Positions 1 through 64,000 of a DNA stretch of 64,000 bases are shown piece after piece. The stretch lies in contig NC_088711.1 in NCBI RefSeq assembly GCF_963576615.1, forward strand, positions 9,294,869-9,358,868, given 5' to 3'. The notes beneath the pieces were generated by a model. That model was not told the origin of the DNA. It did not search any database and saw only the letters and a list, made by a program, of their open reading frames with translations. The position numbers were made by a program, and so were the translations under genes. Positions within the stretch are counted from its first letter, which is position 1; each line of letters begins with the position of its first letter. This stretch comes from Watersipora subatra (taxonomy: Eukaryota > Bryozoa > Gymnolaemata > Cheilostomatida > Watersiporidae).

Positions 1-880
1 ATAAACCTAAAGAATAAGGAAAGAAAACCAAGAATTATTTGTTTACCAAATAATATGTACTTTCAGGGATTTTTTCTTTTTGGTTTGTTTTGGTTCTTTT
101 CTTAAGCTGCCCAATTCAGCCCTGCTGACTTACCATTCACTTGATTACACCAGTAAGGAATTTTAACATTCTAAATTGTGTCCACTTCATCTGATGTATT
201 TTTGTATTTCAAACTTTATTAGTCAAAATAAAATCAAACGATATTATGCTCTTATGCATTATGCATGAGTCATCGGTGGTTAGGTTTGTTCTCTGCCACA
301 TTAGCATGGCTTTTTATAGAGACAGGTTTTGTGTGACACATTAATACATATCTATGGCGGATAGGGTGATGCCATGGCATTCTGTTATTAGCACTTGTCC
401 AACGAGTTCCAATTTGGATGAGACGGGATGAAAGGAATTAAAGACATTAATCCTTCATTACCCTCCGACTTGGATGAGAGAAGTATCCATAATAGTTTAT
501 AAACAAGCCAAGTGCTTTGCCTTGTTTCATATAAACTCACAGCAAATTCTAAAAGTGTGAAGCACGAATGAATCAAAATTACCGAGCAATTATCTTGTCT
601 CTGTCTCCAAATATGTCTGATCGGGCCTCACTAGACTACCTGATTAGCCTATGTCTCCAGCCGCACACATCACCACCCTACTTCCTCTAGCTTGTCATGC
701 CTTCCCTCACTCTCCGCATAGCGTTCACATCCGTTCACTTCCTGGGAATCATCTCGCTTACATGTCCTTAGTTGTTTGGGAAACCTCGTGCACAACAACT
801 TTGCGTGTAACCTTTAGAAATAAATTAGTTACCGCTTGGCTGCGCTGCACTTCTATTGTAGTTTCACTGTGGGAACGTAA

Positions 881-1125
881 TCTTTGAGATTTCTTCAATC
901 AATTAAACAATTCATTGTTTAAAGTCTTTAATATTAATTGTTTTTTTATTAACAATATATTATATTATACAAATGTGATAATTTCAAGTATAATTTATTC
1001 ATCGTCTGCATATCCCTTCTTTATAAACATCTATATAATTCTCTGAGATTTCTTCAATCAATTGAATGATCCATTATTATAAGTCTTCAATATTAATTGT
1101 TTGCTCTATTAACCACATATTTATA
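881..1125. repeat. Imperfect direct duplication, about 160 bp period
   Basis: A stretch starting ctttgagatttcttcaatca at about 881 recurs at about 1041 (ctctgagatttcttcaatca). Both continue with similar AT-rich sequence for about 75 bp. It looks like an old tandem duplication. Confidence 0.6.
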
Positions 1126-2162
1126 GATGGGATAGTTTAAAATTTTTTTACATTTTTTGTTAAGATCTCTATAATTTTTAACTCAAGTATTATGAGTTTT
1201 CATACAAATGAGCAACAATACATGAGTCTTCTAAAATTACACATATTAATATTTGCTTTGTGAGAATTGCCATGATATAAATTAACCTGCTTGTGTCTGG
1301 CATCATCCTCTGTTTCTCATATTTTTTCATTTCATTTGTGCGAAATTAGAAGTATTGGTAATATGTTTATCTTAGTACAAAAAATATAGTTATGCAAAAA
1401 TAATTGTAATAATGTATAATTTTAACAAAAAAATTTTTTTTCAAAATCTATCAGATAGTCATTGCTGTGAACTTCGATAAAAAATAATACCTACAAACTA
1501 AACAGCTCTTACAATGCCTCTGAACAGTGATTGTGATTATTTTATATTCACTGTAAATATACTCATCTAGCAGTTCACAGCAATCGAACCTTTCTTAAAA
1601 TGTTTCGAAAAATGTTTATACGCTTTTTGTTGTTCATTAGAGTGGTCTGTTATACTTTTAGTTATATCTTTGGTTGTGATGATAAATATTTATACACTTG
1701 TTTTTCTTTGGAGGATGAATAATACACTATCAGTTTCATGTAATTTTCCTGTATTTTGTATTTGTGGTATAATTACGGCGACCAATTGATGTCTGCGTCA
1801 CTCGGATCCTGCCGACTCCTCCGATATAAGCTATAAATTCGCAAGGTCTCTCACTTAACTGTGTAAACTTGACTGCACTAAAGTGACTAATTGTTTCTTT
1901 GATTGAAGCACTTGTCTCTAACAAGTGTGCCAATTAGTTTATTTTATATTTGCTCCCAAATCACAGATCAACGGTTGTGATTATTAACTTGAAATCACAC
2001 GAATTCAGTAGCTTGGAGAATGCCACACCGTCTGTTGCCGTTTGTATTACAAGGAGGTGACACTCGTGCAAATTGTATGCAGCCCCATATATTTTACATC
2101 GTATTGTTTCGCACGGTTTAGAACCAGCCAATCGGAATGCTTCTAGCTGCGCCATACACGCT

Positions 2163-2170
2163 TATTTAAG
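2163..2170 (+). promoter_or_regulatory. Possible TATA-like element of foxQ2
   Basis: TATTTAAG lies about 55 bp upstream of the first foxQ2 ATG. The position would suit a short 5' UTR. In an AT-rich genome such a string is common, so this is only a suggestion. Confidence 0.25.
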
Positions 2171-2224
2171 ACAAGTGGATATCTTCTGGTGATATTCAGT
2201 GATTGGTGTCGTTCATTGAACACC

Positions 2225-2286
2225 ATGCTGAATACGAGCAATGGAGGATTCCAGATTTTGCAGAACTCTCCTTTCGATGTTCACAG
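2225..2286 (+). CDS. foxQ2: foxQ2 exon 1
   Basis: Starts at ATG after cattgaacacc and ends CACAG before GTTGGT. It encodes MLNTSNGGFQILQNSPFDVH plus two bases of an Arg codon. FQIL in this stretch could be a second EH1-like site, but this is weak. Confidence 0.8.
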
Positions 2287-3184
2287 GTTGGTGTTATGAT
2301 CGGTGATTATATTTATAGACTTTATAAAAACCGCAATAAAATATATGACTTTTTCTAATATATTTTGTCCAAAGCTCATCAAGTGATATTATGAAAAAAT
2401 TTGTTATACTAATATGATCTGTCCTGTATTATCAATAGCATACTTTCTCTTTAGAGTATCTGGCATGGAAAGTGGAGCATTAGCTGACATTCGTCAGCGA
2501 TACAACGCTTTGCTGCCTCCCATCATGGTTCCGTATTCTTTTGCATTACCGTCTCCCGTATCGGCAGCATCTCTGCTATCTTGTGTACCAACAAATATGA
2601 GAGGCTCTTTTCCACTAGTTCATGAGCTCTCTCCGCAATCAGCCCAGTCAGATCCAAAGCCAAACCATAGTTACATCGGGCTCATTGCTATGGCTATTCT
2701 CAGCTCGCCCAAAAGGCAGCTAATCCTCAATGACATTTACCAGTGGATTATGGCAAAATACATTTACTTCAGGACCAGAGGCTCGGGTTGGAAGAACAGC
2801 ATCCGTCATAACCTCAGTCTTAATGACTGCTTCATTAAGTCAGGGAGAAGTCTAAATGGTAAAGGACATTTTTGGACGATACATCCAGCGAATATCGAAG
2901 ATTTCCAAAAAGGTGACTTTCGACGACGCAGGGCACAGCAAAGAGTGAAGCGCTACTCACAGAGATACAACCTTTCGAAAGACGAGTACATTCAAAGCTG
3001 CAGCAGCGAAGATGAACTGCCATCACCAGGAAGCACTAGCAGTGTCTGCCATGGCAGCCATGAATATGCACCTGTGGTGCAGAAGGGAGTCAATGTAATC
3101 ACTTCCCAAAAAAGATGTCCGAAGCCATTTGACATCGAATCTCTTCTCGGGATAAAACAAGCTGATAGCCAGACTCATGATTAG
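2225..3184 (+). CDS. foxQ2: FoxQ2 forkhead transcription factor
   Basis: Two exons, 2225-2286 and 2455-3184, joined across a 168 bp GT..AG intron. The junction codon AGA is split 2+1 and the frame continues, giving 263 aa. The forkhead DNA-binding domain spans about residues 89-187: KPNHSYIGLIAMAIL, then SGWKNSIRHNLSLNDCF (recognition helix) and NGKGHFWTIHPANIEDF. The wing sequence GKGHFWTIHPAN followed by GDFRRRRA is characteristic of FoxQ2 and unlike other Fox classes. Near the C terminus PFDIESLLG (about residues 245-253) resembles an EH1 motif, which recruits Groucho/TLE corepressors. FoxQ2 is a nuclear regulator of the anterior/apical territory in cnidarian and bilaterian larvae. The start is the ATG in exon 1. 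A second ATG inside intron 1 (2414) opens the longest unspliced frame but reads through the acceptor and would replace the first 20 residues by intron. Family is secure; exon 1 is well supported by phase and splice sites but not by transcripts. Confidence 0.92.
2455..3184 (+). CDS. foxQ2: foxQ2 exon 2, carries the whole forkhead domain
   Basis: Acceptor ctctttag precedes AGTATCTGG. The exon runs to TAG at 3182-3184 and holds the complete forkhead domain and the C-terminal EH1-like motif. Confidence 0.93.
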
Positions 3185-5362
3185 ACAAGTGTTTTGATGA
3201 ATGATTGCAAGTTGCATCTTTGACAGTTTGCTAGTTCACAGCAAATGTTACAACTTGTTAATTTTGTGTTATTACTAAGAATTGCAAACAAATATATAAT
3301 AGTGCTTTAAAGTACTCCCTACTGATCCTTCACCGTAATTTGTATAAAAGTCAGCGTATTTGGCAATAGGACGGTGTTTATGTTGTGCAATGTAGTATAT
3401 TTTTTAAATATTTAATTTTTGATAGTATTACTATGTTATTTTATGAATGATAAACTCATTTCTTATAATACTCTGATAGAAGTTTTACATACATTTTCTT
3501 CGACTCAAACATTAACCAACCGGTTTCGATTCTGATTTTCATTTGCCAGATTTTAAAAGTGCCCCTCACATCTCTTCTAGAGACTTTATATAGAGTGCAC
3601 ACAGGTATGGTTATAAATTTATATCTTGTAGCTTTGGTTACTGTGAATTTAATAAACTTTAATACAACTATAACTTACGGCAATAAACTCCAGCTTGGTA
3701 ACTATAAAGAATGTGCTTGTTGTTTGAATATTTTGCACTTCCGAGCGCTATTTTGGTTCATGTGAAAAATTAGTGGCTAAATGCTAGCTTTTGAACTATA
3801 ATATTAGATTAATATATTTTTGACTGATTTCATGCTCCTGCTCAGCTAAATTAGAACACTTGTAAATTTATCCTATTAGCTATGTTCTTAATGTTTTATC
3901 TAAGACATCAGTGTGCTATAGCAAAATGCTGTTAAGTTCTTTGGTTAGCAACTCATTCCTGTACAGTCGGTTGTGGAACTGACACTATTTTGCTGGTTTG
4001 TAGCAAAGTTAAGATTTTTTTAGCTAAAATAGCTTTTACATAAAAAAGTGTTCACAGCCATTAGCTATATAGCTATTAGCTACACAGCTTTTACTTTGTC
4101 AGTCTTCACGACATAGCTATGACGAGATGGAAATGTAATGTTTCCCTGTGGGCAGTGAATATCTTCAATTATGATTATATTATTCAAAGGTGAACCTGAT
4201 TGGTAGCTGCAATAACTGGTGAACTTTTTGAATGTTGATTTGGTGACATTGACAAAAACCAATTTGTATATACCAAAAAAATTGTATTTTCATATGTACA
4301 TAGCATACCGGTGTGTCCTTTAGAATGCACCATGAATTGCATAATGCATGTTTCTTTTTAAAGCTTCATGTCAGAAATACACACTGGTGAAGGCATTCAA
4401 CAAGTAGTTGCGCTTGTTACGCGGTCATAGAGTTATAGAGTCATAGAGTTATACGCAGAAATAAGCTAACTTGTTTATTGACTACAATATATTTAAAGAT
4501 TTACTGATTGTAAATAAACAGAACGTTTAATAGAAATAACTTGCTGATCATGTGCTTATATGTACAAGGTATTTGTATATTTTTTGTCGTTGCGGTAATT
4601 ACATATTTTGTTTTTGTTGGGTTAAAAATTACGATTATCTCTTTGTTATCTCTTTGAGTTGACAACATTCAAATAAAGACAATCATGTACTGCGATGAAT
4701 AGATTACATAATGAAAGGTTGTCAGCACATGCTGTGCTTAATTTTTATGTGCAGACAACTCTAAAGATATATAAAGTGCACAACAGAACGCTGCATGCAT
4801 GAAATGAATGCAAGTATTGTCAGTTAAACTAAATGTATTTGCTGGTCAATAACATTTTCAAGTATTGACCAGCAAATATATATTATCAACCATCATTGAA
4901 CATGTTAGAGGTGATTAGAATGTCAAATAACTATATCATTGTTAATTTGAGTTTGAATTTATTTCAATTTAGTTTCTTATTAAAATTTATAAATATTTAC
5001 TTCTCAGTAACTGATTTTACAATGATATCTTAATTACATTGAGCTAGATATGAGATAGCTTGTAAGTGGCTTGTAAGTGTAATTTGTTTGTGCTAAATGT
5101 TTACGTTGGACTATACACTAGCTAGATAACAAGCTTACACGCCATGGATATCGCATAGTAAGATGAGATCACAAAGCAGTCAGGCAGAATGAACTGCATT
5201 GATTACTTTTGAGCTTTGGGATGCGCTCTTCAATTTTTCCTCAAGCCTGGTGCGAGGTAAACTTCTTCTCTTAACAGCCTGAATAACAACTAATAATTTT
5301 ATTGGCGCGTCAAGCTGAAAGGATACTGGAAACCCTAAGAGCTCGTGAGGTACGATATAAAT
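3185..5362. other. Intergenic between foxQ2 and the GPCR gene
   Basis: No gene recognised. It holds the foxQ2 3' flank (an AATAAA at about 3650 is a possible polyadenylation signal), short AT-rich repeats of a ttagctata type near 4050-4090, a tcatagagttat duplication near 4430, and a perfect 15 bp hairpin at 4837-4877. Confidence 0.5.
4837..4877. repeat. Perfect 15 bp inverted repeat (hairpin)
   Basis: atttgctggtcaata at 4837-4851 is the exact reverse complement of 4863-4877, with an 11 nt loop. No U-run follows and no known element was recognised. Confidence 0.7.
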
Positions 5363-5656
5363 ATGGATGCGCTGTACAAGCAGTCGATACGATTAGAACA
5401 TGATGACTATCCGATGGAGCTGATGGAATGCTCGCTCGAGTATGTGGAGTGCCAAGCAGAGAGGTATATTTTCATGGTTGGAGGACCGCTGCTTGTGGCA
5501 CTATCTATAATTGGTAACTCCATTACCTTCTCTGTTATGTTGAGAGAGAAGCTGAGACACACAGCAACAGCAGTTTTCATCGCTAGCCTCGCTGTCATGG
5601 ACACCATGGCAACAATTACAGGACTTTCTCGGCATTTTATCTTGAAAACGTTTGGG
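5363..5656 (+). CDS. GPCR exon 1 (N terminus, TM1, TM2)
   Basis: 98 codons from ATG; the exon ends ACG TTT GGG before donor GTAAGT. It encodes an acidic N terminus with two Cys, then TM1 and TM2. Confidence 0.88.
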
Positions 5657-8600
5657 GTAAGTTATTATTATCATGTTTGTATTTTAGGTGAAACTTGCAA
5701 AGTTATCGACTACTTTTTATTTCCACGCTTTTCCCAATAATTATATTTTAATAATCTCTAAAAGTAGAAAACCTTAGGGTAAAATGGAATTATCTTATTT
5801 GCCTAATTTACACTGCAGTGGTCACTGTACGACTCTATATTCAATGTATGTTACTCCATCGCATTGATCACTTTTATTATGTAATGATAGTAGTTATGCC
5901 AGTTTTTATTATTAACCAGTTTTTTTAATACTTTTATGCAAGGTTCCAAAAGCTGGTTTTAAACTTTCATTGTACATTCAAATCCATGAAAGACACATCA
6001 GAGTTAGGACAGCAGCTCACTTCTTTAAGAGTAGCTGCTGTCAAACATTGCTTAGTGCAGGAAAGTGCAAGTGTATTCATTATCCTACCAGCTCATTGTC
6101 TCTTGTATAAATTAGTACAGCCCGACAGACCTGGACTAACTATGCAATCTTAATTGTAAAAACTCTTAATTCTTTTTTGCAGATTTGTGTGTGCCTGATA
6201 AAGTTTTGTACATAACTAAGTTTCCAGGATATTGTTAAACACTGTATACAGCTACTCAAATTATGTCTTCTTATTATTTCATAAAAACAAATTAATCAAA
6301 ATTTAACTTAATGCTATGGCTGTAGTGTAGTGGGTAGTATTGACTTTTTGTTTACAACACTTTGCATAGCTTTTCTGTTTCCATCTATTGTTATAGGTCC
6401 ACGTGAAATTATCAACTAAAATTGAAAAAGGTTAATAGCAAACAAAAATGTTTTTATGATCAGATGATTCAGATTGCAAAGAGTAATAGAAATATTTTCA
6501 CCCTCAACCCTTAGTCTTGTTTGTTTTTCTTTTCTAACTAAAAGTATTGGCTAAGATACAAACTCAACATCACATGGCCTATGATGACAACAAGTAACAA
6601 GTGCTCTAGTATAAGAAGTTAAGAACTGACCGTTTGAGTTACTTAAGAAGGTGACTATAGTTACTCATTTTGTGTTGACTAACGAAAGGCTGCATTTGCA
6701 TGTCTTCACAATTGGGAATAACCTTCATCCTTTCTTTCATACTTGTTACAATGTATGTATGGGCATATATGGAAAAATGTTGAATTGATTAATAACTTAG
6801 CGTCTTTTTGCGTTAAGCTAACAAACGTAAAATCACCATAGCGCATTGTAAACTGAGAAATAGCCATTTTACGATTCGCGCTTAATGCATTTACATATTA
6901 TTGTACAATGGTGGACACATACAACTATAGTGGGCTACAAACGGTAGTCACGTTTGGCCTGCTTGTATGTACTGTCTGTAAATAGTTCGATATTTTTGTA
7001 AATGTTCTACTGAAATCAAAGTAAATAGACCGTTTTAATTTAAGCTGGTTGCTGACATTGAAACCATAAAACATTGTTCTTTCTAATAGGTTTGTGTCAT
7101 CAAACAGCTGATTTGAGTTTTAGTGACCATAAACTATCCCTTGTTTAGTGGTGACTAAAGATAAACCAGTAAGATGAGCTACCATAAACGAGAGATATTG
7201 ATAGAAGAAATAGCATGCCTTGTTCAGGCTCTACATTCCGGCATTGTACAAAAGAGCATATCTCATTTCTTATACCGAGAATCAGATTTGAGCGACTACA
7301 TGATCAACCAAAAATTATTAGTATTCTTTGTGAGCCAATTTTTTTTTTCAATTAAAATTTTTTATCAGGAGACAACCCTTGTTTACTACACAACTTTATA
7401 GTTAACAGGCGTTTGTTTCCTCATTATTTAGTTGGAGGAGGGATGAAGCCTACACTAATTGCCTATAGCTGTCTCGTGTTGCTATTGCAATGTTTTCTAT
7501 GACATTTTATACCTGCCAATAAGAATCTAATCTATGTAACTTCTGATTTCAGTGCAGTAATAGCCTCAGTATTGGATTTGATACCAAAAAAACTTAGGTT
7601 TGGTTAGTTTTTCTATTTGCATGAGCTAGAGAACAAATAACATCTCCTTTGCTATAAATTTATGTTTAGTAGTGTGTATGTACTATAGTGCTTTTGTGTG
7701 CTAGCTGGTGTTCTCAGAACAGGAGTCTAAAGGCGGGCTTGTGGGTTTCTTTGGTTTTCAAGCTACGTAAACCTAGAGTTTGCAAACTGAATAAGATTTG
7801 GTATTGTTTTAAGGTTCGCTAAATGCAGTCATGGTTGCACGCTAAAGTCAGCTGTGTTTCTACAAGACAAAAATATTTTTTTAGGAAAGTATGAACTGTT
7901 AAAACAATTGCTAGTAATGATCATAGATGTAGACTTGATAGGATGTTTGAAATTCTGAGGCTATTGCGGTAACAGTAGTAAAGGTAATTAACCTGCCCTT
8001 CACAAAACAGACACATGTCCATCTTTAAATAAGATATGTCAGAAGCCGAAGCTAAAAAGGTTAAGGCATTTTCAGATAAAAAACTCTCACGGTGTCAGCA
8101 ACATTTTATTCCCCTTTTTGTGTTTCCCATCTGTCTTTCCTGTCACTGTTATTGTCATCACTGGCTGTTGAAGTAAAAAATGGTGCACTTTCATTCACTC
8201 CGGATGCTGGACAAGAAAAAGCTATATGCTGATCAATATACAATATAGGGAGTTCTGAAACGTGACTGTGTAGACAGCTCATAGCAAATTTGTGAACAAC
8301 ATCGATTTCACGGATAAGATATCACATACCTACATAAATCTGTGTATACAGCTTGACCAGAGATCAAAACTTTTTCTCCTAAAAAGCATGCTATCAGCTA
8401 CCAACCTATACAAGAAGAAACAAATTTGACTCGTGTGTAAAGGTGAAGGTTAATGCAAGATTCATTAATGAGGATAAAGTTGAAAGAATCTTTAATTAAA
8501 ACGAGATAGTAGTGAAGTTGGCCACGAAGTTCTAGTTTTTTTTTAAATCAATCTATGACCTGGCGCAAAGCAAATCAATAAATGACCCAATTACAAAGAA

Positions 8601-11600
8601 CAAATAGCGGCACCCGCTATATTCAAGGGTAGGTTATGACTATAGTGAGCTGTCTCAACACCCTTGCAAGTTTAACATCATCATTGCAAGTGATATATCT
8701 GTCTATATGAGCTTATTCCTTATTAAGTACATAATTTGTTAGTCCCTTCCATCCGTCAAAACAAATTAGCATCCGTTAGAGCAGTGACTTGCATCGAATT
8801 CTATGCCACGACAATAGGAAACATCACTTAAAACATGTTGGAAAAAACATCTGCTATTGTTTTGAACCGCGTAAATTAACACACAATTGCAAAAAGGAAG
8901 AAGATGGAAGAAATGGAGTGAGAGAAAATAGATGAAGCGAGTGAAACCACATGATAGTTAACTCATCTGACACTGTTATGTTTAACAAAGACCAAACTAC
9001 TTATTACGGGCATGTTCTAGATTTTCATAACTGGTGCCCATTGTTGTGATTGGATAACTGTTTAAATCTATATATATATTACATATAGATTAGAACAGAT
9101 TATATAGATTCAAAGTTTAAACTATATATATTATATATAGACTAGCCTTTTTATATATATATCTATAGATAAATCTCAGTGTTTGTATGTCTGTGAATCA
9201 GTGTGTCCAGCTATAGCTATTAAAATCTTAGAATAAAAAACTCGATTCACACTGAATTTGAACTCATGAAGATTGCAACCACAAGTTTTTAACCACGCGT
9301 TTAATCACTGAGCTACACAGTCCATAGAATCCTATTGCTCTTATAATACACTGTATACCCTTTTCTCAATTGCGTACGCTAAATGACTTATTAATCGATA
9401 CATTGCGCCTATGCGTTACGATGCCCCTGTTATAAAATGTTTTTTCGCCTAACTGTATGAAACAAGTTGTAGCTGTATGAAAATGTATTTAAAAGTTACA
9501 ATTGTTTAAAAGAAGTTTTGAAAACCTTTGCAGTTGTTTTATTTTTTCTCTTAATTTATTTGAACTGCACAAAACACACTTATACCATGATATAAAGTTC
9601 AAAATGTTGTATATGTTAAATAAAAATAAATTTTTTGTCCAAAGACCTGTTTATTACCCAGGCAGTGCCGGGCATTCACCTAGTATATGTATATACAACA
9701 TAAACTTAATTTAACTAATAGCACACACAGAAATGAACAAGCATCTTTATTTAAAAGTTAGATATTAAATAAATGATGATTTTCTGTGCAAAAGCTTTTT
9801 TATTACCTGTGCCGGGCGTTCAGTAGTCATTTATATAAGCAATCCTCATATGCATGCGCTTTCTTGTTTTCAGCTTCTTTAAAACTGGCGACTCGCTGCC
9901 ACTTCCTGAATTTACGTATGATGAGCACTTGATACGCGCTGTACAACTATTGCAGGTGTATTTCACTTCACCTTCTACATTTTCGCGATCATGTGTGGAA
10001 GGCTGTATAAGCTATATTAAACCGCAACGACAATATCTATATCATTGCACTGTGATACTTTTCTCTTCAAGCTGCAACTACTATATAACTACGACTAACT
10101 GCGACTACTATATCTCTGCTGTTCACCCTTTGATAAAAACCTAACTGGTTGAAACAGTTTAAATTTGAGTCGGTCTGCGAGATGTCTTGAAGCGGATGTC
10201 TTGCAAGCATTTGTTTAACATTTTTCGTGCTGTTGCCTGTCAGTTGTATTGGCAGATTTAGTCTTTCGATCTACAGCCTATGTAGTGTGAACTGCTGCAT
10301 CACGTTTGAGACATTTCTTTTATAACTTCAGTGGTTTTTATATTTAGCACTTTTCACCCAATGAATGTCTGTTGCGAACAATTAGCATTTCTTCGGTGTA
10401 AACAAGAGCTAGTATAAAGCTTCAGTGAAGCCCTTAATTTATTACTCGTATCTCTACAAGTAACGACTTAGTATGATAATCTCTGGCTATCATAGTTTTA
10501 TTTACTCTGTCATCATTACTGCACTCATAGCATTCTCATATTCAAATGTACGCTTCATTTCTAATTACAGTGATTTGAGGAACACTGAACGCCGTTTCAT
10601 TGTGCTTGCTCCTACATTTGTGGGCTATGAACTTTGAGTCTTACAAGAGCAGACGATTTATGCCACTGATAATAATGGTCATAGACAAACCAAAATTCAC
10701 TGTTCTGTTAGTAATTTTTGCAATACAAGAAAACTATCTATGCGGGAGTAGATGTGAAATTAAAAAAGTAAGGTTTCTAGTTGCTATATTGACAGTTTGT
10801 TATGATAGATTGAAATGAATCTACTCACTGGGCAAAGAATTATTTACCATAACTTTAAATAAATACATGTATTATTTTAGGTGGCGAAAAACATGCACAT
10901 TACGAATATTTTTTACCAAGTTTGCTTGTTATTAAAAGTTAAAAGCATAAAATCGGTTAACATTTACAGAAAAGTCAAAAGTCGTGGGCTTCATATAAAT
11001 AAAGCTCAAGGTTGATCCAATTTAGATAACAGAAGATTATATTATTAAAGAATAATCAAACCGTGCAGGAGTTTAAACATGGATTACCTTTGATGTAATA
11101 TTTTTATCCATCTACTAAGCGTATAGGTATTGAAATGAGAAATGAGAAAAGTCATGTTTACAAGTTCTACTGATATTAATCAATAGACAATGGTGGTTTC
11201 ATATTGCTGTTGTCCGCCGGAGAGTATATTCCTCTTAAGTAGGCTTTTGTATCATTGAGTGACACCTGCTTCTCGTGTCACTTTACATCTTTGCATTCCC
11301 TATAGCCAGCATCCTACAACTTTATGCATCGACCATTTTATTATTCTTAATTTATAATCTAATAGAAGGAATCTATGTTCATGTCGTACTAGCGGAAGAT
11401 ATTACTGCCAATGATTGCTTTTAGGTCGATGTGAGAAACTTATCGGCGACATCTTGCTCAGTACATCGATTCTTCCTGTACATTAGCCTTGACACATCGT
11501 CATGGCTTCTCGGCTTAATAGCCATAGAGCGTTTCATAGCTGTGTGTAAGCCACAGCACTACAAGCGACTGAGAACTGCATCTATGGCTCTAAAGGTAGT

Positions 11601-12393
11601 TGGGGTACTAGTGCTTTTGCATGTAGTCTTTAATATGCACGTCTTTTGGACGAGAGGCATTAACTGGATTGAAGTTGAAAATGTGAATGACAACTCGAGC
11701 ACAGTTGAGCTCAACTGCGGCTACACATCGGAGGAATCACGATTTTTTTGGACGCATCATCAAGGCTGGATGGTGTTAGTCTGGTATTGCATCATACCTT
11801 TTACGACTATGCTTGTCCTTGACATTTTTATAATTCAACGACTTTACAAGCTGCAGAGAACATCGCTAAACAGAACGTCTATAAGCAGAACCCACAGTGG
11901 TGTATCTGAAACAGGGCTGGCAAAGCATACCAACTCCATGACCCGAATGTTGTTGACTGTGACCCTGTACTTTCTCATCATAACGACTCCAGTATTCATA
12001 TTCACGATGTGTCAGTCTTTGTTATTTTATAATGACCCAACTGATGGTCGTACGTTAGGAAAAGAAGAGGAAGAAAAGCTCGCACGAATGGAGTTAATAG
12101 ATGCGTCCCTAACTATTCTGCTCTACTTGAACCATTCTATCAACTTTTGTTTATACCTACTAACTGGCCGCAGATTTAGAAGGGAGTTATCTACCATGCT
12201 TAACTGCTCGTGCAACAGGATAGCTAGTACCAGAAGGTTGTCGACTAAGCAGTCGATCAAAGAGACACAAGCCAATGGTACAAACACCAATGCTTATGTA
12301 CAGGTGGCCAGCGCTACCCCAATGCTACCTAGGAGCTTTAATGACACCAACCATTCTACCTGTACGTCACGCATCAATATCTCTGCTCTGTAG
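5363..12393 (+). CDS. Class A (rhodopsin-type) GPCR, probable neuropeptide receptor
   Basis: Two exons (5363-5656, 11425-12393) joined in phase 0 across a 5.8 kb intron give 420 aa. Seven hydrophobic segments are visible: TM1 with GNS (LSIIGNSITF), TM2 with LAVMD, TM3 after the conserved Cys in NLSATSCSVHRF, ERF in place of DRY (IAIERFIAVCKP), TM4, TM5 with the conserved Pro (YCIIPFTTML), TM6 with Pro (IITTPVFIF) but no CWxP, and TM7 NHSINFCLY in place of NPxxY. ECL2 carries Cys in VELNCGY for the usual disulfide and an NSS glycosylation site. The tail has a Cys cluster (NCSCNR) suited to palmitoylation. The NHSINFxLY plus GRRFRREL pattern is typical of FMRFamide/orphan peptide receptors expanded in lophotrochozoans. 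The ligand cannot be assigned. The start is ATG 5363; the upstream in-frame GTG at 5345 is not a plausible start. Confidence 0.88.
9165..9683 (+). mobile_element. Helitron-like non-autonomous element
   Basis: The 3' end has the Helitron hallmark: a GC hairpin (CCCaGGC-agt-GCCGGG at 9657-9672) followed about 10 nt later by CTAG with a T after it (9680-9684). The left part (ataaatctcagtgtttgtat) and the internal cgattcacactgaatttgaa match the second copy at 31490-32730 in order. No Rep/helicase frame is present. The left boundary is approximate because it merges into a TA-rich tract. Confidence 0.55.
9740..9835 (+). mobile_element. Second Helitron-like 3' end fragment
   Basis: ttattacctgtgccgggcgttcagtagt at 9800-9828 repeats the 3' end of the preceding element (hairpin remnant then TAGT). 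It looks like a truncated or partly duplicated copy. Confidence 0.35.
11425..12393 (+). CDS. GPCR exon 2 (ECL1 to C terminus)
   Basis: Acceptor ttttag, then GTC GAT GTG AGA in phase 0. 322 codons lead to TAG at 12391-12393. It holds TM3 to TM7 and the cytoplasmic tail. Confidence 0.92.
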   Translation, partial: VDVRNLSATSCSVHRFFLYISLDTSSWLLGLIAIERFIAVCKPQHYKRLRTASMALKVVGVLVLLHVVFNMHVFWTRGINWIEVENVNDNSSTVELNCGYTSEESRFFWTHHQGWMVLVWYCIIPFTTMLVLDIFIIQRLYKLQRTSLNRTSISRTHSGVSETGLAKHTNSMTRMLLTVTLYFLIITTPVFIFTMCQSLLFYNDPTDGRTLGKEEEEKLARMELIDASLTILLYLNHSINFCLYLLTGRRFRRELSTMLNCSCNRIASTRRLSTKQSIKETQANGTNTNAYVQVASATPMLPRSFNDTNHSTCTSRINISAL

Positions 12394-12510
12394 GGGTAAT
12401 TGAGAAGCAAAACATCTCTGTAGGCGTGATTGAAAAACAAAATATCTCTTCTCCGTAGACGTGATTGAAAAACAAAATATCTCTACCCTGTTGGCGTGAT
12501 TGAGGGACAG
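12376..12510. repeat. Short minisatellite overlapping the GPCR stop codon
   Basis: Three to four imperfect copies of a roughly 40 bp unit (atatctct..ctgtaggcgtgattgaaaaa) begin inside the last codons of the GPCR frame and continue in the 3' UTR. The stop codon TAG sits in the first copy. Confidence 0.7.
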
Positions 12511-13466
12511 ATGCTACGCTATATAGCCACATCAATCTTTAACACGACTTGTTGCCTATCAGGCTCTGCATAAGTTAGATCAAAAAGAGCTACATTTTAT
12601 CTCCTTGCATTAATTGGCCTGCAATAGCCATCAATTGCTTCTGATCTTTTTATTATATGGTAAGTTAGTTAGTGCTGCCTATTTGTTTGTGATCATGAGG
12701 ATTACATGATAGATGAAGGCGCCTTTTTCCAATTTCCTGGTCATTTAAAAGTTAATTACCGTGAAAATCTGCGAAGGATGCAACTGCAGGGAGCAAGATT
12801 TTATGAATTAAAACTAAATTTTTGCATTTTATGAGAACCAAACCCGAAAAGAAGCAAATTAAGAAATAAAGGTTTATTTTAAAAGGCATCCCCGATTGTT
12901 TGCAAAGTATTATGTCTGAGAGTGCACCGATTAAATGGTAATTTTGTGTTTCAGTTGACCTTTTCAAGGAAATTGCTAGATTATCTCATTCTTCAAGAGC
13001 AAGGTTTGTTTCATCAAGAAAATATTTTTCATCCATATCAATTAATTGATAAGACTCTCCGTACTGATATTACATATAATACTTGTTTTAATACTCTCTG
13101 TAAGAGTTTACCTGGAGTAATCAGAAGGAAACAGCCGCAGAGGCTGCAGTGAATGGAGACTATATACACCCTCCCTCTATACCAGCAAGATAAGAATCAT
13201 GGCAATCATGGCACTGCTCTGCTATAAGGCATCAAACAACAAGTGCAAGAACGTAGTCAAGTGGGCATATCACAAAATCTTTCAAGATTAAAAAGCTCAG
13301 CCACCAATGAGGAATAACATCAAAATATAACTCTCATTACAATAAATATATAGAAAAGATCTCTATATGTCAAAACAAAACGCTCCAGTCATCACCTATT
13401 GACTGAAGACTGGGCGGTCTAATAAAAGGCATTAATAACTTGTTTTCTAATTAGAAGCATAGAAAG
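12511..13466. other. Intergenic between convergent GPCR and ORP genes
   Basis: No gene seen. AATAAA at 12865-12870 could be the GPCR polyadenylation signal. Confidence 0.45.
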
Positions 13467-13472
13467 TTTATT
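13467..13472 (-). terminator. Candidate polyadenylation signal of the ORP gene
   Basis: AATAAA on the minus strand lies 65 nt past the ORP stop codon, a usual distance for a short 3' UTR. A (TG)n run at 13493-13510 lies between stop and signal. Confidence 0.45.
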
Positions 13473-13492
13473 TAGCACCTAAGTAATGCCAA

Positions 13493-13510
13493 TGTGTGTG
13501 TGTGTGTGTA
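13493..13510. repeat. (TG)n microsatellite in the ORP 3' UTR
   Basis: About nine TG dinucleotides. On the ORP transcript this reads as a CA run just after the stop. Confidence 0.8.
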
Positions 13511-13536
13511 TATGTCTATGCCATAGTCATGAATTA

Positions 13537-13645
13537 TCACCATAGACGTGGAATATCATCTAGTGCATTAAAGCCTGGCTCCCTCTTGCACTTCCAGTAC
13601 TCCTCCGTGAACATATATGACTCCTTCTTATCATGCTCTACTTTC
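13537..13645 (-). CDS. OSBPL6: ORP exon 22 (last coding exon)
   Basis: Acceptor ctcttatag. The G completes Arg, then [18 protein letters not shown] and EPGFNAL, ending PRLW and TGA (13537-13539). It corresponds to the YWELRKDPGF..VLW end of ORP6. Confidence 0.93.
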
Positions 13646-16600
13646 CTATAAGAGGTCAGAAAAGAGTTGACCTCTGATTCATGATCCCACACAGACACCG
13701 CACCAATGAACGTGTTTGTACTAAAGCTAATACTTCAGTGATAGTCTATCAAAGGTAATTGAGATGTATTGATCTGAATTCTACGCAAGCCTAGTAGCAG
13801 TCATAACTCATCAGCAGGTCAATAACAATCAGTTTTAAAACTTCAACTCCTCAGACTTGTTTGCCAGCGGAAGTTATGTTACTATTTTCAAGTCTCTGCT
13901 GAGAGGCAGTAGTTGTCCCCTCCTACGCAGACAATATCTATAAAAATATATGCTAAGCATGGCCTTTACAATTGGTCAAACTATCTTACCAATAGAAGCT
14001 GCGATCAGTTGAGTGACCACACTGTTTTATATTGGGCTAGAAAGTTGCAATTACAGAATTTTACTATTAATAGCATGAATGAAGGAATTTGGTCTTATCC
14101 TGTATGTCAGCTAAGAATACTGGAAACGGTGCATAGTTGAGGTTTGTGCAAATGCTGCTGGAAATACCACATATCAATGCACTGACAGCGTGATATGAAA
14201 AGCTTCAGATAATTAAAAAATTCATTAAAACGAAACCTGTGATTACAAGGCAGTCCTCTCAATTTCATATGATTGGGAGATGTATTTCTAAACTGCAAGA
14301 CATTACTGCCGAGGAAGGTCAGCTCAAGTTTCTTGAGTACATCAAGACAAACTAGCGAGTATCAGTCACCAGAGCACATCATTAGAGATTTATAAATAAA
14401 TACTAAATAATGTATAATAAAGTAAAATAATATTAAATATGTGGAAGACCGCTTTACTGTAGGCTACCAGATAGTAAACGATGCAAGAGACCTTAGAAAG
14501 TAGAGATAATTAGTAATAACAACAACGGGCAGAGAAGTCTGAAAGACAACTTTCTCATCCTCCCGTGCAGGTTGAACCATCAGGATTGCGCTGTGCAATA
14601 CATGAGCGGAACATGAAGGTACTATAGATAAATATGTAACTAAGTGGAGACAATCCCCAACAGAATCTCTAATTATATTAAGACCAAAACCGATCTTTGC
14701 AACTCCTGTGCATTAGCACTAATTTATTTTGCGTTCCAAAAACATTTAGGAAGAAACCCCAGGAGTTCTATGAAACTGCAAACCATTTTTCTCGGAAAGA
14801 GTTAGGATGTTATTAAAGCAAAAAGCTGTTAACGAATGACCTGAAGTCTACACGCATGTAGCCAGAGTCCCTAGAGCCTCTCGCATCAGCCACTTAATAG
14901 TAGTAAATGTATGAATGTAGCGCGTAATGTACGATGCCAGAGCATCATTTGTGTTGGTAAAATAAAACAATCATCAAGTTATCTTCTAACGTAATTTTAG
15001 TCATCAATCGTCAATAAATCGACCGTAACTGGATTGATCGTAAATATTAGTTAATGTTAATAAAGATGAGGTGCAATTAGAGATGAGAGAGCAGAGTACC
15101 CAAACTGTTGCGCTCTCTTTAGGCTCTAACAAACTAGGTGATACGTAGCGCCAATCTGTGCTGGAGCTCGCCTAGCGAGTTGATGCCGAGCAATAATGCT
15201 AGACTTTCACTATTAGAACTTTATCGCACGCAAGATGCATTTTGATTGATTGTTTTTCCCCAGAATTCAATGCTCTGGGGAAAAACAATCAATCGAAATG
15301 CATCTCGCGCGTGATAAAGTTCTGATAGAAAAAGTCTAGCCAGAATGCACTGTTCTGGCTGCTAATTTTTTCGTGTCAATGTTTACCGACAGACAGTAAC
15401 AACATTTTGCTATTTTGTTATGATTAGAAGACCATCAAAACTGAATTGAAAAATTCAATTAAATACCATCGAAATTGACACTGAATTGTTCACAGAGTTT
15501 TTAAGAACACACCCAGTCCTGTACAATATAACACATAAGAATTACAAAGATACCCAGTTGAAAACCAATGTTTGGGAGTCAATCGGGTTGACCATCTTGA
15601 GACTTGAGAATGGTAAATATTCGTTATATTAAAATGGAAAACTACTATAAAGTAAATTGTATATAAAAATCATAAAATATTACCGTTAAAAATACAAGAA
15701 TCATTTTTTTATGTCATCAAGTGTACAATTCGTGAAAGTGAAATAAGGCCTGACAACATAAGCAGATGTTGTTTACATCGTGTCTAGAAGGAACCATATT
15801 TACTTAAATTTATTAATACATGTAACTCTGAAGAAACTGGTGATACGTAATTTTATTGGCTGTTTCTGAGCCTGCCTGCGTTATGGTTCGCTGGTGAATC
15901 GCCCAAGTGTGTTTAAGCACACGCCAGCGATATCTCCGCACTCATAACACACGCGATAAAATCACCTAGTGTGTTTGCACCTTAACACTTTCAATCTACA
16001 CAGTAAGTCTTTTTCAAAATATCAGAATTATTCGTGTATTTGTGAAACGCGTATGTGTAAGAGAAACCGATTTCATATCTGATCAAGGAAGCACACTAAG
16101 TATTATGGGAGAGGGGTGACAAGTTAACAAAGACACTAGAGGGGATAAATATCTATGTCTGTACCAACCTAAACCACCTCGGTTGGTATCCTGACCCGCT
16201 CGATTCGCGAATCTTTCTTGCCTCCCTCTGCAATTTCTCTACCCTCTGCTTTTCAGATTCAGCCTGCTCAATCATGCCCTCCTCTAGCATCCTACAGAGA
16301 GATGAGAAATCTAAGGCTATTCTAGCTGACTGACTCTCTGCTGCTTGAACTGCTAGTTGCCAGAATTCACCAAAGTTACACACAAAACCAATTTTCAATC
16401 TAGTTCACCAACTATAGCAATATCAACTATAGCAATATCAACTATAGCAATATCAACTATAGCAATACCAACTATAGCAATATCAACTATAGCAATATCA
16501 ACTATAGCAATATCAACTATAGCAATATCAACTATAGCAATATCAACTATAGCAATACCAACTATAGCAATATCAACTATAGCAATACCAACTATAGCAA

Positions 16601-19600
16601 TATCAACTATAGCAATATCAACTATAGCAATACCAACTATAGCAATATCAACTATAGCAATATAAACTATAGCAATACCGACTATAGCAATACCGACTAT
16701 AGCAATACCGACTATAGCAATATCAACTATAGCAATACCAACTATAGCAATATCAACTATAGCAATACCAACTATAGCAATATCAACTATAGCAATATCA
16801 ACTATAGCAATATCAACTATAGCAATATCAACTATAGCAATATCAACTATAGCAATATCAACTATAGCAATATCAACTATAGCAATACCAACTATAGCAA
16901 TATCAACTATAGCAATACCAACTATAGCAAAATCAACTATAGCAATATCAACTATAGCAATATCAACTATAGCAATATCAACTATAGCAATATCAACTAT
17001 AGCAATACCAACTATAGCAATATCAACTATAGCAATACCAACTATAGCAATATCAACTATAGCAATATCAACTATAGCAATACCAACTATAGCAATATCA
17101 ACTATAGCAATATAAACTATAGCAATACCGACTATAGCAATACCGACTATAGCAATACCGACTATAGCAATATCAACTATAGCAATACCAACTATAGCAA
17201 TATCAACTATAGCAATACCAACTATAGCAATATCAACTATAGCAATATCAACTATAGCAATATCAACTATAGCAATATCAACTATAGCAATATCAACTAT
17301 AGCAATATCAACTATAGCAATACCAACTATAGCAATACCAACTACAGCAATACCAACTATAGCAATACCAACTATAGCAATATTAACTATAGCAATACCA
17401 ACTATAGCAATATCAACTATAGCAATACCAACTATAGCAACACCAACTATAGCAATAGCAACTATAGCAATATCAGCTATAGCAATACCAACTATAGCAA
17501 TATCAACATAGTATAACAATTTAAAATAAATATTTTTTTGGCGGATTAACAAAGAGATTTCCAAAGGAATGGAGCAAGAAATTGAGAGACTGCATACCTC
17601 TGGTCCGGCCTGAACCTTGTATCTGTTCGAGGAAGATAACTCGACTCCTCCTCCCGAAGCTCATTCAGCTCAATAGCAAACCTTGTGAAACCATAGTAGA
17701 GCTCACAGTCCTCGGGCATATTGCCTACAACAATGAGTGTCACTTATCGACATCTTTCCTCCATATTCACAGGTTATGCGCATGATAGCGGATTGCACAA
17801 CGCAATCTGTTCGCGATAAGTTCTTGGCTTATTCTATTGCCTCAGGATGTCATTTGATGTCCCATGAGGCTGTGATGCCAACCAAACAAAGAAGCTATCA
17901 CTTGTTAAAAACATTGCCTGAATTAGCTAGAATTTAGAAAAAATAGCTGGAGAATGGCAACTTCAAATGGTTATAGCACACCCTAGGATAATCTTAGGGA
18001 AGATGATTATCCGAAACTCGTTACATATGGTACTTGAGGGTCCGACAAATTCATTTGTTTTCTAGAAACTCATTTTTAAAGAAACTCGTAAAAACATGAT
18101 ACTATGTTGATATCTCAAAAACACTTCCACATCCCTTCAATCATTTGCATAGTAGGAGAGAGGGTTTTCAATTTCATGTGAAACAACAATTTAGCTAATT
18201 TGCTACTTGAGGTGGCAGCAAGGAAATAAGTCAATTGGTTCACCAGCAATTACCATATCAGTATTGAATGTTTAAAAGCCTCCATTCTACATTCTACAAG
18301 TGTAGCTAGCAGCTCGCGGTAAGTGCTTACACACCCATTACAGATACATCGGAATGAATTGCAGTTACCTGCCCTCCAGATGCATCGGTTGGCTTGTTCA
18401 TCTGTCTTGCAGTACAGAGCTTCAGTCCATTTACCAAAGAGGTAAATCTGCACTTCCCCATCAGGACCTGTTACGGTGCCATGAACCTCGTGCTTCTTAT
18501 TTGACCAATAGCTCGCCTGGATCGAAATACCGATATTTACACAAGCTGCTAGGATAAATATTATTTGAGCTGATGTTGAACATTTGCTAGTTATATTTCT
18601 GTTTGTTTGCCTGTTTACATATAACATTTTATCAATTCTATCAGGTTTCAAGTTTAACAGATAAACACACTGACAGACAAAGGGCTCTGTTCTCCCTTTA
18701 GTCAGGTAAATTTTCATCTCTGTTGAATGATACCCTCAGCATACGTAGACAATGTGCAGCCTTTGATATAGCAGCACCTGAAATTTCATCAAAGAGCTCA
18801 GACTAGAATGAATATTATACTCTGACAAAGTTCATGATGCAGGTATCTACTTGTAAATGTGATTGCAAGTACACCATGATATAATGCTGATATCTCAGGC
18901 GTGCAATTCCTTGTAACACATTGAAGGCCTGACCAAGGACAAGCAAGTGCATTGCTTAACTAGAACTAATATTGATCGCGAGAGATTTCAGGCTATAAAA
19001 TGAAAAGCTAACCATCATCTTTTTTAGTTCGAATTCGTATGGCCTTTCCATACACGAGTAACAAGTAATATGTACTATGATTTCCTACTATGGCTCAGTA
19101 GATAACCAAAGTGAGATAAACAAAAATAGCAACATTCATGAGCTAGAAATTAAACCATCATGATCTCTTGTGGGACATTTGAAGGGCCACACTTATAATT
19201 TAAGTCATTTGTGAGACCACGCTTGTAATATAAGACATTTGAGAGACCACACTTGTAATATAAGTCATTTGAGGGACCACACTTATAGCATAAGACATTT
19301 GAGAGACTACGCTTGTAATATAAGACAATTGAGGGACCACACTTGAAATATAAGACATTTGAGGGACCACACTTGTAATATAAGACATTTGAGAGATCAA
19401 GCTTATAATATAAGACATTTGAGAGACCACACTTGTAATATAAGACATTTGAGGGACCACATTTGTAATATAAGACATTTGAGGGACCACACTTGTAATA
19501 TAAGACATTTGAGAGATCACACTTATAATTTAAGACATTTGAGAGACCACATTTGTGATATAAGACATTTGAAAGACCACACTTGTAATATAAGACATTT

Positions 19601-22600
19601 GAGAGACCACACCTGTAATATAAGACATTTGAGAGACCACACTTATAATATAAGACATTTGAGAGACCACACTTGTAATATAAGACATTTGAGAGACCAC
19701 ACTTGTAATATAAGACATTTGAGAGACCACACTTGTAATATAAGATATTTGAGAGACCACACTTGTAATATAAGACATTTGAGAGACCACACTTGTAATA
19801 TAAGACATTTGTGGAACCTCACTTGTAATATAAGACATTTGAGGGACCACACTTGTAATATAAGACATTTGAGAGACCACACTTGTAATATAAGACATTT
19901 GAGGGACCACACTTGTAATATAAGACATTTGAGAGACCACGCTTGTAATATAAGACATTTGTGGAACCACGCTTGTAATATAAGACATTTGTGGAACCAA
20001 ACTTGTAATATAAGACATTTGTGGAGCCTCACCTATAATATGAAATATTAGAGGGACCACACTTATATAAATGAGTAACAAAGCATCCGTCTATCACAAT
20101 TTATTCCTAGCAAGAACAAGCAAAACAAGCACTCACCTACACATATCACAATCAACAACTGAAGTGGCATGAACATCAGCTCTACATTGTATGTCAAAAG
20201 ATGTGTGACCCAATTGTTTAGTAAAAAAGGTGACAAAGGATTTCTTAAAACTCCTTTTAATCAGACGCTACTGTAAGGGTGGCTAAAAAACTCTTCAACC
20301 AATGGACTGATTCCAGCCCTAGCAAATAAAATAATAGCCAACACTAAATAGCAGAAACATATATAACAGTAGAAGCACCTATTACAGCTTATATAAACAT
20401 AATCATACATGTATTGATTGAAAAACTAACTTCAATTTTATAATTAGGAGTTGTCTACCTATTCAGTACGCATGAAAGATAACTGCTATTTAAAACGCAG
20501 AGTTCAAGTTCAACAAAAGTTCATTTATTTATACTTAATGCCAAGAGCTTTAGTGAATTGACCTCACATGCAATGTGACACAGTCAGATCTGTAATCTGA
20601 GGCCTAATCTATTTGTGATAACTGCCATACTCATGAGCCAATTGAAACTACATATGGAACCTGCTAATATGGAGATATTTTAAAGCTGCAGCCTGTGTGA
20701 CAACCTGCATCGGTTGTTAGGGGCATGGAGTAGAAAACATACCTTAACAAATGTAAGCTTGCATATAACGTCTTTGCATGAAATATTCATTTCTCCATAC
20801 TGGTCAACCCAGCGCTGCCCAGCAAGCACATTGTGTACACAGGCTGTTACCTTCTTCCATTTATACGTCTCGTCATGCCTGTAATGTACACAACAGTAAC
20901 CTATAGAGCTATTTCTTCATAGAGAGTCAATGATATGCACAAAGGTTACCGTGAAATGAAACTCGTATACTTCAAATCAGTAACACTTTTTTAATTAAAA
21001 CCTTCCCGATGAGGACTTTCGGTATGCTTTGTAGGGAAAACCTTACATCAAAAAACCTCTAAGACGACATCAATAATCAGCAAGAACATAGCGCAAAGGT
21101 TGGTGCAAAACAATCACTTGCAAAAGACAATGATACAATGTAAATAGCAGCGATTGTATTTATTCATTTATTAAACATTTATTATTTATGCAATGGTCAT
21201 CAGCTATTAATTGAGAGCGGGCAACTTCCCGCTAGGAATAAACTATGGATTTTCTAAAAGGTCAAACGTAAGTTCAGAGTGAGAAGCTTGTTAGCAAACC
21301 TAAAGTAGCTGGCTAATGGCCATCTGGTTGAAATCGCCGACTGCTAAAATGCTAATGTTAGTCTAATCACACGCCAGATACAGACTCATTGGGTACTAGA
21401 AGCAAACAACTCAAATGACAAGCTATGGCACTATAGTCAATTAAAATGATGCAATAGCTTGTGAGTCATAACAGTTCCCAAAGTGTAGTAGGAAATACTG
21501 AGTCACACTAGAGACTCACCCTGGTAGATATACTGAAATACTGAGTCACACTAGAGACTCACCCTGGTAGATATACTGAAATACTGAGTCACACTAGAGA
21601 CTCACCCTGGTAGATATACTGAAATACTGAGTCACACTAGAGACTCACCCTGGTAGATATACTGAAATACTGAGTCACACTAGAGACTCACCAAGGTATA
21701 TATACTGAAATACTGAGTCATACTAGAGACTCACCCTGGTAGATATACTGAAATGCCTCCAACAGGATGGACTTCCATCGATTTACCCCAGAATTTAGTT
21801 TTAGCTCTGCAGTCTTGCTTGAAGATGAAGTTTTGGGAGTCAGCGTGGCACACGGATATGGGTGGGTGATGAGATACCTAACAAATAGAAGGCCCATCAG
21901 TACATGACCAGATGTAGAAATCAGAAAGCACCTTACCTCAACTGTTATCATAGGTATTAATACGACAAGCCGTAGGCATGGCAGAAACTGTGTATTGATT
22001 ACAATCGCCCTTTAATCGTAAGCTGCAATCTACCTGAGTTCTAGACTCAATTAGTAACAGAACACAACAGTTAAGACTGCGTATGAGTTCTCATAAATAC
22101 AAATGGCGTATATGAAATACTCAACAAGGTACATTAATATCATGTTAGGGTCGGATAATATTATTGGCTAGTTTATCTCGAGCTATACTAATTGATAGAA
22201 ATGAATTGCTCTGTAAAAGCTGGAAAGAGAAACGAAAGTTATCTGAACCCCAAGTTCCCTCGGAAAAGCTAGGAGTAACCCATAGAGCAATCCATAGAGT
22301 AATCCATAGAACAATTCATTGAGCAATCCAAAGAGTAATCATAAAACAATCATTGAGCAATTAATCAAACTTCAGTGAGACAATAGCTGAGTAAGATTAA
22401 TAAAATGTGTAAACTTAAACTACAAAACAGACTTTGCATCATGCTAAAGGCTGACAGACAAGCAAAGAGTAATGGACAAGAGTATATCATACACTCATTT
22501 ATGTTTACCAAGCAGTTAGTTCAACATTTTAAAATGTCTTCACCTGATATCTAGTAAAAAAGTCGTAAGGCTTTTCTAAAATATGTGCCAAGAAAACCAT

Positions 22601-25600
22601 AGAAAGGTAAACAGGAAGGAATGAATACAAATTGCTAGTAAGAGCAGAAAGGAAACATGGAAATGTGTGAACCAAAGCTACTTAGTCTGGAAAAAGACAT
22701 TAATACCACCTGCCAGCTCAACACCTGCTGATGCTGACATGAAACTTGCTAGCAATGGCATGGCACCTGCCCACCTGTTAGCAGTGGTTCACCACATTTC
22801 AGGGGTAGAATGTCACATGTCAGCAGTAGCATAACCCCTGTCAGAAGTGGCATGACACTTGCTAGTACTGGCATGACACGCTGATATCATGTTGTTATCC
22901 AGATCACTTAACGGGAGAACAAGGAAAATTAACAAGGAAAAAGGCCAGTGCATCTAAAGCAATGGAGAGAAAACCTGCGAGTGATATTACATCTTCTTTG
23001 GATGATCAGCCAGAACTCTTCCAGCTTCGATGGTTGTACACCTAACTTTTCACACCTTAAATTCTCTTGACTAAACTGAACAAACCTCGAGGGAGTTATC
23101 GTCTCTGCTATCAATGATAACAATACCAACCTGCTCAGCCACAAACTTCCATCCTTTATCCAGTCGTATGCACTCGTATGTTTCACCAAGGATCGGGTTA
23201 AAGGGCTTTGTAGCGGCCCGAGTGTTGCAGGAGGCGTATGAGCTGACGGCAAAGGCAGCGACATAAGCCATTCTCTCATAGGGGTCACTGAAAGAAGCTG
23301 CCTTGTCGAGCAGGTCTGAATACTCTAGTTCTTCACACATAAGCTACAAAGAGAAGGCAACTCCTATAACACTCATATAGAAACTGCAACTGCTGACTAA
23401 TGGAATAGGCTCCCAGATCATGTACGTAACATAAAAAACTACATATCTTATAAACACAAAATGAAAGCATCGCACTTAAAATACTTCTATGGCTAGACTA
23501 TGTGATGCGATGATATTAATTCTGATATTGGAATTGTGATACTACGCATTAAACTTATTAAGTTTAACTATTTTATATGTTCACCATTGATTACAATATT
23601 ATTATTTTTATCTCGTCATGGCCTATTTTTCTTATTTCCGTGACTCAATTTGTGCAGATTTTAAAGCTTCTAGCGAACACGCAAGGATTTCACACTTATT
23701 GTTAATTTATCAAGTGTTACAAATAAACTATCATTATAAATGATATTGTAGCAAACTCGTGCTAATGCTACTGACATTGAACAAATAATAATGTAATGAT
23801 GCTAACAAAAACAATATTTATGTGTAAGTATAGTGTATATGCGCTGTATGTATAAGTACAGCGTATATGTCTTGCATGTGTACATGTGACATTTAAAAAA
23901 TTAGCTACACAACTTTTATATCTGTAAAAATAACGCTACTAAATTTTTGGAACTCTTTTGAATTGCTGGAGCAACATTCAGATTGTATAGTGTAGAAGAG
24001 TAAATGCATAAATGTTTTATAATCTTTGCTCAAATTCAATGAACACAAATTCTAATGAACTTTTCTATTTATTTGAAATGCTTTGAAACCATGTGAAATG
24101 TGAAACCATGTGAAATGTGAAACCGTGTGAAATGTGAAACCATGTGAAATGTGAAACCGTGTGAAATGTGAAACCGTGTGAAATGTGAAACCGTGTGAAA
24201 TGTGAAACCTAGCTCTTCACATTTCAAAAAATCTTATGAATGTCTTTATCCTTAATTGCTTTGAATGTTATTTTCTAAAAACGTAACAAAATTTTAAAAA
24301 TGTCAGTTGCTTGTTTCTGATTCTGTAAACCTACAACGTATCAGCGAACAGCGCAAATACTACATATGATAATCATCAGAGAGAATATCAGTAAAATTTT
24401 AATGAAATCACTTACTAACTAGTTTAGCAAATGCGATTACTTTCATAAACAAGACGCACTGAACACTAATTGTAATAAACACTAATCAACTTTTGCAGAG
24501 TGAGATAAGCAATGACCTCTACTGCAGTCCTAATGCTGTAACATATTTATCATTAGCGAGTTAAAGGTGTGTGATTTACAAAACTAGCTGTACACTCCTT
24601 AGAATTACATTCATGTCCTTTCTAACAGCTGAATGTGTGCTTTCATTTGAAGCGGTAAAAAATAAACACATTAAACAATAATAGCAGCTAAGCAGCCGAT
24701 GAGGCAGCACTTGTATTTATCTTAGCTGCCATGACAGGATAAGGCATGAAACCTGTAAACAATGAATACCGCTAATCACTAACTTAAATCATACGATAAA
24801 CAGGAAAGCTTGTTTTATTTCACTAAAAAAAGTACAGAACAGTGAGAAATAGAAAAAAGGTAGGTGTAAGGAGGATCCACACAAACAGTAGCATAGCTGG
24901 CCATGGTGCTGGGCCCTGGTTAGTAGTTAGATCAGGGGTGTCCAAACTTTTTGCAAAGGGGGCCAGACTTGACGTATTAAAAATTTAGGGGGCCAACCTT
25001 GGCGGGCATTTTTTTACCTATAACAGCAATTAATTTAAATAAATTTTACCGAGCCAATCTGTGTTTCATATTTGCTTTTTTATTTTAATTTCAGCTATCT
25101 TGAGCATGTGTTTTGGTTCATTTGAAACATGCATATCAAAATTGCATTGACATTATAATTGAAATTTAACAATAACTAGACTTCAATTTTTTAACACTAA
25201 CTTTTTTGTAACAGTTGAAAAGAAGTAATAGTATTCTTGGGTACAAATTAGATTTGAAACGTGAAACAATATCTCACTATGACTGTTTAATATTTATAGA
25301 ATTGTTAAACACAATTACAGAAAAATGAACAAGTACTAGGCATATCAACAAGTGCAGGGCTCATTTAAAATATGACAGTAACTATAAATGTTGATTGAAT
25401 TTTTAAATGTTTAACACGCAGGTAACAGCGCTTCTGCCCAATTTATTAACCTTTTGAACCGTGGTCGTTTTTGTCAGTGGTGTCAGTAACCCTAAGCAAT
25501 CTGTCCCACGATCCTAAGTTTTTAAATTTTATTTAATATAACCTAAACATGATCATAATGCAATGATATTTGGTAAAACATTAGTAAAATGGTCAAGCAA

Positions 25601-28600
25601 CCCACAGCAAACGTCATCAAACAGAAAAAAACAGTGCGTCACCATTATTTGGGCCCAACACTATAAAAGTTCGAACGATTTTGAAAACTCGTAAAAACAT
25701 TTACAGTAGCATCCTACCCATTGAGCACATGTTCATCATCATTTCATGACTCAAAATATACTGGAAAATTATAGCTAGTATCATAAAATTCTTTATTTGC
25801 ATCACAATCATTTATGACCTACCAACGAATGAGTCGTATCAAATTTTTTCGCGATACCGTTCTAATAAAATTCGTATTAAATCAAAGGAAGGGAAGATAT
25901 TTGAAAACTGTTACAAATGGATGAGACATTTCTGGTCAAACATCCTGTGCAAGAATTAATCTGATTGGTTTATGCTGTTACTTAAAAACTGCTTTTGTAA
26001 ACAAAGCCATGTGAATGCCAGAATTCCAGCCGTTAGGGATTTTGACACACCCTACGCAATGCTAGAAAATCGGCCGTTAGGGTTCAAAGGGTTAATTTTA
26101 CAGGCGGGCCAGACGTTATTGATTTTATGACAGAAGTTGCAAGCCTGATGAAAATTGACCCTGGGCCGCATTTGGCCCGCGGGCCGGACTTTGGATATGT
26201 CTGAGTTAGATAATTCATTTTGATGAAAAAATACACTATGACTATTCAAGTGGATCGAGGAGGTGTTGCTTGATCCTTGATTTGAAGTGATTAAACTTGC
26301 TTATTTTTCAGAGGTTAGTTGTGTAGGTTAACGGTGTTGAAGTTAGTACGCGTGTTCTACAATAGGGCTAGAGAAGACAACTCACCAGCCCATTTGGCCT
26401 ACAACAATAATGGACTGAAAACAATGTTGGTTACCTGCAAGGTGTTGAGAGGCTCATTCAGCGTGACAGGCATAGATATTCGTGTTAGATCCTTTCCTAT
26501 GTTCTTGGATAATATTGAGAACAGCCCAGAATCATTCAACGACATAGGTGCAGGGAGGGTTGACCTCCGTCCCGTATGATACATGTCGGAAAGCAAGCTC
26601 TCTCTATCATCTATTACTACAAAAATGAATGTTTGACCAGCATTATTAATCAACTCGTTAGAAAAGTAAAAGTCTTAAAAACTGAAGAACTGTCCAGGTA
26701 CATGCAGGATGAACTAGAAATTAACTAATATAGAACAGAGTCATCTGTAGTTGTGACTAGTCAAGCTAAGAGATGAATCCGAATGCACCACTGTAACTAG
26801 GACATCTACTCATAGTCTACTCACAATGTGCTCATTCTTAGGTTATAGGTTATAAAACTGCTGCCAATACTACTTACCCATTTCCTCTGACATGCCTGTC
26901 TCTACCTCATGGTCAGAGAAACTACTGCTCGACGAGTCAGAACTCTGAAACAAAAGTATAAAGGGGGATGAGTGCGGAGAGACAAGATGAGAAAAAAGAG
27001 AGAGGAGAGTGTGGAGTGGACAGACGATGGTAGAAAGAGCATGAGTGCAAGTGAGAAGGAAGATCGTAACGAAGAGAGAGGGAGTACAAGAGAGAGAAAA
27101 GCGATTGTAAAAAGAGAGAGTTTGAGAGAGAAGAGATTTTAAAAGTGAGAGATTGGAGAGGAGAAAAATTGTAAATAAGAGTGAAAGAAACAGGTGAGAG
27201 ATTGTAAAGATAGGAAACTAGAGAAAAGTGTATGGGAAATACAGCATAAAAAGCATAAATTCATTGTTTATCTTACTCAGGAAACAAAGGCAAGAAAACC
27301 AAGAGTGTTTCGATACAAAGAGACTATCAAGCACACACTGAGCTCCCTAACTTCACCTTCCACACAAACCTCTGATATTATATTACAACTTACAACTGTA
27401 GATGCGGCGTCATCATTCGTTCCTTCCTCAGCATCATAAAACATGTCACTGGCTTTACTGCTCAGGGAGTGTGAGCGGTTTACATTGCTTCGAAGAAGAG
27501 AGTTTCGCTAGGAACAAAAGTGCTGACTAGTCTGAGAGCAGCGAGTAATAAACAATAAAACATTCTCATAGATTGGAAGCATCGATAAATCCATAGCAAT
27601 AATACTTACATGAATATTGAAAAAAAGTTGCCAAAGACTGACGTAAAAAAGGCTTTAATAAGTCTAATTAATGAAAAAAAGTTGCAGACCGATAAAACGC
27701 TAGAATAAGCTGAATCAGTTGAACTGTAATACATTCAGTTCATGGTCAAGTTTAAATATTTAAACAATTTACAGAAATAACTTAGAAAAGCACAACATTG
27801 CAGCTCGATAATGATCATAACCAAACAGAAAAACAAACAACTAAGGCTAACCTTTTCTTGGGTAGGAGAGGGAGGCAAAGATATCTTACTAAAGCCCTCC
27901 GTTACATTCTCAGTCACAACCATGCCTCCACACTGTTGGAGTCGCATTTTGAGCTCTTCATTCTGTTTGCAATACTCCTGAATGCACTGTGGAAAAAAAA
28001 AACAATAAATGTTTGATGGACAAAGCCTCGGTGTCATGAATCACGGAGTAAACTGACAGCTAGGTTATGGAGTTTCCCACCATATATAATTTTGAATGAA
28101 CTAGCTGCATGCAGAGCAAAAAGAGGAAACAAAGTAGAGATGAACAACAAACAGACACAGAAAATCTTCAAGGATGGTTGTATTATTTTTGTTTTAGCAA
28201 AATAGCAGTTCATGCAATTTGAAATCCTACCTGTTTTAATGCATATATATAGACTTCATTGTTCTGAGAGTGAGCAGCCCCCAAAGAGCTATCTTGCACA
28301 GCATGTTTTATTCTATCTCTCTCGACTCCAATTCTCTTACTCAGGTTCTTCAGTAATGAGTACACTGCAATATCCGTGTTTATTAAAGCAAAGCAAGAGT
28401 TATCTTCTTGCAAGTAGCAGTTCGACTTGAGAGGACAATTCCAAACATGCACAACTGTTACTGTAACTGTTACCGCTACTGAAATATTGTATCGGTGTAT
28501 CGAACATTACAGTAGAATGACAGATACAGAAAAGATGAGTTTAGAAAATTATGTTTGTTTTGTACTAAGAAGCATTCTGTAACCTAATATTATTGGCTCA

Positions 28601-31600
28601 ATGTTGGGATGCACAGACTAAAACCTAATATTATTCTCAATGTAGGGATGCACAGACTAAAAGTAGCCTTTTAGACTCATAGACTCATAGACTTTTAAAA
28701 CCGTCTAGAAGAACGCGTTACCTTGACGACTTCGGTTGACAAATTCTGAACATAGCTTAAGCTCTTGGATTGGCTCCCGATACAAGCCGAGACTGCTAGG
28801 TCGCTCAGGCCTTTCTGTCTCTCCCAATGTAAACTTTGTAGAAATAGAAGGGTTTGAAGAGCTGTTTTTTCCATTCGCCTAAATAATAACAAAAAAGAAA
28901 ACCTCTATCATTCATAGCCTCACAAACAATCTAATTACTGTTAAAGATGCTCTTATAATCCTAGGAGTCATTTGTCACGCCCTTTCTGAGACTTGGCTTG
29001 TTACATGCAAGAGAGGACAACTGACATTTAGATCAAGTGTTTGATGATTCATGCTATTGCTATTTGGTATCAAACTTGGTAGCATTTCTTAGCCTGAGTA
29101 ACACTACAGTTCAAACAATCTAATTGACCTCGATTTTGTTAATTTGTTACTACACAGGAACAGTAAAAAAACTATTACTGAAATGGTCTCCAGAAGAAAA
29201 CAGACTATATGCAAGAGGCGTGTGCAGTGTGACATGTTGTATGTGACATCTTGTATGTTTGATTAGCAGCAGCTAGAGAAGAATTACACACAATAAGAAA
29301 GCCACACTTGGTCGAAATGCAAGTATTTCTAACAAACTATCACAATAGAGCAAATTCACACACTGCTCCCTTCTTAGTATTTTTGTCCTACCAGAGAATA
29401 TGTTTTCTATGTGACGAGTGACAGCAGCCAAGTAATGAAGCCTATAAACACGGACACACAAAAAAGTAATTTATGCTAGTTATGCGACACCTATTGTTGT
29501 AATCTAGTATACCGGCGGCATGATCAGTTCAAAAGCATTTCAATATATCAACCGATTAAGCTTTCAACTTACCGGTAAAACAAACCCTGGTGCATGTCAA
29601 ACTTATCGAACCACAATAGCAGCATTAAGGGCTAACCGGCTGGGCAAGTCGCAATAAAACACAAATTTCAGCGCGAGCGTGACCAAGAGTTCCCTCAATA
29701 CTATGAATAACGACTGCCAGTTTATACATGAAGCTGCTGCTCAGACTTGCTATAGAAAGCTTACAAAGCAGTTTGGCCTCTCGGATACATTCATCCAATG
29801 TCTGTATGGATGTACAACAGAAGTTAGTAGGTTATCTTTTAAGCAATTTGTGATATGATTTAAATCGATTTTTCAATCTGTACTTTTTTTCAATACCTAA
29901 CCAATACGTAACAGACAGTGACAAGCGCTCGTACACAAGTTTTCAATAAGCGGTTCACCTGGACAAACACCTGAGCCAAGTTAACACCCGAGCCTCAAGT
30001 TGCTAGAAATGCTTTATAAATTATTTTGATAAAACAACATTGAGATTTTTATAAAGAAGAAAAAGATTGAAATGTAGCTTTGTTCCGAGACGTTATGCAA
30101 ACCAACAGTGAGCATAGAGCCAGGGCTTTCACTATAATCGAGTTTGTCTTTTAGATTTAGAACTCAATATTGAAGTTTTTCAACTAAATGAATGCAGCAA
30201 AAACCGTATGAGACGTGAGACATAAAATTGATTTTTTCATCCTCGGGGCTCACTTAAAAAAAAGGTTCATAAAAGCCATTGCGGTTCCTTGTACCCTTTT
30301 GGCTGCGCAATAAATCTTGAGCCTACAGTGAGAATGTCTCTTGATTGGAACAACTTCATTGTTTGACAAGTTTTCTCCCGGCAGCACAAGCGCTGACTCG
30401 GCTGGATCGATTAATACCAAGATCTGCAGAGAAGAGCGCTTGGATACAACATAAAATGAGAGCGAGGCCTGAGGATTGGTAGAAACGATATGAGTGAGCA
30501 ACTCTTAAGCCACACAAGAGTGTTGTATACATACCGACTCTTCCATCGGACTCGTCTGCATTAGTAACATGTTAGCTATTGAGAGAGTAGAGCAGCAACT
30601 AACTATATATTGGGAAGCGAAGACAAACATCAAATAATAACTCTTAAGGATAAATCTTTTTCAAATCATTTAAATCTGAAAATCTCTTTGGTCACACAAA
30701 CTGCTGATCAAGGCAAATATGTAGTCGGCCGAAATTGATTTTCCTATTTCAGGAATAAAGTAAACAATCACTTCCAAATACTTGATAAACAAGCAACCAT
30801 CTAAACCACAATCACTTCTTCAAGTAAATTCTCTGTCATGCTTTTGCAAAATAATACAGAGATGATAGGGCCAAGGTATGATAAATTATGCATCCAGCGA
30901 ATAACATAGCCTCTGAATTGCTACGCACACGGACAAGTTACCAGCACCGTCCACCCTCTAAACCCATACTGCCCGTAATACATAGGCTATGAGGTACTAG
31001 ACTCTAAACACATGCTACAACTAAGACACAGGCACTAGGTACAGTCCAGCCTCTAAACTCATATTACAATAAGGTATACGGGCTATAACGTATAGTCCAG
31101 CTTTTAAACACAAACAAGGACTAAAACTAGGCAGGCCTTCCTTACCGTTTCTATTAGCTTGCGTTCCCGCTTATGGGTTGATTTAAATGATAAGATTTTA
31201 CTAATAGATCCTCGCTTGTGTGTCTCAGTGGTAATCTGAGGAGACAACTCCTACAACGCAAATTGTTAACAAGTTAAAAACATCATAAGAAGCCCGATTG
31301 ATAGATAGTGCATATGCTTAGGTAAAGATGATGAGATGAAAGAAGTCTCAATAGCCATAGCTGGGCTCTAGAACTCCTCCGTCAGCAGAGCGTAAACTGA
31401 CGTTTACATGACACAAAGAGTGCAATACATCAAACAGTGAACAGCCAAACAATTATTTAAATATTGCATAATTTATATACATATATGAATAAATCTCAGT
31501 AATTGTCTGTCGCTCGTCTACCCAGTTATAGCAACAACGTTTTAGGAATGAAAAATCCGCTTCACACTGGATTTGAATTCGGAACCTCTAGGTCTTCAGA

Positions 31601-34600
31601 CCGGCGAGCTAACACACTACACTATGCTGTTCTTGTCATGCTATGGAATAACAGGGCACATACCTATGCATCCTTGCAAAAACACTAGCACGCTTTAAAT
31701 TCATGATTGCATGAGAGATCATTATGCTTAACATAACGCAAGCTGGCTTCAAACGGAGGACACAGCACTTATCATGGTAAATTACTAGCTTTACAAGCTT
31801 AAAGGTTGACTTGCAATAAAATTCACATTACAGTTATTTGATATCAAAAGATTCACCATGTTTTACTCTGTTGTGTTGTAGGTGCGAAATATGTGGAAAT
31901 GTGATTACAAGCTCTTAAAAGCTCAAAAACGAAAAGCCGCCGTAGATTGGAATCTCTTTATTTCGATGACGTAGTCATGAAATTTGGTTAGTGTCTTGTC
32001 ACGTGATGTTCTCACACGAATTGAAAGGCCAATAAAAAGCTCAATGTAAAACTTATCGTAGCACTAGTTTATGACAAACACTCCGGGTTTTACCGAAGAC
32101 CCCGTATCAAACATGGATGCTCGCTACTTTACAGTTTTGTTTCGGCATTATTCAATTGTCAAGTCGTAATCTGATCACGTGACCCAATACTTCACAAATA
32201 ATTTTTGCAGCACTTTTCGATTATCTCAGGTGACCAACAGGCTCGTCATGATTATCAGACAATAATATGTACTCCTTCAAACTAAGGCTAAAAAATTACG
32301 GTAAGTTATAGGATATCACTGCTAAAAGTGACAGCATTACGATGACGATAAAACAGACGCGTAAGAACAATAGACATGGCTTATTGAATGCGTGAATTGT
32401 ATTTGTAAAAATATTTCGACGAATAAGGTTGCATGAAAGTGTAAACAGAAACCATCTCTCACAACTACATCACATTTGAGCCGTTTTGGAAAGAGAATCC
32501 AAACTACGGCGGTCTCGTGTGGCTGCGATTTTCTGTTCGTTTTTTAGCTTTTACGAGCTTGTAATCACATTTCCATATATTTGCACCTACAACACAACAG
32601 AGTAAGACATGGTGAATCTTTTTATATCAAATGACTGTAATGTGAATTTTGTTGCAAGTCAACCTTCAAGTTACTCAAATTAATTGGGCAAATACTTTAT
32701 TACACAGGCAACGCAGGGTATTCAACTAGTCTTTACTAAAATCAGTCTGTATGTCCAAAGCCAGGGTTAAAGCGATAGAAAAAATGCATTACATAACAAT
32801 GAAACTTGGATAGGTGGACCAACACACTAACACTGCATCACACAACCACCTTGCCACATTTTGGAATAATTATGCACATAGTTATTACATATGATGAGCT
32901 CTCGTGGTGCAAGGGACTGCCAGCATATTAGCCTTTACAATAATAAGAGTCATATTTTTCTGTCCAAAGACGCAATTGGAGATTGAGAAAGAATATTACA
33001 ACATACGGGATTCGAACCCTCAAGATTTAGCAACACCGCCCAGCATGCTACCACCTGCTCCATTCATTCGCCTCCGAATATTATAAAATTATTGTGCATA
33101 TACTAATTCTCTGTGCTTTATTGGCACACCCGAGAATCTCCCACAGCGCTTGAGACTGCCAAGTATTAATAGTATTAATGTGAAATAAAGAACGTAAGAT
33201 TTGTCTGCTGTCAATGTAAGCACACCCTTGTATGAATATGCTTAATATTAACATTAACTGAGGCTTGTGGTCAGCTTGAACTGATGGGCTGGGTAGAGGT
33301 GTTGCCCATCTTATACAAATATTTCACTCACTTGTAAAGGCTGTTCTACAGGCAAAACTTTTGCTAGCGTTTTCTGATACCCGGGGCTTATAGAGTGGGG
33401 GGGGGGGTAGGTGAAGAGAGGAGGGCCTTTGAAACTTTAATAAGTCGTTGATCGCAAACTTGATATTTGAACATAACTGCTGAAGTGGTTTGCAGTTGAG
33501 TAACACTGGGTGATGATTATCTCTAAGGAACAACATTTTGTTACAATAATGTAGCTAAATATTATGTTCTATAATGTTATAAATTTATTTATTAATTTTA
33601 TTATTAAAACCTTTGTTCTTTCACACATACTGATAGATTCACACATATTTATTTGGTGAAACCTGACGCTGTGCTAATAGAAGCGCATGACAAAAGACAA
33701 AACAAATGTGCTAACTTTGGGCGATTGTTTAGACAAGATGAGGTTTTTATGAATAATTGTAACATTGCAAGAATATCATGATACATGTGAGCGCATATGT
33801 GTGTGTGTGTGCATACATGTGAGTGCATACATGTGAGTGCAGATGTGTGTGTGTGTGTGCATGTGTGAGTGCATACGTGTGTGTGCATACGTGTGTGTGT
33901 GGATGTGTGAGTGCATACGTGTGTGTGCATACGTGTGTGTGTGGATGTGTGAGTGCATACGTGTGTGTGCATATGTGTGTGCATACGTGTGAGCGCATAC
34001 GTGAGAGCGCATGTGTGAGCGCATACGTGTGAGCCTATCCGTGTGAGCGCATACGTGTGAGCGCATACGTGTGAGCGCATACGTGTGAGCGCATACGTGT
34101 GAGCGCATACATGTGAGTGCATACGTGTGAGTGCATACATGTGAGTGCATACGTGTGTGCGCATACGTGTGAGCGCATACGTATGAGCGCATACGTGTGA
34201 GCGCATACGTGTGAGCGCATACATGTGAGCGCATACGTGTGAGCGCATACGTATGAGTGCATACGTATGAGTGCATACGTGTGAGTGCATACATGTGTGT
34301 GCATACATGTGAGTGCATACGTGAGTGCATGTACTGATCTTATTGAGTCATTTGTTTAGCTAATAATTTATCCATGGATAGACAATATATCTACAAATAC
34401 CCTTCATATTATTGTGCACTTCCTGGGCATGACACCTGATGTGACTGGTTTGGCAATAGTACACCGCTCTTCATTGGTCTAACATCCCTGCTCTAACACC
34501 ACTTTCAATTGGTCATTAATCTTTGTTCTAATAACACTCTCCATTGGTCTATCATCTTTGTTCTAACACCACTCTCCATTGGTCTACTATCTTTGTTCTA

Positions 34601-37600
34601 ACACCACTCTCCATTGGTCTATCATCTTTGTTCCATCAGCCACATAAAAACTGAACCAGATGACGTAACAACAAATTTGAGTCTGAAGTTTTGGGCGGCG
34701 GAGATGCACCACTTACCGAGGAATGGAAGGCAAGGGGTAAGTTAACTTCTAAACGTTCTATGGTGGACTCCAGTTCAGCTACTTCCTCTTGTATCTTACT
34801 TAGGTCTGTAAGTATATGCAGTTGCATTAATCGTGTTGCAAGATATACAATTTATTGCAGCAAAGCTTAGAGTAATACAAACCTACATGATCCACTTATT
34901 GCTATGCAGTAAAATGCGGTGAATTTATCTTAATAAATCTTTAAGATCACACACAAATGAAATAGGATTTAGGAATCGTAATTTGTAATAATTGTAAAGA
35001 AGGTGCCCCTCTATTACTACCAGGCGTCACAATTCTGAAGGGTTCCCATCCTGGACAAAAGATATCAAGTATCAGTTACTGAAAAATATGAAACAAAGGT
35101 CGTTTTGAGAACTTCGAAACAATGATAGAAAAGTAGGCAGCAGATACGTGTCACCTTTCTCGCACTGTTCGCTGCTGTCATTGTCGATTAGCCAAGCAAG
35201 CACCTTTCCCTGACTCTGCATAGAGTTACCCCGAAGAGAGCCAGCGCGCATTCTCTTCAAATTTTCATTGCTCACAAATGGGGTTCCTACAAGCAACACG
35301 TACAAGGAAAAGAAATAAAGATATCAAGTCAAAATCAGAGAATCCAATGGAATGATCTCAAAACAGAGCAAACATAGTCATTTATTAACCATGCTGCTGA
35401 TGGCGAGCGTAACATCACTGGATGAATGCTCACCTACCTAAAATGTAAAGATTCCTTCAACATATGAATAGAGTAAATGATTTGGTATGAAACAGAAACA
35501 AAGTCTTATGGTAAAAGGAATTACACTGACGTTACAACACCCTCTTACAGCAGCTTTAAGGTTAGTAGAATAAAATTACTATGAATTATCACGGTAATTT
35601 GTACAATAAATAAGAGATTGTGGCGAGCTTCTATGGTTTGATCAATACTAATAATTCCTGCCAGCTCAATGAGCTAGGATAATCAGATTACCCTTAGAGT
35701 ATAGTGATTAGAAATGACAACTCCAACACAGAGAAGATACATACAGTGCACCCTCAAGATACAATTTTAATTCGTTCCAGGGTTGGTACCGTTGAAAAAA
35801 TCGTATGGGGGTATAGAAACCATAGTAATTATATAATGCAAACATTCCCTGGTGAAAATCACCAAAATCATTCACTATTTTACTGCATTTCAACTTTTTA
35901 TCATTAAAGTTTAACCATCTATTAGTTTCTGGCTTCATTTTCAATATACACTAATTTTAGCCAATCACATGAGAATATTTTTAACCTAATTAGACAAGAA
36001 AGCCCGAACGATGCTGTTTTCGTAATGATATGGATTTTTGTTAGCCGGTTAAGGGAAGTTATCAACCACTGACCTTCAGTTTGCAGGGATTGCAACTCCA
36101 ACTTTTCTACTGGTTTTAAAGGGAAAATATTACCGTTTTACACACGAGAATTGCTAAACTGAGAGAAATCGGTCATCGTGTCGTTTTTGCGAGTTTTGAA
36201 ATGCTTTCGGCAAGCAGCATTTCGACGTCTTTGTTATTTTGACGTACGTAATAAGCACACAGGCTGCCAAATTTGAACTCAGGCAAAAATTTTGTTGAAC
36301 TTGTATTTCGAAATAAGATTCATATGGTGAGGTGAAAAAATCATCATGTTCAAATTCGTAAGGTGAAAAAATCGTATATCAGGGTAATCATATGCTGAGG
36401 GTGCACTGTAATAGCAAGCGCATGTAGAAAAGAATAGCTATATTAAAAAAATGTTGGCCTCTGATCCGTATTTATAAAATTAGTGATGCCAAAGTCAGAA
36501 TCAGTAGAAGCCTGAGAATAATAGGCCAAAGATCTTACTGTAATGCGAAATGCATATTCAAAGCCATTAAGGATACGCATAGACAACTAGATACACAACG
36601 CTATACAACTGACCAGCAATCATGAACAAGACAAGGTGGGATAACTCCAGGTTAATTATCAAGCAATGAACATAAGCTGTAAATACAGTTACTAGTTGTC
36701 CTATAATTTGATGCCTCCCCGCCTAACTGTTACATATGCTGAGGTTAACGTTGAACAAGTGTACTGTTATTATTTGAGGTTGTTTTAATATTTCAAAACA
36801 CAAACATTAACTTCAAAACACAAACATGATGCACATGGATCAATAGGGGTAATCATGACATGTTCACTGGAAGCTCAAATTGAATGATTAACAAAATATA
36901 CTTAAAGACAAGCATTGGGCAAGCTCAGGAAACCACAGGCAACCGACTGTAGGCTCCTTTTTCAATGACGGCTGGGGTCAAAGAGAAGGCAGATGCTGAG
37001 ATGAAAGAGAAGATAATTGTTGAGATAAAAGTGATGATAATTTTCAATTTCAAGCTTCCGAGCTCATTATGTCCTATTATATCAGTTACCCAAACTGATG
37101 TTAATGCCTATCCCAATCAATATTCCAATAGTAATCTAGTTCAAACGTTTCTTAGTCAGGGTATGCAACTCCTCAACATCTGCACACTAGAAAGGAATAG
37201 TTACGTACATCAACAAGACAACAACAATGCAATCCATACCAACAGTAAGATAGTCTTTGCCTAAAATTTAAAAACATTGACTCATCCGTTTATGAGTACT
37301 TCAAATAAGTCTATGTATAGCCAAGTATCCTGTAAAAGAAAAAAAAGAACACCACGGATAATTCTAGAAACTTCTCCCAGTTGTCACTTACTGCTGGCAG
37401 GTCTCTCTATTTCCTTCATCCTTATTAAATCAGACTTTTAACTCAACCGCTTCTGAAGGTATCTCACAGTAGCAAAATTACGTTTATAGATTTTTTCAAT
37501 TATCTGGTATAGCGGTGTGAAGACCCATGAGCAGCTGCACAAATGTGTGAAATGGCAGAGAAATGCACTTTTCTTAAATTTAAAACACGAATGAGGAAGT

Positions 37601-40600
37601 TTTAGATATGAATTATGGCTAACTAAAGGATGAAACCCTACCAGTCGTGATGGAGTGGGTGCCAGAGGCTGAGCTCTCTTCCTCCGCTTTAACTCGAGTC
37701 ATCAATGGCTTGTGATCAGTCCCGTAGTTGAGTTCATTCTGACGAAAGAGGCGATGATTTCGTAAATTCTGTATCCACTCATCAAACCACTTTTGGTTTT
37801 TGGTCTAGTAAAAATAGAAATACTGCATGACACTGAGACTATGGAAAGCAAACATATCATATCGATGTGACACAGTATTATATTATTTTCAGAATATGAC
37901 AGAAACAGGCTTTAGCCATACAAACCAGCACAGAAAACTGAAGGCTGAAACGATGTGTGGCTCATGTCAAATGGTTCAAATTCAAATCATGGTTCGAATC
38001 TAACTTTTAGTAGTGTCACATGACTAGTTGAGGAGACGTGGGTTCACACCCCAACAACAACGAACTTAGATCTAACATAATGCTACTCTCAGATACGAGG
38101 TCAACACGAGACACTTTCTAGAGTTTGGCATAAAGTAAAGAGATGATTAACATATCCTAGAAAATGTTCCGACGCCTTGCAGACCTGTGTGATTATTCAA
38201 CAATCTGCTCTCTCAACAACACCCTTTCCATAAAGGACACTGAATTACAGCCGCCGAGATGAGATAGAAAGATTACGACTTTCTAACAGCAATTTACTTT
38301 GATAGAACTATAAAGTGGTGCACAGATCATTTACCATACATCAGTGTCGCGTTTATCTGTAACAGCCAGACTTCCACATGGAAAGTTATTTTGTTTTGAA
38401 AACTTGCTTAGTATGTTGACACGATATTCACGTCAAAAGATATAGTCATACCTCGACATACAAGCTTAATGCGTTCTGGGACTGAGCTCGTATGTCAATT
38501 TAATCGTGTCCCAAAGCACTATTTCCTATGTAAAGTAACTAAATACAAATTAATCCGTTATCATACTACGTGTTTTCAACTGTTGTAATTTAGTGCATAC
38601 GTTAATAAAGTAACAAATACCTATTTAGTTGTTAAAATCTGCAATAAAATATAAAGTTACTATGTACACTACTGTAAGGTTCTACCTTAGAGACAAACAA
38701 GTGGCTAACGGCGGTATGAGAGACTTGACAGCAACGCGGCAGCACACTAAAATTTTGGGACGCTATATAATAAAAACTTTAAACTTGAGGTGTATGTACA
38801 ATCTCACTATATACTTTAAATAGAACTTAAATGAATTTAGCTTTCTAGATACATACTTGAAGCTAAGTTTTAATCTTTTACTAGACTTCCTTTAATTTTG
38901 TCATCTTAATCTGTTATAATCTGTTTCTGGTTTTGCGTTCTGCCTCGTGTTCACTATAACTTTTAGCTAACCGTTTAAAACATTTTCAAATTGATTCAAA
39001 GAAAGAGGCTGAGCGATTCCGTCATCGAAAGCAGCCAGCCGCATACTTGGGCATATAGTGACCATCGAGAACCGGCTCGTATGCTCCTATCTCAAGGATT
39101 ACTCGCATTTCAAAGAACAAACTTGCTCAAAAACGCTGCTAATATCTCCCTTATCTCGCGTGTCGAGGTATGACATTAAGCTAATTTGTCTAACAGACTT
39201 TATAGCCAAACAACCTACTGTAACTCCTTACTAAACACTAGGTTATTACACCTGAGGTGATAAAGATATGTAGGCTAACTTACACTAATGTAGACAAAGT
39301 GCAGTTTAAACTAGCTTAGATAATTTATTTCATTATTTCTATATTGTTTCACCTCATTTTTATTTCTACTAACCTCTTCAAATTCACATACTTTGTTCAT
39401 CACATGGTGAAAACAACTTTGGCTGTAGAGCCATGTAATGGATGGAAATTTAAGTCTTGTATTGGAGAATGTCAAAACAATCTTTTTGCAGACCTTTGTC
39501 GTAATCAGTGTGTGACACCAACAAAGACTAGTAGATGCGAGCATACTAACGATATGATATACAGGAATTCATAAACACTTTCATGCCTAGTCTTCTGCAT
39601 GTATATAGAAGGTGAACACCTGATCCTAGAGTCTCGGATGAAGGACTTAGACCATATTACCAAATTTCCATCAACTGTGAAAGCACTTAGAATAGCACAA
39701 TTCCTTCTGAACTGAACATCATTCTGAAGCTCCAAGCTTATAGAACTCAAAGATAAAAACGGAAATTAAATAGAACATATAGTTTGTTATAGTTGTTTTG
39801 TTCGAAAAAGCAATGTTTCAGAGGTAATTGAAGAACCGTCTGAAATACCAGAAATAACTATCAGACACTCTATCAGACTGTGCATAACAATAATAAACAG
39901 TCTAATAGTGTGTGTATATTTGTTATGAATAGAAAAATAAATAGTTTTAATGAGAAGCTCTTGGTACTGAGGTGAAGCTTTCTAGCTTTGTATATTTTTC
40001 AACATTCTTTACTAAGAATTTCAATCAATGTGTTGACAGAAACCAATGTTCTGTCAGCAGCCATTTTCATTTCTGAGTCGGTTAGAAATGTCCTCAATAT
40101 TTCGATGATATCTCAAAAACGAACGATCCAATTGACTTGAAACTTCCTAGCTATACTGAAAATGTATTACGCACAAAGCGACCAACTTTTCATAACCCTA
40201 CGTAACCCAAAAGTACAGAAAAACAAAGCGAAATTACGCAGGCAAATTTACTCGGGTGTAGCATCAGGTGGGAAAAGAACTCCCCGAATTATCTCGTGCA
40301 AAGGCTTCAAAGCGTGAAATTCATTAGGGAATCTTGAACTTCCCATATGGTTCGATGACTACCCTGTTTAAAAATTGCGCAAGCAATACGTTAGGCATAT
40401 CTGGTTCATAAGCCTAGTGATGCGAATAGCCATAAATAAAGTAGTGACAAACGTCAGCGGAGACCCTCATAACTACAAGACAGCACTCTGTCTAATAGTA
40501 CGGTATACATAGGTATAACATCTGTGGCTGGCTCGAGATCTCCCGACGTCATATGTTAGCAACCATCAGAATAATTTGTTTGATCAGATGTAATTTACTG

Positions 40601-43600
40601 TATGAAAAGACGTCAAAGTCAAGGCTAGTGACCGATGCTGGTCTGAGACAGATGCGTGCACCGAACCATGCTAACCTTCCAAGTGTACACCGCTTTACTG
40701 TTGGCAAGATCTCTGACCTAAACATGGCATTTGGAAAATTTTTTGGCTGCTGCTGCGATCATTAGGAACTTGAAGAAACAAGGTTTATGAACTCACTCTA
40801 ATATGACAGACAAAATCATCAGCATCAATATCTATCTTCTTCTGCCTCGGATTGAATGAGATCACGGAGAGGGCAATGTTAATTTTGCCATGATGTCTTC
40901 TCTTTAGGTGCTATAAAGAAGAGGAGTGACTCTTACAATCAACATCAACAGCTAACAGCAAGGTACTTGAAAGATGGATAGAGATAAGAATCTAGTACAG
41001 CGTACAGTGTATACCCTTACAACTCATGTTTCCACCTCTGACCTCAATCACCAGCTAAGAGATTGTATTTTCGCTTTTGAATATGAACTGACAATAGATT
41101 TTTGGTACATGACCACAGTAAATTCTGTTAATAGAAATATACTACTAGACACTTATATTGGTTATATAACTGGAGTGCATTTAAAATACATGATGTTTGA
41201 TATAAACTTAGTATAACCTCACTATATACTTATGTTTAGCGTAGACCTAGTATAACCTCACTATATACTTATGTTTAGTATAGACCTAGTATAACCTCAC
41301 TATATACTTATGTTTAGTATAGACCTAGTATAACCTCACTATATACTTATATTTAGTATAGACCTAGTATAACCTCACTATATACTTATGTTTAGTATAG
41401 ACCTAGAATAACCTCACTATATACTTATGTTTAGTATAGACCTAGTATAACCTCACTATATACTTATATTTAGTATAGACCTAGTATAACCTCACTATAC
41501 ACTTATGTTTAATATAGACCTAGTATAACCTCACTATATACTTATGTTTAGTATAGACCTAGTATAACCTCACTATATACTTATGTTTAGTATAGACCTA
41601 GTATAACCTCACTATATACTTATGTTTAGTATAGACCTAGTATAACCTCACTATATACTTATGCTTAGTATAGACCTAGTATAACCTCACTATATACTTA
41701 TGTTTAGTATAGACCTAGTACAACCTCACTATATACTTATGTTTAGTGTAGACCTAGTATACCCTCACTATATACTTATGTTTAGTATAGACCTAGTATA
41801 ACCTCACTATATACTTATGTTTAGTAAAGACCTAGTACAACCTCACTATATACTTATGCTTAGTATAGACCTAGTATAACCTCACTATATACTTATATTT
41901 AGTATAGACCTAGTATAACCTCACTATATACTTATGTTTAGTGTAGACCTAGTATAACCTCACTATATACTTATGTTTAGTATAGACCTAGTATAACCTC
42001 ACTATATACTTATATTTAGTATAGACCTAGTATAACCTCACTATATACTTATGTTTAGTATAAACCTAGTATAACCTCACTATACACTTATGTTTAATAT
42101 AGACCTAGTATAACCTCACTATATACTTATGTTTAGTATAGACCTAGTATAACCTCACTATATACTTATGTTTAGTATAGACCTAGTATAACCTCACTAT
42201 CTACTTATGTTTAGAATAGACCTAGTATAACCTCACTATATACTTATGTTTAGTATAGACCTAGTATAACCTCACTATATACTTATGTTTAGCGTAGACC
42301 TAGTATACCCTCACTATATACTTATGTTTAGTATAGACCTAGTATAACCTCACTATATACTTATGTTTAGTATAGACCTAGTATAACCTCACTATATACT
42401 TATGTTTAGTATAGACCTAGTACAACCTCACTATATACTTATATTTAGTATAGACCTAGTATAACCTCACTATATACTTATATTTAGTATAGACCTAGTA
42501 TAACCTCACTATATACTTATGTTTAGTGTAGACCTAGTATAACCTCACTATATACTTATGTTTAGTATAGACCTAGTATAACCTCACTATATACTTATAT
42601 TTAGTATAGACCTAGTATAACCTCACTATATACTTATGTTTAGTATAGACCTAGTATAACCTCACTATACACTTATGTTTAGTGTAGACCTAGTATACCC
42701 TCACTATATACTTATGTTTAGTATAGACCTAGTATAACCTCACTATATACTTATGTTTAGTATAGACCTAGTACAACCTCACTATATACTTATGTTTAGT
42801 ATAGACCTAGTATAACCTCACTATATACTTATATTTAGTATAGACCTAGTATAACCTCACTATATACTTATGTTTAGTATAGACCTAGTATAACCTCACT
42901 ATATACTTATGCTTAGTATAGACCTAGTATAACCTCACTATATACTTATGTTTAGTATAGACCTAGTATAACCTCACTATATACTTATGTTTAGTATAGA
43001 CCTAGTATAACCTCACTATATACTTATGTTTAGAATAGACCTAGTATAACCTCACTATATACTTATGTTTAGTATAGACCTAGTATAACCTCACTATATA
43101 CTTATGTTTAGCGTAGACCTAGTATACCCTCACTATATACTTATGTTTAGTATAGACCTAGTATAACCTCACTATATACTTATGTTTAGTATAGACCTAG
43201 TATAACCTCACTATATACTTATGTTTAGTATAGACCTAGTACAACCTCACTATATACTTATGCTTAGTATAGACCTAGTATAACCTCACTATATACTTAT
43301 ATTTAGTATAGACCTAGTATAACCTCACTATATACTTATGTTTAGTATAGACCTAGTATAACCTCACTATATACTTATGCTTAGTATAGACCTAGTATAA
43401 CCTCACTATATACTTATGTTTAGTATAGACCTAGTACAACCTCACTATATACTTATGTTTAGTGTAGACCTAGTATACCCTCACTATATACTTATGTTTA
43501 GTATAGACCTAGTATAACCTCACTATACACTTATGTTTAGTGTAGACCTAGTATACCCTCACTATATACTTATGTTTAGTATAGACCTAGTATAACCTCA

Positions 43601-46600
43601 CTATATACTTATGTTTAGTATAGACCTAGTATAACCTCACTATATACTTATGTTTAGTATAGACCTAGTATAACCTCACTATATACTTATGTTTAGTATA
43701 GACCTAGTATAACCTCACTATATACTTATGTTTAGAATAGACCTAGTATAACCTCACTATATACTTATGTTTAGTATAGACCTAGTATAACCTCACTATA
43801 TACTTATGTTTAGTATAGACCTAGTATAACCTCACTATATACTTATGTTTAGAATAGACCTAGTATAACCTCACTATATACTTATGTTTAGTATAGACCT
43901 AGTATAACCTCACTATATACTTATGTTTAGCGTAGACCTAGTATACCCTCACTATATACTTATGTTTAGCATAGACCTAGTATAACCTCACTATATACTT
44001 ATGTTTAGTATAGACCTAGTATAACCTCACTATATACTTATGTTTAGTATAGACCTAGTACAACCTCACTATATACTTATATTTAGTATAGACCTAGTAT
44101 AACCTCACTATATACTTATGTTTAGTATAGACCTAGTATAACCTCACTATACACTTATGTTTAGTGTAGACCTAGTATACCCTCACTATATACTTATGTT
44201 TAGTATAGACCTAGTATAACCTCACTATATACTTATGTTTAGTATAGACCTAGTACAACCTCACTATATACTTATGCTTAGTATAGACCTAGTATAACCT
44301 CACTATATACTTATATTTAGTATAGACCTAGTATAACCTCACTATATACTTATGTTTAGTGTAGACCTAGTATAACCTCACTATATACTTATGTTTAGTG
44401 TAGACCTAGTATACCCTCACTATATACTTATGTTTAGTATAGACCTAGTATAACCTCACTATATACTTATGTTTAGTATAGACCTAGTATAACCTCACTA
44501 TATACTTATGTTTAGTATAGACCTAGTATAACCTCACTATATACTTATATTTAGCGTAGACCTAGTATACCCTCACTATATACTTATGTTTAGTATAGAC
44601 CTAGTATACCCTCACTATATACTTATGTTTAGTATAGACCTAGTATAACCTCACTATATACTTATGTTTAGTATAGACCTAGTATAACCTCACTATATAC
44701 TTATGTTTAGTATAGACCTAGTATACCTTCACTATATACTTATGTTTAGTATAGACCTAGTATAACCTCACTATATACTTATGTTCAGTATAGACCTAGT
44801 ACAACCTCACTATATAGGCCTACTTATATTTAGTATAATAGAGCAAGTACAATCGCAATACATACTCATGTTGAATGTAAATCTAGCATGTTTCTACCAA
44901 AGTTCAACGTTAAATATAATTCTCTGTTGTGATTCCACATAGCCCTGATGACAAATGGAAAAAAACTAGTCTGCCGAGCAGGTCTAGCAAACATCCTCTG
45001 CTGGAGCCATGAATATATAGTTTGTGATAACGGTAGACTAACACCAAAGCCTTTGTGCACGTCCGCTTCTAGCAAAGCTGACAACCAAATGCAAATCGCC
45101 GTACAGGGCAAGGCAACTGACTTGCATAGAACTGTAGCTGAGTGTTCCTGATTAGCATATTGACAGCTTACTGGCGCTAGAATTGTCGTTAGAATAACCC
45201 TGCTACTCACAACACAGCTTCCCCCTCTGTGACCGCACTTGTCCACGCTGAAGGTCAAGTAGCTTTACAGGCCAACCATATACTTTACTTTTTTGAGTTT
45301 ATTTAAAAAGATACTTTTAATTTTTGGACGTGAAAAAATGATAAAAAAGGTGGGCTTATCGTTTCCCAATGGATAAGGCCTGTAGCAAATACATCAGCGC
45401 CCCTACAGGTGTAATACGATCAGCAAGGAGGTCCTCTGCGATGCCAAAATAAACCTTCCAATCAATTTCTCATTTATTAGGGAGCCGCCAATGTACTTGC
45501 CTTTTCCTAGCATCCCAGGCTCATAACCGATATATTACGTTTTGTTTTAACAAGGTGGCTTTTGTCTTAACAAGGTGGCGTGATAAATTTTTTAATAATA
45601 ATTCTTAACTGTGTTTTATATTCAAACATTTATTTATTTATTCATTCATTTGTGAACTGTAATGTAAAGCTATTGAATCACATGTTCCTTAACAATTCCC
45701 AGTTCTGTTTCAATTCATTTATAACAAAACCAAAATCTAGGAGCAAGCTAGATATAACAGCACTCAGGTATACAATCATTGTGTAGATTACAAAGGCTGA
45801 ACTAAAATGGCTACAAACAGATTTTGTATAACTTTGCCCTTTTCATATAAACGTATCTCCACACTTATCTATGTTGCCCTTACAATCTCATACCAAACAT
45901 ATCGCGTGCATATCTGACTTGCAAAATATTAACAAAATTGAGACGAACGCTAAACTTCGAAATACTTGTTTTTTCTGCAAGATTTCAACCGATCACGTAC
46001 GGCTGTACACAATTAGGTTACTTCTCACGTTGCGGTGAGAATGGCAGCTAAATCGATACAAATCTTTACGCCACAAACTTCAGCGATGTTCAGATGACTG
46101 CTTTACACTGATGTTAGATGCAGTTTGATTGCATTCATAACTACAGATTGATTGGCACACAAACAGCCAAAAGTTAGGACAAAACACATAGAACCACCTT
46201 CCACTTCTTACAGAGAAACAAGTCAGCACACATCAAGCAATCTACCAGTCCAGTCATACGATAATTATACAATGCCAATGCTCCCATAATACTTGATAAG
46301 CTCTTGAACAAACAGTTAGCCGAGGCTCCACGTATGCAAGGTCAAGTGGGTCACCCTACGTATCTTATGCGCGTAGACCAGTTATCAGAAATCTATCAGA
46401 TTTATTTCATTGCGTTGGTACACATCAATTTCCTTGTAATGAGAAGAAAATAGACATTCATTGTTTTGCAGTACAATATTTGGGACAGACCTAACTTGAT
46501 AGCTGCATATACGTACTTACATCATTTGGACTCTTGGAGTATGTTAACATTCCTTCCTCCAAGACAAAGTATCTCTGCATTTAGAAAAGAGAAAATGAGT

Positions 46601-47695
46601 GAAACACAAACGTGCATGTACGAAGTGCTGCTGGCTGTAATCTATCCACTATGAGCTGAAAGGGTGTGCATAATAATCAAACGTTTCCTTCTCTCCTTAC
46701 AATGCTCAAGTTGAGTATACACTGAGTACATACTACCAACTGAAGGGACCAATAATAGTGGTGACTATAATGAAACCTGCAACTCATCCTCAAAACTGTT
46801 TTGCTAACTCGAGGTAAGCAGAAATATTTTGTAACCAAGGAGTTAGGAGATTCGAAACTTGTTGACAGAATGCTCTGGTAGTTACGAAATGAGAATTGTA
46901 TTCTTTTTTGTTTTAACTATCATTAGAGAAAAGCCATACTTTTAATTATGTCATATTTTACTGTAGTTTATATAAAATAAGTAAAATAACAATCATAACC
47001 AAAATTCTCAATTATTTGGTTCACGTATTCAATGAGCCGGTCACAATTTTCCTATAGATAAAATGGTATACTGCTAGGATAAAAGCACCAAGGCTATGGT
47101 GGTGAATGTGCCTTAAGCAAACCTAACCAGCTAGCGTAGGATTTAGTGATAACACTTTGAGACCTTAATCAGTTTATATAACGTAAAACCTGCTAATTGA
47201 ACTTCAATCCAATCTCAACTGTGGTATAGAATGAAAATGCAACTTTCTTGTGAACAACAGTGGGCTTTTACATTAAAATGAATCCTGCGATCATCAGTTT
47301 TTGTAGATAATTCAAGTATAAAGTATCTGTGTATCTGTCACATAATCAGCTTTAAAAATCTTTTTTCTCAGAAAGAAAACTACATATAGGGGATCTTTAT
47401 TATATGCACTAGTACCCTGGTAGTCTAGTTGCCGTGAGAGATTGTCATGAGTGCAGATAAAGCGCAGAGAAAAAGTATGTGTACAATTATTCAGAAACCT
47501 TGAGTCGGTCGATTTATGCAGATGCTCATGTGTCAATGTCATGAGTATCGCTGAAAGCAATCTGTTATCTGAACTTGTAATCCTGGCTACTGACGGACTG
47601 ATAGACAACTCATTATAGGATATGAAATATCCTATAATGAGTTTTCTAAGTTTTATCTGTGTATACTTTGAGTATATACAGATATATATATACAC

Positions 47696-47738
<43 letters not shown>

Positions 47739-49909
47739 TATATATATATACAGATATATATATACAAATATATATATTTTTGTATATACAGATATATATA
47801 TATACAGATATATATATATATATATATATATGCAGATAAAACTTGGATCTCAACATCCTGACACTGGAGAACTTTTTGTGAATGTAGAACATTTTGGAAC
47901 TATAGCACATTCTAGCACTGTAGAACGCCACAAAATAACACAAAAGACAATAAGACTGGTGGAGCATCACATTAATAGCAATAGTTTGGTCATCAGTGGT
48001 TTGACAGCAAGGTCAAGGCCATCACACTTGAATTTGTATAATAATACTGATCATTCATACACCTGCCTACGTCTCATGACAAATCCTCAATGCTACAGGA
48101 GCATAGTTCGTAAAGAAGAGTATAGTGTGTCATATCAGACGGAAGGTGACCACCACGGACATGGACATGACTCAAGTGTGCTGATCGAGATGAGACTATT
48201 ATATCTATCTGATCAGGAAGCCTCTAGCTGGTAGCCTAACAGCCTTTGATGATTTGCAGCCAGATAATGTGTTTTCTCTATTGAACGGCCTAGCTTTCAA
48301 CAACAATATGCATAAGCGACATAAAAGAAATACCTCAAAAATCCAACAAAATTCTTTTGAAGTCGTGAGCATAAAACTTAAAAAATGATAAAACACACTG
48401 AATAGATAATATGCTACATTCACTACAGTGTATCAATGTGTAATCAATACAGAAGATGACAGCAATACGTTTCTCTTTTGCTGTGATAGTGCTGTGTCTT
48501 CATCAACGAAAACTTGACTGCAATTCACATGCGATTATAGTAATGATCATACAGATATAATAAATAAATATAAATAAATATTCATTTATATTTATTTATA
48601 TATAATAAATAAATATAAATAATATTCAGTTATGAAAGGGTTTTATCGACATACAAGTGTTCACATGGGAGTGGAGCCAAAGACATGATGAGCCAAGTTC
48701 GACTCAATGTTAACCAGAAACAATGACAACCACACCATTCCTGAGTTTTAATTTAATAAGGTAAATATATTTTCAACAGACTTTCTTTAAAAAAACAAGC
48801 AGCACTCTATTGTCCTCGAAGCGTTTTCAATTCGGACATTTTAGCTATGATATGCACTCAGAGCCGGCACAGTTGCCCAAATTAAACAAAAGACAAAACT
48901 GATCATTTGTTTCCTGGACCTCGAGCTGAAAATCATATAATAGCTTCTCTATCGAAGGTATTAGGCTGGTTACACGGCTAGTAACCCAACAATCAGCCTC
49001 TTCCTGTAACACATCTTTTTACCAGTAGTTCTATGGGAAATATTACTAGCCAGCGCAAAGACATACCAGTTGCATAGGATTTAGTGTCACACCCAATACC
49101 CAAGTATATGTATCAGTTAACATCCAGCTGACGACAGAACTTATTAATGCATATATACATAGTAATAGCATCAAATGCTCCAAGTGCTTATTTGATCAGG
49201 CTTGCCGATTGAACCGTGGAAGTGATTATTGGGAAAATAAAACAATTTAGGAATTCTGTGATATCATTAAACACGAGTTTTACGTAGAGGATCTTAAGGT
49301 GTCAGCCGATCTGCATTAAGTATTGCCGTTAGCATAACAAGTGAGTGCATCGATCCTATGACCGATCAATACTGAGAATTGAAAACGTTGATATCAATGA
49401 ACCTGTGAGCTGCTACCGGCCATTCATAAGAGGTGGTTAGGGGAGACTGTTGCACGGCTGGTTGATTGTTACTATTGCCTATTATAATGTGATTAGTGAC
49501 TACTGTTACAAATGACATTTTGATTTTTGTAAGAAAGTCGGCCTGATATTACAAGCTAATAAGCAAAAATTGTTCTAACATTGAAAAAGCAGTGGAGCAA
49601 AGAGACGTTTACACAAAAACGGAGGAACTATATTAATCAGTACAAATAATAAATTAAATTCTATATGTTTATTTATCTATCTTGTCAAATAAATTTGACA
49701 AGTGAGGTAGCGATATACGCAATACACACCCTGTGCCATCCTTTGAGAGGAGGATTTCTCTTTTTATGTAAATAGCCATCAAATTTGTTAGGCCTCTCCT
49801 CATACACATCTCCCTCTCGCAAGCCGCCGACCACCTCCCATTCGCTTTTATTTCTGTGCAAATGCTTCGACTTGTAATCGCTAGATTTCACCTTTGTCTC
49901 ACTTGCCAT
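13537..49909 (-). CDS. OSBPL6: Oxysterol-binding protein-related protein, ORP3/6/7 subfamily
   Basis: 22 coding exons placed by hand, 2757 nt, 918 aa plus stop; all splice phases agree, and human ORP3/ORP6 are of similar length. Domain order: PH domain, residues about 43-146 ([49 protein letters not shown]); predicted helical and serine-rich middle; FFAT-like MFYDAEE at about 487-493, expected to bind VAP on the ER; then the ORD lipid-transfer domain from [12 protein letters not shown], with [30 protein letters not shown] and the family signature EQVSHHPP at about 656-663. The C-terminal part has [21 protein letters not shown] and a final W. The PH domain should bind phosphoinositides at the plasma membrane and FFAT the ER, so the protein likely moves lipid (PI4P against phosphatidylcholine or sterol) at contact sites. 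That is known of the family and inferred here. Introns hold most of the satellites and transposons of the window. Human ORP3, 6 and 7 arose within vertebrates, so this is probably a pro-orthologue of all three. Exons 8 and 9 are the least certain. Confidence 0.95.
15198..15340. repeat. 143 bp inverted repeat with 67 bp arms
   Basis: 15198-15264 and 15274-15340 are near-perfect reverse complements with a 9 nt loop; both ends read gctagac/gtctagc. It lies in ORP intron 21. A larger element may surround it: aaactaggtgat at about 15129 faces its inverse atcacctagtgtg at about 15960. Confidence 0.8.
16169..16291 (-). CDS. OSBPL6: ORP exon 21
   Basis: Acceptor tctctgtag; the G completes Arg of RPDQR. 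Then [18 protein letters not shown] and YQPRWF; donor GTTGGT in phase 2. Reading on without splicing gives RLVQT and a stop, which would lose the conserved end. Confidence 0.92.
16410..17505. repeat. 15 bp satellite (about 73 copies) in ORP intron 20
   Basis: Unit actatagcaatatca with variants ending acca, accg and aaac. A variant pattern (tataaac then three accg units) at 16651 recurs at 17101, exactly 450 bp = 30 units later, so a 450 bp block was duplicated. Because 15 is a multiple of three, the array is open in several frames on both strands. Confidence 0.97.
17598..17724 (-). CDS. OSBPL6: ORP exon 20
   Basis: Acceptor ttgttgtag. [19 protein letters not shown] and [11 protein letters not shown]; donor GTATGC in phase 2. 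This is the highly conserved [14 protein letters not shown] block of the ORD. Confidence 0.95.
18369..18516 (-). CDS. OSBPL6: ORP exon 19
   Basis: Acceptor cgatccag. [15 protein letters not shown] and [15 protein letters not shown]; ends RCIWRAG across the junction (phase 1), donor GTAACT. Confidence 0.94.
19170..20066. repeat. 30 bp satellite (about 30 copies) in ORP intron 18
   Basis: Unit about gagagaccacacttgtaata plus taagacattt. Copies differ by a few substitutions (gaga/gagg, tgtggaacc variants near 19810 and 19960-20030). The period of 30 gives open frames on both strands; none is taken as a gene. Confidence 0.97.
20743..20878 (-). CDS. OSBPL6: ORP exon 18
   Basis: Acceptor acattacag. 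[29 protein letters not shown] and CKLTFVK, then donor GTATGT in phase 0. It matches the [20 protein letters not shown] block of ORP6. Confidence 0.94.
21491..21754. repeat. 43 bp array made of an exon-intron boundary of ORP exon 17
   Basis: Six units of 43 bp. Each (minus strand) carries TTTCAGTATATCTACCAGG followed by GTGAGT, that is the last 19 nt of exon 17 plus its donor. The copy at 21730 is the functional boundary, four downstream copies match, and one near 21690 is diverged at the junction (ctt-gg instead of cagg). Confidence 0.9.
21735..21877 (-). CDS. OSBPL6: ORP exon 17 (HHPP block)
   Basis: Acceptor atttgttag. [31 protein letters not shown] and ISVYLP, ending phase 2 before GTGAGT. 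With exon 16 it forms the EQVSHHPP signature. Its 3' end is tandemly repeated in the intron. Confidence 0.94.
22250..22370. repeat. Degenerate short tandem repeat (agagcaatccat type)
   Basis: Several imperfect copies of a 14-15 bp unit such as catagagcaatc, catagagtaatc and cattgagcaatc. It lies in ORP intron 16. Confidence 0.5.
22700..22885. repeat. Degenerate tandem repeat (ggcatgacacctgctagcag type)
   Basis: Five or so diverged copies of a 30-35 bp unit based on gctagcaatggcatggcacc; ORP intron 16. Confidence 0.5.
23131..23343 (-). CDS. OSBPL6: ORP exon 16
   Basis: Acceptor ctttgtag. [54 protein letters not shown] and FVAEQ; donor GTTGGT, phase 0. It forms the lid and first strands of the ORD. 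Confidence 0.96.
24083..24209. repeat. 17 bp minisatellite in ORP intron 15
   Basis: About seven copies of gaaaccatgtgaaatgt, with ccat/ccgt variants. Confidence 0.9.
24933..26203. mobile_element. Non-autonomous hAT transposon, 8 bp TSD
   Basis: Begins CAGGGGTGTCCAAACTTTTT and ends GGCCGGACTTTGGATATGTCTG-like, imperfect inverted ends of the common hAT type. Perfect 8 bp direct duplications agttagat lie at 24925-24932 and 26204-26211. 1271 bp, no transposase frame. It is in ORP intron 15 and is itself interrupted by the TTAA element at 25450-26091. Confidence 0.88.
25450..26091. mobile_element. piggyBac-like MITE nested in the hAT element
   Basis: Flanked by TTAA on both sides (25446-25449 and 26092-26095). 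Inverted ends are ccttttgaacc on the left and ggttcaaagg on the right. 642 bp without coding capacity. TTAA target duplication and C-rich ends suit piggyBac. Confidence 0.72.
26435..26616 (-). CDS. OSBPL6: ORP exon 15 (start of the ORD)
   Basis: Acceptor catttttgtag, phase 1. [23 protein letters not shown], then [19 protein letters not shown] and NTLQ; donor GTAACC. It matches the [27 protein letters not shown] block of ORP6. Confidence 0.96.
26878..26944 (-). CDS. OSBPL6: ORP exon 14 (serine-rich)
   Basis: Acceptor ttgtttcag. [18 protein letters not shown] then SEEM; donor GTAAGT, phase 1. It is an acidic and serine-rich tract right after the FFAT-like motif, likely phosphorylated. Confidence 0.88.
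26970..27240. repeat. Purine-rich (GA) tract, degenerate repeats
   Basis: About 270 bp with G/A on the plus strand in most positions (gagagattgtaaaa.gtgaga units). On the ORP transcript it is pyrimidine-rich and lies in intron 13. Confidence 0.7.
27394..27507 (-). CDS. OSBPL6: ORP exon 13 (FFAT-like motif)
   Basis: Acceptor ttgttcctag. [19 protein letters not shown], then [17 protein letters not shown]; donor GTAAGT, phase 0. MFYDAEE aligns with EFFDAQE of ORP6, the VAP-binding FFAT motif. Confidence 0.93.
27852..27986 (-). CDS. OSBPL6: ORP exon 12
   Basis: Acceptor tttccacag after a T-run. [19 protein letters not shown], then [15 protein letters not shown]; donor GTTAGC, phase 0. The NEELKMRLQ stretch matches the NAELRSRL coiled region of ORP6. 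Confidence 0.9.
28231..28425 (-). CDS. OSBPL6: ORP exon 11 (helical region)
   Basis: Acceptor tcctctcaag taken because it gives phase 0; 65 codons including [19 protein letters not shown] and [11 protein letters not shown]; donor GTAGGA. An alternative acceptor a little upstream or downstream cannot be excluded. Confidence 0.85.
28580..28660. repeat. Twofold tandem duplication in ORP intron 10
   Basis: aacctaatattattggctca..gggatgcacagactaaa occurs twice in a row, the second copy a few bases shorter. Confidence 0.7.
28722..28878 (-). CDS. OSBPL6: ORP exon 10
   Basis: Acceptor attatttag, phase 2. [20 protein letters not shown], then [19 protein letters not shown]; donor GTAACG, phase 0. Confidence 0.85.
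29392..29441 (-). CDS. OSBPL6: ORP exon 9 (50 nt, tentative)
   Basis: Acceptor gtttatag, donor GTAGGA. In the phase required by its neighbours it reads [16 protein letters not shown] plus two bases and is open. Its 50 nt are needed to bring exon 7/8 (phase 0) into the phase of exon 10. Confidence 0.6.
30535..30555 (-). CDS. OSBPL6: ORP exon 8 (21 nt microexon, tentative)
   Basis: Acceptor ttactaatgcag and donor GTATGT flank seven codons, TSPMEES. Phase 0 on both sides, so it could be skipped without frame loss. Confidence 0.5.
31146..31250 (-). CDS. OSBPL6: ORP exon 7
   Basis: Acceptor gcgttgtag, donor GTAAGG, 35 open codons: [20 protein letters not shown] then [14 protein letters not shown] basic linker; little conservation expected. 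Confidence 0.8.
31490..32730 (+). mobile_element. Helitron-like element interrupted by a foldback element
   Basis: Same order of landmarks as 9165-9683: aaatctcagtaattgtctgt, then gaatgaaaaatccgcttcac and gatttgaattcgg, and a 3' end caggcaacgcaggg plus CTAG/T (32726-32730). The middle is occupied by the 865 bp foldback at 31802-32666. ORP intron 6. Confidence 0.55.
31802..32666. mobile_element. Foldback DNA element with about 150 bp inverted arms
   Basis: The left arm from aaggttgacttgcaataaaa (31802) to about 31955 is repeated in inverse at about 32510-32666. Shared inside the arms are ttactctgttgtgttgtagg and gtgattacaagctc. No transposase frame and no clear target duplication. Confidence 0.82.
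32890..33070 (-). mobile_element. tRNA-derived SINE-like sequence
   Basis: On the minus strand GGTTCGAATCCC (B box) at 33007-33018 follows by about 30 nt an A-box-like GTGGTAGCATGCTGG. The cloverleaf is not complete, so it is a SINE head or tRNA relic rather than a tRNA gene. Confidence 0.45.
33395..33408. repeat. G homopolymer run
   Basis: A run of about ten G within gtggggggggggtag, in ORP intron 6. Confidence 0.8.
33783..34335. repeat. 14 bp satellite, mostly alternating purine/pyrimidine, in ORP intron 6
   Basis: Unit about gtgagcgcatacgt with gtgtgtgt interruptions on the left half. The alternation R-Y is broken only at ga within each unit, so the tract could adopt Z-DNA. Open frames over it are periodicity artefacts. 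Confidence 0.95.
34461..34635. repeat. 35 bp minisatellite in ORP intron 6
   Basis: About five copies of ccattggtctatcatctttg plus ttctaacaccactct, ending some 80 bp short of exon 6. Confidence 0.88.
34717..34805 (-). CDS. OSBPL6: ORP exon 6 (coiled region)
   Basis: Acceptor tacttacag, phase 1. [19 protein letters not shown] then [10 protein letters not shown]; donor GTAAGT, phase 0. Aligns with DLAHCQSNLVELSKLLQNLE of ORP6. Confidence 0.92.
35155..35286 (-). CDS. OSBPL6: ORP exon 5
   Basis: Acceptor ttgcttgtag, phase 1. [19 protein letters not shown] then [18 protein letters not shown]; donor GTGACA, phase 1. Aligns with SKVAAWLQDSEEMDRC of ORP6. Confidence 0.9.
35744..36408. mobile_element. 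Mariner-type MITE (TA target)
   Basis: Inverted ends CAGTGCACCCTCA (left) and TGAGGGTGCACTG (right) sit between TA dinucleotides. Internal ttaattcgttcc is common in such elements. 665 bp with no transposase frame; ORP intron 4. Confidence 0.75.
37642..37804 (-). CDS. OSBPL6: ORP exon 4 (end of PH domain)
   Basis: Acceptor ttttactag, phase 0. [20 protein letters not shown], then [14 protein letters not shown]; donor GTAGGG, phase 1. The [10 protein letters not shown] helix is the PH C-terminal helix. Confidence 0.94.
38445..39174. mobile_element. Mariner-type MITE
   Basis: Left end gtcatacctcgacatac and right end tgtcgaggtatgac are inverted copies; a TA precedes the left end. About 730 bp, no transposase; ORP intron 3. 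Confidence 0.68.
40797..40910 (-). CDS. OSBPL6: ORP exon 3 (PH domain middle)
   Basis: Acceptor ttctttatag. [19 protein letters not shown], then [18 protein letters not shown]; donor GTGAGT. Phase 0 on both sides. Aligns with GKVHGSIDVGLSVMSIKKK of ORP6. Confidence 0.93.
41196..44850. repeat. 39 bp satellite with 819 bp higher-order repeat, ORP intron 2
   Basis: About 93 copies of tagtataacctcactatata plus cttatgtttagtatagacc. Rare variants recur with constant spacing: agcgtag at 42291, 43110 and 43929 (819 bp = 21 units), each preceded 78 bp earlier by agaatag and followed 130 bp later by tacaacc. The array therefore grew by 21-mer blocks. The edge near 44815-44890 is degenerate. Confidence 0.97.
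44891..46520. other. Rest of ORP intron 2; no gene recognised
   Basis: A 130-codon minus frame (44866-45258) and a 67-codon plus frame overlap here without recognisable domains. Nothing else is seen. Confidence 0.5.
46521..46574 (-). CDS. OSBPL6: ORP exon 2 (54 nt)
   Basis: Acceptor ctaaatgcag, donor [24 protein letters not shown], phase 0/0: strands 2-3 of the PH domain (RFFVLDNGMLKYSKAPLD in ORP6). Confidence 0.94.
47607..47643. repeat. Perfect 17 bp inverted repeat
   Basis: aactcattataggatat and its exact inverse are separated by gaa. It lies just left of the TA microsatellite in ORP intron 1. Confidence 0.8.
47648..47844. repeat. TA/TACAGA microsatellite bounded by inverted 12-mers
   Basis: aagttttatctg at 47648-47659 faces cagataaaactt at 47833-47844; between them are atatata runs with cagata interruptions. 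Confidence 0.85.
48555..48622. repeat. AT-rich inverted repeat (aaataaatataaat)
   Basis: aataaatataaataaatatt is followed by its inverse catttatatttatttatata and a third copy. ORP intron 1. Confidence 0.7.
49730..49909 (-). CDS. OSBPL6: ORP exon 1 (start codon, PH domain start)
   Basis: 60 codons from ATG 49909: [20 protein letters not shown], then [15 protein letters not shown] and [18 protein letters not shown]; donor GTGTGT, phase 0. A tttctag acceptor just upstream (49933-49936) suggests a separate 5' UTR exon further up. Confidence 0.93.
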
Positions 49910-49936
49910 CTTTCATCAAGATGATGACTGTCCTAG

Positions 49937-52896
49937 AAAACAACAAGTCAATTAAAAGCTGTACTTTAATAACTAGATGTGTAATTCAACACTATCAAAT
50001 GCTAAATTTGTTAATTTAAAGAGAATTTGGTAACTATTGCTTGAAAAAGCTTTCTTAAAGCAACTTTTAGCATTCGCAGTTTATAGCATGAAGTAACGGA
50101 AAATAATTAAAATATTTCCTGTTTCTGAGAACAAGTCTCAAGGGTGCACACCTGCCTACACTTCTCTTAACACCTGAATACCAGCAAACTTAGCATTTGT
50201 ACAAAGCTTGTATAACTAGCTAAGGTTCCTACAAATCGGTGTTAGTCAAGAGTAAAGAGATAACGAAATAATCAATGGAGGCAGCGAACCATGAGACCTG
50301 TGAGGCATTTGATGGCAACACGCCTCTATAACCTTATAAGCAACGACTAACAAAAAATATGTAACTCAACTCAGGAAATAGAAACCTATTTACGCAATAG
50401 AATGCATCAATCACGATGTAACAGCCCTCATACAGGAGAACATTCTTCACCACAATAGACATTAATCACAAGTGGAATTATACCTGAAAAACCGGATGGC
50501 CAAGAATTATAAACAAAAACAAATCAGTTGTCCTAAAGCTAGAGTGACGAAAATCTGTCTGCTCCCATTCCATGAATTTATAATATAAACGCTAATTCTC
50601 AAAATATATAATATAAAATAATTAATAAGTATATAATATAAAATACTCTATACATTAATTCTTATTCATATGAAAAGAAGGCAAGGAAGGTTTAAACATC
50701 TTTGTATTTTGTAGCAATCTGGTGATCTGCAAGCAAACATGTGTTCAAATTCATAAATGAAAACAGCTTTTTTTCTAAGTATTAACCACAATATATATCT
50801 TTTAGGGCCACAGTAGTTCAAACTACTGATAGCCTCATAAAAAGGAGATGTATACATTACACAGACTATTATAATTCCGAACTTGATTGTGACCAAAACT
50901 CTTTGTTCAGCACCTACAACTTTAGAAGTGAACAAAATCTAAACCATCTATTGCAAGTATGCAAAAACATAATGAAAAACCGCCAGCCAAATGTATGCTA
51001 AATGCAAGGATTAGAATCATCTAGAGCGTACATTCTCTAGAACAATAACAATAAAGAACAACACTTGGGACCCGTATTTGAACAACGCTGAAAATATCAA
51101 TCAGCAGTAGCACAATCATATGCATTGCTTGTGACAAATTATTAACTTGCTAAGAAAAATGAGAAACATGCAGCATCTCCTATTGCTAGATTTTCAAAGA
51201 CTTGCGTATATCATGTTACATAATAGGAGTTCAAACAAATGATAAAATCAAATATGAATAAGAAAATCAATTGGCCTCTCGTAAAAACGCCCTCATAAAC
51301 TTTGACACATCTGACAAAACAATGCATCCATTCCTGTGACAATAATAGCTTAAGTAAGCATAACATCTAGACTTAATTGCTGGTAATTTCAGCACAAATG
51401 GATAACATTGATTCCCAAAATAATGTTGTACAAGCCCACTCAGCCAATTCATCACTCTAATCATTAAAATGCTGCAACTATCCTACTATTTGTAGCTAAC
51501 ATGTGATTTTTATTGGTTTTGTTCAAAATAGAATCCAAGACAATGATCTAATATTTGCATCTTTGATGATGACTTAATATATGTACATATAGTCTCAGAC
51601 ACATGGCACACTAACAAAAAGCAATGGGCCAAATATTTGTAGTTATTTTTATTAGCAATGTGTTAAGAACAAATGCGTTGATGATTGGAAAATTGTCATT
51701 TGTGCATGTAGAGCCAATGTTAAATGAACATGTATGGAATATGATAAAATTCTCTTCAAGGGTGCGTTAATATGCAAAGTAACAAACTACAACACATGTT
51801 GTACCAATTAATGGAAAACACAAAAACTTGAGTCATTTTTAAAAATCAATTAAAAAGGTAAGAGAAACTTTTCCTTGAGCCAGTCAAATTCAAACGCTAA
51901 GTAAACTTGTTTTGAGGAGCCCATGAGATGTAAAAATACCAAAACCCGATCTTATGTTAATATATACTAACTTCAACACTACTCCAGTAAACATAAACAA
52001 TACACAAACATGTATTAATCAATAATTATAACTGTTAATGAACAAATTATCTTACTTTTTAACATTGAATCGCATTTATCATATCGGTTCATCCGAGTAG
52101 AATGCAAGTTCTATGATTCACCTATGCACCAGCATGATTTAGAAAGAAGAGTTCATCACCATAATATTATGTAATATAAGTAGCCACTCTTGTCGAAATA
52201 ATGATGCAGTACATGCACATACGTACGCGCTGGTGTGTTATAAATGAATTTGGCGAGGCCGCGAGATGGTTTGTTGGCCGACGGAAGTTTTGCAAAAAGC
52301 ATGCTAAGAGGAACAGCAATGTTGGTCTAGGTTCTTAACTACCGATCGACGGAACCAAATGCGTCTCGTATTAACTATTCAGTACCCAAAAACATCCTGT
52401 ACTTATTTTTCACAAGCTGTGCAGTTTGGGATTTTAAACGATACTCGAGCTTGCATCTAGAACATTTGTTTATATCGTATTTTATTAGACTATTGTAACC
52501 TTATGAAAGCAATGACCATTTAGCTTGCTTACATTTTTAATATGAAATCTATATGTAATTTAAACTTTGCCTCACTGCTCATTCAATACTCCACAATAAC
52601 TTTGAAGATTTCAATTTGTTGTGGCCCATTAGGATGTTTAGAAGATTATAATGATTATTTTAGGTTTCCATTAGCTGATGTTGTGATTATTTTAACAATG
52701 AAAATTTTTTTTAAGTTGCTCAACTTCTAGTGATCGGCATTGAACCCAGACCTATACACGTGCACTCAATCGAAATGGTCTTAGAACAATCCATCCATGA
52801 AATAGATATTTAATTTTAATTCCGTGATTCAACGTTCCACATATTTGTTTTGGCTTAAAACAAATGCGAGATTATGTTTGGTATCTTTGTTTTGTA
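49937..52896. other. Intergenic between divergent ORP and FUT genes
   Basis: No coding exon seen. 5' UTR exons of both genes are expected here. A CpG-containing stretch at about 52220-52370 (ggcgaggccgcgagatgg, gatcgacggaacc) stands out from the AT-rich surroundings and could be a shared promoter. Confidence 0.45.
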
Positions 52897-52900
52897 GAAA

Positions 52901-52921
52901 ATGATGGCCAAATTGTTGTAA
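52901..52921 (+). promoter_or_regulatory. Candidate upstream ORF before the FUT start
   Basis: ATGATGGCCAAATTGTTG then TAA, six codons, ends one base before the main ATG at 52923. A tttgtag acceptor at 52891-52897 suggests that this leader starts the exon. Confidence 0.4.
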
Positions 52922-52922
52922 A

Positions 52923-53018
52923 ATGAAATGCAACAAAGTCAGAAGATGCGGCTTGGCAATGTTACTATTTAGTGGTGTAGCCGCTGTCATTTTGAATATT
53001 GCCAATTTGAGAATTCTA
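52923..53018 (+). CDS. FUT10/11: FUT exon 1 (signal anchor)
   Basis: 32 codons, MKCNKVRRCGLAMLLFSGVA then NIANLRIL, donor GTAAGT, phase 0. Confidence 0.85.
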
Positions 53019-56000
53019 GTAAGTATCTGCAATTACTAAATCATGGCATCACACATGCCGATAATGTACTAAAATAAATGCTCATTACATGTTTCTCTAC
53101 AGACACCTACTGTGTTGTATTGCATGATCATAAGTGTCCTTCATTTACTTTCAGAATTTTTCGACGATGAAGAACCGTCTTCAAAATGTCCAGAAGTGTA
53201 AGCATATATAAATTTATCTATAATTGTTTCCTCAACCTGGTTTACCCAAGTGGGTGGTAATGTTTACTCGAGCTCGGGTCTCCTACCAGAGATCTGGGAG
53301 TTTGAGCACTCACCTCATTCCCAATAGGCCGCTTTTCTGTTTTCTGCAACTCAGTTGTGTTGATTGTTGTGGCTATTTGGGCACATTTGATGTGCAGGTG
53401 TTATTGTACCCAATGATCCAATGACTAGGTAGGTGAAATGTGCATTTTAAAAGTACTCTACATAGATACAAATATATATATATATATATACGTTGTATAT
53501 ATATAATTATATATATATATACTATATATATATTGAAATTTATCATACCTAGAACTAAAGTCAGACCGCTCAACATCGAATGTTGCAGTATAAATTAGTA
53601 GAGAATTAGATAGCGTACTTATCTTAAAACTTGTGAGATAAGTACACTATCTAATTCTCTACTAATTTAAATATATATAACACGATATACACGTATATAT
53701 CGTATATGTATATATAACAGTGGTGCACCTTGTTGCAGGTTCGAGTCCTGTACAGTGTACACTTTTTTCCCTGACCTCCAACAGGGCTTCGGAAGAATGG
53801 ACATGACTGTCATTCTAGTAAAGATTGTTTTAATAACTGAATTATAGACCTGCATTGAATGAAACTTTAGTTTTTCATCAAATTAGAATCTTCTGATGTC
53901 GCTAGCATTTTGCTTGATGTTTGTCTTTTCTTTTAGCTATAATGTATTTTCTTCCTTTTAGTTGTCCTCACATCGACTTACGAATCTTTTATAGCTAACT
54001 TAAATTCATCCATGCAGCTTCCCATCATTCTCTGGTGGGCTGACCTAACTCATGAGCCTGGCATGGTCAAACAGTGTGGCAGCAACTCTTGCTTTGTGAC
54101 CAACAACCGCTCGTATATACAGAACTCCAGCACAAAGGTAAATTTGGAGAGACGGATCTAGCTTTTTGTTTTAATCATGTTTATTTGTGTAGAAGCTCGT
54201 ATAGCATAGTGTTATCATATAGCATAGTGTTATCATATAGCATAGTGTTATCACTCGTATAGCATAGTGTTATCACTCGTATAGCATAGTGTTATCACTC
54301 GTATAGCATAGTGTTATCACTCGTATAGCATAGTGTTATCGTATAGCATAGTGTTATCACTCGTATAGCATAGTATTATCACTCGTATAGCATAGTGTTA
54401 TCATTCGTATAGCATAGTGTTATCACTCATATAGCATAGTGTTATCACTCGTATAGCATAGTGTTATCACTCGTATAGCATAGTGTTATCACTCGTATAG
54501 CATAGTATTATCACTCGTATAGCATAGTGTTATCATTCGTATAGCATAGTGTTATCACTCGTATAGCATAGTGTTTTCACTCGTATAGCATAGTGTTATC
54601 ACTCGTATAGCATAGTGTTATCACTCGTATAGCATAGTGTTATCACTCGTATAGCATAGTGTTATCACTCGTATAGCATAGTGTTATCACTCGTATAGCA
54701 TAGTGTTATCACTGTTTTATTTTATTTGCAGTGAATAAGAGATGCCCCTACATACAACGTTAATCAATTTCATGTGTTAGAACCATGGTATCATCATTGT
54801 ATGTTAGAGCAAATATTTCCATAACAATACACTTTCATTAATGGGATCCGTTTCATCTTTTAAAACAGCCTATTAAATGCTGCAGATAGTTACAGATAAT
54901 ATTAAAATAAATGCGTTTTATAAAACTATGTAAAAAAGTGAGATAGATCATTGTATAATAATAAAATAATGATCAATACGAAGAGGTTTTTGTTGTTCAT
55001 TTATAGATATACAAACAGAAGTAGAGGCTTGGCATTACATAAGTAGAGATAATAACAGTGATATGTGAATAATGAAGATATGTGAATAGTAGAAATATGT
55101 GAATAATAGAGATACATGAATAATAGAGATACTTGAATAATAGAAATACCTGAATAATAAAAATACGTGAATAATGGAGATATGTGAATAATTTCGATGG
55201 GAATAATAGTGATACATGAATAATAGAAATACGTGAATAATAGTGATACGTGAATAATAGAGATACGTGAATAATAGAGATATGTGAATAATAGAGATAC
55301 GTGAATAATAGAGATATGTGAATAATAGAGATATGTGAATAATAGAGATACCTGAATAATAGAGATATGTGAATAATAGAGATATGTGAATAATAGAGAT
55401 ACATGAATAATAGAGATATGTGAATAATAGAGATACGTGAATAATAGAGATATGTGAATAATAGAGATATGTGAATAATAGAGATATGTGAATAATAGAG
55501 ATATGTGAATAATAGAGATATGTGAATAATAGAGATACGTGAATAATAGAGATACATGAATAATAGAGATATGTGAATAATAGAGATATGTGAATAATAG
55601 AGATATGTGAATAATAGAGATATGTGAATAGTAGAGATATGTGAATAATAGAGATATGTGAATAATAGAGATACATGAATAATAGAGATATGTGAATAAT
55701 AGAGATATGTGAATAATGGTGATATGGAGTGTAACTTCTTTAACTTTAAATTAATGCTGATTTTACAGTCATATCTTTATATTTTCATTCAAATTTTATC
55801 TGCTTCTTCATTTTCAGTTATGAAACCAAAATGTTTCCAAAAACGGTTTATTATGTAACGTTTGGAAACAAATATGTTCGCTAATTTTATGCCGTATATT
55901 GGCACATTCTAAAGTTGAGGTGATCACACATAAATTTTCGACTGTATGGTATAATCTAGAATGTAAATTTTGGCTTGTTCTTTTAAAATGTCAACTTATA

Positions 56001-59000
56001 GCATAGGTTTGTGAGTGCAACCATTTAGATGGCACAATATGGACACAGGTTGTCATGTTCTATGGCAGCAACATGGAGCTGGATGATTTGCCCCTGCCCA
56101 GGAGGCCTCAACAGTACTGGGCTATAATTCATGAGGAGTCACCCAAGAACAACTGGGCTTTCTCCAATGAAGATCTGATGCAGCAGTTTGATTTCACTGC
56201 CACGTTTAGACACGACAGCGATTTCCCTCTCACTCTGACATGGTTAACCAGCATTCAGGTGGGTATTATTGTCAACTACTGCAGATATATATTTCCTCCT
56301 CCATCTTCTGAGTATGTCCATTTGTGCATGTTCAGAAGACCTAGCCTTTGTCGAAATGGCCAACATTGATACTTGTGGTAAAAAGCCCATTAGGTACCAA
56401 TTAACTAAAAGTTACCAAGTGACAGTAAAATGATGATGTACTTGCAATAAATTATTCAATTTTAGGACTTTTTGCTGCGTCGCTTAATTTGACCAATTAG
56501 AACAATTCTAAATAGAAAGTGCTATAGCGCTAATTCTCTCAAAATTTGAGTTCAAAAGTTGCAAATCTATTGCTAAACAGACAACAAAATGTCCGCAATC
56601 CACAAGGGCATCCATATCGACAGGTGCATCCATATCAACAGGTGCATCCATATCCACAGGTGCATCCATATCCACAGGTGCATCCATATCCACAGGTGCA
56701 TCCATATCCACAGGTGCATCCATATCCACAGGTGCATCCATATCCACAAGTGCATCCATATCCACAGGTGCATCCATATCCACATGCGCATCCATATCCA
56801 CAGGTGCATCCATATCCACAGGTGCATCCATATCTACAGGTGCATCCATATCCACAAGTGCATCCATATCCACAGGTGCATCCATATCTACAGGTGCATC
56901 CATATCCACAGGTGCATCCATATCCACAGGTGCACAATCACAGCTCTTTCACATTCTTCAAAGTGTTTAGCCTTTTTCCAGTGAAAATCTTGTATGAAAA
57001 CTGAATTTAGACTCCAAATCTCTCTAATTATGGAATAATCTCATGACTGGCTACATTATGTTTTCCCCTATGTTAAATGTAAAGAAATATTTGTTTAATT
57101 AGATTATTTTATGTCATTATGCAGGAGTATAAATAGCTAGTAATTTTCAATATTCAGGCTTGGTCAGTTTTACATGTTCGCAGAGACCGCTGTCGTGTTT
57201 TTTGTTTTCAAAGGATAGAAAATTTTCTGAGAAATCATTTGATATGTATATTGAATTATCTGGGTAGCATGGAGAGGCAGTAAAAAACAGAAACCAATTA
57301 ATATCACAAAATAATAACGGGTGTTAATACTTTTTGGCCGCTGCGGTTTTATACAGGATCTAGCAGTTAGTAAAATATTTGTTTATATATGTAGAAGAAA
57401 TAAATGTATTTAGAGGTGAGTTTATAACTAGTGTTGAAATAGGTTAGGTATCTTACATGTATATGTATCTCGAGTTGCCACTCCCCAGCTGGTGTCATGA
57501 CTGGTGGTTTTGTGCTAGTGCACTAGTAGGTAACTTTCTCTCTAAAGATTTATTGGCGCGTGACTACTGCACCAACATTACCGCTCTGTGTTTTTCAGGA
57601 TATGGAGTCAAAATCATATTATCATACATTTGAAGAGAAAGAGTTATTTATAAAGGAGTTATCCCTCTCTCCAATAGCCTATGTCCAATCTGACTGCGAT
57701 GCTCCCTCTGATAGAGATCATCTTGTAGAAATCTTGTCTCAGCACATTTCTGTCGACTCACTTGGGAAATGCCTTAACAACAAACAACTTCCCAAACAGT
57801 AAGTAGTGTAAGTATACCATTTGCTCTGTGAGAGATCATTGATGTTATGGAAAACACCGTATCAGTGTTGAGGAATAAGAATCAGATTTAGGAATAAGTG
57901 TAGGCATGTCATGCTCTTGAGTAGGCATGTCATGCTCTTGAGTAGGCATGTCATGCTCTTGAGTAGGCATGTCATGCTCTTGAGTAGGCATGCCATGCTC
58001 TTGAGTAGGCATGTCATGCTCTTGAGTAGGCATGTCGTGCTCTTGAGTAGGCATAAGCCATGCTCTTGAGTAAGCATGTCATGCTTTTGAGTAGGCATAA
58101 GTCATGCTCTTGAGCAGGCATAAGTCATGCACATGAGTGAGGTGTCTCTATGCTCAGATGTAAGTTTTTAAGTTTTTAAAATAACCTATTGTGATAAAAA
58201 GAGTCTATGACTAAACGTAAGTTCTGTAGTCGTCACCTTAATTTCAGTCTTTAATTGGTTAACATGCACAGTTCACAAAACTTTTCCAAGCTAATCAGTT
58301 TCACTGGCATATTTTCAGGGGAGATAATATATAAAATATTTCTACACAGTCTATTGCTCATTCACGATGTGAAGATAGAAGATTTTCTAAGCACTTTTTG
58401 TTATATTGTATCATTCCATATATTTTTTACTTAATAATGTTAAAATAATAATAGTAGAATTATTGCTAATATATTAATTTGTTTATAAAACTAGCGATAT
58501 ATTTAGCTTGTCTTAAAAGTATTTAATAGTGTGATATGCGGATAGCTAATCATTTTTTTGTTTTTGCCAGTATTTCAAATAATCTAGAGGGAATGGACCA
58601 TGCTGACTTCTATGAGCTGCTGTCGAAGTATAAGTTTGTCATTGCTGCTGAAAATGCCATATGTGAGGATTACATCACTGAGAAGTTTTGGAGGTCATTC
58701 TATGTTGGCACAATTCCAATTGTTTATGGCAGCCCCACTATCATGGTATAGTTTGCTGTGTTCTCATATATAAATATGTACCGTTTCTATGATACATATT
58801 AGTGATAATCTTGACTTGGATCACTGCAATACTTCTTTACACGATTTGGGATTTCTGCTTTAAAACGTCTGCATGTATATTTTGAATGCTGTTTTACCAG
58901 GCTTTTCTTTTTCATCACTCACAAAAAATCAATTGGTTATTGATCATGATTATGCAGTCCAGAACACTGTTCAGAAAGGGATTTGTTCGAATTTTGAATT

Positions 59001-60021
59001 TATTTTTTTATTAGATACAATGTAAATAATTTAACTTCATTCCAATGATAGAAACTTACTTTTTACAGTATTTCATGTTGAATTTCACATAACTACCAAA
59101 TTAGTAGAGGAGGCTAGGCTGGAGAATGTTTTGCCATATCTATAACAACTAAAAACACCAGCTTCAATCTTTTAGAGTTTTCTGTAAAATGAAAAAGTGT
59201 GGAATTGGTTTCTGTGTTTTATTCTAATGAAAGATGAAAATGAAATAATACACAAAATGAAGTCGATTTTTCATAAACCACCACAAATGATTGAATATTA
59301 AGAATGACAAGAAAGACAGCGTTATTTAACAGCCGAGGCACGCCGTCAGAATTCCTCAGCTCATCTCAAAGGTGTTCAAGCTGTAGTTTTTTACTGGCAT
59401 CCGCCACAAAAGCGTCGTGAATTTTGTCATCAAACTCCAATTTGTTCGAGATCTGAGACATTTGAAAATCGAGTTTGTAGTTTAAAAATTGCTATACACT
59501 ATTATTAATATCATTATTATCGATAAATGCAATTAAAGATTTTAACAAATCATACAGTTGCGCTAGTTTTATTTGAATTGTGTTTGTTGTCTTGGCAGAA
59601 ATGGTTACCTTCTCTTGGATCAGCGGTTGTCATACAGGACTTCGACTCCATAGAGTCTCTTGTGGATGCTATCAGCTACCTCGACTCAAACAGCACAGCC
59701 TACAATCAAGCTGTCAGATACAAGTTAACAGGAGTATCCAACAAACATCTCATAGAAAAGCTGGCATTGAGGAATTGGGGTTTAAAGCATGATGAAGTTG
59801 GTTTTCCAGAAGCTTTTCAGTGTTATGTTTGTAAAAGAATTTCTCAAAATGATGGATCTGTTGACAAAATGTCTTCAAATAGAGGCTTGCAGTGTCCAAA
59901 GCCAACGGAGTTTATGAAGGATGTGAATGTACCCAGAAGAGAAGAATTTTGGTGGCCCTCTTATTACACACAAGAATATATTAAAGGTGCTAAATTGGCT
60001 GTCAAGATAGCTCAGACATAG
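52923..60021 (+). CDS. FUT10/11: Alpha-1,3-fucosyltransferase 10/11-like (GT10 family)
   Basis: Seven coding exons: 52923-53018, 53155-53197, 53962-54137, 56049-56258, 57599-57798, 58571-58745, 59599-60021. They total 1323 nt (440 aa plus stop) with consistent phases; human FUT10/11 have 480-490 aa. Residues about 9-30 (CGLAMLLFSGVAAVILNIAN) are a signal anchor after a basic start, so a type II membrane protein. Then LPIILWWADL, YWAIIHEESPKNNW, FTATFRHDSDFPLTLTWL, SPIAYVQSDCDAPSDRDH, VDSLGKCLNN, the GDP-fucose site FVIAAENAICEDYITEKFWR (about 264-283) and GTIPIVYGSP. The C-terminal part has CYVCK and WPSYYTQEY as in FUT10/11. The spacing and the SDCDAPSDRD block separate it from other GT10 enzymes. 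FUT10/FUT11 have been reported as O-fucosyltransferases acting on EMI domains in the ER; the substrate here is inferred. Four private satellites lie in three of its introns. Confidence 0.93.
53155..53197 (+). CDS. FUT10/11: FUT exon 2 (43 nt)
   Basis: Acceptor tttactttcag, NFSTMKNRLQNVQK, donor GTAAGC after phase 1. The other open frame (FFDDEEPSSK) does not fit the phases. Confidence 0.72.
53470..53535. repeat. TA microsatellite in FUT intron 2
   Basis: About 65 bp of alternating TA with short breaks. Confidence 0.9.
53591..53669. repeat. Inverted repeat with 34 bp arms
   Basis: 53591-53624 and 53636-53669 are reverse complements with one mismatch (cg against tg) and an 11 nt loop. FUT intron 2. 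Confidence 0.88.
53720..53860 (+). mobile_element. Possible SINE trace with B-box-like GGTTCGAGTCC
   Basis: cagtggtgcacc, then gcaggttcgagtcctgtaca. The A-B spacing is too short for a tRNA gene; it may be a degraded tRNA-like SINE head. Confidence 0.25.
53962..54137 (+). CDS. FUT10/11: FUT exon 3
   Basis: Acceptor ttccttttag; phase 1 reads VLTSTYESFIANLNSSMQ straight into LPIILWWADLTHEPG and CFVTNNRSYIQNSSTK; donor GTAAAT. A second acceptor (ccatgcag at 54011-54018) would give only the conserved part and break the phase with exon 2. Confidence 0.88.
54190..54715. repeat. 22 bp satellite (about 25 copies) in FUT intron 3
   Basis: Unit tcgtatagcatagtgttatcac. The first copies lack ctcg (18 bp). 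Very low divergence between copies. Confidence 0.96.
55060..55722. repeat. 17 bp satellite (about 39 copies) in FUT intron 3
   Basis: Unit gtgaataatagagatat with cat/cgt variants and two interruptions near 55190. The 51 bp (3 x 17) period yields long minus-strand open frames that are not genes. Confidence 0.96.
56049..56258 (+). CDS. FUT10/11: FUT exon 4
   Basis: Acceptor tatggacacag (weak tract but right phase). VVMFYGSNMELDDLPL, YWAIIHEESPKNNW and FTATFRHDSDFPLTLTWL; donor GTGGGT, phase 0. Confidence 0.92.
56608..56934. repeat. 18 bp satellite (about 18 copies) in FUT intron 4
   Basis: Unit catccatatccacaggtg. The 18 bp period gives open frames with hexapeptide repeats on both strands; not considered coding. 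Confidence 0.96.
57599..57798 (+). CDS. FUT10/11: FUT exon 5
   Basis: Acceptor gtttttcag. DMESKSYYHTFEEKELF, SPIAYVQSDCDAPSDRDHL and VDSLGKCLNNKQLPK; donor GTAAGT, phase 2. Confidence 0.95.
57899..58130. repeat. 21 bp satellite (about 11 copies) in FUT intron 5
   Basis: Unit agtaggcatgtcatgctcttg; later copies vary in length (cataagccatg). Confidence 0.95.
58571..58745 (+). CDS. FUT10/11: FUT exon 6 (GDP-fucose binding)
   Basis: Acceptor gtttttgccag, phase 2. GMDHADFYELLSKYKFVIAA, ENAICEDYITEKFWR and VGTIPIVYGSPTIM; donor GTATAG, phase 0. Confidence 0.95.
59599..60021 (+). CDS. FUT10/11: FUT exon 7 (last)
   Basis: Acceptor ttgtcttggcag, phase 0. WLPSLGSAVVIQDFDSIESL, ISYLDSNSTAYNQAV, FQCYVCKRI and WWPSYYTQEYIKGA; stop TAG. 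Confidence 0.95.
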   Translation, partial: KWLPSLGSAVVIQDFDSIESLVDAISYLDSNSTAYNQAVRYKLTGVSNKHLIEKLALRNWGLKHDEVGFPEAFQCYVCKRISQNDGSVDKMSSNRGLQCPKPTEFMKDVNVPRREEFWWPSYYTQEYIKGAKLAVKIAQT

Positions 60022-60275
60022 CCGAGCTACTACTTTTACTGATTCTAGTCTATATATGCTTTATTCGTGTTGCCTATGTTGCCAATGCCTATGCTACCAA
60101 TGCCAAAAAAGCCAATGCTGCCTTTGTTTGCTGTATTTGAGGTCACTTGTCTCATACTTGACAATCATTTATGCTCATTTAAAGATGGTGATTTTTTAGC
60201 TATTCATACTGGTGCTCAAATTATTTTTTACAAGTATTCAGTTCATATTGAGGCTGTAATGAACTTAAGTTCTGT

Positions 60276-60281
60276 AATAAA
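60276..60281 (+). terminator. Candidate FUT polyadenylation signal
   Basis: AATAAA about 255 nt past the stop; a second one lies near 60411. Confidence 0.35.
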
Positions 60282-60359
60282 TAGCAAAGCAATCAACATA
60301 TTTGCAATTATTGTCTATATGTTGCAGGTTAGTAAACAACAATAATCCTCAAAAAAAGG

Positions 60360-61500
60360 ATTTTCACAACAAAGTGCAGTAAAGAAAATCTACTGGTAGT
60401 TAAACCCAGAAATAAAATTGCCCTGTCATGCGCAGAGTAGAAATTCATAAATCTGGAATTTTTTGTCATTTCTTGGTATCAATGAGCTCATTTATCAATA
60501 TATAGTTAAAAAGGAACTAATAAAATTCATTATAGGTTCAAAAGGGATGACTGCAACAGTAAACGTGTTATGGCTAAGAACCGCCTGCCTGTTTAGATAC
60601 ATATAAAATACATGTAATAGTCAATTACGGGTACATAGTAACGTTCTAAACTGGCTACATAGAGTTGCATTCTCATTCTTCTAACACTCCCTATTACAAC
60701 ATTCATAGCAAACCACGGTATATTATGCAGGTGGTAAGGCCTGATTGGATAGTCCAATAACGAATAAATGAGCGCGCTGTATACTACACCATAGCGTTTT
60801 CCGCTAAACTACTTGCGAGGGACACCATCTATACTCGTTTCTCGCAAAGTGCGAAGCCGGTGTCCACGGGAAAGAAAAACTACTATTGGTAATCGTGAGC
60901 ACCAACCAAAATGAATAGTATGTATCTTCTAGTACTAAAGAGGCTTATTTTTTGATTATGCAAATACACAAATTGATATATACTGCAAGCTGTATTTTAT
61001 GTGGTTTCTCAAGATGCATGGTTTCTCTTGGATGTAATTGCTGAATCGAACGTGTTGCTGCCACGTCGACCACTCATTTGGCAATTGTTATTTCAATACA
61101 AAACAATTAATCTCGCAATCATGCAACAATAGTGTTACACGTTAAATATTTGTGGTATGTTTTAAATGCTATGATAATTAACGTGCTTAACGAAATCAAC
61201 ATGGTCAGTGTAGCCAAACTTTTGTATAACGCGAGCTTTTCCGACAGAGTTAACGTGTAAATTTTGCTATTAATTTGAGCGTAATAGAAAATAAAGTTTA
61301 CTAAAGCCTGCTACGAACGATTGCAAATGTTGAACCTATGTGTAACATGGATTATGTGATACCCATAACCCATTTCGGTCGCATAATGCGCACTTTAGCT
61401 GATATAACAATACTATTATACCATTAACGCAGCTAGCAGTGTTATGATTTTCATTTAAGTCTCACTATAACAATTCTGCTTATTTATCAGCGTTCTGTAG
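60360..61500. other. Intergenic downstream of FUT; no gene recognised
   Basis: AT-rich, no frame of note, no clear repeat. Confidence 0.5.
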
Positions 61501-61504
61501 TAGT

Positions 61505-62560
61505 CTCTAGGTCTAGGTCTAGGTAAAACTCGAGCCTTTAGACCCCGCTCGCGGGTAAAAGAAGGCCTTCAAAATGTCTGTCAAAAATTCGATAAAATTT
61601 CATGGCTTTCCTCGCAGGTTGCGGGAAGTCCTGGGCATAAAACTATATTGATAAAAACTCGAATTTGACTCAATGGGGGGGGGGTTCCCCGTTAGTTGTT
61701 GACCTTGTATTATGATCATGAGTTGTATCTTGTAAATGCTTAAAACTATCAACAAAAGAACTGTGCTTGCTATCCGTTAAAATTTCTAGCATCAATGTCA
61801 TGCGAGCACTCTTACGCCTTGCCTCCAACAGCTCTAGATCCAAAAACTGCCTTGCTTCCGCAACACTCTGTTTTCCCCTCAAATCTGAAATAAAACGCAC
61901 AGCCCTTCGCTGCACATTCTCCAACGATGTTATCTGCCTAACTAAATGAGGGTCCCATACCTCACCTGCATATTCCATTATAGGTCTACACAAGGTGAGG
62001 TATGCAACCCTCTTCACCTTTCTGGGGGCCTTAAAAAGCACATGCCTCATCATACCCAACCTCCGAGAAGCCTTTGCCGTCACCGAATCAATCTGCAAGT
62101 CCCAACTAAAATCACTAGTAATCTCAACTCCAAGATATTTAAAAGCTGATACATTCTCTAACGCTATTCCTCCTAAAAAGTAATCCACAGAACTATCAAG
62201 ACCGTTCTTACCAAACCTGACTATTTGACACTTATCAGTGTTAAACACCATACCCCAATGCTCAGCCCACCTTTCCAACAAAAACAAATCTTCCTGGAAT
62301 TTCTGGGAACTATCTAAGCTGTTAACCGGGCAATAAAGAAGGGCATCGTCCGCAAAAAGTCTTATTGTCGATGTCTTTATAATGCTACAAATGTCATTAA
62401 TGTAAACTAGAAAAAGAGAGGGCCCCAGCACGGAACCCTGAGGAACACCAGAAGTTACTGCAAGAGAACCAGACATTGCTCCCTCCACAACCACTCTCTG
62501 CATTCGGTCTCTGGCTGCGGCTAGTCTTTTCAACACAGACAGACACTGTCATTCTAACCG
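61505..62560 (-). mobile_element. 5'-truncated LINE with reverse transcriptase C-terminal part
   Basis: A 288-codon frame (62536-61670) without stops encodes the RT palm and thumb: TSGVPQGSVLGPSLFLVYI, IRLFADDALLY (catalytic DD), AFKYLGVEI, then PIMEYAGEVWDPHL and VQRRAVRFI. This is the Jockey/CR1-like pattern. The upstream end has an in-frame stop and no endonuclease or RT N-terminal part, so the copy is 5'-truncated. The 3' end probably lies at the tctagg hexamer repeats (about 61505-61525). A run of ten C near the end of the frame is unusual. The intact frame suggests a rather young copy. Confidence 0.85.
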
Positions 62561-62564
62561 CTTA

Positions 62565-62621
62565 CTAGAGGCAATAATATACAGCCCCCCATGGGGGGCT
62601 GTATATCATTGCTAGAGGCAA
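62565..62621. repeat. 30 bp perfect palindrome flanked by 10 bp direct repeats
   Basis: 62577-62606 is self-complementary (centre ccccccatgggggg). ctagaggcaa stands at 62565-62574 and again at 62612-62621. The palindrome also has TA on both sides of cagcccccc..ggggggctg. Confidence 0.8.
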
Positions 62622-62852
62622 CTAATTGTTTGTGAGCCAACCATTTGTAAACATTTTTTAAGGAGTTTTAATAAATTAGAACTGAATGTCAAAACTGTTA
62701 ACCATAGTCAAATATGGCTTAAACAAGCTAACACCAGACCTATTTATATGCGTCATTCAACATTGGCAGCCTGTAGTTCCTTTGAGTGTTTTAACTGAAT
62801 TGTAAGGTCTCTTATTGGTCATTGCATACTCAAACATAATGTTGGTGAAAAG

Positions 62853-63723
62853 CACGGGCTAGCCGGGTCACGCACTCGAGGATTTCCGCCACGCACATAC
62901 AAAACACAAACAACAGGGTAGACCCACTTTTCGCGGTCTTCCGCACGAATATTCAAAAATACTAACATATGTCAATTCAATCGGCCAAAGACAATCTACT
63001 TATTGGTGAGCAACCTATTAATGTATCCGAATACCTCATCTAAAATAGGCCAACCAAGTTGCATAATGGTTAATACCCATTTTTTCTCTGGAAATATACC
63101 TGCTCGTGATTTTTGGCCAAGAATAACCAGGGTTCGTCGTACACCAAAATGTCTCTTACGGGTTCCGGAGGTAGCCCGTACTGTTTATTAAGTTCGGGCA
63201 TCCATATAAACACCCTGCCCCGAATAGAGGCTACAATGTAAGCTAATCACAACACCATACAATACCTACGCGCTAGTTGTAGTAGTGGTAGTTCATTTGC
63301 GTGTTCATGATTTATTCAACAAGTGAATTTGATTGGCTTAAAAAGAGTTTAAGTTTCGGTACGGGGGCAATGGACCCACCCGATAATGTTAGATAATGGA
63401 CTACCTCCGAAACCCGTAAGAGACATTTTGGTGTATGATAAACCCTGGTTATTATTGACCAAAAATCGCGGGCAGGTATATTTCCAGAGAAAAAATGGGT
63501 ATTAACCAATTATGCAACTTGGTTGGCCTATTTTATATGAGGTATTCGGATACATTAACAGGTTGCTCACCAATTAGTAAGTTGTGTTTGGCCGATTGAA
63601 TTGACATCTGTTCGTATTTTTGAATATTCCTGCGGAAGACTGCGAAAAGTGTGTCTACCCTGTTGTTTGTGTTTTGTATGTGCGTGGCGGAAATCCTTGA
63701 GTGCGTGACCTGGCTAGCCCGTG
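62853..63723. mobile_element. Foldback DNA transposon, long TIRs, 8 bp TSD
   Basis: Arms at 62853-63173 and 63401-63723 are inverted copies, roughly 93 percent alike by eye. Ends read cacgggctagcc / ggctagcccgtg. Perfect 8 bp duplications gtgaaaag lie at 62845-62852 and 63724-63731. The spacer (63174-63400) has no transposase. An 8 bp TSD suits hAT, but the family is not certain. Confidence 0.88.
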
Positions 63724-63731
63724 GTGAAAAG

Positions 63732-64000
63732 TAATATCGTAACATTTTGTAACGAGTGAAAATTTTGCTTGAATTAAAAAGGCCAAGTAGCACCTTGTTA
63801 CTATTAAATAAATTTCTTATAGCATTTAGGCCTAATCATATCACTTTTACTGTTGAGGCTCTGGCAATTTACCACAGGGCCAAGCAAACACTAACATTGC
63901 ATTAGGTGTGATTGCATTTGCTGGATTTTGAACAGAAAATTTTAGTTAATGCAGTTTAAAACGCAATACATGTAGTTTTAATATGATTACATAGTATACT
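63732..64000. other. Window end; nothing recognised
   Basis: AT-rich DNA without frames or repeats of note. Confidence 0.4.

Follow-up and report, generated by a model that had tools for sequence, protein, structure and literature searches.

A coding exon in the genome of the bryozoan Watersipora subatra ends in a tandem repeat, in which the exon end and the splice donor that follows it recur several times. This raises the question which of the donors joins the exon to the next one, and whether the additional copies have any effect on the transcript. The locus was analysed within a stretch of 64,000 nucleotides (contig NC_088711.1, forward-strand positions 9,294,869 to 9,358,868), referred to as the window, and all coordinates are positions in this window.

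Host gene and anatomy of the array

Judged by its sequence, the host is an ORP3-like oxysterol-binding-protein gene on the minus strand. Ten pieces of the window were searched with Pfam and six of them, from 16156-23343, match the Oxysterol_BP domain; five of these six score above the curated cut-off, and the piece at 18253-18735 scores below it (25.4 versus 28.9 bits). Six exons of the lipid-binding domain were placed through homology and GT/AG borders, all on the minus strand, and are referred to as exon 16 to exon 21, numbers that serve as labels only. The upstream exon 16 (23131-23343; Oxysterol_BP, 1.4e-29) has the donor CAG gttggtat. The array-bearing exon 17 (21735-21877) is 143 nt long, encodes 48 residues and is supported by its Oxysterol_BP match (2.9e-15), its match to ORP3 and the frame of the six exons. 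Exon 18 (20743-20878; 136 nt) starts with G CAT GAC, and with it the frame is restored to read LPGHDETYKW. It is followed by exon 19 (18369-18516; 148 nt), which was placed by the six-exon frame and by the open frame that scores under the Pfam cut-off, and by exon 20 (17598-17724; 127 nt) and exon 21 (16169-16291; 123 nt), both placed by Pfam and the six-exon frame. For exons 17 and 18 together, ORP3 chains are the best match (5.1e-32), followed by ORP1, ORP2 and OSBP among nine matched sequences. The gene probably belongs to the ORP3/6/7 group. The preliminary description of this locus had positioned the array-bearing exon next to the HHPP block of the lipid domain; the motif is there, but as SHHPP it lies inside the exon, at its own start.

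When the six exons are joined via the donor of unit 1 (21734), they form one frame without stops, and this is the only one of the six array donors that yields an open joined frame. The array-bearing intron is 856 nt long (21734-20879). Four candidate further ORP pieces (49688-49912, 27738-28040, 28698-28904 and 15224-15361) gave no Pfam match at E values up to 1. The minus-strand frame at 49688-49912 presumably resembles the start of an ORP3-type PH domain, and a long ORP gene from approximately 49.9 kb down to 16.2 kb is no more than conjecture.

Tandem Repeats Finder identified the array at 21492-21754 (period 43 bp, 6.1 copies, 96% matches, score 498), far above chance. Together with a listing of the units, this confirms the earlier observation of a 43-bp unit present six times, five of them in the intron. 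The array consists of six full units and a partial one of 5 bp; on the minus strand the unit reads ATTTCAGTATATCTACCAGG-GTGAGTCTCTAGTGTGACTCAGT and starts at 21754, 21711, 21668, 21625, 21582 and 21539. Unit 1 is made up of the last 20 nt of exon 17 (21735-21754) and the first 23 nt of its intron (21712-21734), which start with the true donor GTGAGT (G at 21734), as indicated by the frame with exon 18. The array is contiguous with the donor of the exon, taking in both the exon end and the donor G. The core of the repeat is indeed a real ORP exon-intron junction, as had been proposed, with an exonic part of 20 nt instead of the 19 nt given before. Unit 2 (21669-21711; donor-like G at 21691) and units 3-6 (21497-21668; donor-like G at 21648, 21605, 21562 and 21519) are intronic, and GTGAGT is found in all six units.

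Units 3-6 are identical. Compared to these, unit 1 differs at one of 43 bases (A for G in GTATGACTCA) and unit 2 at three, located at -8, -3 and -2 relative to the donor. It had been noted that every intronic unit offers the block TTTCAG-TATATCTACCAGG-GTGAGT and that one unit is mutated exactly at the junction. The exact block is present in four of the five intronic units, and the mutated unit is unit 2, which reads TATATATACCTTG ahead of GTGAGT; its GT is intact. In all five intronic units TTTCAG, 13 nt and GTGAGT follow each other in this order. Past unit 6, the partial seventh unit ATTTC (21492-21496), a possible slippage microhomology, matches the unit start and is followed by unlike sequence.

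Further copies of the unit longer than 10 bp were not found in the window by blastn-short. A 26-nt piece had no exact match in prokaryotic and viral contig collections, a search that is little informative given the content of these collections. Two further units were considered and rejected as not significant, a degenerate seventh one past the end of the array (shuffle p 0.13, local p 0.08) and an older one within the exon (local p 0.59). An extra TGACTCA is present at 21462-21468, 23 bp beyond the array, in a 9-mer (TATGACTCA) common to unit 1.

Donor strength, RNA structure and predicted products

Donor strength was expressed as the energy of the duplex with U1. The true donor and units 3-6 share a predicted energy of -10.1 kcal/mol, and unit 2 has -9.2 kcal/mol. 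Positions -3 to +8 of the donor are identical in five of the six units, so that four intronic copies match the true donor exactly. By U1 pairing, none of the other five placed ORP donors is as strong as the true donor (they range from -5.8 to -9.9). The near-equal pairing of the intronic copies means that competing donors, as suggested in the preliminary description, do exist in the sequence; a function of the distal donors, as decoys for instance, finds no support, as all five distal products stop at once (see below).

Among the 1279 minus-strand GT sites between 15000 and 33500, 15 score -9.15 or lower. These are the true donor, the donor of exon 16 (23130), the five intronic copies of the array and eight others. 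Half of these eight (22774, 21936, 20136 and 20032) fall in introns that separate placed exons and seem to be unused; the remaining four may include donors of unplaced exons. As the four intronic sites pair with U1 about equally well, little can be read from the strength of a motif by itself. Motifs that resemble strong donors are no rarity in this gene, and it is the presence of five within 215 nt that is special to the array. The site at 21936 (GAG GTAAGG; -10.1 kcal/mol) is located in the intron approximately 59 nt upstream of the array-bearing exon.

Every unit contains a perfect 6-bp inverted repeat (TGAGTC-N8-GACTCA) which covers positions +2 to +7 of the donor. To open positions -3 to +6, unit 1 is predicted to need 5.9 kcal/mol, unit 2 needs 7.05 and units 3-6 need 4.6-5.4. 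Among the GT sites of 15800-24000, the value of unit 1 falls at the 89th percentile, which means that the site is predicted to be poorly open; the six placed donors range from 2.4 to 7.1. By predicted RNA structure, the true donor has no advantage over its copies. Sequestration of the copies in RNA structure was considered and rejected, both because three units folded singly did not depart from shuffled sequences (z -0.16, -0.42 and -0.39) and because the true donor is covered to the same extent as the copies. With no excess of folding and equal cover of the true donor, masking leaves the choice of unit 1 unexplained. Folded as single-stranded DNA, one unit gave a z of about -1 on either strand.

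Use of donors 2 to 6 would lengthen the transcript by 43, 86, 129, 172 and 215 nt, respectively. All five distal donors lead to an immediate in-frame TGA (codons CCA GGG TGA, product VYLPG*), because the donor itself makes the stop. The repeat, the junction, the frame and these stops can be read directly from the sequence.

Origin of the array and expected donor choice

The pentamer ATTTC opens unit 1 in the exon and ends the array in the intron. End homology of at least 5 bp is expected for a random 43-bp segment with a probability of 0.0067 by formula, and was found at a frequency of 0.0098 in 20000 random segments drawn from the whole window, its other repeats included. The presence of ATTTC at both ends agrees with an initial duplication event at short direct repeats, although mutations that came later could have altered the microhomology. 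The exon is likely the source and the intronic copies its derivatives, because the exonic copy keeps the V.LP pattern that aligns with ORP3.

Tandem repeats are abundant in the surroundings. The window contains 24 arrays (27 Tandem Repeats Finder rows less three that overlap) which cover 9344 of 64000 bp, and the stretch of the six exons (16169-23343; 7175 bp) contains four arrays covering 2339 bp. If a 263-bp array is placed at random in this stretch, it hits one of the 12 borders of the placed exons in 33% of cases, so that the overlap with a junction needs no special cause. Its survival at the junction is easily understood if each duplication regenerates the donor. We conclude that the array is a clear but ordinary product of a minisatellite-rich stretch of the genome. 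In the same gene, an array of 15-bp units (CAACTATAGCAATAT; 16409-17511, 73.6 copies) makes up most of an ORP intron, leaving 117 bp between its end and the downstream exon at 16291-16169. An array of 30-bp units (19174-20064, 29.7 copies) is located in the intron between the ORP exons at 20878-20743 and 18516-18369, and the strong donor-like site at 20032 falls inside it. The largest array of the window is found at 41193-44816 (39-bp unit, approximately 93 copies, 95% matches).

The explanation that we consider probable is that slippage amplified the junction, that the exon-proximal donor makes the protein and that the copies are mostly silent. For the origin, the donor choice and the decay we infer the following course. 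A first slippage or microhomology-mediated duplication between the two ATTTC sequences, of which the first lies in the exon and the second 43 bp further on, in the intron, would have copied the 20 nt of the exon end and the 23 nt of the intron start. Later slippage or unequal exchange would have led to six units, with units 3-6 identical. As each new unit carries the whole donor, a good donor would be kept at any copy number and the array would do little damage. The exon-proximal donor of unit 1 would produce the functional ORP mRNA, and the five copies would be mostly silent, with perhaps a few percent of the transcripts lost. Occasional use of a distal donor would add 43 nt or a multiple of it and bring in the TGA at once, and such a transcript would either be subject to decay or give a protein truncated midway through the lipid-binding domain.

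The locus belongs to a known kind, minisatellites that span splice donors, and no new mechanism is involved. What it adds is a unit that contains 20 nt of coding exon, four copies that match the true donor from -3 to +8 and an instant stop behind every distal donor. A 1995 paper reportedly describes a minisatellite that gives multiple splice donor sites, as worded in its title; the gene is said to be 6-16/IFI6 and the unit a donor-like sequence of 12 bp. Going by that title, the likeness is that several splice donors are supplied to one transcript.

The closest comparison is the VNTR in intron 18 of human ABCA7, which takes in the donor of exon 18, so that both arrays flank an exon and include its splice donor (PMC5954066). 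In ABCA7 the donor forms the first two bases of the unit, which is 25 bp long, starts at GT and is present in approximately 12 to 427 copies, and polymorphism and isoforms were measured (PMC5954066). The ORP unit, in contrast, is 43 bp long with 20 nt of coding exon and has six copies. A cryptic donor one unit further on in ABCA7 leads to retention of one unit, a frameshift and a premature stop, and this form accounted for 2 ± 1% of the transcripts across the tissues examined, independent of VNTR size (PMC5954066). Skipping of exon 19, which was abundant in brain, varied with VNTR size, and stop-bearing transcripts were raised by cycloheximide (PMC5954066). In lymphoblastoid cells three alternative classes made up 14, 2 and 12% (PMC5954066), from which it follows by subtraction that the canonical form led in these cells.

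Two other systems also multiply splice signals. In the dual-specific array of the polyubiquitin gene UBC, a splice site is present in each tandem unit and competing use is possible; as far as described in the relevant part of the report, its units are in-frame coding units of 228 nt in which AGGT serves as donor or acceptor (PMC10809524). The ORP copies, unlike those of UBC, are intronic, out of frame and stop-bearing. An array of the UBC type was rejected for the ORP locus, as the ORP unit reads CAGGGTGAGT, its 43 nt are not divisible by three and all five distal products stop. In intron gain by tandem genomic duplication, an exonic segment with AGGT is duplicated, which gives rise to a new intron (PMC3443670, in part). 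The ORP array, unlike this, is an existing donor duplicated into an existing intron, and intron gain was rejected since the copies lie inside an 856-nt intron between in-frame exons.

Human data on decoy donors bear on the choice among the six. According to parts of one survey, decoy donors of comparable or greater strength are rare less than 150 nt from an annotated donor; on the intron side the depletion of GT decoys is negligible overall, and decoys in introns have a lower chance of being used (PMC8964760). This lower use of intronic decoys and the leading canonical form of ABCA7 together suggest that mainly unit 1 is used at the ORP locus, with minor products in steps of 43 nt. Against this stands a statement in the Discussion of one paper, that among comparable 5' splice sites the intron-proximal one is favoured on a basis called unknown; taken plainly, it predicts the use of unit 6, not unit 1. 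The tolerance of decoy donors so near to the true donor is also not fully explained by amplification with mostly silent copies. If splicing relies almost entirely on the donor of unit 1, the locus provides a natural experiment with six near-identical donors which differ mainly in position and upstream context, and it could separate position, exon definition and transcription order from donor strength. Should distal donors be in use, the array would be the equivalent of the ABCA7 VNTR in a different animal.

Alternative explanations

The alternative that survives best, although we regard it as unlikely, is that the copies compete for U1 and the spliceosome, that the number of units sets the fraction of VYLPG* transcripts and that copy-number alleles in this way tune the dosage of lipid transfer. 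The equal predicted pairing with U1 (-10.1 kcal/mol in five of the six donors), the immediate stop from all five distal donors and the intron-proximal preference stated in that one Discussion are consistent with such poison splicing. The 43-nt unit is also larger than the U1 footprint quoted in the same paper (23 upstream and 12 downstream), so that all six donors might be bound at once. However, with heavy use of distal donors the gene would lose most of its product, and in ABCA7 retention of one unit was constant across VNTR size and it was exon 19 skipping that varied (PMC5954066). The full version, in which U1 occupies the six donors together, intron-proximal donors sometimes win and the units act as a copy-number dial on the ORP gene, is less probable still. 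If true, it would provide a natural six-way test of how the spliceosome chooses among identical 5' splice sites.

The sequence TGACTCA is the AP-1 consensus, and its presence in each unit could make the array a homotypic bZIP cluster and a candidate intronic enhancer. TGACTCA or TGAGTCA occurs at 15 places in the window, six of them in the array and one at 21462-21468. Tandem duplication, however, multiplies any motif that the unit contains, eight copies are found elsewhere in the window, and the TGACTCA outside the array is not significant as part of a seventh unit, as given above. A regulatory role of this kind is very unlikely. We give the same low weight to a mis-assembled or inflated short repeat; the four identical consecutive units would fit such an artefact, but units 1 and 2 carry private changes and several far longer arrays are present in the same window.

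The least probable alternative, at the edge of what we would consider, is the earlier suggestion of microexons, an array of decoy exons in which TTTCAG and GTGAGT define 13-nt microexons in some transcripts. The ordered signals in the five intronic units agree with it, and of the subsets computed (one to five microexons taken in order from unit 2) three microexons keep the frame and add 13 residues, but one, two, four or five lead to stops. The introns from a unit donor to the end of the next TTTCAG would measure only 30 nt compared to the normal 856 nt, and the pyrimidine fraction of the unit acceptor (0.53 at -20 to -4) equals the lowest value among the six placed ORP acceptors (0.53-0.76).

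Elsewhere in the window, Pfam identified a piece of a Forkhead domain gene (2387-3181, plus strand, 6.9e-34), a piece of a Rhodopsin-type GPCR (11425-12390, plus strand, 7tm_1, 7.7e-21), a fucosyltransferase piece (58530-58748, plus strand, Glyco_transf_10, 1.4e-14) and an RVT_1 piece (61673-62548, minus strand, 2.5e-16), the last of which is probably derived from a retroelement.
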